A program made the position numbers and the translations under genes. The notes under the pieces were generated by a model. That model did not search any database and was not told the origin of the DNA. It saw nothing but the letters and a program-made list of their open reading frames with translations. Positions 1 to 64,000 of a DNA stretch of 64,000 bases are shown in pieces. The DNA is taken from assembly GCA_009746045.1 (NCBI GenBank), contig RPFO01000154.1:3371763-3435762 (forward strand). Reading direction: 5' to 3'. The stretch comes from Mesostigma viride (lineage: Eukaryota > Streptophyta > Mesostigmatophyceae > Mesostigmatales > Mesostigmataceae). Within the stretch, counting starts at the first letter, position 1, and each line of letters starts with the position of its first letter.

Positions 1-81
1 AAAGAAGGTCACTGGCGTCGTGAGTGCCCTGACAGGAAGGCCAAGCCTGCTGGGGCAGGGGGCCAGTCTGGGCAGCAGTGA
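1..81 (+). CDS. gag: Cop-A Gag C-terminus with partial zinc knuckle
   Basis: Frame 1 is open from the first base to a TGA at 79-81. It starts KEGHWRRECP, the second half of a CCHC knuckle (GH then C), and is followed by a Gly/Gln-rich tail. Cop-C Gag has the matching GKGHFRNECP shortly before its own TGA, which supports the assignment to the nucleic-acid-binding end of Gag. The first two cysteines lie left of the window. Confidence 0.75.
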   Translation, partial: KEGHWRRECPDRKAKPAGAGGQSGQQ

Positions 82-118
82 CTAGTTACGCCATCCCCTG
101 TAAATAGTCAATCACCCC

Positions 119-3100
119 TTGCATGGGGAAGGTGTGCTGGATGTACATAAGGATGGGGGTGTGCCCCTTGTGCAGCACCACGGGTGTAAAGATGTTGTTC
201 TTCCACTGGATTGCAATAACAATGCTGCAGCTGAATTCCCTATTCCTCATGCAGGTGGTGGGTCTCCAGCAGGTGCTGGCCTGGAGGGCCAAGGGACCTT
301 GCTGGAAGGGCCTGGAGCGGTCCAGGGAGCAGGGCCTGGCTTGGGGAGTCAGGATGGCCTGCAGGGAAGCCCTGGAACCTCAGGAGTGGGTCATGTGTCC
401 CCACACACGGTTCAGACGTCTCGCCAGGTCAGTACTGAGAGAGTGCTGAGCTATGCTGAGGCTGGCCATAGGTTGCATCACATGTTTGGGCATTCTGGGC
501 AGGCTGCAATGTTTGCTTGGAAGCTAGGTAGGGAGCCTTTGTGGGAGGCTTGCCAGGCTGCTGCTGAGAACTGTGGTTGCCAGGAGAATGCTGTTCACCC
601 ACCCCAGTCCCATGCTAGGGAGCCTGCTAGGGAGCGTGGCGACATCCAGATGGATATCCAGCATATTAGGGCCTTGTACATATTGGTGGGGGTGGACAGG
701 TTCAGTAGATACAGGCTGATAGACGTTCTGCCTGGTATGCAGGAGCACCACTTGTTGTTGGGTATGAAGGCCCTGGTCCCAGGCTTTGGGGTGTGCAAGA
801 GTGTGCAGGCAGACTTGCAGTTTGACTGTTTGCTCAAGCATCAGGACCAGCTGCCTTGTAAGCTGGTAGTAGTCCCCAGAGAGAGTCATGGGCAGCAAGG
901 GGCTGTAGAGAGATCCATTCGTGAGGTGAAGACAGTGGTGCTAGCAGCAGAGACAGTGCCACTTGTGGCATCTGCCTTAGAGAGGGCAGCCTGGTGTAAG
1001 GGGATAGAAGAGCAGCTGAACCACAGGGTTAACTATTACTTTGATGGTGTGGCTGTCTCTCCCCTGGCCCTGCATGGTATAGCTTATTACCTGAAAACGT
1101 GGTGCAGGCCAGTCTTAGGAAGGCAGACAGGTTGTTTGCCCAGCTGAGACGTAAGGACAAGAACTGGAATGTGCTGAGGCCTCAGGTGGGGCTGAAGGTC
1201 AGGATGTGGAAGGAACCATCTATTCCAGGCCAGCGGGGGAAGTGGCAGGATGGGGTTGTCACTCGTGTGGAAGAAGCTAGCAGATCTTGCCTGGTGGCTT
1301 TGGAAAAGGATCCAAGGCACGTGTACAGGTTGTCCTGGGCTCATGTCAAGGAGAGAAGGCCACATGCAATCTGGCCTGCAGACGGGCCAGGCCCTCCCAG
1401 CTGGGTTGAGGAGCCAGGCCAGAGCCAGGCAGCAGCAGCTAACAATCCTCTGGTGGTGGATGATGGTCTGTCCCTGCTGGAAGATGACGAGCAGGAGGAG
1501 GCCGCTGAAGCAACTGTCACAAGGCCAGAGGGGACGGGGCAGCCACCTAAGGCCCGGGGGCCTCTCATGGCGGACGTCATCCGAGCACTCATGCGCAGCA
1601 AACATGATCCCAAGGTATCCAAGCTCACGGGGTGGGGGTCGTGCTGGGCAGCTACAATGGAGGTAGATACCAACTCGCAGGTGTCTGTCATCAGGGAAGA
1701 GGATGCTGTAGGCTTGCAGATGTCCCATCCCAGTTGCCTTGCTGTGTCTGATTTCTCAGGAAAGGTGTCCATGAAGATCCTAGGGGAAGTGAGTGTGCCT
1801 ATCTTAGGGGTGCCCACCACGTTTTGTGTGGTAGAGGGCTATCAGGGGCCTGCCATACTGGGTCAGAACTTCTTGTGCATGCCAGGGGTCACTTTAACCT
1901 CTGATGAGTTGGCACTAGAAGGCAGAGGCAGCCTCCCCCTTGAAAGATATCACTATTCCCAGGGTCTTGCAGTGGCGGTGAAGGCTGTTATTAAGAGTCA
2001 GCATACTGAGGGTCCCCAAGGTCAGGAGCCCATAGCTGAGTACCTGTTGATCATCCCAACCACCTTTGATCCACGGCAGTTAGGGGTAAACAGGTACCAA
2101 ATAGCTGCTCACAGTCCTATTCCCTGGCGCCAGCTAGTCGAGATGATGCAAAGCCCCAAGATGGCTAAGGCATGGACTCTTGGCTTTGTTGCTTCTGGGC
2201 ATGAGTGGATAGTTTCCAACTGTGCAGAGCCTGTTAATAAGCTGCCAGAAGTTCACCAGCTGCTCAGATTGATGTTTGTCCTCAAGCTCGATCAAGGAGG
2301 TAGATGGTGTCCAGGTGCCACACGTCAGACCAGTTGTAACCGAGTATCATGGCACTGGCCAGTTGTTAGATGAGGAGCTCTATACTCCAGGGATGCTGCA
2401 TGACACGTGGAGGATTCTGCTGTGTATATTTCTGTCTTTTCTGGTTAAGGGTGTGCCCTATAGCTCTGTGCTGATTGATTTCAAGAGGGCTTTTCTGAAG
2501 GGTGACCAGGACCAGGCTAGGCAGACTTGGAGAGATATCCCTCCTTTCTTTGTGACTGTACCTGCTGTATGGAGAGCAGAGATAAAGGCCAGGTACCTGA
2601 GAATTCTGAAAGGGTTGGAAGGTCTCAGGTCCAGTCCCATCATCTGGAGGAAGAGCCTAGAGAAGTTCTTGAAGAATACTTGTGGCTTTTCTGTGTCTCC
2701 AGTGGATCCCTGTTTGTTCCAAGGGTCCCACAACGGCCTCCCTGTCTTTGCCTCACTGCATGGTGATGACCTGCATCTCATAGGTCCACCAGACTGGGTT
2801 GAGGCTGTTTTGGCCAAGATCCAGAAGAAGCGGTTTGAGCTAGGTAAGATACAGCACATGGTGGAGAATGAGCCTATGGTCTTCTGTGGCATGCAGGCTA
2901 CGTTGTTCCAAGCCAAGGGCTCGTGGTTCATCAAGATGGAGGGTGGTAAGGACTATCCACAGCAGATTGTAGATGCATTGCAGGAGCCCATCACGCAGGC
3001 TAGGTGTGCTGCCATCAGGGGCATGCTGGCATGGCTTGCAAGTATATGTGCCCCTGACTTGCTGGTATTGAGTCGACTTACTGATTCCCAGCTAGTTGAG

Positions 3101-3718
3101 GTGGGTGCTGAGAGTGTGGTGCAGGCTGTCATGATGTCTCCCCCTCTTATACTGGGTCCTGTGGATTTGTACAAGCCCCTTGACATGATCCTCTATGTGG
3201 ACAGTTCTATGGACAATAGGAAGGTCACAGAGGTCAGGGGCAGGGCAGCAGCATTAGTTACCCTGGAGCAAGATCACACCTCACTTGTTACCTGGTACAG
3301 TCGGTTGCAGAACAGGGTTACACCCAGCAGTGATATTGCTGAGTGCAGGGCAATCTGTGAAGGGCTGCATACTGCTCTTTACTTGAGGGAGCTCTTCTAC
3401 CAGCTATGTCAAGTGGCTTCCTGTAGGTTGCAGCTGCACACACTGGTGAGGACTGATAGCATGGGCATGGTGCAATTTGTGCACAGGCAGCTGGCCAGGA
3501 GCAGGGACCTTGACTACTTGCTGCTCAAGGAGATGTCCTACCTAGCTCACATTGAACATGTGCCTGGTGTGGACAACCCTGCAGATGCCCTCACCAAGCT
3601 GGAGGAGAAGGCGGAGCGGCAGTACCCCCTGCTCCGTGGGCTCATGGACCCCTTACACGGGCGCGGCCATAGAGACCAGGCCTTGCTTCAGCTTGGGTGT
3701 CCCCAGTGGGCTGTTTGA
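119..3718 (+). pseudogene. pol: Cop-A pol: integrase, protease-like, RT, RNase H (frameshifted)
   Basis: Three overlapping frames (119-1147, 1099-2373, 2276-3718) together give one polyprotein. The first holds an integrase zinc region (HHMFGH, then cysteines) and a core with Asp in QMDIQ, Asp in QADLQF and Glu in GAVERS. The second holds the integrase C-terminal part and a retropepsin-like domain (EVDTNSQVSV, later AILGQNFL). The third holds RT (DFKRAFLKGD and LHGDDLHL) and RNase H (VDSS, AECRA, TDSMG, NPADALTK). Single-base shifts near 1085 and 2280 break the frame. No protease motif is seen before the integrase. The product would copy and integrate the element; this copy looks defective, or the shifts are sequence errors. 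Confidence 0.85.
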
Positions 3719-4187
3719 CCAAAGTACCAAGTGGTGACTGGTGCTTACTGGTTGACAGCCGGTCCTTCAGGGTTAGGTACACCCTCCTGGACAGGAGTTG
3801 GTGTGGAATCAGTGCACTCCTACCAGCTGAGAATCATGCCTGGCCCTCCCCATGGGGTTCAGAAGAGTCGCCAGGACTTAAGTCGACGCCTTTGGCCTCA
3901 AACAGTTAGGCCATGCAAGGGCAACCCGAATGCTGGTTCTTACAGGTTGCTGTACATATGTTTTCTAGTGCTTGTTTCCAACCTGTTGCTAATAAAGAAC
4001 CTGGTTGTGTGACCATGTGGCACATGGTTGCCATGCAGGGAGCCACATTCTGGGTTATATAATGCTTGAATAAAACATAAACATGTCATTCTCATGTTGT
4101 TATCATGGTTGTAATGTTTGTCTTGTGCGAAGTTCCAGGTCACCTATAAACCTGGAGGTTGGGGTGGGGTTCAATTCCCCAGCATAG
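3719..4187 (+). other. Cop-A 3' untranslated region, first part
   Basis: Non-coding stretch after the pol stop, ending at the Gyp-1 TSD (CATAG, 4183-4187). It contains a tRNA T-arm-like block around 4169 (GGGGTTCAATTCCCC). Cop-C has a similar block at about 51113 in its own 3' region. No gene seen. Confidence 0.6.
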
Positions 4188-4759
4188 TGTTACGCCGCGG
4201 ATATCTACCTCCACCTCTACCTCTAATGGGCCTGATACTACCTAAACTGGTCAGGCCTCCTCTACTTAACCCTCTGGCGAAAGACGAACGTGACGGAGCT
4301 GATCTCAATGCATTAACGTAAGTGTTGCTATAATACGCCATACAACCATTTACCAAAACCCGTTTACTCCAGGAATAGAGGAAGGAAACACAACTACACT
4401 GCCGTGACCCAAGCCTAAATGTGTCAATTCACTTAACACACGCCGAGTGACCACACAAGGAGTGGAACGTGCATAAATGGTCACCAACGGTCCAACAGGC
4501 TCGGGCCGACCTGGCCCTCGCCTGCAGAACCACAGAAACACAGGCAGGTGCACAGATGCACGCCGGTCCACTACATTCTACAAAAGGATAAGGACCACTA
4601 ATATAGTACGCGGCGCGGCGCCCAAAGGCACCCAATATACCACAGTACTGTTACGGGGACAATCATGTCCAGACTAGAACTGCACGTAACCTAGGAACAA
4701 CCGAGGCCAAGGACCTAATTTACGTCCGTAACTACAACGAATTGTTACGCGACGTAACA
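4188..4759 (-). repeat. Gyp-1 3' LTR
   Basis: Same as 14412-14983 as far as can be compared by eye, with TG/CA termini. It is the 3' copy because the element is coded on the minus strand. Confidence 0.95.
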
Positions 4760-5135
4760 CCTCCCCCCCCACAAAAGGTAGGGAGCCCTCTCCCTACGCA
4801 GAGAGGAGGGAACCAGAGGGGTAGGAAAATAATCCTAACGCACCCAGCACACACCAACACAATCGATAGACCATCCCAGATACAAAGCACCAATAGTTCA
4901 CACGGTCTCCACCACCACGCCGGGTGGTGTAGGGTTAGCCAGCACCAAGCCTGGTGGTAGGTTCCCCTAACTGCCTGGAACGGAGTCCTGGCCGGGGGGA
5001 CGGCACTGGGCAGGACACACAGAGTAAACACATCAGCGCTAAGGACCAAGAACAGCCAACCAACTGGCCAGAATATGAGGGCGACTCTACATACCGGAGG
5101 GACAACACCCTCAGGTCGGGCCTAAGGCCCTCTAT
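4760..5135 (-). other. Gyp-1 polypurine tract and 3' non-coding spacer
   Basis: Directly inside the 3' LTR the plus strand reads CTCCCCCCCCACAAAAGG, which is a purine-rich tract on the coding strand and the expected plus-strand primer site. The rest, up to the stop of the last ORF, shows no gene. Confidence 0.6.
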
Positions 5136-7446
5136 CTAGTGGCCATCCGTCTGGTAAGTGCCACGAGAGGCCAGCAGGACCTCCAGGTAGGCCTGGTAGT
5201 GAGCCACATCCTCAACATTGTCATGCCTATCTACAGTGAGGAAAACATCGGCCCACACGCCGTCAGGAAAGAGGCCCAGGAAGGCCCAGTAATACCTATG
5301 CTGCGTGAGGACGACCTGGCCACGGGCCCAGTCCAGAAAGCCACAGGCAAAGAGGCGAAGGAAAGGCTCTACCGCGATCAGGCAAAGGGCCCGCAGGAGG
5401 AGGCAATGATACCGAATCCGAGGGCGCAGACCCGTCGGGAAGAACAGGTCCACCAGGGGCTCCACGTTGGACGGCCACAACCGGATGTGCCGAATCTCGC
5501 GGGAGCGCCACCGACGAACACACTGTCGCGACCCGAATGTCTCTAGGTAGTCGCTGGCACGAGGAGGAGGGTGACCGCGGGAGTCTAGACCCTGGCCCGG
5601 GATAGGCACCGGGCGGCGGGCATCCCACTCAAGGATGGGCTGGAGGACCGTAGTGTACGCCGCACCCGGCACCGCAGGAAACTCTACTGTAAGGGCATCC
5701 GAAGCCATAATGCCCAGAGGGGGAGGGTAAGCCCACTGAAACCCACCGTAGGTGTCCAAGTCGTTGTGGCGCCTCGCCCAGCGATACAGGACGCGCCGGA
5801 CCAGGATCTCACCCTCGAACACCGGATCAGCTAAAATAACCATGTCGAACGGAGGCCGATCAGTCTCAATGGGTAGGCCACGATCCCGGGGCGCCCGACA
5901 CACCTGGGAGAACCCATAGGACATGGGAGAGATGGCAAGCTCAGCAGAGGCGCGCGGCAGGTCACACTGTCGGCAGGCGAGTGCGGACATACCATACCCC
6001 GGAATGGGCGCGTCACGCGACTCCGGCGTCGCGTGCACCACAGAAGGAGCCCTGTCCCGATCACCCTGGGACAACTCCCTGAGGGAATCGGCAGCGCGGG
6101 TGGCGCGAGGATCCTGACCGGTGGACCGAACAACCGCGGCCAAGACCGCGAGGCCGAAGGAGGAGGGACCGGAGCAGGGGCTGACGCAGGGGCAGGAGCC
6201 GACACCGACGCAGGGGGCACTGGTAAAACAGGAGGTCGCGCCGGACCTGAAGCCAGAGAGGGCCGTGACGGACCCACCAACGACGCAGGCGCGCCGGTCT
6301 CCGTTGCCGGTGCACCCTCAGGCCACATGTTGAAAATGGGGCCCGTAGGGACAGGCAGTCCTGCATAAGATTGACTACCATCCAGGCCCCAGTCAGGAAC
6401 CGGAATCCTCTGCGGAGGACCACCCTCCCAAAGTCTGGGAAGGCCGCTAGTATCGCCAAAGAAACCCCGCGACGTCTGCGCCTGAGCGGGAGGAGGCTCG
6501 GAAGCAGCGACGGAGGGCGAGCTAACAGGGGCAGGAGACTCCCGCGTAGGCGCAGGTAGAGCGGTGACAGGCGCAGAGGCAGCAGGAGTCGCAGGAGCCG
6601 CCGGAACCACAGCGACCGCGGGCGCAGGCGGGGGCGCGGGCGAAGCCGTAGTCGCCGGGGCGACAGAAGGGGTAGGGGGCGCGGATCCAGCCGGCGTGGC
6701 CGGGACCTGCGCCTGGGCCGCAAGGAAGGCCCCAAACGCCGTGGTCAAAGACTGGATCTGAGCCTGCATAGCCGAGACCGTCGCCGAAAGAGGATCAGGC
6801 AAACCCGAAGGGGTAGGCTCCACTGCGACATCCCGGGTCGACCGAGGGGACGACGGGACCGGAGAGGGAGGGACAGACACCGAGGAGGCGGACGCAGCGC
6901 TCGAGGCAGAATAATCTGGAGTATAATGTACCTCGCTGGGGCGCCCGAAGGGGTAGGACCACTAACCGCTAGTCCCGCCGACTGATCAGCTATCTCCATG
7001 AACTCTACGGCCCGTAAAAGGTCGCAGGGGTTCTCGTCTACCTCAGCATCACCCTCAGCTGGAAGCCACGGGAACACCTCCCGTAGGCAGGTACGGCCCA
7101 CAGGAGTGGAGAGGTAGGAGAACACACGGCAACACCGGAGAACCGCATCTATCTGCCCCAAGGCGGGACAGCTGGAACCACACCCCAACAAACAGTGTCC
7201 GGCATCATCGAAACCGTGCAGGACAAGCTGGTGCGGCTCATCAGGGGAAGGACCATACCACGTGACCCCGAAGAGGGCCGCCCTGACTAAGCTCGCATGT
7301 TGGGCCTGAAGGGCCGGCTGCACAACGCCACCCCGGTAACATGATCGCGACACCCAACGGCCCGGAAGGGCCTCGAAATACAGCTCAGGGTCCGGTAGGG
7401 GCAGGGACGGCAGCGGGCTCTCAGCCGGAGGGGTAGGCTCTGTCAT
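5136..7446 (-). pseudogene. Gyp-1 post-integrase ORF region, function unknown
   Basis: About 2.3 kb in sense orientation after integrase, spread over three frames. The first frame starts at an ATG at 7446 (MTEPTPP). It passes near 6950 into a Pro/Ala-rich frame with a short coil (AMQAQIQSLTTAFGAFLAAQ), then near 6145 into a basic frame ending at 5136. The C-terminal 330 residues are not low-complexity and contain a hydrophobic run near YHCLLLRALCLIAV. No envelope signature, signal peptide or known domain was recognised. If the two shifts are errors, this would be one protein of about 770 residues. Extra ORFs after pol are known in some gypsy elements but differ between families. Confidence 0.55.
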
Positions 7447-7522
7447 GACGGCTGCGGAGGGGAGGGGACAACCAACCACCCGTCGACAGCAGACATAACA
7501 TAAGAGAGGAGAAGGCCTACGA

Positions 7523-9049
7523 CTAGAGCTTGTGCAGGGTTTTATATTCCTGCAGCAGGCGACTACACCCATCTAGCTCACTCTCCGTATACCAAACCTT
7601 ATCTACTTCACTACGAGCATACATCCACTTCACTTTATACTGACGCTGGGTACCGCGGCCCTTTTTGATATCTCGATGGGCCACGATGCTTTCTACTTCG
7701 TCTTCTACTTCCCCAGTGTCAGGATTATGCTCTAAAGGGGCAGGCGCTAACTCCCTGCCAGCGAACGTACTAGGGTGGTACAGTTTAAGCTGGCTCCTAT
7801 GGAAGGTGTTTGAATGCGTTTGCCAAGAGGTAGGGATATCGACCTTATACAAGAAATTTCCTACCCTAGACAACACATGGAAGGGTCCTAAGAAGGCAGG
7901 CCTAAGTTTGACCTTCAGTTCTGCTTCAAACTTATGAGCAAAACGGCCAACACGGGGGCCTTCTACTAATACTAGATCTCCTACTTCTATCTCAGGTGCT
8001 CGTCTATCTAAGGAGGCACGCAACCTAGCAAGGTACTTAGCCTGAGCTTTTTGATACCCTGAGATCGCGTGGTCATGAGCAGTTTTCATTCTATCTAGTA
8101 AGGACTGTACACCTTCTACAGTATCTCGGGACACATCATCCTTGTCCCGTAGAGGACTAGCTAAGAGAGAGGTAGGGGTAAGGGGCTGTCTCCCAGTATC
8201 TAAGAAGAAGGGCGTATATCCATGCGCAGCTTGGGGACAATTGTTGAGGGAGAACTCTACCAAACATAAATAATCCTCCCAATCACTACCCGAGCCATTA
8301 ACATAGTGCCTAAGCGCTTCTTCTACTACTCTATTAAGACGCTCTACTAAATGAGAGGAGGAGGAGTGGTAGGCAGTACCGTAGGTAACCTTGGTACCGA
8401 TGGCAGCGAAAAACTGCTGCCAAAAATCTGAGGTAAATAATTTATCCTTATCACTAATAAACTGCCTACTCAATCCATGATATCTATATACATTATTGAG
8501 GTATAGGCGTGCGCAATCACGTGCGGTGAGTTCTAAAGGACACGGCACAAGATGGCACATACGAGTAAAACGATCTATGAACACAAGGATTTGGGCATTG
8601 CCCCTATCATTCTTTCTAAAAGGTCCTACAAAATCCATCATGATAGAATCCCAAGGCATGATAGGGTCAGGCAAGGTCCTAGGTTCTGCTATCTGTCCTA
8701 CATTATTGGGTTTCATTTCCTGGCAAGATTGACAAGTTCTAACATACTCATCCACATCCTTATAAAGGGAAGGCCAGTAATAAGAGCGGGCTACTAGGTC
8801 CCGTACCCGTTTACCACCCTGGTGAGCAGCTAAGTCATGCAACTCAAAGAGCAAGGAGGAGCGACAGATAGGAGGGACATACAGGCGCCATTGAGGGGGA
8901 GAATCTGCTATCTGCACATATAAAAACCCACCTACAAATTTACAAGGGTGCTTGCCTAATTGTTGGGGATGTGCAGCAATGGCAGCTAATGCTTCCGGCT
9001 CAGTGGCCGTAAATCTACTAATAAGGCGTTCAAGATCAGAGGTAGGCAT
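7523..9049 (-). CDS. int: Gyp-1 integrase with C-terminal chromodomain
   Basis: The 508-residue frame has the N-terminal HHCC zinc finger (HDLAAH, then CQSC) and the catalytic core: Asp in MMDFVGP, Asp in ISDKDK, Glu in LVERLNR. A GPF module (AFLGPF) follows. The last 60 residues fit a chromodomain: EVESIVAHRD, then YKVKWM, then a Trp-containing end. It inserts element cDNA, and the chromodomain would direct it to marked chromatin. The frame is open upstream to about 9135, overlapping the RNase H frame by a -1 shift at an A-rich stretch (GAAAAC), so it may be made as a Pol fusion; the first ATG is at 9049. Confidence 0.92.
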   Translation of the reverse strand: MPTSDLERLISRFTATEPEALAAIAAHPQQLGKHPCKFVGGFLYVQIADSPPQWRLYVPPICRSSLLFELHDLAAHQGGKRVRDLVARSYYWPSLYKDVDEYVRTCQSCQEMKPNNVGQIAEPRTLPDPIMPWDSIMMDFVGPFRKNDRGNAQILVFIDRFTRMCHLVPCPLELTARDCARLYLNNVYRYHGLSRQFISDKDKLFTSDFWQQFFAAIGTKVTYGTAYHSSSSHLVERLNRVVEEALRHYVNGSGSDWEDYLCLVEFSLNNCPQAAHGYTPFFLDTGRQPLTPTSLLASPLRDKDDVSRDTVEGVQSLLDRMKTAHDHAISGYQKAQAKYLARLRASLDRRAPEIEVGDLVLVEGPRVGRFAHKFEAELKVKLRPAFLGPFHVLSRVGNFLYKVDIPTSWQTHSNTFHRSQLKLYHPSTFAGRELAPAPLEHNPDTGEVEDEVESIVAHRDIKKGRGTQRQYKVKWMYARSEVDKVWYTESELDGCSRLLQEYKTLHKL

Positions 9050-9117
9050 CGCTACAGAAGTATCCAGAACAGGTTTAAAGAGATCTCCTACCGCCTTGCC
9101 GAAGAGAAGGGGAGGTC

Positions 9118-11595
9118 CTAGGGGACTACGTTTTCATAAGACTTTCCTGACCTAGTCGCTATATGGCTAAGCGGTATAGAAATTTTATTTTTCCCCTCCC
9201 CCCCCACCGAGGCCACAGGAAGGGCCTCACACGGGAGAGAGAGTCCTACGTGAGAAAGGAGATCAGGCATGCGAACAGCTGTATGAAAGAGGTAGGCATA
9301 GGAATCATCATCAGGTAGTTCACCATAAGGGGTTACACCCATAGTAGTAGGAACTAGAGTAATATTGAGAACATCAAGGTCCTCGAAGAAGGAATAGTCT
9401 GCACGACGAGAGAGTGCATCTGGTACTATGTTATCTACACCCTTGACATACTGAAGTTTAAAAGGGGAAAACTGTGCTAAAAATTCCATCCAGCGCGCTT
9501 GCCGAGGGGTAAGGTTGGGTTGGGAGAGAAGATGGGTAAGGGGACGATGATCCGTTTGGATAACTAACCTATAAGGATCTAGCTCACAGGGTTCATTCAG
9601 GCAGACATCAAATTGAGCACCTTTAAGGAAGTGCTGCCACGCGTGGCAACAATACACCACCGCTAAGAGTTCCTGCTGGTGGACGGGATAGTTACGCTCC
9701 GCAGGGAGCATTGTCCTAGAGATATATTCAATTGGCTGTAAGCCCTGACCCTGATCCTGGAGAAGGACACCACCTATAGCTACTTTACTAGCATCTGTAG
9801 CCACAACAAAGGGTTTAGTAGTATCCGGTAGGATGAGTACAGGAGGGGAAAGGAGTAGGGATTTTAGGCACTGAAAAGCAGACTGACACTCACTACTCCA
9901 AACAAAGGGGATATCCTTCTTTAATAAATGATTAATAGGGGCTGCTATAGTGGCGAAACGCGGGATAAAACGCCTATAGTAAGAAGCAATTCCTAGGAAA
10001 CTACGTACACCTTTAACGTCGGTAGGAGTAGGCCATTCCTGAATTGACTTAGTTTTATCCGGGTCGGTAGCGACCCCGGCATCTGACAGAACGTGCCCTA
10101 AAAATGGGACACTCCTACCCGAACGCACTTTAGCACGGCGCGCCCACAAAGAATTTTCAGCCATTATTTCTAATACTTTCTTTAAATCACGTAGGTGCGT
10201 TTCAAAATCAGGAGAGTAAATAAGAATATCATCTAAGTAAGCTTGAGCACAAGAACGGTCATGCTCAGATAAAGAAACAGAGGAGAAGGAGGGATCCTTT
10301 AGATCAGAGGACACCTGAGGAAGATGAGAATTTCCCATAACAGGTCTAAGCACTTCATTCATTAACATTTGAAAAGAGGCAGGCGAGTTACAGAGTCCCA
10401 TAGCCGCTACTCTAAACTGGTAATGACCAAAAGGGGTAGCAAAGGCGGTTTTATGGCAATCCTCAGGAGCTATCCGCAACTGCCAAAAACCATCCGCACA
10501 ATCCAGTACTGTGAAACAAGTGGAACCTTTAACCTTATTAAATATATCGTCAATACGAGGTAGAGGGTATTTAGATTTCACAGTAATATCATTCAACTTC
10601 CTATAATCAGTAACTAGGCGAAACTTGCCATTTGGCTTAGGAACTAACAGGACACCAGCTGAGTAGGGGGAGTTACTAGGCTCTATCAATCCTGCTTCTA
10701 ATAATGACACTAAAATCTGTTTTAGTTCCTTTAACTCGGTAGGGCCCATTCTATACATCGGAGAGTGCGTAGGAACTGCACCGTCCTTGATAACTACACG
10801 GTGTAAAACAGAACGAGGAGGAGGATAAGAAGGAGTCTTTTCTTCAAATACTTTTGAGGAATCTATCACAGCCATGTATCTTACTATTTCATTTTCAGTA
10901 AATCCTACTCCTATTGTATCCACTGTATTTACATCTATATCCACACTATTGTTAGTGATAGGTATCTGTTGTACTTCTAACTGAAGGAACATACATAATA
11001 GGTATCCATTTTGCTTTAATTCAGAACGTAATTCGTCATTTGACATTATTACTTCAGGTATAGGTCTTACAGGAGGATCAACAGGTGTAGGAGGAGTAAT
11101 ATCTACCAAGGATAAATTTTCCAATCTATAATGACGTTCAGGTACCCAGTAAGAGCTATCTGGAAACCAAATGACCATGGTATCATAATTAATAGTAATC
11201 TTATTATCCTGGTGCCAATCTAATCCTAGTAATACATCAGCGGTAGTGATAGGGCCTATAGTGGCCGTCAGGTTGACAGTACGTCCTTGTATAACCATGG
11301 GAAGGGACACCGTACCCGGGGAATGACTGGTGCGACCATCAGCATAATGAACAGTAACGGGTTTGGTGTGAGGGGTAGGGACTAGTCCTAAACGTCTAAC
11401 TAGGGCCTCGCTCACAAAGGAGCTAGCCGCACCGCTATCTACCAACACAGAGACATTCAAGAGTTCATCAGCATGCAAGAAGGGGTCTACAACAGTGTGA
11501 GGGACGGTTAAACCACCATTCAAGAACATAAGAGGACGCACACGTAGTGGTAGGGAAGATTCAGCTCCTACAGAGGTTATAAAAACAGGCAGCAA
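9118..11595 (-). CDS. pol: Gyp-1 protease, reverse transcriptase and RNase H
   Basis: The 825-residue frame starts with a retropepsin (VLVDSGAASSF, closing with VLLGLDWH). RT follows, with LVTDYRKLN, FTVLDCADGFWQL and the YLDDILIY active site. RNase H follows, with ATDAS, ELLAVVY, IQTDHRPL and VPDALSRR. RT carries about 28 extra Ser-rich residues just before YLDD, and RNase H has a shorter insert before IQTDHR; most gypsy elements lack both. The stop at 9118-9120 overlaps the integrase frame. Confidence 0.94.
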   Translation of the reverse strand: MLPVFITSVGAESSLPLRVRPLMFLNGGLTVPHTVVDPFLHADELLNVSVLVDSGAASSFVSEALVRRLGLVPTPHTKPVTVHYADGRTSHSPGTVSLPMVIQGRTVNLTATIGPITTADVLLGLDWHQDNKITINYDTMVIWFPDSSYWVPERHYRLENLSLVDITPPTPVDPPVRPIPEVIMSNDELRSELKQNGYLLCMFLQLEVQQIPITNNSVDIDVNTVDTIGVGFTENEIVRYMAVIDSSKVFEEKTPSYPPPRSVLHRVVIKDGAVPTHSPMYRMGPTELKELKQILVSLLEAGLIEPSNSPYSAGVLLVPKPNGKFRLVTDYRKLNDITVKSKYPLPRIDDIFNKVKGSTCFTVLDCADGFWQLRIAPEDCHKTAFATPFGHYQFRVAAMGLCNSPASFQMLMNEVLRPVMGNSHLPQVSSDLKDPSFSSVSLSEHDRSCAQAYLDDILIYSPDFETHLRDLKKVLEIMAENSLWARRAKVRSGRSVPFLGHVLSDAGVATDPDKTKSIQEWPTPTDVKGVRSFLGIASYYRRFIPRFATIAAPINHLLKKDIPFVWSSECQSAFQCLKSLLLSPPVLILPDTTKPFVVATDASKVAIGGVLLQDQGQGLQPIEYISRTMLPAERNYPVHQQELLAVVYCCHAWQHFLKGAQFDVCLNEPCELDPYRLVIQTDHRPLTHLLSQPNLTPRQARWMEFLAQFSPFKLQYVKGVDNIVPDALSRRADYSFFEDLDVLNITLVPTTMGVTPYGELPDDDSYAYLFHTAVRMPDLLSHVGLSLPCEALPVASVGGEGKNKISIPLSHIATRSGKSYENVVP

Positions 11596-11653
11596 AAATT
11601 AATATCTGGGGTACTATCTAAGGACCTGTCCAGGTTACCCCCGGCTGACAGGC

Positions 11654-13370
11654 CTACTGTTCCCCCTCCCCCCCCAAATCCATAGGAACGAACCCCGAAG
11701 AAGACCCTGGCGGAAAAGCCACTGCTGGAGGGTCACGAGGGATTGAAGAGGGTGCGGGAGCCTGATTATCATAGGGGAACCCTGGGGATCCTGTCTGCAC
11801 AGCATTCAGCCTACTAGGGGTAGCTGAAGGAATGCGTCCTGAAGTGGGACGAATAGGAGCACGCTGAGGGGTACGAGGAGGGCGAGCGTCGGGATGAGGG
11901 GGAGCACCCGAAAGGAACTTGGGGCACTCACGTTTAAGATGACCTACTTCCTTACAATGATAGCAGGTAATATGAGAGACATCCAGAGCTGAAAGGTCAG
12001 TCACACAGATATCTAATTCTTCTACATAGGAGTTCTCCTCCTCAGGGGTAAGGATAATATTATTAATACGGGAACGGGTAGGAAGAGAAGGGTGGAGAAG
12101 AAATCTGCTACACGTAAAGATGCTGGCGCACATGCTTGAGGGGCAGGTCAGTAAAACGGTAGGCAGAGAACTGGCGCTTGACTTCACGCAATAAGGGTCT
12201 ACTGAGGCCCTGAAGGAAGCGGCACGCACTTCTGCACCCGACAGATCCCTAATTCGTACCATCTGAGCATCAAACTCTTTCATATATTCTTTGAAGGATT
12301 GGTACCCTGCTGCAAGGTGCCAAAGGCTAATCTATCCTGCCAATCTGAATCAGGAGGGACTAAATGGTTCTCTAAACGCTTAAACAATTCTGCTACAGAG
12401 TTAGGGTAGGCATGAGAGGCAAAGACTCACACTGATGAGGTTAGCAAGTCAGGAGTAATGCAGGTTGTAAGATAATGAGGAACTAATACAGCATCAGAGA
12501 CGCCACCTATTATGGTTCTGCCAGACTCTGTGTTCTGGGTGAGCAACATAATAAGGTGAAAAACTGTTGAGGGGTAGACTTGACATCCAGCTTAGGAAGG
12601 TTAGCAAAGAGGGGAAGAGCAGGGGCTTAGGGGGATTAGAAGAGTCAGTTTTTCCCATAGGGCCACTATCTTCCACTGCTACATAAGCGGGATAGAAGGA
12701 AGGATAGGAAAAGTCTTGGGTAGGGGTCTAGAGGGGCCACCGTTTCAGGATGGTGCCCATAGAGAAGGGGACAGTATATTGCTCACGAAGAGAGGAATAG
12801 GCAAAATGATCATAATTTCTATCATCTAGGGCATGGTACTGAAATCATATTAACTTCTAAATCAGCCACACGGGTAGGAACCTGGGCTGCCTCATAGGCC
12901 GTCTCAGGGTAGGACCAGGAAGCAGGTGGGAAAAGGGAACTGCACTAGGGCGCCCAGAAGGACCGACAGGGGCAGAGGCACGACCCGTGTTAATAGCAGG
13001 CATGAAGGCACAGGGTGGGAAGGAGGCCTAAAGCATTGTTAGTTGTGAGGACCTGCTGGAGGGTGAGCCAAGGTTGCAGGAGGGGCAGGGGCCTGGTTCA
13101 GGAAGAAGGTTCATCACTAAATCTGACTTGCAAATACGTTGTTCATAGGTAGGTGGGGTAATGAGGGACGACGGCGACCACCAGCAGCAGGAGAAGGAGG
13201 TGAGGTACGAGATACCTTGAGGAGTGAGATGGTGTACCGTTTCAAGTGAGTCCCGTCGGTTACCACGAGTTTGTTGTTAATGTTATTAGTAGTATATTAT
13301 TATTATTATTTAGTAGGAGTATTGGTAGGTATAGGCGACAGGTTACCACCCATTGGATCCATTTTTGTTT
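11654..13370 (-). pseudogene. gag: Gyp-1 gag remnant with CCHC knuckle
   Basis: The 3' 630 bp (12283-11654) is open and carries CYHCKEVGHLKREC at about 11965-11924, followed by a Pro-rich tail, as at the end of Gag nucleocapsid. Upstream of 12283 the minus strand has only short frames, so the capsid part is broken by several shifts. In an element with near-identical LTRs this points to mobilisation by a partner copy or to sequence errors. Confidence 0.65.
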
Positions 13371-13485
13371 AAGTAAATGATCAAAAATCTAACTGAAAGC
13401 AGCAAGGATAAAGGACAAGGCCTAATATAAGGCAAGGAAAGAAAAGGAAAAGATTTTAATGGTTTAAAGAAAGGAACAATTTAAA

Positions 13486-13878
13486 TCAGTCCTTTTTAAC
13501 AACAGTAATGGATAGGGAACCGAATTCCAAGGTGAGAGGAGTATCTAAGCTAGATGAGGATGCAGCCCTCTTAGGGGGAGACGAAGGAGGGGTAGCAAAA
13601 TCTAGAGCTTCTACAGGAGGGCGACCATGAGGAGTAGAACGTACGTGTAGGCCTAGATCTGATACGCTATGGTCTATAAGGAATTGTTGAGCTTCCTCGA
13701 AGGTAACAAATTTCTTATACCTAATTACATTATATGTACGGTTTTGCACTATCTTCCTAGCATCTGACCAAGAGAGGAAAATGGCTGACCATTGAGGGGT
13801 AATAACTACGTAATACTTAGCTAAACTATTATCACTAGATGAATGGGAAGGCGCAGTAAAAACACGACGTTGACTCAT
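13486..13878 (-). CDS. Gyp-1 leader ORF with RNase H1 hybrid-binding (viroplasmin-like) domain
   Basis: A 130-residue ORF between the 5' LTR and gag. Residues about 20-68 match the fold shared by the RNase H1 N-terminal hybrid-binding domain and caulimovirus viroplasmin (Pfam Cauli_VI): AKYYVVITP, IFLSWSDARKIV, then YKKFVTFEEAQQFL. In known proteins this domain grips RNA/DNA hybrids. The C-terminal half is Ser/Pro-rich and unrecognised. A stand-alone copy upstream of gag is unusual. Inference: it could bind reverse-transcription intermediates or aid translation of downstream frames. The 3' end stops just before the gag region. Confidence 0.7.
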   Translation of the reverse strand: MSQRRVFTAPSHSSSDNSLAKYYVVITPQWSAIFLSWSDARKIVQNRTYNVIRYKKFVTFEEAQQFLIDHSVSDLGLHVRSTPHGRPPVEALDFATPPSSPPKRAASSSSLDTPLTLEFGSLSITVVKKD

Positions 13879-14411
13879 GATAACTCACCTGGCGTGTCTT
13901 GTGATGTCAAGCTAGACGAGGTAGGGGTAGGCGACTTAGCTTGACGATCTGGATCACCGAAAGAAGAAGGAGGGCGGGAGTTTCCAGCTCTCGTCCTAAG
14001 TCAGCGGCCGGATATCCCAGCGCTCGTCCTAACACAGCGCCCCGTAACTCTGCGGGTGCGGCCGTCTAATAAAGCAGCAGCACAAGGAAAAAGGTGTAGG
14101 TACGGCGACGCTAATCGTCTCCGAACAGTAATACTCCCCGATCTAAGGCAGGAAACAACCGTAAGCAGGAAAACAAGGCGAAGGACAGGCTAACTACGAA
14201 AGGATTTATCCGCTGTGAGCAGGTCTAGCTTCTAGGTAAAGCGTGTCCCGAAACGGGCAGCACGACGCTCCTAGCTTGAAGGCGACCCGCCCATTACCTA
14301 TCAAGGAAGTGTCGACTTCTTGTTCCTGGACGCGGAAGGGGTCTTGAAAAGGTGTATGTGGCAAGGGATAGTCGTCTCGTTCACTACCTACTGAAGTTCC
14401 TCCGGAACCAT
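13879..14411 (-). other. Gyp-1 5' leader with candidate primer-binding site
   Basis: On the minus strand the first bases after the 5' LTR are A then TGGTTCCGGAGGAAC (14410 downwards). TGG next to an LTR is the usual start of a tRNA primer-binding site. No gene was seen between it and the leader ORF. Confidence 0.55.
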
Positions 14412-14983
14412 TGTTACGCCGCGGATATCTACCTCCACCTCTACCTCTAATGGGCCTGATACTACCTAAACTGGTCAGGCCTCCTCTACTTAACCCTCTG
14501 GCGAAAGACGAACGTGACGGAGCTGATCTCAATGCATTAACGTAAGTGTTGCTATAATACGCCATACAACCATTTACCAAAACCCGTTTACTCCAGGAAT
14601 AGAGGAAGGAAACACAACTACACTGCCGTGACCCAAGCCTAAATGTGTCAATTCACTTAACACACGCCGAGTGACCACACAAGGAGTGGAACGTGCATAA
14701 ATGGTCACCAACGGTCCAACAGGCTCGGGCCGACCTGGCCCTCGCCTGCAGAACCACAGAAACACAGGCAGGTGCACAGATGCACGCCGGTCCACTACAT
14801 TCTACAAAAGGATAAGGACCACTAATATAGTACGCGGCGCGGCGCCCAAAGGCACCCAATATACCACAGTACTGTTACGGGGACAATCATGTCCAGACTA
14901 GAACTGCACGTAACCTAGGAACAACCGAGGCCAAGGACCTAATTTACGTCCGTAACTACAACGAATTGTTACGCGACGTAACA
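14412..14983 (-). repeat. Gyp-1 5' LTR
   Basis: 572 bp, matching 4188-4759 along its whole length, with TGTT...AACA ends and the CATAG duplication at 14984-14988. As the 5' copy on the minus strand it should carry the promoter, but no clear TATA box was singled out. Confidence 0.95.
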
Positions 14984-14988
14984 CATAG

Positions 14989-15377
14989 CCACAGCCTGGC
15001 ATGAGTGATTCCTGGGCTTAACACCCAGTGATGACATGGGCTCCCCAATAAGGCAGCATTTGCATGGGTGCTACCTAAGTCTCTTTGAGCATAAAAGGGA
15101 AAGCTTGGCCAAGGCGGGCGCCATAAGAACGGGCGCCTGTGATAACTGTGAAAAATCAGGAACTCACAATAATACGTTCTTGGCATCCTTTAATCCCAGC
15201 CATTGGACTAGGTAATGTGCCTTGACTTTAATCTAGCACCAAGTTCCCAAGGAAAGGTTGGGAGCTGACCAAGGGGTCAGGGGATAACCTGGGGTGACCT
15301 CTGATTCACTGGTCAGTACACCTAGCCTGGTCCAAGGGCAGATATGTTGTTTCCCAAAGGAGGCAGGACCCTGGGCC
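14989..15377 (+). other. Cop-A 3' untranslated region, middle part
   Basis: Non-coding sequence between the Gyp-1 TSD and Cop-B, ending at the Cop-B TSD GGGCC (15373-15377). No ORF or structure of note. Confidence 0.6.
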
Positions 15378-15858
15378 AGTTAGTCTCCATGCTTTGCTGT
15401 AGACTAAGTCTCAAAGGCATTGTGAATACAACGTATGAATAAGCCTTGTAAACCTACGTTGGTATGTGAATATAAATACCACGTGGGCTATGCAGATAGG
15501 AATGCTAGTCGAGTCGCATACGTTTCCCTAGATAGGTACTTTGGGTACTGGGGTACGTGACAGATGTCAGTACCCAGTATACGTAGTGTCCTGTCATTGG
15601 ACGGTAATAGAGTATCCTAGATAGGGACCGTACTGCAGCGTGCATTGATCTGTGATCACACGATGCAGTGACTAGACTGCGACCTGTCATCGTGCGGCCT
15701 CGGGCCAACGGTCTGCACCCAACGGTCACTGGCGGCGCAGCCAGTGAGAGGAACGTTGATAAAGGGTAAACCTATTTTCTAATGAACCAAGCAATTCATT
15801 GCTCTCAGCACTCTGTGTTCTCAAGCATTGTACCAAGTCGGTCGTTCGTATTCTAACT
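15378..15858 (+). repeat. Cop-B 5' LTR
   Basis: 481 bp with AGTT...AACT ends, nearly identical to 29262-29746. The sequence following it (TGAATTTTATCTGC) gives no clear TGG-type primer-binding site. Confidence 0.95.
15471..15478 (+). promoter_or_regulatory. Cop-B LTR TATA box
   Basis: TATAAATA, 93 bp into the LTR. The same octamer is at 29355-29362 in the 3' copy. Placed as expected for the LTR promoter. Confidence 0.55.
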
Positions 15859-15877
15859 TGAATTTTATCTGCTACCA

Positions 15878-17731
15878 ATGGCTATCAACAACAAGAATGT
15901 CGCAAAGAAACTGGACTTCAACGATGGTGATGACGGGCAGGATCGGCGGATGCCCAAAGACAACAACAAGAAGCCGGCTGGGGATGCGGCTATCTCTAAG
16001 AAAAAGAAGAAAAACAAAAAGAACACCAATGTCTGCCAGGAGGAGGGGACGGCGGCCGCAAGGCCGACCGACCTACCCCCCTCCCCTGAGAAGCCGGAGG
16101 ACGAGATGGCTCCCCCTCGGGGGACCGGCTTACCCTCGACTCCGGCGGCTGCAACAGCCGAAACCACGGCTGGCGCAGCCATGGCTGCGGAGCCCTCGGC
16201 GGTCAACCCCACTGAGGCTCCCCAGTTCGGCCCCCCGTTGCCGACTATTCGGGAGCTCATGCCCCGTCAGACGGCTTCTGTGGCGCCGGACGGGGCGATC
16301 ACGTTTCGCCCCGCCACGTCTGATCTTCGTGTTCCCTTCGCTCAGGGGCACAATCACATCGAGCTTCAGCTTGGGCGACCTTCTTCCCTTCTTCGAAAGA
16401 AGAAGGAGATGGAAAGCATAAAGCTCGCGCGGGTGGTGCGTAGACCCGTTGAGACCATCGGAGGACAACAAATGTCCGATGATGAGGTCTCAGATACTGC
16501 CAGTCTTCCCGACGCGGGGAGACTGAGATAACTCTCACCCCAGCGCTCCTGGCGGTGGAGCAGGCCGCGCTGGTGGCCAACGAAGAACGCCGAGCGAGGC
16601 AGCGAGACCGGGAGGTCCGTCGCGAGACGGCCTTTCGGCTCGCCGCCAAGCGGCAGGAATACGAGGAGGAGGCCGCCCGTCGCCTGGCAACCCACCAGGC
16701 GATGGCGGCGGCGTACCGCGAGGCAACGCAGCGGCTACGCGACCTTCTCACCAATGCTGATTATCCGATGGAATACTCGGATGGTCAAGACCTGGCCGAG
16801 CTTGCTCGGTCAGCCCATTTTAAAGCTATGTCCTCCCTAACCCAAGCCAGGGTAACGGAGGCCATATTGGCTAAGCATGGGGTGGTAGCTGAAGCTGCCC
16901 CCCCGCTGGAAACCACCAAGGGACCCTCTCCTCCCCAACCCTTGCAGTACAAGGAGGGCCTGCTGGCCCTGGGCCCGAGGAAGGGAAAGAGCACGGACTG
17001 CCCTGTCCGGGATGCTCTGATAATGGGAGACCCCCTCCCTGACATTCCTACGGATGAGGCGGCCTTTCAGGCTGCCCTCAAAGAACATGAGGTTCGCAAG
17101 GAGATGAAAAGGCTCCTCAAGGAGGAGGCAGCGAGGAGAGCGGCGGCAGACACCCCTGCCCGCCCCTCCACCGCTGGGGCTGGACCTAGCGGGGTCACCC
17201 GGACCCCCCCGGCCTCCCCCCGGGCCTCCACGGCCCCCCCTCCCCCTCCCCCACCACCCCAGGTTCGCCCTGTGGGTTGGGGCCCCCTCCCCACCCAGGG
17301 GGGGTGGCCAGGACCCCAGGAGGCCCTGGGGGGAGGTCCAGAGGTGCCCAGGGCACCCACCCAACCCATGCTGAGGCCCCCCAAAGGGCGGGGGATATAC
17401 AAGAACAGCTAGCCATTCTACAGGCTCAGCTGGCCTCTTTGGAAGACCAGCAGTTAACAGCTAACCAGCTGCAAACTGTCGAGGGCCTGCGCGCCCTGAT
17501 GTCCCGGTATGAGCGGGGGACCATCAACCTGGACCCCGCCCGCCTCCAGCAGGCAACGGACGTCTTCTTGAGGGCCAACCCCCCTCCCACAGGTGTGTAT
17601 AACCCTCATAAAAAGGAATCCAAAATCAATATTGCTGGTTTGCCTGAGGGTCACACCAATGATTGAACAAGCCAAACAATTTGTCTTTGCTCTGGAGTAT
17701 GGGATGGAAGGCCTAAACCTTAGGCATCAGT
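15878..17731 (+). pseudogene. Cop-B pre-gag ORF and start of capsid (three frames)
   Basis: Starts 20 bp after the LTR at an ATG (MAINNKNVAKKLDF). Frame 1 runs to 16531, with a Lys-rich patch (SKKKKKNKKN) and Pro/Ala-rich linkers. Frame 2 (16555-17412) has a strong coiled coil rich in Glu/Arg (RQRDREVRRETAFRLAAKRQ) and then a poly-Pro stretch. Frame 3 (17277-17666) has a second coil (EEQLAIL-like, QAQLASLEDQQLTAN) and then INIAGLPEGHT, which matches INVRGLPEGYT at the capsid start of Cop-D. The capsid frame then runs into TTAA-1. No known function for the N-terminal part; assembly or RNA binding is a guess from the coils and basic patch. Confidence 0.6.
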
Positions 17732-18279
17732 TTAAGGGGTCCGGACGGACCGGAATTATTTCGCGCCAAAAAATTCGCGCCGGTACCCGTCACGTGAAAT
17801 TGTGGTGCACGATGCGCGTAACCCTTGCGCCAAGTTGGCCATGGCGACGTGCGTTAGGTAATAAATGCAGTAATATGGCAATAAGACCGCAGAAAATTAT
17901 GCAGATGCGTCAAATCAAAGTTTCATCATGATCTTGCGTAGCCGAAGATGTATTATTGACGAGATCGATGCCATTTTTCATCCGCGTTTGCGAGGGGGTC
18001 TGGCCCGGAAATCTTGCCGCAACGAATAAGCAGCAATACATGCCTACAGCGATAATTACAAAGGTTCTTAGTCCCTAGCGATGCAGAAAGCAACGTTCAT
18101 TAACGGGGAGATTGAAAATGTTAAAGAACCTTTTATTTTATTACTTTTCCTCGTCATTTTCGGAAAGAAAACGCCAGGTCCTGCTTTATGCGCTGTCAAC
18201 CCGTCCATGTGTGGCTGGCATTTCTTGCGCGCCTTGTCAGGAAAGATAGCATGCCATTCACTAGGAACTCAGATTCTGA

Positions 18280-18615
18280 GAATTTTCTCAAAACCCTCAA
18301 TTTTCTCACCCTTTGTGAGAATTTTTTGAGAAAATTGAGAAAAATCTCAATTTTTTTCCGCAAACGCTAGGCAACAAATCTCACCAGGGTGAGATTTTGG
18401 TGAGAAAAAGGGGGTTTTGGTGAGATTGGGGTGAGAAAAAACCCTAAAGTGAGAAAAAAGGTGAGAATGGGTGAGAAAAAGTGAGAAAAAGTGAGAAAAT
18501 TGAGAAAATTGAGAAGTTTCTCACCAACACGAGAAAAATCACTAACACGAGAAAAATCACAAGTCAACGTGCTGAGAAATTTCTCACCAAGAGTGTAACA
18601 CGAGAAAAATCATGA
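18280..18615 (-). repeat. CACTA-1 left subterminal repeats
   Basis: Many short direct copies of GTGAGAAA/GTGAGATT and a few inverted ones near the outer end. The array mirrors 21840-22160. Confidence 0.8.
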
Positions 18616-19053
18616 GCTTTATTTCATTAAGTCCTTAACGTGAAAAAAAAACTCAACACCACTTTGATATGCATTATAGGGTGCACAAAGGTGCAATATA
18701 GGGTTGTCATACAATATAAAACAGCACATCATTCCATAAACAATGCTGTCATTGAATTGAATTGAATTGTAACATAACTCCGTTGGGAGTATATGTAGCA
18801 CATAGCCCAGAGAAGGGGCATATGGCCTATCATACATTCTAAGCTACTTCCTGCAAGGGTGGGAATGTAAACAACACTTGCTCTAGGTGCACCAGGGGCA
18901 CCTACACCCTCATGATCTTCACACTATGCCCAGCTAAGGGGGAGTATGTCATGTGGGGGAAGATCAACATGGCTATACAAGAGCTAGGGCATGGCTTCTC
19001 AGCAGGGCCACTACAAGGCCACTGTCTATCTATTCTACTGCTGCTGTATTCCC
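18616..19053. other. CACTA-1 non-coding stretch
   Basis: Low-GC sequence with a short GAATT run (three ATTGA-type units near 18755) and no ORF of note. Confidence 0.4.
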
Positions 19054-20524
19054 CTAGGCTGGGGCTGCCGGAGTCGCTGGGGCCGCGGTGGTTGAGGGGG
19101 TCGCGTGCCAGGGCTTGTGGCCGACGTAGATGTCCGCCCCCTTCCAGTACACCGGCTGGCCCGCCTTGGTCTGCCGGAGCTGGAGGTAGGTCGGCCATAG
19201 CTCCCGTCGCCGTTGTTGCTGCGCCAGGGTCAAGTCGTCGTCCACGGTGAAGGGAGTGTTCTCGAGCCGCTTGCGGCGTCTGAGGAACGAAACCTTGTCC
19301 GCTGGGCTCTTAAAGATGAGAAGAAGCGGAGGCGCCCCTGCCTTACCCCGCGCGCGGGGGAGGCAGTGGGCGGTCAGCTTAATCTCACCAAGGAGGCCCA
19401 TGCGTGCAAGGATTTTGCTCTCAAACGCACGTGCAAGCTTCTCGGAATTCTCACCTTCCACCAGGTCGAAGTTCTTGAGGATGGCGTTTAGGCTGCGCTT
19501 GGAGGGCTCGGCCTCCTCGCGGAGGTCAAGCGTCTGCCGCTGGAGCTGGGCTGCGACGGCGGAGGTGGTGGAGGTGGTATGTTGCTTAAGCATGTCCGCC
19601 CAGGTGGTGATGGGAGGAGCATCGCCGGCCAGGCCAGCCGGGGCTGGCTTGGCGGCAATGTCCTTCACCGCCTGGGCGGTGAGGCCTGCGGTGCTCTGCA
19701 GAACCTCGATAGCGATGGCGTTGTCCTTAAGACGCTGGTCGATGTCACGGAGCTGGGCGGTGATGGCGTCGGAGGTGGAGGTGGTGGCGGTGGAGGAGGC
19801 GAGGAGGGTGGAGGTGGCGGTGGAGATGGTGGAGGTGGCGGTGGAAGGAGGGGAAGCTCGGCAGTCAGCGTGCCGCCGATGGCCGCCACATCTGCAGCAA
19901 TGGGGTCCACGTGCTCCTCGAGGGCCTCCTTAAGGAGTGAGCGGATGGAGGATTCGGTTAAGGTGGTGGTGAGAGGCTTGGGGGGCCAAAGCTCCCCGAT
20001 GGAGCGTCCAAGGAGGGAAAAGAGAGCGACTTGCTGGAGGTAGGGGCGGTGGAGGCTGGGAATGGTGTCGAAACAGGAGATACGAATCCAGCGAGGGTCA
20101 AAGAGGCGACCTTGGTTGAAGAGCTGCTTGCATAGTGCAAGAAGCGAGGCGTGCGTTCCATGAAACACGCAGACCAGGATGCGTTCCGTGGTAAGCGTGT
20201 CAAGGAAGCCGGGCTGGCTGGCTTCGGCGACAAAGTCGGCCGCTATCCAACTCGAAGACTAAAAAAGTAACATGCATTAATGGCCCGCATGCATAAAGGG
20301 CCTGAATTCTGATGCGGGCCCAACGGCAGCACCGCCAAAGCAGATAAGGGCCCGCAGTCTGATGCGGGCCCCACGGCACCACCGCCATAGCAGAGCTCGA
20401 AGGTCGTGGTGCGCGTGAAACGTACGTATGCCCTTTGTCGGTAGGTGCCGTTGGGGTCAAATTGGGTGCCGCCAAAATCGGGCCGACGCGTCAATAGACT
20501 GAGGCCGTCGATGAGAGCCATCAT
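19054..20524 (-). CDS. L1 ORF1p-like RNA-binding protein inside CACTA-1 (fragmented frames)
   Basis: The last 205 residues (19668-19054) resemble the LINE-1 ORF1 protein: an RNA-recognition-like core followed by LENTPFTVDDDLTLAQQQRR and ending VYWKGADIYVGHKPW. Upstream in the same frame is a probable coiled coil (AQLRDIDQRLKDNAIAIEVL). Further upstream another frame gives FLDTLTTERILVCVFHGTHA and a long poly-Pro linker, so a shift lies in the Pro tract. A first exon may run from the ATG at 20524 (MMALIDGLSLLTRR) and be joined through an intron ending in a T-rich tract plus AG near 20258. In known L1 elements such proteins coat the RNA. No endonuclease or RT ORF follows, so this is a captured gene or a LINE fragment. 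Confidence 0.5.
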
Positions 20525-21534
20525 GCGGCTTGGGGAACTTCAGCTAAGTTAACTTAACGCAAACCACTGGTCGCCCGCGTCGGGAACCGGCCCAACGGCT
20601 CTCCCGCAACAGAAAATTACGCGGCATACTGCATAAGTCGTCGGATTGTTACATTTCGACGGTCAAGATTTCATGATGAGGTTTGCGTTCAATTTGCCGC
20701 AGTTTGCCGCCCAGAGAAAGTAGTTGTTGGACTCGTTGCCCACGATGAAACACAATCAAGCAAGCCGTTTCCGGCCCCACCGTGTAGGTCATGTAGTCGC
20801 TCTTCACGTCAGCCAGCCGTAATTTCAATGCACAAGGCTACACATTTCCATCTCCATTCATATTCATAATCCTGCACGACTCGAAAACGCGGACAAGATA
20901 ACGGCAGGCTCGAGCTACCATGGTCCGGATTCTCCCGATTTCTGGCCTGCGCTGGTTGTCTCCTTGATATTGGCAACTCTCTCCGGTAAGAGATTTTCCG
21001 CAGTTTGGCTGTTTCGAAACGTTAATTAAGTGAGATGCCTTCGGATCAGGAGACTCACACAGCCGCGAAATCATGCCAAAGGTCATATGTTCGATCCCTT
21101 GCTGGTAGCTTCTGAGCTTTCTTATTTTCTGTGTTCCGCGGAATCTCAGATTTGGGCCGCCAGCGTTTTCACGTTTGTTGCTTTCTGATCCGACGACAAC
21201 GTTGTGCCTCGCTCGTGTGACATCTGGCGCATGGTGTGATTCATGTGTATGGTGCTGCCTTGCCACATGGGGCTGCTTTGCCATAAGAGTGAGTGTTGGG
21301 TTCTACACATTTGCTGCATGGACCGTTAGGTGGTGGTGAGCTCTTCCTTGTAGAATGGTGATGTCTATGTCAAGGATCTGATTTCTTTTGCTCTTGCGTA
21401 TATTGTGTCGGTTTGCTTTATTTCTTGCAGGGACCACGAGAGTAAAATGCAAGCGGTTCCACTTTCAAGTCAGCATGTGACGCCCTGTCGACCGGCCCGC
21501 TTTGTTAGCTAGCTACCATATAGTATTTGATGAT
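20525..21534. other. CACTA-1 interior, no recognised gene
   Basis: One 148-codon minus-strand frame (21284-20838) has no recognisable domain and no support beyond length. Confidence 0.35.
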
Positions 21535-21684
21535 AGGCATTGAATGCGGAAGATGTCATAACGCCATAACAGACTGTGTTGAACAGGCATTGAATGCCGA
21601 AGATGTCATAACGCCATAACAGACTGTGTTGAACAGGCATATTTGAATGCCGAAGATGTACATAACGCCATAACAGTGTTGAAT
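21535..21684 (+). repeat. 50-bp tandem repeat, about three copies
   Basis: Units start GGCATTGAATGC or a close variant. The first two are almost identical and the third has small indels. Spacing is about 50 bp. Confidence 0.75.
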
Positions 21685-21839
21685 AGTTGAATCAACGGGT
21701 TCTTGCAGCTGTAAACATTAAAATTATTCAAACATTTAATGAAAAAATCATTATTGTTCGTGCTGTTTTGAACAGCGGTTGTTACTGGCACTGCATGCAT
21801 GTGTCTGCTGCCAGCATATTGCATTATGGGTGTGTTTTT

Positions 21840-22160
21840 CAGCGCTGTGTTTTCTCACTTTTCTCACGTCCTGTTTTTCTCACTTTTCTCACGTCCTGAT
21901 TTTCTCACTTTTCTCACGTTTCACACCTCCCGTTTTTCTCACTTATCTCACGTCCTGTTTTTTGAGATTTTTCTCACGTTTTTCCCCTTTTTTCACCTTT
22001 TTGGGTCAATCTCACCCGGGTGAGAAACGTGTTTTCTCACCCATTCTCACCCCATTCTCACCCTTTTTTCTCACCTTTCTCACCCATTCTCACCCATTTC
22101 TCACCCTTTTTCTCACCTTTCTCACCCTTTTTCTCACCATTTCTCACCCATTCTCAAAGC
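21840..22160 (+). repeat. CACTA-1 right subterminal repeats
   Basis: Repeated TTTCTCAC/CCATTCTCAC units, the inverted counterpart of the left array. Short open frames here are only repeat translations. Confidence 0.8.
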
Positions 22161-22175
22161 CGAGTTCCTAGTGTT

Positions 22176-23889
22176 GTACGTCTATTATCCAGTGGTTACC
22201 CCCGAAGTCTATTGCGTTTAGAAATCCCTTTATTCTAAGCTTTCAGCACGGTTTCCTGGAAGGGTGCGTTGTTTTGTTCGCCGCTTGCTGCATGCACGTC
22301 TCTAGTTTTCCGGCAGCTTTCAACCGATTCGCTTACGTTATGCGTGGCAAGCTCTGAAATCCTGTCTAGGATTGGGTAATATCAAGGTAAGCTGCTACGT
22401 TAATGTAATGATATATGGAAGGATTTGGATGGCAGAGTGCTTATATTGCATATTCAACACGTACCCCGGCATGCCTCGAGGGCGGCATGCAACAAGCTGG
22501 CGAGCATATGAACCGTGCGTCTCAACGTGCTGGGAAACAAGGTGGCTATACTTCTCTTGCTGGCCATGCTTTGTATATGTGTAAGCTATGCTTACGTGTG
22601 TGTTCTCTTTAGATTTGTGGATCACAGCCACTATGCATCACAATCAATGTGCTCTCAAGGATGCTAGCCATGCTTATGAGGATGGCTGCAAGCCATTTCT
22701 CTTATGGCTTTGCTGTATTTCGTGTTTGCGCTTACAGTTCTGTTTTGTTGGTTGGTTTTTGAACGGGGTGATGTGAACCTGCAGGGTTAGAACATTGTGT
22801 TATTATTGCTGGTTGATTGAGGCATCATCCTCTACTCTAAGTCAGCATAGCACGTGTATATGAGCATGCTGTTTATGCACCTTATTGTTGAGCATGGTTT
22901 ACAACCATGGTGAGGTGTGGGGTGTGGCTAGCATGTACGAGTCACCCATCTAATCCCACATGTTTCTGTTGCTATTGAACGTTGCTTGGGCCTCTAAACA
23001 TTTCTGTTATTACCAATGAAGATTGCCAACTATGCTACCATAGTGTGGTGCTGCATGCTATGAATGACCTCTCTAGTACTCAAGGCTCATGCTCAGCTTG
23101 ATCCTGCATTTGGTGGCTGTTTGTATAACTCAATTGGCGGCCGTCTATGTTAGGATTCTGATGATTTGTGGTGGGCAGGTGATGAAAAGGGTTATGTTTG
23201 AGCTCATGCCAGTCTATACTAGGGTTGAGGGGTGGCAGTTGAGGACACTAGTTTATGCCATCAGTCTAGCTCAGAATGACCTGAATTTTGATTCCAAGAT
23301 AGTTTGTATGATAAATAACTTGCTGGCACCTTGTTTGCCCCACTTGGTGGTGGGCAAGGTTGTGATTGGTGCAGCCATTTGGCATAAAACCGTATTTTCG
23401 TGCATTTTTTTTTTTCATACAAAAGTGATGTTTGTTCACATACGTGGTCAGAATGAGCTGAAAATTGGTCCCATTGATATTCCCACCCTGTGGAAGTTAT
23501 CTATATCTCCCTGGGCCCAACCCATGCGTATTTGATTTGATTTTTTTTTTTAGTCACAAAAAAGACGTATTTTTCGGTAAACTGCCAAAGTATGCCCAGA
23601 CGTGCGATTTTGGTGCTGCAAATTAGCTCCATTCCTTGGTCTGGGTGGGGATTTGACTGGAATATGGTGTTTGGTACACAAGTGTGGGGGGGTTGTCCTA
23701 GGCAATCCGTGCTTTTAGGGGGTGTGCGCGCCAAAAAAAGCTCCCTGCACATGTATTGTGATGGGCCTTGAACTCAAAAAGTAGCCAGATGCATGCCCAA
23801 GGGTCATATTTAGGGCCCCCCATCATAATTTGCATTGCCAGCATGGGTATTGAGTGCAAAACATGTGTATTCAATTTGGGGGGGGGGCA
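22176..23889 (+). other. TTAA-1 right arm, no recognised gene
   Basis: The longest frame is 23089-23535 (148 codons from an alternative start), without a recognised domain. A G-run sits just inside the right TIR at 23880-23887. Confidence 0.4.
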
Positions 23890-23909
23890 GGTCCGTCCGG
23901 ACCCCTTAA

Positions 23910-24417
23910 GGCTCTCAGGGCCTCATCCACCTTTCACCAATCATCTCCTGCAATTATAGAGCATTGATTCAAACCTATCAGGAACGCACCCTGACACCTG
24001 AAGCAGCCATTGAACAGTGGCCTACCTTTATCACTGATCTGAAACAGCTAGTGCTTACCAATAACCACATGGAAGCAGTAGAACGTTTCAACTGGCTTGC
24101 TGCATATAAGGTGAACAAGAATAACCTCTCTGGGGATGCAAAAACATACAGGGTAATGATAGAGAAAGACCTTGAGCTTCTCAAGCTTCAACCAAGGTAT
24201 CTCATCCACACCTGGCTAACAAAAGCTAATTTGCAACCCTCTGTCCTGGCTACCCTGCTTACAGGCCTCAAGTCCCTCTGGGATAACTTCAGAGCTGCCA
24301 TGCTCTATATCGAGGAGGCAGTGGACCCCCTGGGTACTGGCAACCCCCAGGCCCAGGACCCCAAGGTCCAGGGTGTCCAAGGCCACAAGCGCAAGGTTGG
24401 GGCCAGCCAGGGGGGGG
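23910..24417 (+). pseudogene. gag: Cop-B capsid region of Gag, continued after TTAA-1
   Basis: Helix-rich sequence such as YQERTLTPEAAIEQWPTFI and LLTGLKSLWDNFRAAMLYI aligns by position and pattern with the Cop-D capsid (FQRRYPKWQDTQ, YWEDMKEALDYI). Frameshifts lie near 23960 and at a run of eight G at 24410-24417, where the frame passes to the zinc-knuckle region. Confidence 0.65.
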
Positions 24418-25740
24418 CACCCAAGACCCACAAAGTCCTCCCACCAAGGGGGCAGTGGCTCTCAGGGGCGTGGCAACACGTGGCACCGTGTGCCCCTGCA
24501 TGGCAACCCCAACAACAACAACAACAACAACAATAACAACAACAGGTCCCAGCAGGGCACTAACAACAACAGGTCCCAGCAGGGCCACAACAACAACAAC
24601 AACAGGTCCCATCAGGGCCATAACCACAACAACAATCGGTCCCAGCAGGGCAACAATAAAAATAACAACAACAACCAACCTGGAAACCCTGGCATACGGT
24701 GCCTGAGGTGCTTCCAGAGGGGGCATGACAGGAATCACTGCCCCAACAACGACTCCCTGGACACAAACGTGGATCTCTGCCCGGGTTGCTGGCACGCACG
24801 TCATCCCCTGGGACCTCCAGGCAGCCGGTGCAACAGGACTCGCTACCAAAAACAATGTGAGTTCTCTCACCTTGCTTACTCTGAGGATGATGATCTCATT
24901 ACCATTGGGGATGGCAGCCAGGGCATAATTGATTTTGAGGCAGCAACCTTACTGTCCTCCCAACACCCTGTCCTGGAACCTTACATAAAAGCACTAACCC
25001 CTACTGTTGACAACTCCATAGATATCAAGGAGCTTGCTCATCAGCTGCACCTAGCCATGGGTCATGAAACAGTGGCTGAGGAACTGGCCAAACGGCTGGG
25101 GGGTAGTAGCATGGGAAAACCACTCAGGAATGCAGTAAAACTGGCTAGACAACACTGTCAAGAATGTCAGTTCAATAGCCCCAAACCTCAAAAATGGCAT
25201 ACTGCAACTCCTTCCACCACTAGGGGCATGATAGTGGGGGATGTGATGCACATCAACAAAGATGTCCAACCCTACCTGATCCTAAAAGATTCATGGTCCA
25301 GGTTCACAGTAATGGAACCCCTACCTGGCATGTCTGCAGGGCAGCTACGTGTTGCACTCATGATTGCTTTACCCAGATTCTACCCAGTTGACAGAATTTT
25401 GCTTGATCAACAATTTTCTTGTCTGACTGACCTGGAAGGGTGTGAAGCAATAGAGATTGCTGGGCTGGAAGATCATGAGGGTCAGGGGGTCATTGAAAGA
25501 ACCATCAGATCTGTCAAAACCCTACTAGCCAAAAATCCTTCCAAGGATGCTACTTCAGGGGTATACTGTGACAGGGCACTCTGGTGTCATGAAATGTGCA
25601 CAACCCTAAACATGAGACCTGTATTGCATGCCAAGTGGGGTGAAATAATCCCAGCAGGCCTGCAGGCAGGCGTATATCCCCCAGAGGTGATAGCACTGTA
25701 CAATGACTGCACGTGCACAAACCTCAGCAAAACTGGCAGA
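24418..25740 (+). pseudogene. Cop-B double zinc knuckle and integrase
   Basis: After an Asn-rich run coded by CAA/AAC repeats (24510-24680) the frame gives CLRCFQRGHDRNHC, a standard CCHC knuckle, then a second cysteine cluster (LCPGCW...C). The integrase follows: HLAMGH and HCQEC zinc ligands, first Asp in VGDVMHI, second Asp in LLDQQF, Glu in GVIERTI. Only 29 residues separate the last two acids. No protease motif lies between the knuckles and integrase. The frame ends at 25749 and passes to another frame near 25740. Confidence 0.8.
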
Positions 25741-27560
25741 AAAAGATAAAACCCATCCCAGGCCAGTATTCCAAAAAGGTGATCAAGTTCTCTATTACAA
25801 GGAAAACAGCTTTGGTAAGGTTGGAACTTGGCTAGGTCCAGTTACCATCCGTGGATTTACCAAAAAGAGCAAGACCGTGGAGGTCAAGCACAATATCAAT
25901 GGGAAGCGTCACAGGGTGAGCTGTCATAGAATTAAGAAGTATTATTCTCCCATGGGCCGGGCCCACTTCAAATGTTCCGAAAAGTGTGACACTTTTGGTC
26001 GTTTTTTTTACTTTTTCGACGATCGTCACTCTGCAGAGTGATTCGTCGTGCGAAATCGTGCGAAATTGTGCGAAATTTGCTGAAATCGTGTGAAATTTGC
26101 TGAAATCGTGCGAATTTGTGCGAAATTTGCTGAAATTGTGCGAAATTTCATGTGAAAAATGTCGACGGTAAAAAATTTTGATGTGCACAACGTGTGTGAA
26201 TTCATGCGAAATTTTGTCAAACGTCACTCCCCAAAACGACCCTTGGTTGAAATCCATGCGAAATTGTGCGAAATCATGCAAAATTGTGCGAAATCGTGCG
26301 AAATCGTGCGAAAATGTGTGAAAATTTTGCGAAAATCACGCGAAAATCACGCGAACTCGTGCGAAATTTTATTTTTTTTTTGCGAAAAACGACCAAAAGT
26401 GTCACACACTTGGCTTGGACGGCGGAACATTTGAAGTGGGCCCGGCCCATGGCAGACGTGCCTGGGGAAGAGTCTTTAAGCATGGACTCACTACTTCTAT
26501 CTGGCAACGCCAGCATGCCCAGCAGTAGCCCTGAGCCACCAATTACTGCTGTTGACAGCACCACAGCACCCTCTGTGAACCCTTCCACCCTCAGTGAAGC
26601 CAGGCCCACTTCACAACCTGGGGATTGCTTAACCAGGCACGAGGTAGCTGGGTTGGAAGCATTAGCTCAGCCCCAAGGCACGAACCTGTCTGCCAAACCT
26701 CCCGCTCTGAGGTCCAAATTGGCAGTCGCCTTGCAAGCACTACACAGGTCACATAAGCAACAAGCTGCTGTGGCCGAAGGGCTGGCAAAAGTCTCAGCTG
26801 TGTGCACTAGTCAGGACCCCTGGACCCTGGCAATAGACACTCAGGCACAGGTCAGTGTGATCAGTGCACAAGCCATCCCTGGTCTTGAGATTGCACCTTC
26901 ATTTTGGGCACGGGTGCAGGATTTCTCAGGCCAAAGCTCACTGGATGTAGTGGGACAAGTGATGCTCCCTATACTTGGTATTCAGACACCCTTCCAGGTG
27001 GTGGAGGGGTACTCTGGTAACACCTTGTTGGGGGAACCTTTTGTATCCTATCCTGGGGTGCTTATCTCAGCTAATGAGCTCAGTGTCACAGGGGTGGGTG
27101 CAGTTCCTCTGGACCACTTTAAAATCCCTCTCTCCAGTATTGTCCCTGGTATGGATGCTGTCATCAAGGCAGTCAACACTCAGTATGCACCAGGGGAGAT
27201 CCCTGATCTGGACAAGTTAGTGCACAGCCAGTTCCTCCATCCCTCAGCCTTTGGGCTGGGTAAGTGGGACATAGCCATGCACTCACCCCACCAAATCTCC
27301 CACGTCATACAAGAATGCAAAACACAAAAAGGGTTTACCAAGTGGCTGATGGCCATTGTCCACCAAGCCAGGCAGGAATGGGTCCTGCCCAACCCCAAAA
27401 ACCCTCAATACAAACCTCCTGTCACCCCTTCATGGGACGTGCCAGAGGGAGCCAAAAAGCTCAGATTAAAATTTGTTCTCAAACAAAAACCACAAAAAGT
27501 GGGCTCCCCAATCTTCCATGCCAGACCATGTGTCACAGAATTAAAGGGGACATCCACACT
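25741..27560 (+). pseudogene. Cop-B integrase C-terminus and protease-like domain, split by MITE-1
   Basis: 25741-25955 gives the SH3-like integrase tail (VLYYKENSFGKVGTWLGPVT). After MITE-1 the same frame resumes exactly (YYSP, then MADVPGEE). The protease-like domain reads AIDTQAQVSVIS, then DFSGQSSLDVVGQ, and closes with TLLGEPFVSY. The catalytic Asp-Thr is present but the usual Gly is Gln. The frame then runs into the RT N-terminus (LRLKFVLK) and shifts near 27560. Confidence 0.78.
25956..26446. mobile_element. MITE-1, 491-bp inverted-repeat element
   Basis: 24-bp perfect terminal repeats starting GCCGGGCCCACTTC, with a second matched block (GTGTGACACTTTTGGTCG) further in. CCATGG flanks both sides (25950-25955, 26447-26452); because the end is palindromic the TSD could be 4-7 bp. 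The interior is full of GCGAAAT(C/T)GTG repeats. Removal restores the Cop-B frame. Confidence 0.85.
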
Positions 27561-28868
27561 GCCAAAAGGGGAAACTACACACCTGGGCTGCAACAAACCT
27601 CACTCAGGATCATGCTCTCCCTATTCCTCCACAACCTCAATGCAGGCCAAGACTATGTCTGCAAAGCCACTGATATTAAAAGGGCCTTCCTCAGGGGGGA
27701 CCCAGAAAAGGCTGAATCTGTGTGGAAAGGGAAGGTGTACGTGGTAGACACCCCAGCTGTGTGGAAACCTTACATTGATGAGCCCCACCTTATCATCAAC
27801 ATTGGGGTGGAAGGGCTTGTCAGTGCCCCAAAAATTTTCAGAGACTCAGCAGAGGAAGTATTCAAAAAGCTCAAGGCCACGTATGATGACCTGGACCCAT
27901 GCTTTTTTGTTGTACCCACCCCCTCTGGACTGCTGTTCTTTGTGTGGCATGGAGATGACCAACTCATTTGTGGGCCTAGAGCTGAGGTGGAAAAATTTAT
28001 TCAGCAGGTCCAGGAATCATATGAGATTGGCAAACAGGTGGAATTGAGCACAACCCCCATCCAGTTCTGTGGCATCATGTTGCAGCTGCACAGGCAGCCA
28101 GATCAATGGGTCTGCTCTCTCTCTCCTCCTGCAGAATATATTCAAGATTGTCTAGATCTGCTGCATCACACCTGCCTCCCCTTACACATGTGTGCCACTG
28201 TTCAGGGCAAACTGGGGTGGTGGTCAGCCATCTGTGGGGCTCCCTTAGCTGTCATCAGCAGGGTCACCCATGATGTTCTAGTCAAGATAAAATGCAGTCA
28301 CATCAGGAAGTTGATCCATGACTGCCCCCCCTCATCCTCCATGGCCTGAATCTGATGGAAGACATCCACATCCACAGTGTCATGGACAGCTCCATGGAGA
28401 GCAGAACAATCAATCAGATGGGGGCACGGGAATCAGGGCTGTTTTTTCTCACCAACAGGTCAGATTACATGTCCCTCACTTCCTGGTACAGCAGGCTACA
28501 CCGCAGAAAACCTGGCAGCAGCAACTCAGCTGAATGTCGTGCTGTGGTGTCTGCTGCATTGCATGCTCGTTCCCTGCAGCACATGCTCACCTGGCTACAA
28601 ACCCAGGCAGGCAGCACATGCAATGTCATCTCACATCTCTATACTGACAGCTACTCTGTGATCAGTTTTCTAACCAAGAAATCTGTTTCTGCTGCTGTCC
28701 ACACTGACTTGGATTGGGTGATCCTCAAACAGGAGGCCACTTACTTTTCCAGCTGGACTCATGTGGATGATGAGGACAACCCTGGCAGCAGACGCTCTAA
28801 CGAAGCTGCGGGATGCTGCTCAGTGGCCAACAGTACCAGCTCCTCTTTCAGAACATGAACCCCTATGA
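27561..28868 (+). pseudogene. Cop-B reverse transcriptase and RNase H
   Basis: RT has DIKRAFLRGD and WHGDDQLICGP as its two catalytic boxes. RNase H has MDSSMESR, AECRAVV, YTDSYSV and ends at EDNP. A frame change lies near 28345 between RT and RNase H. A one-base insertion near 28785 shifts the last ADALTK motif; reading around it gives an end at 28868. The order RT then RNase H is as in copia. Confidence 0.82.
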
Positions 28869-29261
28869 TATCAGAGTCAGTGTTTGAATAAATGACTGGC
28901 CATAGCTCAGTACACAACCACCACACCCCCTTACCACAGCGATAGCTGCTGGGCGCCATAAAATTCAACACATTCGTTGTGGGGTGTGAGTGCTGGCTAG
29001 GTCAGATTTGTATCCATTTGCAGCTTGAGGACACAAGCTTTGTATCCACTTACTTAATGTGTGCTCCAATAACTGGCCAAACCAGCCAGCTGTGTACACC
29101 TTATTTAATGTGCAATATAACACCTGGCCAGAACAGCCAGCTGTAACCAACCTGGCTCAACCAGCCATGTCTCTTTTGTACCCCTAATCAACTTAAAAAC
29201 AATAACAATAATGTTGGGGGTGCAGACCTGCATTAAGAAATAAATAATAAAACAATACTGG
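28869..29261 (+). other. Cop-B 3' untranslated region
   Basis: Contains loose repeats of a phrase like TGGCCA(A/G)A(A/C)CAGCCAGCTGT (29070-29165). It ends in an A-rich tract and ACTGG just before the LTR, taken as the plus-strand primer site. Confidence 0.55.
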
Positions 29262-29746
29262 AGTTAGTCTCCATGCTTTGCTGTAGACTAAGTCTCAAAG
29301 GCATTGTGAATACAACGTATGAATAAGCCTTGTAAACCTACGTTGGTATGTGAATATAAATACCACGTGGGCTATGCAGATAGGAATGCTAGTCGAGTCG
29401 CATACGTTTCCCTAGATAGGTACTTTGGGTACTGGGGTACGTGACAGATGTCAGTACCCAGTATACGTAGTGTCCTGTCATTGGACGGTAATAGAGTATC
29501 CTAGATAGGGACCGTACTGCAGCGTGCATTGATCTGTGATCACACGATGCAGTGACTAGACTGCGACCTGTCATCGTGCGGCCTCGGGCCAACGGTCTGC
29601 ACCCAACGGTCACTGGCGGCGCAGCCAGTGAGAGGAACGTTGATAAAGGGTAAACCTATTTTCTAATGAACCAAGCAATTCATTGCTCTCAGCACTCTGT
29701 GTTCTCAAGCATAATTTGTACCAAGTCGGCCGTTCGTATTCTAACT
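29262..29746 (+). repeat. Cop-B 3' LTR
   Basis: 485 bp; the 4 extra bases relative to the 5' copy are near 29711. AGTT/AACT ends; TSD GGGCC at 29747-29751. Confidence 0.95.
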
Positions 29747-29751
29747 GGGCC

Positions 29752-29860
29752 CTAGCAGGTCTGATCAACCTCAAGGGACCAAGTGGTCTGTGGCTGAGTG
29801 GGCACAAGCAAGGTGAGGCTTGTTTCAAACTGGTCCAGCTCCAAAAGAAGAAAGGGTTGG
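29752..29860 (+). other. Cop-A 3' untranslated region, last part, with polypurine tract
   Basis: Ends in AAAAGAAGAAAGGGTTGG (29843-29860) directly before the LTR. Cop-C has a near match (AAGAAAAGAAAGGATTGG) in the same place. Confidence 0.75.
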
Positions 29861-30514
29861 AGTTAGCATTTTGGGCAACCAATATGCTAAGTGGATGCAG
29901 TTTGGAAAGACCTTTCCAACGCCGTGCTGACCGCCTGAAACAGACAAGGGACGAGAAAGATATGAGGTCCCAAAGTCCTAGCCATCCGTGGCCGACTAGG
30001 GTGCAGTCCTCTGGTATAGTGGACAGGACACGTGGCAGGCCGTGCCTGCGCAGGCTTAGCCTGCATGACTATCACGTGACTGTGGTCCACGTAGACCAGG
30101 AGGAGCAGCAGCCTGTGACTGGTGGGGTACTGGAGCTGGCACAGGACTGCAAGGATACTAGACCTTGCAGGCTTGTGACAGGTCCTGTACTTCCTAGGTT
30201 GCAGAGTCTAGGCAAATCCAGTTCGTCCTGGCTCTGCACTGATCATTGCCAGTGGACGTTGAGGATTTGCTTGCACGCCTGCACGTGCCTCGTCACGCCG
30301 ATGGGAACGAGGAACAACACAAAGGATATAGCTTGGTCATGGGGGATGACCAGCTATCTTGGCAAGCACGAACCGAGGCTCCCACATTGGACGTGGAAGT
30401 ATTCACCGTGGTCGTGGCTTGGTGCACGGGTTAAAAGGTTGCTGCCTGCAACTTTGGCTCATCCCGTTGTGCGTGAAAGACCAGGAGCTCACGCTCTGGG
30501 CTTTGTTGCTAACT
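29861..30514 (+). repeat. Cop-A 3' LTR
   Basis: 654 bp beginning AGTTAGCA and ending TGCTAACT. Only one copy is in the window, so the limits come from the polypurine tract on the left and the resumption of Cop-H RT on the right. Confidence 0.85.
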
Positions 30515-32498
30515 CACAGATGCTGGCAAACCAGGCCCACATGCCTCTCAACTCAGGACCTGCAGCCTGGGTGATCTTCTCTGGCAAGGCCTTCACAATG
30601 GTCTGTTTATAAACTCCTCCAGCCTGAAGCCTGATACTCCACTCCCCATCCCTCCTGAACAGGGTACTCCTGCATTCCACAGAACACTACAGGCTTGTTG
30701 GGTTCCTGCCACAGCTCCTTGCCCAGTGAAAACTTGCCACTGATGACAGGAATAAACTTCTTCAGCCAGGTCGTGGGGGCTAGCAAATGCAGATCATCTC
30801 CATGCAAACTAGCACACACTGGCAGACCCTCCCATTGGGCCAGCAACAAACAGGGATCAACTGAAGACACTCTCAAGCCACACTCACTGATCAGAGCTTC
30901 CTGCAGCGTGAGTCTCCAGATGATTGGGCTCGACCTGAGTCCTTTCAGGCCCTTCAGAATAACCAGGAAATGTTGATGCAGCTCCAGCTACCAGATAGCA
31001 GGCACCTCAACACAGTAAGGCTCATCCTGCTTCCACACCCTCCTGGCCACTTCTGGATCAGATTTTAAAAATGCCCTCTTGAAGTCCAGCAGCACTGATG
31101 ACATAGATAGCTGCTCCCCTGTTTAGTAACCCCACGTAGAGACATAGCAAAATTCTCCATGTGTCGTGTAACATTCCTGGCGTGTACAGCTCCTCTCCTA
31201 TAGCAGACTCCCCGTGCCGTGATACTCATTCAGGACAGGCCTGACATGGGGCACTGATACCTCATCCACAACCTAGTTCCTCTTCAGCACAAATCTCAAA
31301 GCAAGCTTCCTTGATGCTGGGGGACGCCTGTCTGTTGGTGCAGCACACTCAAACTGCAACCACTCCTCCAATGCCTTGGAGAAGGCGAGCTTCCAAGCCT
31401 CAAACAAAGCAGGCGAGCTCATCTCTTGGACTAGCTGGTCATATGTCAAAGGAGAGTGTGCAGCAAGGCTCCTGTGAGTTATGCCAATACTGCTGGGGTG
31501 CAACACAGCTGGAATCACCAAACTGGCTGCTGGGGGCACCTCCCCTTCATCCCATTTTTTTACACCCTTGACCGGCTTGGCCCTGCACCTGATTGGAAAT
31601 GTTGTCCTGAAATTTTCTAGGGGAATCATCCCCCAGCCATCTCTTCTCAGAGCTGTAGCTCTGATAGAAATCCCAGGATTGCCCAGAAAATTCTGACCCA
31701 AAATCACAGGGCCATCATAGTCCTCTAGGACAAGGAAGGTCACATCCACACCCATGACAGGGGCAGTAACCTCTCCCAACACCCTTAGATGCGTCCTACC
31801 ACTGAAATCAGACACCCAGGGGCAACTTGGTTCACCGACCAGCAGTTCTCCTGTATGCTGAGGTCCCATGACAGAAACCTGTGCATTGGTATCTATTTCC
31901 ATGGCAGCTACCTCAGGTTCATCCAACTGGACAAGCTTGGACACCTTAGGCTCCTTCTTGGCTCTTTGCAAAGCCTGTACAATATCTGATAGACGCACAC
32001 CCCTAGGCCTGGTGTCGGGCCGTTCCGGAGGTGCAGCCTGTCCGCCTGCTTGCCTAACCACCGTATGTGAAGGTACCCCAGGGGCCGGGCCAGGGTCACC
32101 CTGAGGGCTCGATACAGCTGTAGCACCCTGATCAGGAAGTTCCACGTCACCCCCGCCTTGTACACCAACGGGCACCTGGAAGAGGTCTCCTTGATTACCT
32201 CCCCGGGGACGGATCTTTGACCAGGACAGACGGTGCACTGCTTGGGAGCCATCAATGGCCACCCAGCACTTATGGCCAGCGGCTTCTACTCGGGTCACCA
32301 CCCCATCATGCCAGCTGCCACGTTTCCCTGGAAAGCTTGGCTCCTTCCACACAACAACCTGTTGTCCAACGTTAGGTTCTAGGACACTCCAGCCCTTGTC
32401 TTTCTGCCTAGGAGACCTGGCATGAGACTGCTTGGGCTTTCTAGCAACTAGCCTGCACCTGCAAGCTTGAGCAACCTGTTGGCAAATGGAGTACAACT
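30515..32498 (-). pseudogene. Cop-H pol: RT part, protease-like domain, integrase C-terminus
   Basis: From right to left: integrase zinc region (SICQQVAQACRC), then directly RQKDKGWSV of the integrase tail. The catalytic core is missing: relative to Cop-C, 510 bp (47899-48408) are deleted, in frame. The protease-like domain follows (EIDTNAQVSVM, ILGQNFL) in a 407-codon frame (32496-31273) that ends at a TAG created by a 3-bp insertion. RT beyond it is broken but keeps LHGDDLHLL near 30780. RT is cut at 30514 by Cop-A. Confidence 0.88.
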
Positions 32499-32710
32499 AG
32501 TTATTATAAATAGTGACGGAACCTTTTTGCCACTTGGCAATTAGGTCCGTCACTATTTATCCGGCGAAAACCACTCGCCGGCATCTATTCCGCGTTAAGT
32601 TCACGTGAACGTGGCGCGGAATTGATGCCGGCGAGTGGTTTTCGCCGGATAAATAGTGACGGACCTAATTGCCAAGTGGCAAAAAGGTTCCGTCACTATT
32701 TATAATAACT
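32499..32710. repeat. FB-1 palindrome P1
   Basis: Near-perfect palindrome with its centre in TTCACGTGAA at 32604/32605. Each arm carries AATAGTGACGGA and GCCGGCGAGTGG-type blocks. Confidence 0.92.
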
Positions 32711-32908
32711 AAAACGTCGTAGTGTGGGGGCCGATATCTATCGTACCGCTAATGCCTACTGCAGTACCGAATCTCGCCTTAACGATATTCCAACCGGGCA
32801 TATTTTCCCTTCTGGCACTTTCGTTTGGCCTTCTGGTATCAATTCCTTCCGGTATTCGGAAATACCCGTGTCACCACAGGGATTCGAACCCCCGACTTAC
32901 GAGGTCTT
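32711..32908. repeat. FB-1 spacer S1
   Basis: Reverse complement of S2 with at least one base difference near 32797. It includes the minus-strand T-arm-like block described for S2. Confidence 0.88.
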
Positions 32909-33120
32909 AGTTATTATAAATAGTGACGGAACCTTTTTGCCACTTGGCAATTAGGTCCGTCACTATTTATCCGGCGAAAACCACTCGCCGGCATCAATTC
33001 CGCGCCACGTTCACGTGAACTTAACGCGGAATAGATGCCGGCGAGTGGTTTTCGCCGGATAAATAGTGACGGACCTAATTGCCAAGTGGCAAAAAGGTTC
33101 CGTCACTATTTATAATAACT
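32909..33120. repeat. FB-1 palindrome P2 (centre)
   Basis: Same palindrome as P1, here at the axis of the whole element. The short central segment is in the opposite orientation to that in P1. Confidence 0.92.
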
Positions 33121-33318
33121 AAGACCTCGTAAGTCGGGGGTTCGAATCCCTGTGGTGACACGGGTATTTCCGAATACCGGAAGGAATTGATACCAGAAGG
33201 CCAAACGAAAGTGCCAGAAGGGAAAATATGCCCGATTGGAATATCGTTAAGGCGAGATTCGGTACTGCAGTAGGCATTAGCGGTACGATAGATATCGGCC
33301 CCCACACTACGACGTTTT
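33121..33318. repeat. FB-1 spacer S2 with tRNA 3'-half-like block
   Basis: 33134-33159 reads like a tRNA T arm and acceptor end: GGGGGTTCGAATCCC, then TGTGGTGACA. The conserved GTTCGAATCC (B-box form) is intact. A full cloverleaf could not be drawn: no matching 5' acceptor strand is present, so this is not called a tRNA gene. Confidence 0.75.
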
Positions 33319-33533
33319 AGTTATTATAAATAGTGACGGAACCTTTTTGCCACTTGGCAATTAGGTCCGTCACTATTTATCCGGCGAAAACCACTCGCCG
33401 GCATCAATTGAACCGCGCCACGTTCACGTGAACTTAACGCGGAATAGATGCCGGCGAGTGGTTTTCGCCGGATAAATAGTGACGGACCTAATTGCCAAGT
33501 GGCAAAAAGGTTCCGTCACTATTTATAATAACT
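33319..33533. repeat. FB-1 palindrome P3
   Basis: As P1 and P2 with a 3-bp insertion next to the centre (CAATTGAACCGC). Confidence 0.9.
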
Positions 33534-33645
33534 CAACTCACTTCCTCCCAGCCGTCTAGCAACTTGCAAAGACTGAGCTGCATGGCCAAGCATGGTATGC
33601 AACCTTGAGGCAATGTCATACAAGAGAGAAAATCTTTTATTGTCA
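33534..33645 (-). pseudogene. Cop-H integrase zinc-region fragment
   Basis: The reverse strand codes the segment that in Cop-C holds SRLHTMFGHAAQSL. It is bounded by the FB-1 TSD on the left and by the TIR-1 TSD (TCA, 33643-33645) on the right. Confidence 0.85.
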
Positions 33646-33674
33646 GGGTGGTTTTACCGGATTAGGATACATTT
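33646..33674 (+). repeat. TIR-1 left terminal inverted repeat
   Basis: Identical to the reverse complement of 43423-43451 over 29 bp. An extra AGGATACATTTGATGCAC copy follows at about 33683. Confidence 0.9.
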
Positions 33675-34449
33675 TTTTGTCTAGGATACATTTGATGCAC
33701 TGTGCAGTTTTCAGATGTGTTTGTGGGGGTTGATTGCGCCTAGCATGCATTTTATTGAAGCAATGAGTTTCCCAAGATATACATTATATAAACTAAGACA
33801 ATTGACCCATTAACGCAATGAGACAACATCAATGAGACAACATATGCCAATTGAAGGCTGCCCGCAACTTTATTCCAAGCTCATTATTATATGATTCCAA
33901 GACCATAACTCTTCCAAGACCGTACATCTTCAAGATATAGCACTACAGACACCCACGCGGCTTCCGCGGTCATCACGCTCCTCCTCCAAGACAACTCAAC
34001 CTTACAGGACGTTGGGCCATCATACGTCCGGAATAATTGTGTCACTTATTACATAACCAAACTTTTTGAGGGATCGCCATGGTTGCATGGTTTCAACACA
34101 TGCGCCCTGCACTCATGTGCATCAAAGGTGTTGCGTAGTGCCAACTCAGTGTCAAAGAACTGATTCAATAATATTTCCCGTATGGCCATGAAGGCCCACA
34201 TGAGTTAAACATGGCCGAGAGTGATTGCACATTCTTCTTGGCGACATCGGTCTTGACGACGTCGATGGGGAAGACGGCAGCACCTGCATGTGAACAAAAG
34301 AATCCATGAACTGTGGCATCCAAAGGCAACAACATATTAGCATCCCATTGAACACGCAGCCACGCTGACCCGGCCATCCAGCGGCCCACGCAGCCACAGA
34401 GCCAGCCAGCCACGCAGTGACGCACCCACCCAGCCACACATCCACGCAT
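33675..34449. other. TIR-1 left subterminal region
   Basis: Has two ATGAGACAACAT copies near 33820-33845. The minus strand from 34400 to 34160 has a unique, non-repetitive reading frame (KTDVAKKNVQSLSAMF) preceded by a possible intron end (CACATGCAG), so a last exon is conceivable but unproven. Confidence 0.4.
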
Positions 34450-35775
34450 CCACGCACCCGGCACCCCCCCCCCCCCCCAGCCAGCCACGCAGCCACGCAG
34501 CCACGCAGCCACGCAGCAGCGCAGCCACGCAGCCACACAGCCACGCACCCTCCTTTCCAGCCACGCAGCCACGCAGCCACGCAGCCACGCAGCCACGCAG
34601 CCACGCAGCCACGCAGCCACGCAGCCACGCAGCCACGCAGCCACGCAGCAGCGCAGCTACGCAGCCACACAGCCACGCACCCTCCTTTCCAGCCAAGCAG
34701 CCACGCAGCCACGCAGCCACGCAGCCACGCAGCAGCGCAGCCACGCAGCCACACAGCCACGCACCCTCCTTTCCAGCCACGCAGCCACGCAGCCACGCAG
34801 CAGCGCAGCCACGCAGCCACACAGCCACGCACCCTCCTTTCCAGCCAAGCAGCCACGCAGCCACGCAGCCACGCAGCCACGCAGCCACGCAGCCACGCAG
34901 CAGCGCAGCCACGCAGCCACACAGCCACGCAGCCACGCAGCCACGCAGCAGCGCAGCCACGCAGCCACGCAGCCACGCAGCCACGCAGCCACGCAGCAGC
35001 GCAGCCACGCAGCCACACAGCCACGCACCCTCCTTTCCAGCCACGCAGCCACGCAGCCACGCAGCCACGCAGCCACGCAGCCACGCAGCCACGCAGCAGC
35101 GCAGCCACGCAGCCACACAGCCACGCACCCTCCTTTCCAGCCAAGCAGCCACGCAGCCACGCAGCCACGCAGCCACGCAGCAGCGCAGCCACGCAGCCAC
35201 ACAGCCACGCAGCCACGCAGCCACGCAGCAGCGCAGCCACGCAGCCACGCAGCCACGCAGCAGCGCAGCCACGCAGCCACACAGCCACGCACCCTCCTTT
35301 CCAGCCACGCAGCCACGCAGCCACGCAGCCACGCAGCCACGCAGCCACGCAGCCACGCAGCCACGCAGCCACGCAGCCACGCAGCCACGCAGCAGCGCAG
35401 CCACGCAGCCACACAGCCACGCACCCTCCTTTCCAGCCAAGCAGCCACGCAGCCACGCAGCAGCGCAGCCACGCAGCCACACAGCCACGCACCCTCCTTT
35501 CCAGCCAAGCAGCCACGCAGCCACGCAGCCACGCAGCCACGCAGCCACGCAGCCACGCAGCCACGCAGCCACGCAGCCACGCAGCCACGCAGCAGCGCAG
35601 CCACGCAGCCACGCAGCAGCGCAGCCACGCAGCCACACAGCCACGCACCCTCCTTTCCAGCCAAGCAACCACGCAGCCACGCAGCAGCGCAGCCACGCAG
35701 CCACGCAGCAGCGCAGCCACGCAGCCACACAGCCACGCACCCTCCTTTCCAGCCAAGCAGCCACGCAGTCACACA
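34450..35775 (+). repeat. 8-bp minisatellite GCAGCCAC with higher-order structure
   Basis: About 1.3 kb of GCAGCCAC units, with GCAGCAGC and ACAGCCAC variants and a recurring CACCCTCCTTTCCAGCC interruption that marks higher-order blocks of about 70-130 bp. Because 8 is not a multiple of 3 the array is open in several frames on both strands; those 430-530-codon frames are not counted as genes. Confidence 0.92.
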
Positions 35776-35843
35776 GTCAAACCCCCCTACCCCCCCCCCC
35801 CACACACACCCCCACCCCACCCACTCAACACTACACGAATGAC

Positions 35844-35979
35844 TCACAAAGAACTGCTGCACCACCGATGATCCCTGCGGGAACTGCTCTGCTGCCGACG
35901 GTCCCTGCGAAAACTGCTGCAGTGCCGACAATGCCTGTGGAAACTGCGACATTGCCGACGCTGCCTGCGGGAACTGAAG

Positions 35980-36036
<57 letters not shown>

Positions 36037-36073
36037 AGTTGTTGCTGCAGTTGCTGCTGCAGTTGCTGCTGCA

Positions 36074-36142
<69 letters not shown>

Positions 36143-36413
36143 GCTGGACCACTTGTTTCTGCACCTCTTGACGCAGCTGCAAACCAAGCTCTTCAACCTT
36201 CTTGCTTTGGTTCTCCATAGCTCGTTGCATCTCTCTCATCGTCTGTTCCACGCCCACCAGTACGGGGGTCGGCGGCGGCAGCGGCTGGGTACGCTCTGGC
36301 TGGGTGCGCTCTGGCTGCCGTGCAGGACCTTGCCACATCGGCCGGCGCATTGGTGGTTTGCACCGGCCAAAAAATCTACTTTCATGGCACCAGATTTCTT
36401 TCCTAGCACCCAT
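35844..36413 (-). CDS. Polyglutamine/coiled-coil ORF, function unknown
   Basis: 189 codons. A basic start (MGARKEIWCHESRFFGRCKP) and a Pro-rich linker with the repeat PERTQ lead to a likely coiled coil (MREMQRAMENQSKKVEELGL). A polyglutamine tract of about 50 residues and a basic tail follow. Another frame from 36490 (MPDADSRSDDMDELIDLCYA) overlaps the start and could join by a shift or splice near 36430. No known family recognised. The non-repetitive N-terminal half makes a real gene plausible. Confidence 0.45.
35980..36137 (+). repeat. CTG/CAG trinucleotide tract
   Basis: Long CTG run interrupted by CAGTTG units. It encodes the polyglutamine of the minus-strand ORF. Confidence 0.9.
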
Positions 36414-36659
36414 TTTCTACAATCGTCCCCGGCATAACACAAATCAATCAATTCGTCCATGTCATCGCTTCGGCTATCAGCATCGGGCATAGTTCCCGTG
36501 GCTAGTGCCCATCATTCTTTCCACCTTGAGCGGGGCGAAGTCACGAATTCAAGCGCGAAGTGCATTTGAATCAAGCGGGAACTGGGTGACACTGCTTGAA
36601 GACGTGCAGCTCCAAGGCATGCAAATGATGCAATGTATGAAAGATACGATACGCAAAGT

Positions 36660-37430
36660 TCAGGTGTTCAGGTGAAGCCGTGAAGACGTGGTGAAGACAG
36701 GTGAAGACGCGGTGAAGACGTGAAGACGTGAAGACGTGAAGACGTGAAGACGTGAAGACACGATACGGCAAGTTCAGGTGAAGTTCAGGTGTTCAGGTGA
36801 AGCCGTGAAGACGTGAAGACGTGAAGCCGTGAAGACGTGGTGAAGACAGGTGAAGACGCGGTGAAGACGTGAAGACGTGAAGACGTGAAGACGTGAAGAC
36901 GTGAAGACACGATACGGCAAGTTCAGGTGAAGTTCAGGTGTTCAGGTGAAGCCGTGAAGACGTGACGACGCGAAGACGTGAAGACGTGGTGAAGACAGGT
37001 GAAGACGCGGTAAAGACGTGAAGACGTGAAGACGTGAAGACGTGAAGACTTGAAGACACGATACGGCAAGTTCAGGTGAAGTTCAGGTGTTCAGGTGAAG
37101 CCGTGAAGACGTGAAGACGTGAAGCCGTGAAGACGTGGTGAAGACAGGTGAAGACGCGGTGAAGACGTGAAGACGTGAAGACGTGAAGACGTGAAGACAC
37201 GATACGGCAAGTTCAGGTGAAGTTCAGGTGTTCAGGTGAAGCCGTGAAGACGTGAAGACGCGAAGACGTGAAGACGTGGTGAAGACAGGTGAAGACGCGG
37301 TGAAGACGTGAAGACGTGAAGACGTGCATGCAAGGTATCAAAGATACGATACGCCGCAAGTTCAGGTGAAGACGTGAAGACGTGAAGACGTGAAGACGTG
37401 AAGACGTGAAGACGTGAAGACCAGGACTGT
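36660..37430 (+). repeat. 8-bp minisatellite GTGAAGAC with higher-order repeat of about 150 bp
   Basis: Runs of GTGAAGAC are punctuated by ACGATACGGCAAGTTCAGG and GTGTTCAGGTGAAGCC. The whole block recurs about four times at roughly 150-bp spacing. Confidence 0.9.
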
Positions 37431-37507
37431 CACGTGAAGACTGGGACGTGAAGGCAAGTTGCAGCACTCGGCCGCTGCAGTCGCACGCAGGTAGAAACGA
37501 GTATTGC

Positions 37508-37815
37508 TGCTTGAATCTGTCAAGACCCCATCGAATGTAAAACAGGTTTTTCGTAAAGAAATCCGATTTGTGGGCGGGCTTTACATATTGCTTCTGTCCA
37601 AGCACTACCGGATGTAAAACAGTATACTTCTTGAAGAAATAAGTTGGGGCTTTGTTGGGCGTCACATTTGACCGGTGGGCGGAGTTTCCTGCTTCTGTGA
37701 AGGCGCCATCGAATGTAGATCAGTAGATTTTCTAAAGAAATCTGAGTTGTGGGCGGGGCCTTTATTGCTTGTGTCCATCCACCACCGGATGTAGAACAGT
37801 AGACTTATTGAAGGT
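37508..37815 (+). repeat. Four diverged tandem units of 70-100 bp
   Basis: Each unit has TGCTT(C/G)TGTC, then (C/G)GATGTA(A/G)A(A/T)CAGTA, and then AAGAAAT and TGTGGGCGGG in all but the last, partial unit. Starts are near 37508, 37590, 37690 and 37767. Confidence 0.7.
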
Positions 37816-38919
37816 GAATCACGATACAACAGCTGTAGTTGACAACATCATGACCGGCACATCTTTCCCCCACCGCTGCTCAACCCGTTCCCCCCAAACT
37901 CCTCCACACTTGCCCACCTTTCCACCCTCCTCCACGGCCCGTTGTGTTTGCAGGCGTTGGCACAAAGGGAGGAGGCCGTGCGAGCCGGGAAACTCACGGT
38001 ATGGTTTGATTTCTAGTTTTGTATTAGGACCCTAGGGTAGCTATGTTATATAGGCATGTCTGACAGCATAGCTCACCATTTCATTACCATGGGATGCTGA
38101 GCATACCATTTCCAGAGAGGTAAGTCAGTCACTCTTCGCAGTTGACAAGTCAGAGAAAGCAATCAAGTGCAGCGTTCACAACTCTTGCCGCTCGTAACCT
38201 TTTGTCTGCCCGGTTTGGCAGCTCCCTGTCTTTGCTTTCTCTCGTATTTCTTTCTTTTGTCTCTTTTCTACATCTTTCTTTGCTAATTCTTGAATATATG
38301 ATGCTATTGTAGCATCCTTCTAGCGCGGATCGCTCTTAATATCCTTCTCGCGCACGTTTCCTCGCTTTTTCTCATGTAAGAGCGTCTTCCCTGCCCATGC
38401 AGCGTGTACCTGGTGTGTGTGGCTCTGCCTTGCCAATCACAACTGACCGACATGCTGGTCAGGCACTGCAGGTCGTTGCCCTTGCGTGTGTGAACCTGCT
38501 GTTTTGGCTGTTCCCATGGCCGCTGCGTGTGTCCGTGAATGATACCATGGGAGGGAGACTTCTCCCATGGGTCCCCTTCGCTGACACTCGTGATGTAGGT
38601 TCGCGTCGACTTGTTTCTCTCACTGTGCCCATATTGGCCTCGCACGGCTTTGTCTCTCATTCCTTGTTTGCATGCGGCGGCGTGTAGACCATCATCTTCA
38701 TCCGAGACCGCAACAGCAAGGGCCAGGAGGTGAGTAATTGCTGAGGGCATGGCTCCTATCCCCTGATGAGTCTAGCGCCATGTACCACCCTCTATGCCTG
38801 CATATAGGTGACGCATTGAAAATGCAAGCATCTTACTAGAAGTAGCACGGGCCTCCGAGGTGAGATTTTGCGCAGGCCTCATGATCCCAATGGACCTGCG
38901 AAGCGCATGGCGCGCATGG
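37816..38919. other. TIR-1 middle region, no recognised gene
   Basis: Only short frames on either strand. A splice-donor-like AGAGGTAAGTCA is at 38115-38126 and may belong to a leader of the downstream gene, but this is a guess. Confidence 0.3.
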
Positions 38920-40612
38920 GCGGCCGGCCGGCGCAGCTGGCATGCGGCGGGGCGGGGCTGTCGACGGGCGGCGGGGCAGGGCCGTCGGCGCGCGGGGGCC
39001 AGCGGCGCTGCCGGTGCGCGCGGGCGGCGGGCCGGCGCACCTGGCATGCGGCGGGGCAGGGCTGTCGACGGGCGGCGGGGCGGGGCAGTCGACGGGCGGC
39101 GGGGCAGGGCCAGCGGCGCTGCCGGCGCGCGTGGGCGGCGGGCCGGCGCAGCTGGCATGCGGCGGGGCGGGGCTGTCGACGGGCGGCGGGGCAGGGCTGT
39201 CGACGGGCAGCGGGGCAGGGCCGTCGGCGCGCGGGGGGCCAGCGGCGCTGCCGGCGCGCGCGGGCGGCGGGCCGGCGCACCTGGCATGCGGTGGGTCGGG
39301 GCTGTCGACGGGCGGCGGGGCGGGGCAGTCGACGGGCGGCGGGGCAGGGCCGTCAGCGCGCGGGGGCCAGCGGCGCTGCCGGCGCGCGTGGGCGGCCGGC
39401 CGGCGCAGCTGGCATGCGGCGGGGCGGGGCAGTCGACGGGCGGCGGGGCGGGGCCAGCGGCGCTGCCGGCGCGCGTGGGCGGCGGGCCGGCGCAGCTGGC
39501 ATGCGGCGGGGCGGGGCTGTCGACGGGCGGCGGGGCAGGGCTGTCGACGGGCGGCGGGGCAGGGCCGTCGGCGCGCGGGGGCCAGCGGCGCTGCCGGCGC
39601 GCGCGGGCGGCGGGCCGGCGCACCTGGCATGCGGTGGGTCGGGGCTGTCGACGGGCGGCGGGGCGGGGCAGTCGACGGGCGGCGGGGCAGGGCCGTCAGC
39701 GCGCGGGGGCCAGCGGCGCTGCCGGCGCGCGTGGGCGGCGGGCCGGCGCAGCTGGCATGCGGCGGGGCGGGGCAGTCGACGGGCGGCGGGGCGGGGCAGC
39801 CGGTGCGCGGCGGGGCGGCGCCGTCGGCGGGCGGCGAGGTGGCGCAGCCAGCGCGCAGCGAGGTGGCAGCGGCGGCGCAGCCTGCATGCGGCGGGGCAGG
39901 GCTGTCGACGGGCGGCGGGGCGGGGCAGTCGACGGGCGGCGGGGCAGGGCCGTCGGCGCGCGGGGGCCAGCGGCGCTGCCGGCGCGCATGGGCGGCGGGC
40001 CGGCGCAGCTGGCATGCGGCGGGGCGGGGCTGTCAACGGGCGGCGAGGCAGGGCCGTCGGCGCGCGGGGGCCAACGGCGCTGCCGGCGCGCGTGGGCGGC
40101 GGGCCGGCGCAGCTGGCATGCGGCGGGGCGGGGCAGTCGACGGGCGGCGGGGCGGGGCAGCCGGTGCGCGGCGGGGCGGCGCCGTCGGCGGGCGGCGAGG
40201 TGGCGCAGCCAGCGCGCAGCGAGGTGGCAGCGGCGGCGCAGCCTGCATGCGGCGGGGCAGGGCTGTCGACGGGCGGCGGGGCGGGGCAGTCGACGGGCGG
40301 CGGGGCAGGGCCGTCGGCGCGCGGGGGGCCAGCGGCGCTGCCGGCGCGCATGGGCGGCGGGCCGGCGCAGCTGGCATGCGGCGGGGCGGGGCTGTCAACG
40401 GGCGGCGAGGCAGGGCCGTCGGCGCGCGGGGGCCAACGGCGCTGCCGGCGCGCGTGGGCGGCGGGCCGGCGCAGCTTGCATGCGGCGGGGCGGGGCAGCC
40501 TGTCGACGGGCTACGGGGCGGGGCAGCCGGCGCGCGGCGGGCCGGCGGCGCAGCCGGCGGGCGGCGGAGCGGCGGAGCGGCGGAGCGGCACAGCCGGTGC
40601 CTGAAAAACGCG
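38920..40612 (+). repeat. GC-rich complex tandem array
   Basis: About 1.7 kb of blocks such as GTCGACGGGCGGCGGGGC and GCGCTGCCGGCGCGC, with a CTGGCATGCGG landmark recurring every 86-130 bp and larger duplications (for example 39786-39960 against 40145-40325). It is open in several frames on both strands, so the long frames here are not taken as proteins. Confidence 0.88.
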
Positions 40613-40620
40613 GTCGCTCA

Positions 40621-42151
40621 ATGAAGGTGCACCACGCCGTCTTCTTCCAGGTACAGGGCAACACAGAGACCTGGTTGTCCTACCGGACCACGGAGTCCCA
40701 AAAGACGCCGTGGCAGCCCGCGGGGACTCGACAGGAAGGCGCGCCACGGTGCGGGAAGGCGATGACACAGCCATACAGGTTTGATGCGGAGGGGCGGCCG
40801 CTGTTTGGCGTCCGACTTGTGGATCCAGACCGCATTCCGATGTTGCAGGACACCCCAGCCTTCGCACCATTGAACATGGAGTTTCGGGGGAAGGAGCTGG
40901 AGTCGATCAAAACAAGGGTCGAGAAGTTGCTCCATGGCATCTGGCAGTGGTACTTTCCGCCCGACACCATCAAGCCAAACAAGGCCTTTTTTCGCAAGTC
41001 AAGTCCCACATGCCCCTGAGGAGGTGCCTGAGGAGTGGCGCCCTTTGCCGTGGCCATCTCGCGCGGACATCTCCGCCCTGCGTGAGCACGATGCAGCGCC
41101 TGAACCACCACCGACGCAAGAAGAGCACTTCATGGCGTTGGTCGACGCAGAGGCGGTGCGCGTCACCCCGCTGGTAGACCGAGTTCGTCATGATGGCCAC
41201 ACACAGCAGGAATGGGCGGCAGAAGACAGGGCCATGGCAGCCAAGGTCGCTTACTTGAAGCGCATGCAAGGCGTTGAGAAAGGCTCCGCTGTTCTATACT
41301 GGCACCCTTCAGCTGGTATTCTCTGCAACTCGAAGCTCACGTGGACTCCAGTCCTCGTTGGCATCATCAAGGAGGTGGTTGCGAAGGAGGATGGCGGCCA
41401 ACCTTCTATTGAGCTCTTTGTATACCGCGCTAAGCATTTGCATGACACGTGGCACCCGTGGAATACAGACATTGCGCAATGGCCCCATCCGCCAACCACT
41501 GCGGCGCACACGGTGATCATCACCGCCTCAGACCTCATCTTGACACAAGTGGTGGGCAAGCGAGGTCAGCCGCCCCATGGAGTCTCCTTGGGTGCGAACA
41601 AAAAGCTCACCAAGGAGTGCCTAAAGGCGCTGAAGGAGGTGCCCTATGACGCGGAACACCCGGTCGTGAAGTGGCAAGATGCTGAATGCTCGAAGGGCAT
41701 CGTCGGCATGGCGAAGGCATGCTGGGAAGGCGTAACGCTGCAGGTCAAGAGTGGCAGCCGCAACCTCGTAGGGCAAGTCGTGTGTCATTGGGCGTCGGAG
41801 CGTGTGACATCCGCGGACGGTCGCACCGAAAGCCGGGACGGCAGGTACCATGGTCGTGTCGCTGTTGTCGACACGCAAAACGACATGGTAGCCATGTACT
41901 GGGGTGCCCGTTGGGAGGAGGACGCGGTTTCTTGCGTGCCTCTCCACGAGCTGGAGGCACAGATCTGCGGGTGCCCCGGTGTGGTCGTCCCTGCGTTGCA
42001 AGCGCCGGATATCACCCTGGCCGAGGCTCGATTGCGCGAGATGGTTCCACCCAGCGACGTTGTGGCGGAGAACAACAACGCAGGCGCCTCCCGGCGTCGG
42101 AAGCGAGCGCTCATCCTTGCCGATGACGATGACGACGACGACGACTGCTGA
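40621..42151 (+). CDS. Unknown gene of TIR-1, about 500 codons with one frame break
   Basis: The first frame starts at ATG 40621 (MKVHHAVFFQVQGNTETWLS) and runs to 41019. The second runs from about 40990 to 42151. They meet at a T6 run (40986-40991), so a single-base shift would join them. The sequence is unique and balanced, unlike the arrays around it. Visible traits: a conserved-looking middle (VLYWHPSAG, LVGIIKEVV, DTWHPWNTDIAQWPH), a region near the end that might be an SH3/Tudor-like barrel (GRYHGRVAVVD, then MYWGARWEEDAV), a basic nuclear-signal-like RRRKRALIL, and an Asp8 tail. No catalytic family recognised. As the only substantial unique ORF in the element, it may be cargo or a mobility factor. 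Confidence 0.6.
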
Positions 42152-42164
42152 AGCGCAAGCAGCG

Positions 42165-42560
42165 TTGTTGTCATTGAGCTGCTCATGTGCTGCTGCTGCT
42201 GCTGTGCTGCCATGCTACTGCTGCTGCATTGCTGCCGTGCTGCTGCTGTGCTATTGTGCTGATGTGTTGCTGCATTGCTGCCGTGCCGCTGATGTATTGC
42301 TGTCGTGCTGCTGTGTTGATGCACTGCTGCATTGCTGCCGTGCTGCTGAGCTAGTACTGCCTATTAGTGAATTTCCTATCAATGGACTATAGTCCACTGA
42401 TAGGAAATTCAGGAATCGGCATACTAAGTTGCTGCTGCGCTGACTTGTGCTCCTGCTATGCGGCCGTGTTGATGTGCTACAGTTGTGCTGCTGCTGTGCT
42501 ACGGTCATGCTGCTGCTGTGTTGCTGGGCTGATGTGTTGTTGCATTGATGTAGTGGCTAT
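42165..42560 (+). repeat. CTG-rich imperfect repeats (TGCTGCTGTGCT)
   Basis: Degenerate TGCTGC(T/C)GTGCTG(C/A)T units just after the unknown gene, interrupted by the palindrome at 42357-42417. Confidence 0.75.
42357..42417. repeat. Short palindrome
   Basis: Arms GAATTTCCTATCA and TGATAGGAAATTC flank the palindromic core GGACTATAGTCC. Outer bases match less well. It interrupts the CTG-rich repeats and could be a tiny fold-back insertion. Confidence 0.7.
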
Positions 42561-43422
42561 TGTTCCGCTACTACAATTTGCTACTGATGCCGCTGCTGGT
42601 GCTTTTTTGCATGTCAGTGCCCGCTATGTTCACACCACTGTTGCCGCGGTTGGTATCGCGTGATTTCCACCGGTTGTGCGTTGATGTGTTACTCATGCAT
42701 TTCCCCCTATATTTGGTAGCACGCGGTTTCGCGTTAGTTAGGTGCAGACAGCTGCATGTAGACAAACATCTTGTTTAAGTCGGTCAATTAACTGTTCTTG
42801 ACGCATCATGGTCCAAGTCGACCGACCTGTAGGGACCAGTAGAGCAATTGTCTAGGAGAAAGAGCGTGATCGCTGCAGAAGCCGCGTGGCAGCCGTGGCT
42901 GTACCTGTAGTACGACCTGCATATATATGGATACTGTATTTGGATACTGGGTTGTTTATCAATTCTGGTTTTAATTTATTTAGTGTACCTGGTGTTGGCA
43001 TGCCAACTCAGTGCTAAACTACTTTATGCACAATGATGCAACTTGATGCTATAGTGACGTGCCACGATGTAACTTTATTAACTTCACCATTAGTCATGGG
43101 GTCAATAGGATTGCTCATTATGCCATGTTAACATGAACCATGGGTTACGTAATAGTGAAAACAGTAATCATGATGCTCCACTTGAAGTCTCCAACATGGT
43201 CATGTTTGGAATTTTATTGATCATATTTACAATGTATAAAAAGAGACAACAAACGTGGAAGCATGGCACGCCGAGGCCGATAATATATGTGTGAAATATG
43301 AAAAGAGACAACATCTTTGGCAAGCATGATCATATCATGCTTGCCAAACATATTAATGATATCGACCATGTCCAGAAACCATGTTTGCCAATGGTGCATT
43401 TAGGATACATTTGAAGCCGTGC
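42561..43422. other. TIR-1 right subterminal region
   Basis: No gene seen. AAAGAGACAACA occurs twice (near 43238 and 43301), echoing the left end. A hairpin TGGCAAGCATGAT...ATCATGCTTGCCA sits near 43320-43347. Confidence 0.45.
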
Positions 43423-43451
43423 AAATGTATCCTAATCCGGTAAAACCACCC

Positions 43452-44341
43452 TCATTATTAGCACTCAAGGTATGTACAGATCGACCCTTATGTATAGGAG
43501 GCACCAGGGTCGTGCCTGTCAGACTGTCTCCAGCCCTATCCTCATCCTGACCATCCTGTGCCAGTCCTGCACGGTCAGAATGCTTCTGAGATCCACCTGG
43601 GTCCACAGCACCAGGTCCTACCTCATGCAGGCTCAGCACCGCCATGGCGGGCACGTTGGCGAGTAACCACTGCAGCTACAGCTGGCATACTCTCTGTGGT
43701 AACCAAGCTTGCCCCATCGTGTCCAATAGGCTCTGTCACCAGAGCATGGGGCTGCCCCTCACTGCCGTCACTAGCAGCTACATTACACACCCCTGGGGGC
43801 ACCCTCCAGGGTTCAGGGATGTGTGCAGGCTCAAGTCAATGATCAACAGCCTTGCCCTTGCTCTTGTCCTGGGATGGACCAGCCTTCTCCTTGCTGCCAC
43901 CCTGAGCTGGCTTGCTCTGACCTTCCTGCCTCAGGTACGAGGGACACTCATTCCTGAAGTGACCCTTCCCTTGGCAGAAATAACACTCCACCTGACTGAT
44001 GTCCCGTGAGGTCCCACTGCTGGGTCCAGCCTTGGGAGGACCACCCACCCTCTTGAAGTCAAACTGGGACTGTGGATGTCCCGACTTCGGAGGTGTCCCC
44101 CGTCCAGCCATTCTGCCACGCCCCCTCCTGGACCTTCCTCGACCCCTTGAAGAGGCCTCAGGCCCTCTCGAGGACGCTGGACCCCCGTGGCCCGATCCCC
44201 TCATGGACTTGACTGCAGGCTCAGCTGCCTCCTCGTCCCCTTGACGTGGGCGCTTCCCGCCTACATACTTGCCGCTGAAACACTCATACAGCTGGTCCGT
44301 CATGGCAGCCCAGCCATGGACTTGGCGCATGTGGATGGACA
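43452..44341 (-). pseudogene. Cop-H start of pol and C-terminal half of Gag
   Basis: 44341-43836 codes Gag from HMRQVHGWAAMTDQ through Arg/Gly-rich repeats (RGRGRSRRGRGR) to the knuckle CYFCQGKGHFRNEC, and stops at TGA (43838-43836), the same UGA as in Cop-C. Pol begins beyond it but is shifted near 43625 by an extra CATG. Cut on the right by Cop-C (TSD CGTTG at 44342-44346). Confidence 0.87.
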
Positions 44342-44346
44342 CGTTG

Positions 44347-45044
44347 AGTTAACGCCAAGCGCATTGGCATGTTCCTGATTCGGCATATCTCTGCGATTCC
44401 AGCGGCACCGGAACGAGTTCATTCCGACAAGTATCAAGAAAGTTATGGCGTTCCGACTTCCCGGTCGCGCGCGAGCGCGAGCCGGCTGTTCTTCTAAGTC
44501 GTGCGTGAATATTTGCCGACGACATATGGGGTCGACAGTAATTCCTGGGCTGACAGGAATTAGGTGCTGAACCTACAGCGGTATTGGATTAATACGTCGT
44601 ATGCAGGAAATAGGAACCTTAACCTGTGGTCTGTTGGTACCGCAGGCTTAGTCCTGGACTTCTAGGTGCAGATGCAATAATCACTGTGGACTGTACTCTG
44701 TGGTCACTGTGCCTGTATGGCAGACCTACTGTATAGGATCTGGGCGCTGTACAGGTTGTTAATACTGTACCGGGAGTGTTATTACTGAGCAGGCCTCCTA
44801 GGCTGCTCAGGACTAGCAAAGCACAGTGCACAAGTATATAAAGAATAGGCCAGTGCCAATTGGGCATCTCTTGCGAGCCCGCCTCACGTGTGTTGCCTTG
44901 ACTTGGCAAACTCGTGTATAAGCCTCAAGTGTGTGAGCGCTGTAACATTATCCAATTTTAACAAAGCTCCGTTCCAACCACATCCACACATTGCTGCATA
45001 ATTTGCAACCATATCCTTATACATTGCGTTTAAAAACGTTAACT
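44347..45044 (+). repeat. Cop-C 5' LTR
   Basis: 698 bp, AGTT/AACT ends. The following bases (CAAATTACAAGCAG) do not begin with TGG, so the primer may not be the 3' end of an intact tRNA. Confidence 0.95.
44835..44843 (+). promoter_or_regulatory. Cop-C LTR TATA box
   Basis: TATATAAAG, repeated at 52152-52160 in the 3' LTR, about 200 bp before the LTR end. Confidence 0.5.
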
Positions 45045-45138
45045 CAAATTACAAGCAGTCTCGACGGAACGGCCAGAAGGGTCGTTGCTGTTTGCTGCGT
45101 GCAGCGTTGACGACGCGGTGAAGCTCGTCGGGTGTCGA

Positions 45139-46059
45139 ATGGTGCAGGAAGAACAACGGCAGCAGAATTTCCGGTTTCCTCGGCAGTCTGCTGGTGGTTC
45201 CATTTCGCCTGAATTGCGTCGTGTGGTTCGAGATTTATCTTTATTGCTTGCAGATCGGCCACCTGTTGATCGCAACTTTGTGCAATTCGTCGACGACCAG
45301 GTCGAGGATTGGGAGCGCATTCTGCAGCACGTCCGGACCATCGTCGTTCCGGCACACCGGAGCGTCGACGACATCGAGCAAGAGCTGCACGGTCTGGTCG
45401 GAATCCAGACTGTGATTACAGCCTTAGTTGACCGGGTGCGTGCGGAGTTGGTGGCCAGGCGAGGAGAAGCTGCGGAGCCAGCTGGTGCGGTGCGACGCGA
45501 GTTCGTGCAGGCAGCGCGGGTGCGGGCGTACAACGTGCGTTCGCAGGCGTAATTGGCGACGAGGGATTTGCAGCGGGACCAGTTCGACGTGAGCGACGCG
45601 GGGCGGAGCGCTACAGGCGGCTAGCAGAGGTCGAGGCGGCTGAGGAAGCCATCACCGGAGGTCAGCGTGCGGCACGAGTCGACAGGAATCCGGAGCGAAG
45701 GAGAGTTCCTCTTCAGGAACTGCCCCAACCTCTTCGCGTTCGAGTGACGCGGTGGGAGGAGTTCGCCCCTCTGGGTTACGACAGTGACCTTGAGGTGGGC
45801 TGTGGGGGTCGCTGGTCTAGGCGACGAGGAGCTTGGCGACCGCGAGGTGCCAAGATACAACCCGCGGGGTGGTAACGACGGGTTGTCACCTGTCTACTAC
45901 ACTAACGGTGACGACGCTGTCATCGCGGGCCGACAGCGGGCTGACGACGGTGCTGCTGGCAGCAGGGTGCCAGAGCTCATCATTGTGAGCGACAGCGACA
46001 GTGACAGCGACAAGGAGAACCAGGAGGCGCCCGCGGGTGACCGTGGTGGTCTTGACTGA
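45139..46059 (+). pseudogene. Cop-C ORF0, pre-gag protein of unknown function
   Basis: Begins at ATG 45139 (MVQEEQRQQNFRF), about 95 bp after the LTR. The first part is helical (VDDQVEDWERILQHV, IEQELHGL). An acidic Ser/Asp tail follows (VSDSDSDSDKENQ), ending at TGA 46059. Two one-base deletions relative to the Cop-H copy (near 45515 and 45805) split it into three frames. Cop-H keeps an open version, which supports a real ORF of about 300 residues. No family recognised. It lies about 100 bp upstream of gag and would be the first ORF on the genomic RNA. Confidence 0.6.
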
Positions 46060-46159
46060 GTGGTAACACTTGTCATTTTCCTTCTTGTTCAGCAGCTTAT
46101 ATTGCTTTAATTGCTGTTTGGCCACTTGGCTGGCTGTAGCAGACCTGAACAAGGCCATC

Positions 46160-47327
46160 ATGAGTGAGGGAGCTTTTGACCAACGAGGGCGCGGTGTCGG
46201 CTTTGAGCGGCGCGGCGCTGATATGGATGGACGCGATGGACGCGATGGACGCGGTGGAGTCCCGGCGCTAGGGGACCAGGCTGGCTGCGGATGATCAGAG
46301 CCAAGGATCTCAAGGCGGTCAGAACGCGCCAGCAGCAGACCAAGCAGCGCCTAGGCGGCCGACCGTAGCCGAGGGGTACGCGGTGCTAAGCCAGTTTCAG
46401 TCCATCAAGGACAATTGGCAGCCCCGGGACGCTGAGAGGATGCTGGAGGACATGAACTTGTACACGGACATCTACACCGGTGACAAGCTTCGCATCCTGG
46501 CGTCTAGTGCCTACATAAGGCAGTCGGCAAGGCGGCTGTTCAAGTTCGTCCGGGAGCGACATACAGCGGGGGATACCTGGGCTGCGTTTATGACGCGACT
46601 CAGGGTGTTCCTGAGTGATAAGAGGACCATAGATGGTTCTCACCTGAAACAGGAGTACCTGGACTACAAGCCCATCAAGGGGCAGCTAGTGGTCCACGCC
46701 TTTGAAGACTTCGTCAAGCTGAGGGAGGACGCCATGGCCAAAGGGTTCTTCGTTGCAGATCGGATGGCCATGGGCGACTTTCTCAAGTCGCTGCAGCTGG
46801 ATCCTGTCACGATGGACAACGTGACCATCCACATGCGCCAAGTCCATGGCTGGGCTGCCATGACGGACCAGCTGTATGAGTGTTTCAGCGGCAAGTATGT
46901 AGGCGGTAAGCGCCCACGTCAAGGGGACGAGGAGGCAGCTGAGCCTGCGGTTAAGTCCATGAGGGGATCGGGCCACGGGGGCCCAGCGTCCTCGAGAGGG
47001 CCTGAGACCTCTTCTAGGGGTCGAGGAAGGTCCAGGAGGGGGCGTGGCAGAATGGCTGGACGGGGGACACCTCCGAAGTCGGGACCTCCACAGTCCCAGT
47101 TTGACTTCAAGAGGGTGGGTGGTCCTCCCAAGGCTGGACCCAGCAGTGGGACCTCACGGGACATCAGTCAGGTGGAATGTTATTTCTGCCAAGGGAAGGG
47201 TCACTTCAGGAATGAGTGTCCCTCGTACCTGAGGCAGGAAGGTCAGAGCAAGCCAGCTCAGGGTGGCAGCAAGGAGAAGGCTGGTCCATCCCAGGATAAG
47301 GGCAAGGGCAAGGCTGTTGATCATTGA
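46160..47327 (+). pseudogene. gag: Cop-C gag (one frameshift)
   Basis: Starts MSEGAFDQRGRG at 46160. A one-base loss near 46285 moves the frame to that of the main part (VAEGYAVLSQFQ onwards). The capsid region has RRLFKFVRERH, FMTRLRVFLSDK and GDFLKSLQLDP. An Arg/Gly-rich stretch and the knuckle CYFCQGKGHFRNEC (47178-47219) follow, then a Lys-rich end. It stops at TGA 47325-47327, in frame with pol. Gag forms the particle and packages RNA. The Cop-H copy lacks the early shift. Confidence 0.88.
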
Positions 47328-50300
47328 CTTGAGCCTGCACACATCCCTGAACCCTGGAGGGTGCCCCCAGGGGTGTGTAATGTAGCTGCTAGTGACGGCA
47401 GTGAGGGGCAGCCCCATGCTCTAGTGACAGAGCCTATTGGACACGATGGGGCAAGCTTGGTTACCACAGAGAGTATGCCAGCTGTAGCTGCAGTGGTTAC
47501 TCGCCAACGTGCCCGCCATGGCGGTGCTGAGCCTGAGGTAGGACCTGGTGCTGTGGACCCAGGTGGATCTCAGAAGCATTCTGACCGTGCAGGACTGGCA
47601 CAGGATGGTCAGGATGAGGATAGGGCTGGAGACAGTCTGACAGGCACGACCCTGGTGCCTCCTGTACATAAGGGATCTGTACATACCTTGAGTGCTAATA
47701 ATGACAATAAAAGATTTTCTCTCTTGTATGACATTGCCTCAAGGTTGCATACCATGTTTGGCCATGCAGCTCAGTCTTTGCAAGTTGCTAGACGGCTGGG
47801 AGGAAGTGAGTTGTACTCCATCTGCCAACAGGTTGCTCAAGCTTGCAAGTGCAGGCTAGTTGCTAGAAAGCCCAAGCAGTCTCATGCCAGGTCTCCTATT
47901 TTGCAGCCAGGCCATGTGCAGGTAGATATTCAGAGAATCAGGGGTTTGAAGCTGCTGGTGGCAGTGGACAGATATACCAAGTACAAGACCCTAGAGATCC
48001 TGCCTGACATGGAGAAGCCTACATTGATTGCTGCTCTGAAGTTGACAAGGAGCAGGTACCCTGGGTTGGAGTTGTTGCAGTGTGACATTCAGTTTGAGTG
48101 CTGTGAGAACCTGCCAGAGTTTCCAGAGTTGCTGATTACACCCAGGGAGAGCCACGGCCAGCAAGGGGTGGTGGAGAGAGCCATCCAAGAGATCAAGACT
48201 GTGCTGCTGGTGGAGAGGATTCCAAGGACGTCATCTGCCATTGTGACATCTGCATGGCTACGTTCTGTGGAGGATAGGCTGAACCTCAGGACTCCCATGT
48301 TCTTTGGTGACATTGCCATCAATCCTCTTATGCTGCACACCAGGATGCTGCCAGCTGATGCTGAGCAGGCATGGAAGGAGAAGCTAGAGGCCAAGTTCCT
48401 CAAGCTGAGGCAGAAAGACAAGGGCTGGAGTGTCCTAGAACCTAACGTTGGACAACAGGTTGTTGTGTGGAAGGAGCCAAGCTTTCCAGGGAAACGTGGC
48501 AGCTGGCATGATGGGGTGGTGACCCGAGTAGAAGCCGCTGGCCATAAGTGCTGGGTGGCCATTGATGGCTCCCAAGCAGTGCACCGTCTGTCCTGGTCAA
48601 AGATCCGTCCCCGGGGAGGTAATCAAGGAGACCTCTTCCAGGTGCCCGTTGGTGTACAAGGCGGGGGTGACGTGGAGCTTCCTGATCAGGGTGCTACAGC
48701 TGTATCGAGCCCTCAGGGTGACCCTGGCCCGGCCCCTGGGGTACCTTCACATACGGTGGTTGGGCAAGCAGGCGGACAGGCTGCACCTCCGGAACGGCCC
48801 GACACCAGGCCTAGGGGTGTGCGTCTATCAGATATTGTACAGGCTTTGCAAAGAGCCAAGAAGGAGCCTAAGGTGTCCAAGCTTGTCCAGTTGGATGAAC
48901 CTGAGGTAGCTGCCATGGAGATAGATACCAATGCACAGGTTTCTGTCATGGGACCTCAGCATACAGGAGAACTGCTGGTCGGAGAACCAAGTTGCCCCTG
49001 GGTGTCTGATTTCAGTGGTAGGACGCATCTAAGGGTGTTGGGAGAGGTTACTGCCCCTGTCATGGGTGTGGATGTGACCTTCCTTGTCCTAGAGGACTAT
49101 GATGGCCCTGTGATTTTGGGTCAGAATTTTCTGGGCAATCCTGGGATTTCTATCAGAGCTACAGCTCTGAGAAGAGATGGCTGGGGGATGATTCCCCTAG
49201 AAAATTTCAGGACAACATTTCCAATCAGGTGCAGGGCCAAGCCGGTCAAGGGTGTAAAATGGGATGAAGGGGAGGTGCCCCCAGCAGCCAGTTTGGTGAT
49301 TCCAGCTGTGTTGCACCCCAGCAGTATTGGCATAACTCACAGGAGCCTTGCTGCACACTCTCCTTTGACATATGACCAGCTAGTCCAAGAGATGAGCTCG
49401 CCTACTTTGTTTGAGGCTTGGAAGCTCGCCTTCTCCAAGGCATTGGAGGAGTGGTTGCAGTTTGAGTGTGCTGCACCAACAGACAGACGTCCCCCAGCAT
49501 CAAGGAAGCTTGCTTTGAGATTTGTGCTGAAGAGGAAGGTTGTGGATGAGGTATCAGTGCCCCATGTCAGGCCTGTCCTGAATGAGTATCACGGCACGGG
49601 GAGTCTGCCAGGAGAGGAGCTGTACACGCCAGGGATGCTACACGACACATGGAGAATTTTGCTATGTCTCTACGTGGGGTTGCTGAACAGGGGAGCAGCT
49701 ATGTCATCAGTGCTGCTGGACTTCAAGAGGGCATTTTTAAAATCTGATCCAGAAGTGGCCAGGAGGGTGTGGAAGCAGGATGAGCCTTACTGTGTTGAGG
49801 TGCCTGCCATCTGGAAGCTGGAGCTGCATCAACAATTCCTGGTTATTCTGAAGGGCCTGGAAGGACTCAGGTCGAGCCCAATCATCTGGAGACTCACGCT
49901 GCAGGAAGCTCTGATCAGTGAGTGTGGCTTGAGAGTGTCTTCAGTTGATCCCTGTTTGCTGCTGGCCCAATGGGAGGGTCTGCCAGTGTATGCTAGTTTG
50001 CATGGAGATGATCTGCATTTGCTAGCCCCCACGACCTGGCTGAAGAAGTTTATTCCTGTCATCAGTGGCAAGTTTTCACTGGGCAAGGAGCTGTGGCAGG
50101 AGCCCAACAAGCCTGTAGTGTTCTGTGGAATGCAGGCTACCCTGTTCAGGAGGGATGGGGAGTGGAGTATCAGGCTTCAGGCTGGAGGAGATTATAAACA
50201 GACCATTGTGAAGGCCTTGCCAGAGAAGATCACCCAGGCTGCAGGACCTGAGTTGAGAGGCATGTGGGCCTGGTTTGCCAGCATCTGTGGTCCGTCTTTG

Positions 50301-50918
50301 ATGGTCCATAGCAGAATGCCTGATGAGGTGCTTGAGGATGAGAAGCCTCGAGTCATAGCCCGATTGGTGGAGAGTACCCCTGATCTGATTTTGTCTGGGA
50401 TTGACTTTGCCCAGCCTATCACCTTGGAGATCTTTGTTGACAGTTCCATGGATGCTCGCCAGGTTACCAAGGTCAGGGGGAGATCTGCTGCTCTGTTTGC
50501 TTTTTATCAGAGCAGGGCAAGTTTGTTCAGCTGGTACAGCAGACTGCAGAAGAGGGTCTGTATCAGTTCAGATGTGGCAGAATGCAGGGCCATATGCGAG
50601 GGGATCCAGTCCAGCTTGTACATAAAGGAGTTAATGCTGGAGCTGGCTTCAGTTACCCCTTGGACCTTGCAGATGGAGACGTTGTTGCTAACAGACAGCA
50701 TGGGTATGGTCCAGTTTGTTCACAAGCAGCTGGCCAGAAGCCGGGACCTGGATTATTTGTTGCTGAAGGAGTTGGCCAGTTTGGTTGACTTGAAGCATAT
50801 CCCTGGCGAGGAGAACCCTGCTGATGCATTGACAAAGCTGCCACACAAGGCCCCAGCCCAGTACAATGTACTGAGGAAGCTCATGAATGCTGACTGTCAA
50901 GTCGGTCTATCTGTCTAA
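47328..50918 (+). CDS. pol: Cop-C pol: integrase, protease-like, RT, RNase H in one frame
   Basis: Open from the codon after the gag UGA to 50918. There is no ATG until 47475, so read-through from gag is likely. Residues are counted from 47361. Integrase zinc ligands are His130, His135, Cys162 and Cys164. The core is Asp189, Asp242, Glu272 (QGVVERAI), with an SH3-like tail at 350-417. The protease-like domain has Asp522 in EIDTNAQVSV and ILGQNFL at 585-591. RT has Asp787 in DFKRAFLK and HGDD at 881-884. RNase H has Asp1027, Glu1074, Asp1112 and Asp1155 (ADALTK). RT and RNase H are clearly copia-type. The domain order, DTN motif, HGDD box and short second spacing of the integrase triad are not. 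Confidence 0.93.
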   Translation, partial: LEPAHIPEPWRVPPGVCNVAASDGSEGQPHALVTEPIGHDGASLVTTESMPAVAAVVTRQRARHGGAEPEVGPGAVDPGGSQKHSDRAGLAQDGQDEDRAGDSLTGTTLVPPVHKGSVHTLSANNDNKRFSLLYDIASRLHTMFGHAAQSLQVARRLGGSELYSICQQVAQACKCRLVARKPKQSHARSPILQPGHVQVDIQRIRGLKLLVAVDRYTKYKTLEILPDMEKPTLIAALKLTRSRYPGLELLQCDIQFECCENLPEFPELLITPRESHGQQGVVERAIQEIKTVLLVERIPRTSSAIVTSAWLRSVEDRLNLRTPMFFGDIAINPLMLHTRMLPADAEQAWKEKLEAKFLKLRQKDKGWSVLEPNVGQQVVVWKEPSFPGKRGSWHDGVVTRVEAAGHKCWVAIDGSQAVHRLSWSKIRPRGGNQGDLFQVPVGVQGGGDVELPDQGATAVSSPQGDPGPAPGVPSHTVVGQAGGQAAPPERPDTRPRGVRLSDIVQALQRAKKEPKVSKLVQLDEPEVAAMEIDTNAQVSVMGPQHTGELLVGEPSCPWVSDFSGRTHLRVLGEVTAPVMGVDVTFLVLEDYDGPVILGQNFLGNPGISIRATALRRDGWGMIPLENFRTTFPIRCRAKPVKGVKWDEGEVPPAASLVIPAVLHPSSIGITHRSLAAHSPLTYDQLVQEMSSPTLFEAWKLAFSKALEEWLQFECAAPTDRRPPASRKLALRFVLKRKVVDEVSVPHVRPVLNEYHGTGSLPGEELYTPGMLHDTWRILLCLYVGLLNRGAAMSSVLLDFKRAFLKSDPEVARRVWKQDEPYCVEVPAIWKLELHQQFLVILKGLEGLRSSPIIWRLTLQEALISECGLRVSSVDPCLLLAQWEGLPVYASLHGDDLHLLAPTTWLKKFIPVISGKFSLGKELWQEPNKPVVFCGMQATLFRRDGEWSIRLQAGGDYKQTIVKALPEKITQAAGPELRGMWAWFASICGPSLMVHSRMPDEVLEDEKPRVIARLVESTPDLILSGIDFAQPITLEIFVDSSMDARQVTKVRGRSAALFAFYQSRASLFSWYSRLQKRVCISSDVAECRAICEGIQSSLYIKELMLELASVTPWTLQMETLLLTDSMGMVQFVHKQLARSRDLDYLLLKELASLVDLKHIPGEENPADALTKLPHKAPAQYNVLRKLMNADCQVGLSV

Positions 50919-51665
50919 AAGCTGAGAGCTGGGTGCTTAAGTCTCTGGATATCAGGCTGGGAGCTTGATTGTACATAATCCTGAGCACACCTTGAGGGGT
51001 GAGACATGTCTCTGGTGTGGGAATGTCTGACATTGTCTCTGATGGAGAGATGTCTATCTGGGGTTTTCATCTCAGTCTGAGGTTTCCCCAGATCTGTGGT
51101 TTGTGGGCGGGGTTCGATTCCCTGGTGCCGTCTTAAGGCGGAGTTTCACGGACTGGCTGACCCATCCACCATGCTGGTGAGGTGGCGACAGGTCCCCTGA
51201 TTTTCCACGGTTGGAACGAGTATAGGAGCTTGTGTTTTGCATGTGCTTCGCGTAGATGTTGTGTCTGGTTCGATAAGGGGCAGCAGACCGGCGCCGACTC
51301 CCGTCTGGGGGTCAGCAATGTTTTCTGATGAGCTGTTGTGGGTGATCTGTGGGGTTTCGCCTAAGGTCCTGAAGGTTGTACATACTTCTCAAGTTCTTAG
51401 CTGAACACCTATGGGCTGCCACAGTTGGCCAACCTCTTGTACATGGGTAACACAACGAGCCTCCCGTGAAGGGATAGGGACTCATTGTAATTTGTTTGTG
51501 CTCCTGAACCAGTATGGGTGCTATGTACATATAATAAGGAATCCAAGCTGACTGTCATGCCCAGCGGGTTGTGACTTGTAGTCGGGGAGGATGTCCAGTA
51601 CCCATTGTGTGTGTTTGTATGTAGACTTGTGTGAGCTGCTACAGCTCAAGAAAAGAAAGGATTGG
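50919..51665 (+). other. Cop-C 3' untranslated region and polypurine tract
   Basis: Non-coding. A T-arm-like GGGGTTCGATTCCC lies at about 51110-51123. It ends in AAGAAAAGAAAGGATTGG right before the LTR. Confidence 0.65.
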
Positions 51666-52361
51666 AGTTAACGCCAAGCGCATTGGCGTGATCCTGATTC
51701 GGCATATCTCTGCGATTCCAGCGGCACCGGAACGAGTTCATTCCGACAAGTATCAAGAAAGTTATGGCGTTCCGACTTCCCGGTCGCGCGCGAGCGCGAG
51801 CCGGCTGTTCTTCTAAGTCGGACGTGAATATTTGCCGACGACATATGGGGTCGACAGTAATTCCTGGGCTGACAGGAATTAGGTGCTGAACCTACGACGG
51901 TATTGGATTAATACGTCGTACGCAGGAAATAGGAACCTTAACCTGTGGTCTGTTGGTACCGCAGGCTTAGTCCTGGACTTCTAGGTGCAGATGCAATAAT
52001 CACTGTGGACTGTACTCTGTGGTCACTGTGCCTGTATGGCAGACCTACTGTATAGGATCTGGGCGCTGTACAGGTAGTGAATACTGTACCGGGGTGTTAT
52101 TACTGAGCAGGCCTCCTAGGCTGCTCAGGACTAGCAAGCACAGTGCACAAGTATATAAAGAATAGGCCAGTGCCAATTGGGCATCTCTTGCGAGCCCGCC
52201 TCACGTGTGTTGCCTTGACTTGGCAAACTCGTGTATAAGCCTCAAGTGTGTGAGCGCTGTAACATTATCCAATTTTAACAAAGCTCCGTTCCAACCACAT
52301 TCACACATAATTTGCTGCATTGCAACCATATCCTTATACATTGCGTTTAAAAACGTTAACT
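51666..52361 (+). repeat. Cop-C 3' LTR
   Basis: 696 bp. It differs from the 5' copy by scattered substitutions and small indels (for example near 51822, 51896, 52078 and 52310). Confidence 0.95.
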
Positions 52362-52751
52362 CGTTGTCCATCGTGATAGGATCCAGCTGCAGCGACTTGA
52401 GAAAGTCGCCCATGGCCATCCTGTCTGCACAGAAGAAACCTTTGGCCATGGCGTCCTCCCTCAGCTTGCAGAAGTCTTCAAAGGCGTGGACCACCAACTG
52501 CCCCTTGATGGGCTTGTAGTCCAGGTACTCCTGCTTCAGGTGAGAACCATCTATGGTCCTCTTATCACTTAGGAACACCCTGAGGCGCGTCATGAACGCA
52601 GCCCAGGAACCCCCCGCTGTATGTCGCTCCCGGACGAACTTGAACAGCCGCCTTGCCGACTGCCGTATGTAGGCACAGTCTACTAGACGCCAGAATGCGA
52701 AGCTTGTCACCGGTGTAGATGTCCGTGTACAAGTTCATGTCCTCCAGCATC
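52362..52751 (-). pseudogene. gag: Cop-H Gag, middle part
   Basis: Codes LEDMNLYTDIYTGDKLRIL through RRLFKFVRERH to GDFLKSLQLDPITMDN, with a shift near 52680. The left end is the Cop-C TSD; the right end is the Cop-D TSD (GCATC, 52747-52751). Frames that run on into the Cop-C LTR are accidental. Confidence 0.88.
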
Positions 52752-53208
52752 AGTTAGATGAGATGCTTAGGCTGACACACGGATTTCCGGCCTGCGCGCC
52801 GCGTATTGCCTACCGCGGCTGAGCGGGACACCTCAGTACTGTACGGCAGGGTGTACGGTACTGAGGTGTCATGTGGACTGATGTGCGGTTAGTGCCAGAT
52901 TGTGCCTAGACTCTAGCTCGACCCGCCAGGTCCGGGTTATCCGGGTCTGACGGGCCGAGTGTAGTTGATGCTAGTGACGTGGTCGCATGGCATTGCAGTG
53001 TACAGTTGTCCACTGGTGAGGTGCTGCAGGTAGCACCGCCATAGGCATATAGGCGTAGCACTGGGGAGTGCCGCAGCACCCGAGTTTGCCCAGACGTTCC
53101 ATTCTGAGCCCTCAGCTTACACTACTCTCTCATTGTATTATTGCTAATACAACCATCATTCCATTTCAGCTTCGGCAGTTGTCCATCGTCGTGAGACTCG
53201 ATCCAACT
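52752..53208 (+). repeat. Cop-D 5' LTR
   Basis: 457 bp. The next bases are TGGACTGAAAAGC, so a TGG-type primer-binding site is possible here. It contains a strong inverted repeat (CACCTCAGTACTGTAC and its complement near 52830-52870). Confidence 0.95.
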
Positions 53209-53249
53209 TGGACTGAAAAGCTTTTTTATTTTTTCGAAAAACAAAAAAT

Positions 53250-55007
53250 ATGGCTTCCAACAACGGCAACGACAACAACAACAAGGGGAAGGCGCCTGCC
53301 AGGCGCACCTCACCCCGACTCGCGCCGGAGGGCACGCCCTCCACCAACGATGCAGCGAGGGTGACGCCCAACGTCACCTTCCGCACGGTGGTCGCCGACC
53401 ACCCCAGGCGTCGGACCCCGCAGGTGGGGCCCGGCGCCCGGGGGATGGCGAGCGGTCGTCCGTTTGCCACTGGCGGTTCGTCCGCCATGGCACCTGGGGG
53501 GCAGGTCCCCCGGGCACGTAATTCCCCCGTCGCAGGTGACGGGGGTCGTGAACGAAGTGACTCCTCGGAGGAGGATGGGGAGGTGCAGCCTGCGAGGCCA
53601 CGGCCTTCGCTCGAGATTTCGTCACAGACGCCTGCGACGTCTGGTAATCTCTCCGTGGGCCGACAGATGGCCATCATGGACATTGACCGGTATGGGGAGC
53701 ATGTTCCGCCACCTGTCGCGTTCGGGCGCGTACCCCATCTTCTCCCCATTGGGGAGGACGACATCCCAGCGTTCATTTCGGTGAACGGCTGGATCATTCG
53801 GCAACGTTTTCAGTTGACGGCAGATGAGCCGATACATGCGATTGAGGTTCATCGGACGCAAACGATGATCGAGCATCGTCTGCGGATGCAGTTCCACCTG
53901 ATCCAGGTGGCAGTTTGGCTGTGGTGTTTCACCAATAGGCCGAGGCGAAACCCCGGCACTGTGGATCAGTGGGCGTCCAGGCAGCGTCAGAGAGAGGCGC
54001 TGCGAGTGGTCGCCACGCAGGAGATCTCGCTGACTCCGTTGGGGCCGTGGCCCCAAGTCACGCCAGTTGGCTGGGGCCCGGAGAGGCGTGAGGCGGCTGC
54101 GATGCCGCCTGCGACGGAGCGCGGGGGGGCAGGTAACACGCCCATGGGTGGTGAAACCACCCAGGACCCTCTGGCAGGTCAGAGGGTCCAACCTCAGCAG
54201 CGGGCTCCCCCGCCCAGCGTGGGGGGCCAGGTGGCTGAGGAGGCCACCGGGGTCGCAGGGACCCCGGCGGCGACGCCAGCTCCCGGGGTCGCAGGGACCC
54301 CGGCAGCGACGCCGGCGCCTCCGGCGCTGGCGGGGGATGCAGCCCCCATGGAGGGTGTCACTGGCACCTCCAGCGGCTCTGGGGGGCAGGCACCCTCTAG
54401 CCGCAACAAGGACAAGGCCCTGGCAGGGCCGGAGGGGCCTCAGGGTCCCACCTTCGCAGGGCAGCAGCCAGAACGGCTGGAAGGCGATCTGGAAGGTCGG
54501 GACTTCATCACCCTGGGTGATGAGTCTGTGTGGCGTGCCATACAGGCCGCCACAGCCTCCTTCCGTGGGCTGGCCGACCGGAGCCAGCAGATGCACGTCG
54601 CGGAGGCGGGCAGCCTGGTGTGTGCGATTATCACGCACATCCTGGGCTTGCCCAACCTCCAAGCGGGCACACGCAGGGTGTGCGACGACTTGCTGCCTGC
54701 CCTGCAGGCTCTCCTCTCAGGAAGGAGGGTGCAGGGTAACAGGGTTCGCCTGGTGCGACTCCTGGAGCTCCTGCACAATGCCATCCTGTCAGGGGCGGGT
54801 AGGTGGTTGCCTACCTGGCTGCATCATGATGTTACTAACCCTACTGACGATGAAGTGTCTCTCTCTCCCACTTTCCATGATTGGGAGGAGGCCCGCAGCA
54901 GGAGGCGGGAAGTCACACATACTCACACCCCCACCCAGCCCACCCCTATGTTGCCTACCCTCCTACACAGCCCATGCTTGCCTCTCCTGCTCAGCTCACT
55001 CAAGTAG
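53250..55007 (+). CDS. Cop-D ORF1, N-terminal Gag or pre-gag protein
   Basis: 585 codons from an ATG 41 bp after the LTR (MASNNGNDNNNKGKAPARRT). The start is Asn/Pro/Arg-rich and disordered. A folded-looking part follows (GWIIRQRFQL, MQFHLIQVAVWLWCF), then Pro/Ala/Gly-rich repeats (GVAGTPAATPAP twice), then a helical part (SFRGLADRSQQMHVAEAGSL, RLVRLLELLHNAIL). It overlaps the capsid frame at 54881-55007, which lies in the -1 frame, so it may be fused to capsid by frameshifting. It matches the position of the Cop-B pre-gag ORF and Cop-C ORF0. No domain family recognised. Confidence 0.7.
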   Translation: MASNNGNDNNNKGKAPARRTSPRLAPEGTPSTNDAARVTPNVTFRTVVADHPRRRTPQVGPGARGMASGRPFATGGSSAMAPGGQVPRARNSPVAGDGGRERSDSSEEDGEVQPARPRPSLEISSQTPATSGNLSVGRQMAIMDIDRYGEHVPPPVAFGRVPHLLPIGEDDIPAFISVNGWIIRQRFQLTADEPIHAIEVHRTQTMIEHRLRMQFHLIQVAVWLWCFTNRPRRNPGTVDQWASRQRQREALRVVATQEISLTPLGPWPQVTPVGWGPERREAAAMPPATERGGAGNTPMGGETTQDPLAGQRVQPQQRAPPPSVGGQVAEEATGVAGTPAATPAPGVAGTPAATPAPPALAGDAAPMEGVTGTSSGSGGQAPSSRNKDKALAGPEGPQGPTFAGQQPERLEGDLEGRDFITLGDESVWRAIQAATASFRGLADRSQQMHVAEAGSLVCAIITHILGLPNLQAGTRRVCDDLLPALQALLSGRRVQGNRVRLVRLLELLHNAILSGAGRWLPTWLHHDVTNPTDDEVSLSPTFHDWEEARSRRREVTHTHTPTQPTPMLPTLLHSPCLPLLLSSLK

Positions 55008-55924
55008 CACTTCCCTCTCAGCATGTCTCTCCTGTGAATGCTGCAGCAGCAACACCATCTTCTCCCTCTCCCCCTGCATCCCCCTCTAGGTGGCCCACTT
55101 ACAATGAAAACCGTCCTGTGGATAGGATTAATGTCAGGGGGCTGCCTGAGGGGTATACTAGGGAGCAGGGGAATCATGCACTTCTCTCCCTTCAGCTGGC
55201 TAGGGAGGAACTGAATGTCAAGAATTGGTTTGGATCTCTCATGCAGGGGGATTTTTACCATCAGTCCTCCTCTCAGATTCAGAATCTCATCCTTGTCTTC
55301 CAGCGTAGGTATCCCAAGTGGCAGGACACGCAGGCTAGGGCAGTTTGGGAGGCTTTCATGAAGGAGTTAACTGACCTCCTCTCCACCCCCTCATCTGTGG
55401 ACATTTATGGGGCATTCAGGTGGGTAGAGGAATACAGGGTCACATCAGTGGACTATGTGGCTGAGACAAAGAAATATGAGCTAGCCATCAAAGCACGTCC
55501 AGATGTCCAGCAGCTAGATCACAAGTTCTTGCTGCGTTCCTTCCTTGAGAAACTCAAACTTGACAAAAACACCTACGCTATGCTTGCAACAGGAATGGCA
55601 AAGTACTGGGAGGACATGAAGGAGGCATTGGATTATATCAAGCTGGCCTTGGCCCCCCTTAGCCAGGGGGCCATGGGCACCTCTGTAAAGAGGGTCAGGG
55701 GGGAAGAGAGGGAGGAGGAGGATAGGGAGAGGGAAGACAGGAGCAAGAGGCCTGTCACCATGGCAGAAGTGAAGTCCCTGCTGGGACAAATGTTTAAGGG
55801 AAAGGGCAAGGGCAAGGGCAAGGGCAAGGGCAAGGGCAGGGGCTGGGGCAAGGGCAAGGGTAAGGGGCAGTCTCCCTCCAAGGGGGGCAGCTCCAGCAAC
55901 AACAACAACAACAACAGCAACAGC

Positions 55925-56019
<95 letters not shown>

Positions 56020-56230
56020 GAAGCAGGACAAGGAGGACAAGTCTTCTCAGCGGTGCACCCGCTGTGGCATGAGGTACCATGAGCGACCACCTGCCACAAG
56101 AACGTGGACGAGCTGGGGCATTTGGACGTCCTGTGCCACAAGTGCCACGGGCCGCCCCACGGTGACCCCAAGGACTGCAAGCGGCCTCCTTACGGCAAGA
56201 AGTGTGAGTCTCCCTCTCATGCTGGCTTGA
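54881..56230 (+). CDS. gag: Cop-D Gag capsid with N-rich linker and first knuckle
   Basis: Capsid-like helices run from NVRGLPEGYTREQG through LILVFQRRYPKWQD and VWEAFMKEL to YWEDMKEALDYIKL. A charged stretch and a GK repeat (KGKGKGKGKGKG) follow, then about 40 Asn coded by a CAA/AAC tract, then CTRCGMRYHER, the start of a zinc knuckle. Beyond this the frame loses the motif, while the pol frame from 56104 continues the zinc cluster, so the junction is a -1 shift near 56090-56110. Known role: particle assembly and RNA binding. Confidence 0.78.
55893..56020 (+). repeat. AAC trinucleotide tract
   Basis: Long AAC/CAA run encoding poly-Asn in Gag. Cop-B has a shorter, interrupted counterpart at 24510-24680. 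Confidence 0.9.
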
Positions 56231-58524
56231 GTGTGCCTGCTTCACCTCTTTCATCTGCATGCCCCACTGTCAGAGCAGTGAGCAGTTCTGGAAAGGTGCT
56301 ACAGCTGGTTTCAGAAGATTATGTCTCTAAACCAACCTTCACATCTATGGTTCCCAAGGTGTGCAGAGTGTCCCCATCAGAGGATGCTCATATCAGTTTT
56401 CAGGAGCTTGCTTTGCAGTTGCATTTCCTTTATGGGCATGAAGTGAGTGCAGAGGTGGTGGCAGCAGCAATAGGGGGGGCAGCACTCAGACGTGCATGCC
56501 AGGTGGTCAGATCCCACTGCCAGCATTGTCAGTTCAATGCACCCAAACCCCCTAAGTGGCATGTAGCTACCCCACCTAAGTGCAAGGGCAGGGTGGTAGG
56601 AGATGTCTTTCATATCAAAGGACAATCTTACTTGGCACTTAAAGATGCATGGTCAAGGTACACAACCATTGAACCATTACCTGGAATGGACAAGACACAG
56701 TTGCTCAGGGCTCTCTTGATTGCTCAGGCCAGGTACTACCCTGTGGAGGCATTGTTACTGGATCAGCAGTTCACGTGTCTTGCCAATGAACCAGGGTGTG
56801 AGGCTATTGATCTGGCTGGGCTAGAAGATCATGAGAGGCAAGGCATTATTGAAAGGGCCATCAGGTCCATTAAAACCCTTGTAGCCAAGGAAGATGGCAA
56901 TCTGCTGGCTGACAGTGGGTCATATGCTGACAGAGCTCTGTGGTCCACCAGGTTGTGCCAAGTCCTCAACAGGAGGCCACTCATGAAAACCCCACAAGGG
57001 GTGATCATTACACCAGATGGATTGCATGCAGGCATTTATCCACCTGAGGTACTAGCCCTATACAACGCACAGCGAGCACAGACAGCTAGCAGGTTAGCTG
57101 TCAAGGATGCAAAGCATCCACGTCCCACCTTCAGAGAAGGGGATCAGGTCCTATTCTACAAGGAGTCGGGACTAGGCAAGGTGGGTACCTGGCATGGGCC
57201 AGCCACCATCCTAAAGTTTAACACCACTGGCAGGACAGTGTTAGTTAAACACAATGACACGGGAAAGATTCACAGGTGTTCACCTCACAGGATGAAATTG
57301 TATTTTCCAACTGTGTCAGACGTGGCAGAGGAGGAAGAGCTGTTGGCCGACAGCCCTGTACAGTTGCCTGGCATCCCAGCGTTGCCCAGTGAGTGGTTGT
57401 TTGGAACACCCACTGGTGAGTGTGAGAGCCACACCCACTGTGACACCCAGGTCACCCTTGATGATTGTAGGCAGTCACTGCAGGCTTGGCCCCCTGCAGC
57501 AGAGGGTCACATTGGCAAAACAGGTGATCAGCAACCTATCACCTCTTCAAGTGTGAACATAGCTCAGCCACTAGCTGCACCTTCCAAACGCAGCCTAGCA
57601 GACGCTGTTTGCATTTTACAAGCAGCTCATAGAGCTAAAGCTCAAACTGCTGCAGGATCAGCTAAGGTGGGGAAGGTTGGGCAGCATGACAATAGCCCAT
57701 TTATGGTTGCAGTGGACACACAAGCCCAGGTCAGCATTATCAGTGCCCTGGCTGTGCCCCATATGCCTTTGGAACCTTCACCCTGGCACCATGTGGCTGA
57801 TTTCTCAGGGCAGTCATCCCTCAAGGTATTAGGTCAGGTCATGTTGACTATACTCGGTATCCCCACTCCTTTTCAGGTATTGGAAGGTTATAAAGGGAAT
57901 GCTTTGTTGGGGGATCCTTTTCTCTGTTACCCTGGTGTCATTATATCCAGTAATAGACTATCCATCCAGGACCTGGGTGGTGTTGATCTGAATCATTTCA
58001 AAATTTCTCTTGAAAAACTTCTTAACACCAACATTGCTTCTGTAAAATTTGCTACACCCAAGTATGCCCCAGGGCAAGAACCCTGTGTGGCAGACTTGGT
58101 TCATAACCAAAAACTTCATCCCACCTCATTTGGATTGGGCAAGCATGATATGGCTAAAATGTCTCCTCTTTCTTATGAACAGATAGAGCAAGACTGTCGC
58201 ACACACATAGGATTCCTAAAATGGGTGGAGGCCTTCAACAAGGCCAGGGAAGAATGGGTAGTGCCAGATCCTCTTAGTCCTTCTCATACTCCACCTGTCA
58301 CACCTATTGACAAAAAGCCTGCAGGGTGCAAGCACTTGCGCCTGAAGTTTGTGTGTAAACATAAGCCAGCAGCAGATGGGTCAGTCATTTTCCATGCTAG
58401 ACCTTGTGTGACAGAGTTCAAGGGCACCACTGATCTGACAGAGGCAGAGTTGTACACGCCAGGCATTCAGCAAACATCCCTGTCTGTCTTTCTTGCTGTC
58501 TGTCTTTGTGGGTCATCTCAATGA
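56104..58524 (+). CDS. pol: Cop-D pol part 1: zinc cluster, integrase, protease-like domain, RT start
   Basis: The frame opens inside the second zinc cluster (LCHKCHGPPHGDPKDC). Integrase has zinc ligands in LHFLYGHE and HCQHC, the first Asp in VVGDVFHI, the second in LLLDQQF and Glu in GIIERAI, 29 residues apart. The tail KVGTWHGPATI follows. The protease-like domain has AVDTQAQVSIIS, then DFSGQSSLKVLGQ and ALLGDPF. The RT N-terminus (LRLKFVCKHKP) follows, and the frame ends at 58524 after a TGTC-repeat shift. As in the other Cop elements, no protease precedes integrase. Confidence 0.9.
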   Translation: MDELGHLDVLCHKCHGPPHGDPKDCKRPPYGKKCESPSHAGLSVPASPLSSACPTVRAVSSSGKVLQLVSEDYVSKPTFTSMVPKVCRVSPSEDAHISFQELALQLHFLYGHEVSAEVVAAAIGGAALRRACQVVRSHCQHCQFNAPKPPKWHVATPPKCKGRVVGDVFHIKGQSYLALKDAWSRYTTIEPLPGMDKTQLLRALLIAQARYYPVEALLLDQQFTCLANEPGCEAIDLAGLEDHERQGIIERAIRSIKTLVAKEDGNLLADSGSYADRALWSTRLCQVLNRRPLMKTPQGVIITPDGLHAGIYPPEVLALYNAQRAQTASRLAVKDAKHPRPTFREGDQVLFYKESGLGKVGTWHGPATILKFNTTGRTVLVKHNDTGKIHRCSPHRMKLYFPTVSDVAEEEELLADSPVQLPGIPALPSEWLFGTPTGECESHTHCDTQVTLDDCRQSLQAWPPAAEGHIGKTGDQQPITSSSVNIAQPLAAPSKRSLADAVCILQAAHRAKAQTAAGSAKVGKVGQHDNSPFMVAVDTQAQVSIISALAVPHMPLEPSPWHHVADFSGQSSLKVLGQVMLTILGIPTPFQVLEGYKGNALLGDPFLCYPGVIISSNRLSIQDLGGVDLNHFKISLEKLLNTNIASVKFATPKYAPGQEPCVADLVHNQKLHPTSFGLGKHDMAKMSPLSYEQIEQDCRTHIGFLKWVEAFNKAREEWVVPDPLSPSHTPPVTPIDKKPAGCKHLRLKFVCKHKPAADGSVIFHARPCVTEFKGTTDLTEAELYTPGIQQTSLSVFLAVCLCGSSQ

Positions 58525-61471
58525 TGGGGATGACTATGTATGTAAGGCTACAGACATTAAAAGGGCTTTCCTGAAAGGCTCACCTGAGATAGCACAACAA
58601 GTGTGGCATGGTCAGGTGTATGTAGTCTCTACTCCCAGAGTTCGGGCAAAACACATCCCTCAGCAGTACCTGAAAGCTAACATAGGTGTTGAAGGGCTGC
58701 AATCAGCTCCTCGAATTTTCAGGATGTCAGCTCAGGCTGTGTTTGAAAAGCTAGGGGCTAGATATGATGACATAGACCCTTGCTTCTTTGTGGTCCCACA
58801 CCCTCATGGCATACTCACCTTTGTGTGGCATGGGGATGATCAGCTGATTGCTGGGCCAAGGCGTGCTGTAGATGATTTTATTCAACAAGTGTCACAGCAT
58901 TTTGAGATTGGCAAGCAAGTAGAGCTGGGCACCACTGCCATAAAATTTTGTGGCACAATGTTACAACTCCAGCAGCATCAAAACCAGTGGGTGTGTGCAC
59001 TTTATTCTCCCAATGATTACATGCACAGCTGCTTGGAAGTTTTGCAAACAAAAATCAAACCTGGAGCCTGTCCTACCATTAGAGGCAAGCTGGGGTGGTT
59101 GTGCTCAACGTGTGCACCTCACCTGGCTGTGGTTAGCAGAGTTGATGATGATGTCTTGATGCAAGTAGGTCACAAAACCATCACCAAAACTCTCCAGGAA
59201 GGCCCTCCACCTTATCTTGCATTCTTTGGATCTCCACAAAACCATTCACATCCAAGCTATGATGGATAGTTCCATGGAGTCCAGGCAGATTACCAAGTTG
59301 CAGGCAAGGGAGTCAGGCTTGTATTTTGTGCAGAATGATGATGCACCCCTGTCTCTCATTTCATGGTACAGCCGGTTGCATAGACGCAAGGCTGTCAGCA
59401 GCAATGCTGCTGAGTGCAGGGCAGTGGTGTCAGCAGTGCTTCATGCCAGGTACTTGAATCATGTGCTGGTTTGGTTGCAGATGCAAGCAGGCAGCAATGC
59501 TGGGGTGGTGGCACACTTGCTCACTGACAGTCAGTCAGTCCTCAGTTTCCTTGCTAACCCCTATGCTGTGCACACTGATCTTGACTGGGTGGTCCTTAAC
59601 CCCTAAATGGGCGGAAATGCTGCCGATAAATCGGCAGTAACTCACCTATTTTGTAAACCAGCCCCTGTACAACCTAGCAATATCCAATGGCTGTCCTTGG
59701 GGGGCAAGCATGTCCATGAGTTGCCCTAAGCCATGATATATCACAACCTCACATATATTCATCGTAGGCCATGTATAACTGCCGTCAAAGTCAGGGGGGT
59801 CAAGACGAGCGTTTTCATTTTTGGTAGAATGTGCATTTTGAATTATGTTGTAAGAGCTAGGCACCTACCACTTCAGGGATGATAAACAATTAGTTGCTGA
59901 ACAGTTTGAGCCATTGGGGTCATCATTTGGGTGGGTATACCAGCAGTTACACCCAGTACAGCCCATAGGGGTACCGTTGGTAAAAAGCAACCAAGGGGGT
60001 AGGAGTGGGCATACTACCTACTAATACCTACTAATATGGCCCCCAACCATGCCAAACAATACATTTCCCTTCCACAATTATGGGGAAACATAACTGCATC
60101 ATCACACTGCCCTTACATGGCACCTATGTGCAGGTGCCACCTTGTCCATGCACGTAGGTAACGTGGTACGGATACCCTACGCAAGGCATGCATTCTAGGA
60201 GGCAGCCACCAACAAACTAGTGATTTTAAGCCTATTTCAGCCTGCCCTAGCAAGGATAAACTAGGCCTAAGCTGCTATAGCTTTCCAGGTGATGGCCAGC
60301 ACACCTGGTGGCACATGCTGACAATGGGAAGCTTCTACTCACCGGTTACATGCTTGATGATGCCACAGAGACCAGCCAACTGCCTCACACTCATGCAATA
60401 TGTGTGTGGGAAATGTATAACAAACATATATGGAGGTATTCAAACCCATACAGCCTCTAAAACTTATCACCATCACCCTGTGGCAGGTCAACTGACTGAG
60501 GGAAGCATCTAAGAAGGGTGTTTTAGAAAGGGGCCAGGCCAGGGTCAAGAAAGAGCATGAATAATCCAAAAAGAATGTGCTACACAAGCTAGAACGTATA
60601 TATAAACGTCAAACATCGATAGGAAAACGATGCTTAAGCTTTACCAGGCATGGATGGCGTTACCTTGGCCCAGGCGGTGGCCGCAAAATGGCGCATTTCG
60701 GCACACCAAATTTGTGCAGCATGGTCGCTGGATTCGGCGATTTCTGGCCACCCTTGCACGTTTACGACTAATATGTATCATAAAAAGTACAAAGAAACCG
60801 ATATATCCTTTAAAATACGCCGGAAAGGTATTGCTGTCAACGTTTCTATCGTCCGGCCTGATCGCAGTTTTTTCCAGCAAGAACGCTGCCGACACCTATC
60901 AAATGGCATTCCCGCGAACCAAAAATTGGCCTGTATGATCTTTAGGACGTATAAAATCAATATCCTAAGTTTGGCCAGAAAATTCGAACGCAAACGTAAA
61001 TGCCATGCGTGGGCGCAAGCCGCCATGGCCAGGTCGTCGTTTTCCGGAATGCACGTTGTACGTGAAAAAGTACCCTGACCCCTTGTACTTTGACGGTCTG
61101 GAACACCTGTTAAACTTGGTCAAAATATAGCAAACCCTAGTATCATGTTCTGGAGAAACTTATAAACTTTCATTCTTCTCAGCTAAACGTTTCCTAATTC
61201 CCAATAGTATTCTCGCAAACTGGTCCCCCGAGTAGGTGCCGACAAATCGGCTGTAAGTCACTTTTTGGCGGAAAATCGGCAGCAAGACCATTTAGGGGTT
61301 AAACAGGAGTCCACCTACTGGGAGTCCACCCGTCACGTGGAGGACAAACACAACGCTGCTGATGCACTCACTAAAGTGCCTCAGCAGGCAGCTGACCAAT
61401 ATCAGCTGTTGTACCACTTGATGAACCCCTATGGCAAGCAGGCAACCCTGCCCCATCGGGGGGACGCCTAG
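58493..61471 (+). pseudogene. pol: Cop-D pol part 2: RT and RNase H, split by TTAA-2
   Basis: 58493-59269 gives RT with DIKRAFLKGS and WHGDDQLIAGP. A shift near 59220 leads to RNase H (MDSSMESRQ, AECRAVV, LTDSQSV). At 59596 the codons for LDWVVL run into TTAA-2. After 61302 the frame resumes with KQESTYWE and ends in ADALTKVPQQ at 61471. Excision of TTAA-2 restores the codons exactly. Confidence 0.9.
59600..61298. mobile_element. TTAA-2, piggyBac-like non-autonomous element
   Basis: TTAA at 59596-59599 and 61299-61302 flanks inverted ends CCCCTAAATGG (59600-59610) and CCATTTAGGGG (61288-61298). Just inside lie palindromes such as CTGCCGATAAATCGGCAG (59620-59637) and related motifs near the right end. 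CC-starting ends plus TTAA fit piggyBac. The 1,699 bp hold only short frames (best 60650-61078, 142 codons, unrecognised), so no transposase is encoded. Confidence 0.9.
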
Positions 61472-62544
61472 CAGGGTCCTGTTCACCAGGGCCGCCTAGG
61501 TAACCCAGTACCCCTTGGGCAGGTCCAAGGGGTAGGTTGTGGCTTCCAGCAAGGGGGGGTTGGTTGGAGTCTGTTTTCATACATCTGCGTGCCCTATGCC
61601 AATAAAATCTGTTTTGATTTTTTCAACACCATGGAATTTCGTTCTGCCCACCTTCCTAGGTGGGCAGGGGATGTATCTCACATTCTTTCTCCACTAGGGT
61701 GTATACCTTGGTGGATTGGCCTTGAGCTCAGTGGCTCAGGTGCCTCCCATTCAAGTGGAGGGTCAAAGCTCCCTTGACAGGTGGTTACCCAGGACCACAG
61801 TTCACTGTGGCTCTCCTGGGTCACCTGGCCTCACTGTTCAGTGGCAGTAAAGGCATGGGTGCTGTCATGTTGTCTAGTACAACGTGCTCAGCACAGGTGC
61901 AGGATGCAATATTCCTGTCACCTGTCACCAGGACTTCAGCCACCCCTGTGCAGGGCAGGGGTGGCTGGTCCCCACACGTTGTGCAGGTGCAATGTGGCCA
62001 GGTCCAGGATGTCATAGTCCTGTCACCTGTCACTAGGACTTCAGCCCCCTCTGTGCAGGGCAGGGGTGGCTGGTCCTCACATGTTGTGCAGGTACAACAT
62101 GGACAGTGCAGGGTGCAATAAACCTGTCTACTGTCACTACTCAGGTTGCAGGTAACTTGAGCTCAGTTGACCCAGCCTGGCTGGGTATTTTTCTCTGAGT
62201 GGGCGATGATGATGGAACAACATGGAACCTCTTAAACGGTTACCTTGGCATTTTTTTTACAATGGCTCTCTTGGCTGGTGATGCACTCCCTGGATAGGCA
62301 GACAGGCATAGCTATCTCCCTTGTGAGCTCGCGAGGAGGAGGAACTCCCCGGGCATGTTGAGCTAAACGTGATGCCATCACAAGTATTGCACGAGTTCTG
62401 GGGCCCATCTTTTTCAGTCCAGATGTTGCAGTATGGGACCGTGTCAGTTGCTCAGCACCTCAGTCAGCTTGGAGTCAGTCTCCTAGCTGGGCAGGGTCAG
62501 GCTTGAAGTCGCTAGCCTTCAACCTGAAAGGAAAACATAATGGG
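61472..62544 (+). other. Cop-D 3' untranslated region and polypurine tract
   Basis: Non-coding apart from the tandem repeat at 61900-62109. It ends CTGAAAGGAAAACATAATGGG before the LTR, in the place of the plus-strand primer site. Confidence 0.6.
61900..62109 (+). repeat. 105-bp tandem duplication
   Basis: Two units starting CAGGATG at 61900 and 62005, each with GTGCAGGGCAGGGGTGGC. About 85-90% alike by eye. Confidence 0.8.
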
Positions 62545-63001
62545 AGTTAGATGAGATGCTTAGGCTGACACACGGATTTCCGGCCTGCGCGCCGCGTATT
62601 GCCTACCGCGGCTGAGCGGGACACCTCAGTACTGTACGGCAGGGTGTACGGTACTGAGGTGTCATGTGGACTGATGTGCGGTTAGTGCCAGATTGTGCCT
62701 AGACTCTAGCTCGACCCGCCAGGTCCGGGTTATCCGGGTCTGACGGGCCGAGTGTAGTTGATGCTAGTGACGTGGTCGCATGGCATTGCAGTGTACAGTT
62801 GTCCACTGGTGAGGTGCTGCAGGTAGCACCGCCATAGGCATATAGGCGTAGCACTGGGGAGTGCCGCAGCACCCGAGTTTGCCCAGACGTTCCATTCTGA
62901 GCCCTCAGCTTACACTACTCTCTCATTGTATTATTGCTAATACAACCATCATTCCATTTCAGCTTCGGCAGTTGTCCATCGTCGTGAGACTCGATCCAAC
63001 T
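62545..63001 (+). repeat. Cop-D 3' LTR
   Basis: 457 bp, no difference from 52752-53208 noticed. Followed by the TSD copy GCATC (63002-63006). Confidence 0.95.
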
Positions 63002-63278
63002 GCATCCTCTCAGCGTCCCGGGGCTGCCAATTGTCCTTGATGGACTGAAATTGGCTCAGTACCGCGTACCCCTCGGCTACGGTCGGCCGCCTAGGCGCTG
63101 CTTGGCCGGCTGCTGGCGCGTTCTGACCGCCTTGAGACCCCTGGCTCTGATCATCCGCTAGACCAGCCTGGTCCCCTAGCGCCGGGACTCCACCGCGTCC
63201 ATCGCGTCCATCCATATCAGCGCCGCGCCGCTCAAAGCCTGCACCGCGCCCTCGTTGGTCAGATGCTCCCTCGCTCAT
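63002..63278 (-). CDS. gag: Cop-H Gag N-terminus
   Basis: Starts MSEGASDQRGRGAG at 63278 and runs without a break to QPRDAERM, where Cop-D cuts in. Unlike Cop-C it has no frameshift here, so it shows the ancestral frame. Confidence 0.85.
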
Positions 63279-63380
63279 GATGGGCCTTGTTCAGGTCTGC
63301 TACAGGCCAGCCAAGTGGCCAAACAGCAATTAAAGCAATATACGCTGCTGAACAAGAAGGAAGATGACAAGTGTTACCAC

Positions 63381-64000
63381 TCAGTCAAGCCCACCACGGT
63401 CACCCGCGGGCGCCACCTGGTTTTCCTTGTCGCTGTCACTGTCGCTGTCGCTCACAATGATGAGCTCTGGCACCCTGCTGGCAGCAGCACCGTCGTCAGC
63501 CCGCTGTCGGCTCGCGATGACAGCGTCGTCACCGTTAGTGTAGTAAACAGGTGACAACCCGTCGTTACCACCCCGCGGGTTATACCTTGGCACCTCGCGG
63601 TCGCCAAGCTCCTCGTCGCCTAGATCAGCGACCCCCACAGCGCCCACCTCAAGGTCACTGTCGTAACCCAGAGGGGCGAACTCCTCCCACCGCGTCACTC
63701 GAACGCGAAGAGGTTGGGGCAATTCCTGAAGAGGAACTCTCCTTCGCTCCGGATTCCTGTCGACCCGCGTCGCACGCTGACCTCCAGCGATGGCTTCCTC
63801 AGCCGCCTCGACCTCTGCTAGCCGCCTGTAGCGCTCCGCCCCTCGACGCTCACGTCGAACTGGTCCCGCTGCAAATCCCTCGTCGCCAATTACGCCTGCG
63901 AACGCACGTTGTGCGCCCACACCCGCCGCTGCCTGCACGAACTCGCGTCGCACCGCACCAGCTGGCTCCGCAGCTTCTCCTCGCCTGGCCACCAACTCCG
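63381..64000 (-). CDS. Cop-H ORF0 (pre-gag), open to the window edge
   Basis: More than 200 codons in one frame, from the right edge to a stop at 63381. The internal sequence REFVQAAAGVGAQ and the acidic tail VSDSDSDSDKENQ match Cop-C ORF0 but without its two deletions. Ends about 100 bp before gag. Function unknown. Confidence 0.7.
   Translation of the reverse strand, partial: ELVARRGEAAEPAGAVRREFVQAAAGVGAQRAFAGVIGDEGFAAGPVRRERRGAERYRRLAEVEAAEEAIAGGQRATRVDRNPERRRVPLQELPQPLRVRVTRWEEFAPLGYDSDLEVGAVGVADLGDEELGDREVPRYNPRGGNDGLSPVYYTNGDDAVIASRQRADDGAAASRVPELIIVSDSDSDSDKENQVAPAGDRGGLD

Follow-up and report, generated by a model that had tools for sequence, protein, structure and literature searches.

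The window analysed here is a 64,000-nucleotide stretch of the Mesostigma viride genome (contig RPFO01000154.1). It contains an LTR retrotransposon, Cop-C, with the following features:

44342-44346 and 52362-52366: 5-bp target duplication (CGTTG) flanking both LTRs
44347..45044, + strand: 5' LTR, ends AGTTAACG...CGTTAACT
45045..46271, + strand: leader from LTR to gag; open frames short and broken
46272..47324, + strand: Gag frame, 351 aa
47325..47327, + strand: in-frame TGA between Gag and Pol (context TGA CTT GAG), candidate readthrough stop
47328..50918, + strand: Pol frame (integrase, retropepsin-like domain, RT, RNase H)
47745..47855 (approximate), + strand: integrase HHCC-type zinc region, read from sequence
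about 47916..48197, + strand: integrase D, D, E core; rve E 0.098, under cut-off, motifs read
48489..48614, + strand: weak SH3/Agenet-like module 3' of the integrase core (PF05641 E 0.011, under cut-off)
48885..49217 (approximate), + strand: retropepsin-like domain (D-T-N, flap DFSG, ILG)
49503..50162 (approximate), + strand: copia-type RT, catalytic HGDD at 50001-50012
50415..50888 (approximate), + strand: RNase H (SSxxAECRA and NPADALTK)
51648..51665, + strand: polypurine tract, directly 5' of the 3' LTR
51666..52361, + strand: 3' LTR

Gag carries a single CCHC zinc knuckle at residues 302-318 (PF00098, E 1.3e-4) and ends in frame at a UGA, which suggests Gag-Pol synthesis by readthrough. 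The predicted RNA fold near the TGA was not stronger than in shuffled sequences (z -0.98 for Cop-C and -0.49 for Cop-A), and the Gag frame is broken in six of the eight Cop-C copies examined. Pol is open without interruption for 1196 aa (47328-50915), and in this one frame we read integrase, retropepsin-like domain, RT and RNase H in that order, as the first-pass annotation of the window had proposed. The D-T-N triplet of the retropepsin-like domain lies at 48924-48932, with D-T-N-A-Q-V-S inside an 8-mer at 48921, and the ILGQNFL motif is found at 49113; the AFL motif of the RT falls inside a 9-mer at 49713, and the acidic motifs of RNase H begin at 50430. The whole Pol gave no match against PDB.

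Of 698 aligned columns, 677 are identical between the two LTRs of Cop-C. Near-identical, open copies of the element number at least 39 in the genome, and the full Pol frame is open in all 39 scored copies (the best 39 of 10,180 candidates), which lie on many contigs. All 28 copies that were read keep the D-T-N triplet, the HGDD box and the TGA at the Gag-Pol junction; they differ from the window copy at only 0-16 positions per 3588 nt, and thus the family has been mobile recently. Distinct variants in the whole Pol frame of these copies comprise 27 synonymous and 10 non-synonymous changes.

Related elements lie elsewhere in the window, where nested insertions are dense:

1636..1956, + strand: Cop-A retropepsin-like domain, D-T-N-S-Q-V-S
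15378..15858, + strand: Cop-B 5' LTR, AGTTAG...CTAACT; mate at 29262-29746; target duplication GGGCC
26812..27135, + strand: Cop-B retropepsin-like domain, D-T-Q-A-Q-V-S; alone, no Pfam match
30515-33645, - strand: Cop-H, a C-family copy interrupted by a 1-kb inverted repeat
52752..53208, + strand: Cop-D 5' LTR, AGTTAG...CCAACT; exactly equal to 62545-63001; target duplication GCATC
57691..58011, + strand: Cop-D retropepsin-like domain, D-T-Q-A-Q-V-S; alone, no Pfam match

The matched pieces of Cop-A, Cop-B and Cop-D are 27-57% identical to Cop-C, and P0001, an independent database protein from an independent contig, is 62% identical to it and has the same domain order. The order is contained within one frame in Cop-C and P0001 and runs across broken frames in Cop-A, Cop-B and Cop-D, where integrase motifs were also read. 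The first-pass annotation had listed Cop-H alongside these three as sharing the order; this stands for Cop-A, Cop-B and Cop-D, whereas Cop-H, 98% identical to Cop-C in DNA and retaining D-T-N-A-Q-V-S, is a copy of Cop-C and not a separate family. Its count of four diverged families is therefore right, these being A, B, C and D, not five. LTR ends of the form AGTTA...AACT and 5-bp target duplications are common to Cop-B, Cop-C and Cop-D. A protein search with the integrase-first rows returned P0001 alone, and no relative was found in the viral contigs searched with P0001.

Four canonical copia proteins of the same genome all read Pol_BBD protease, then integrase, then RT, which indicates that our detection of domain order works. 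The focal elements have an RVT_2-type RT, and their integrase precedes RT within a single pol, as expected of copia. They do not have the RVT_1 RT and the integrase after RNase H expected of Ty3/gypsy, since only RVT_2 was matched and integrase comes first. The RVT_2 match is over the cut-off in the relative P0004 (E 1.6e-12) and under it in Cop-D (2.1e-5), Cop-A (0.0013), Cop-B (0.0017) and P0001 (0.014); Cop-C itself matched no RT family in Pfam, and its RT aligns with the RVT_2-matching RTs of its relatives. In an RT tree with in-genome references only, nine focal rows stand apart from seven canonical copia rows with modest support (67/71) and flagged long branches. A distinct lineage, as proposed earlier, is thus upheld by the order shared among four diverged families and by their separation from the canonical copia of the same genome, the RT tree lending modest support.

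Sequence comparison supports the view that integrase, RT and RNase H resemble those of copia and follow its order, that the copia protease expected before integrase is missing, and that a retropepsin of gypsy or cellular type separates integrase from RT, immediately preceding RT just as in gypsy elements. The explanation that we consider probable is that Cop-C, Cop-A, Cop-B, Cop-D and P0001 form a distinct copia lineage, in which a gypsy-type protease, placed between integrase and RT, took over from the copia protease. The replacement may have occurred by recombination with a gypsy-type element or by capture of a cellular retropepsin. Gag-Pol of Cop-C would then be made by readthrough of the UGA stop, the retropepsin domain would pair two Gag-Pol chains, and its D-T-N/Q active site would cut integrase from RT-RNase H.

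The catalytic triplet is D-T-N in Cop-C, Cop-A and P0001 and D-T-Q in Cop-B and Cop-D, so that the canonical retropepsin D-[ST]-G is absent from all five members covering the site. This loss of the catalytic-loop glycine is absent from the first-pass annotation, which had reported, correctly for Cop-C, that D-[ST]-G is lacking from the stretch that separates the Gag knuckle from integrase; indeed, the Gag and Pol frames of Cop-C contain none at all. The other sense frames of Cop-C hold three such triplets, within open stretches of 6, 20 and 55 residues; a four-residue scan found a single match, which lies in a stretch of 15 residues. The D-[ST]-G scans rule out a canonical protease in Gag or Pol of Cop-C and in any long open stretch of its other sense frames. 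In the Pol frame of Cop-D, D-[ST]-G occurs at 56911 and 57256, both 3' of the integrase core and 5' of the retropepsin-like domain, and neither has retropepsin context. The first-pass annotation had also argued that processing must differ, since integrase precedes its protease; the order by itself does not show this, because a retropepsin functions as a dimer and its place in the chain is not enough to determine cleavage. The glycine loss is stronger ground than domain order for suspecting altered processing.

It is possible, though less probable, that the lineage is as described and its retropepsin domain is catalytically dead, serving a structural role such as RT dimerisation, as in foamy virus PR-RT; processing would then be carried out by a host protease or in trans by the proteases of other elements, or would be unneeded. 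The replacement of D-[ST]-G in 5/5 members with the site fits such a loss, as does the lack of any other D-[ST]-G in the Gag and Pol frames of Cop-C, and the genome also contains canonical copia and gypsy elements whose protease domains could assist in trans. To our knowledge, no active precedent exists for an Asn or Gln at the position of the catalytic-loop Gly. However, Asp and Thr are invariant in all five members, although their domains are only 31-63% identical to that of Cop-C; the 111 protease codons of Cop-C carry no variant among the 28 copies, numbers too small for a test; and some canonical copia elements of this genome have D-S-A, which implies that the third catalytic position can vary. 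On balance, the sequences lead us to lean slightly towards a domain that still cleaves. A working D-T-N/D-T-Q retropepsin between integrase and RT would represent a new class of aspartic protease active site in a chimeric copia/gypsy lineage, a reading that we put forward tentatively.

We regard it as unlikely that the region joining integrase to RT is an unrelated beta domain and no retropepsin. The profile search of the families gave weak retropepsin matches for Cop-C, Cop-A and P0001 and none for Cop-B and Cop-D. With trimmed domains, PF13975 (92 positions) matched P0001 at E 0.0015 (positions 14-91), Cop-A at 0.031 (11-90; window 1645-1956) and Cop-C at 0.11 (14-91), none of the focal matches reaching the curated Pfam cut-off. 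Longer pieces of Cop-C and Cop-A matched no protease family in Pfam, and in another Pfam scan a protease family was matched in two of four members (best E 0.091). A four-row profile against PDB gave one unrelated match and no retropepsin, and a profile-profile comparison yielded no significant match to either the one gypsy protein or the four canonical copia proteins compared. Against the unrelated domain, PF13975 ranks first among the Pfam families matched by P0001 and is the sole one matched by Cop-A, and PF13650, of the same clan, also matches P0001. A six-row profile against PDB placed the retropepsin ASPRV1 in the first four of five listed matches (E 0.21-0.22), its catalytic DSGAQVSV aligned onto DTNAQVSV. 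The DT..QVS, DFSG and ILG motifs have retropepsin-like spacing, with 28 residues from D to DFSG in all four window families. Profile and spacing together thus yield weak but concordant evidence in three of five members. The window's gypsy protease matches PF13975 at E 1.5e-10, and the focal domains match this family or nothing, never the copia protease model Pol_BBD; they carry ILG/LLG, and ILS is usual in copia proteases according to the relevant passage of PMC2642776. Judged by these motifs and profiles, the displaced domain does not look like a relocated copia-type protease and resembles gypsy or cellular retropepsins. Local rearrangement of an ordinary copia element or an assembly artefact, for which the dense nesting of the window might speak, is highly improbable, the first-pass annotation having likewise argued against a local rearrangement: the order recurs in Cop-A, Cop-B, Cop-D and P0001, and chance or misassembly is excluded by the open frames of all scored genomic copies.

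Superfamilies of LTR retrotransposons are defined by domain order and protease type, and a multi-family, recently mobile lineage whose RT and integrase are of copia type but whose protease is gypsy-type and follows integrase breaks this rule. A large plant survey, in the passage of PMC6317226 concerned, dropped all elements of 'unexpected order' as likely mispredicted; a chimeric lineage is thus of the kind discarded for domain order by at least one large survey. The conserved D-T-N/Q asks whether an aspartic protease can be functional without the glycine, or an element viable without a protease of its own, and self-processing of the polyprotein in Cop-C-type elements is a testable question.

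The proposed chimera can be compared with several known systems. Ty1/copia elements of this genome (L029-L036) share with it the RVT_2-type RT, copia-type RNase H motifs, integrase before RT, a CCHC Gag and LTRs with short target duplications. They differ in having a Pol_BBD protease before integrase (4/4 scanned) in place of a gypsy-type retropepsin after it with D-T-N/Q, HVDD in place of HGDD in the RT, and, where cleanly measured (L035), LTR ends TG...CA in place of AGTTA...AACT. Ty3/gypsy shares the PF13975-type retropepsin directly ahead of RT; in contrast to gypsy, the focal integrase precedes RT and does not follow it, and the relatives' RT is RVT_2, not RVT_1. Gmr1-type elements keep the protease first. 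The passages of PMC2774666 and PMC3601003 on Gmr1-type gypsy describe a copia-like pol order, a known crossing of copia and gypsy orders; as described there, it is a gypsy element with integrase before RT, whereas the focal one is a copia element with protease after integrase. In foamy virus PR-RT, too, the protease domain adjoins RT. The foamy virus integrase is C-terminal, unlike the focal one, and the protease active site is canonical. As stated in the pertinent part of PMC8402755, the mature foamy virus products are PR-RT and integrase, the latter alone being released.

The order that the first-pass annotation had claimed for Cop-C, with integrase before a retropepsin-like domain, is present, domain by domain, in a single Pol frame of a complete element.

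44347-52361, plus strand: complete LTR element Cop-C, with paired LTRs and a target duplication
46272-47324, plus strand: Cop-C Gag, with a single CCHC knuckle, terminating at TGA

Past the Gag TGA, Pol runs on in-frame up to 50915 and encodes, from N to C terminus, integrase (its zinc region, then its D/D/E core), a segment weakly resembling SH3/Agenet, the retropepsin-like domain, an RT with the HGDD motif, and finally RNase H. The LTRs (44347-45044 and 51666-52361), identical in 677 of 698 aligned columns, start with AGTTAACG and end with CGTTAACT; CGTTG flanks both sides, and the host site is the gag of a same-family copy in the opposite orientation. The 1.2-kb leader between LTR and Gag (45045-46271) contains partial open frames of 169 and 103 aa.

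Relatives within the window were located by tblastn with Cop-C Pol as query. Pieces of Cop-A (39-57% identity), Cop-B (27-33%), and Cop-D (30-33%, with one short piece at 41%) are ordered as in Cop-C, but their reading frames are broken. The same order had been claimed for these three families, where it stands, and for Cop-H, which is one of the near-identical Cop-C copies that the search also found in the window. A near-perfect inverted repeat of about 1 kb (32498-33536, 98% self-complementary) lies inside the Cop-H integrase. Cop-D (52752-63001) has fully identical LTRs and a pol scattered over several frames, being either a trans-mobilised defective copy or affected by assembly indels.

Outside the window, the order is found in the independent relative P0001, an unbroken protein of 1214 aa from an ENA contig, 62% identical to Cop-C Pol, with integrase motifs at 158-309, D-T-N at 558, HGDD at 917, and the motifs of RNase H starting at 1060. 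Three protein searches, with 8000 candidates scored in each, matched eight proteins in one case and one protein in each of the others. P0002 is 99% identical to Cop-C, and the RT of Cop-A aligns over 361 residues with the M. viride gene model P0003 at 98.6% identity. Other relatives are filed under Prorocentrum lima (P0005 and P0006), Lingulodinium polyedra (P0008), and a JGI record (P0007); those under other species names may reflect transfer or culture contamination.

Canonical copia elements of the same genome served as controls. An RVT_2 profile search gave E-values of 6e-41 or better for all of the best 150 scored of 1981 candidates; eight loci were taken with flanks, and proteins from four were scanned against Pfam. 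All four have the order Pol_BBD, gag_pre-integrase, rve, SH3, and RVT_2. The protease active site, located by motif search in three loci (L032-L034), is DTGATYHM; in three others (L029-L031) it is DSAASSHM, where D-S-A takes the place of D-[ST]-G. Among the four canonical LTR pairs measured, L035 starts with TG and ends with CA, L030 ends with CA but has masked bases bordering its start, L032 is compatible with TG...CA although one additional base also matches, and L033 starts with TG, the measured stretch stopping short of the end. The LTRs of Cop-B, Cop-C, and Cop-D start with AGTTA and end with AACT (those of Cop-A were not located), and their 5-bp target duplications are GGGCC, CGTTG, and GCATC, respectively. 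The AGTTA...AACT ends look like an additional mark of the focal lineage. The claim of a distinct lineage received modest support as far as separation goes: an RT tree of 17 rows (14 distinct) supports setting the nine focal rows (67/71) apart from the seven in-genome canonical ones (four distinct, grouped at 91/90), without firm placement, the gypsy outgroup being very long and the program warning of long branches meeting.

The profile search proposed earlier for the retropepsin-like domain was positive in part, all matches lying below curated cut-offs. Trimmed domains matched PF13975 in P0001 (E 0.0015, with PF13650 at 0.08), Cop-A (0.031), and Cop-C (0.11, second to an unrelated family at 0.10), and those of Cop-B and Cop-D matched no Pfam family. 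Whole P0001 gave a weaker PF13975 match (0.086) than its trimmed domain. Longer Cop-C and Cop-A pieces matched no protease family; a separate scan of longer pieces gave a protease-family match in two of four members. When a six-row profile was searched against PDB sequences, the first four of five rows were the retropepsin ASPRV1 (E 0.21-0.22), with DSGAQVSV opposite DTNAQVSV, and the fifth was unrelated; with a four-row profile no retropepsin was retrieved, the sole match being that same unrelated entry. From the catalytic D, DFSG lies at 28 residues in all four families and the ILG motif at 63 in Cop-B, Cop-C, and Cop-D; ILGQNF of Cop-A, which also has an earlier ILG, shares that alignment column. 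In the gypsy element of the window the flap motif lies at 32 and LLG at 69.

The upstream parts of these elements were examined for another protease by motif and Pfam scans. The reported lack of D-[ST]-G between the Gag knuckle and integrase holds for Cop-C, whose Gag and Pol frames contain none; its other sense frames have three triplets, in open pieces of 6, 20, and 55 residues. Short other-frame pieces contain two triplets in Cop-A and one in Cop-B. The Cop-D Pol frame contains two, at 56911 and 57256, between the integrase core and the retropepsin-like domain, with no recognisable retropepsin context, which counts against a lineage-wide absence of D-[ST]-G.

In the genome, all 39 scored Cop-C copies, the best of 10,180 candidates and thus a sample biased to intact Pol, are open over 1196 aa. 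The 28 copies read, including that of the window, all keep TGA CTTGAG, MEIDTNAQVSVM, LHGDDL, and the 1196 aa. They differ from the window copy at 0-16 of 3588 nt, with 27 synonymous and 10 non-synonymous distinct codon variants, none within codons 521-631. These Pol distances from Cop-C conflict in age with its LTRs, which carry 19 substitutions in 698 columns. In the upstream 1500 bases of eight copies, the Gag frame is open for more than 300 codons in the window copy and one other, and broken in six despite intact Pol, a hint that Pol may be separately expressed or selected, or an effect of sampling bias to intact Pol.

The sequence itself supports the altered motifs and domain order, the existence of intact copies, the polypurine tract, and the target duplications. 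The order could have arisen by exchange of the protease with that of a gypsy-type element or a cellular retropepsin. Pol of Cop-C would be reached by ribosomes reading through UGA, and cleavage would be carried out by the D-T-N/Q site. The Gag stop context of Cop-C is UGA CUU G. The Gag-knuckle frame of Cop-A likewise closes with TGA, followed by CTA G, and UGA-CUA is a leaky stop context; but this frame soon meets another stop and integrase is in a different frame, so that Cop-A is only suggestive for readthrough. The Gag knuckle and integrase share one frame with no intervening stop in Cop-B and occupy separate frames in Cop-D. The third active-site position varies within copia, as the canonical families of M. 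viride demonstrate; the Tnt1 protease has D-T-A, and Asn and Gln are bulkier residues at this position. Since Asp-Thr is kept and Cop-C has no other recognisable protease, we lean slightly towards the D-T-N/Q domain being proteolytically active.

A search of open-access literature, by titles and excerpts, turned up no report of this domain order; Gmr1 is the nearest precedent there. A plant survey (PMC6317226) states that it removed elements of unexpected order in every case, and such filtering may account for such lineages going unnoticed.

Elsewhere in the window, identical 573-bp repeats (4188-4760 and 14412-14984, ends TGTTACG...GTAACA) surround the minus-strand gypsy element (Pol 9121-11598); its insertion is therefore very recent, or the repeat pair was homogenised. 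Repeat-unit arrays occupy 34353-35779, 36628-37456, and 38909-40590, the first and last with long open frames on both strands.
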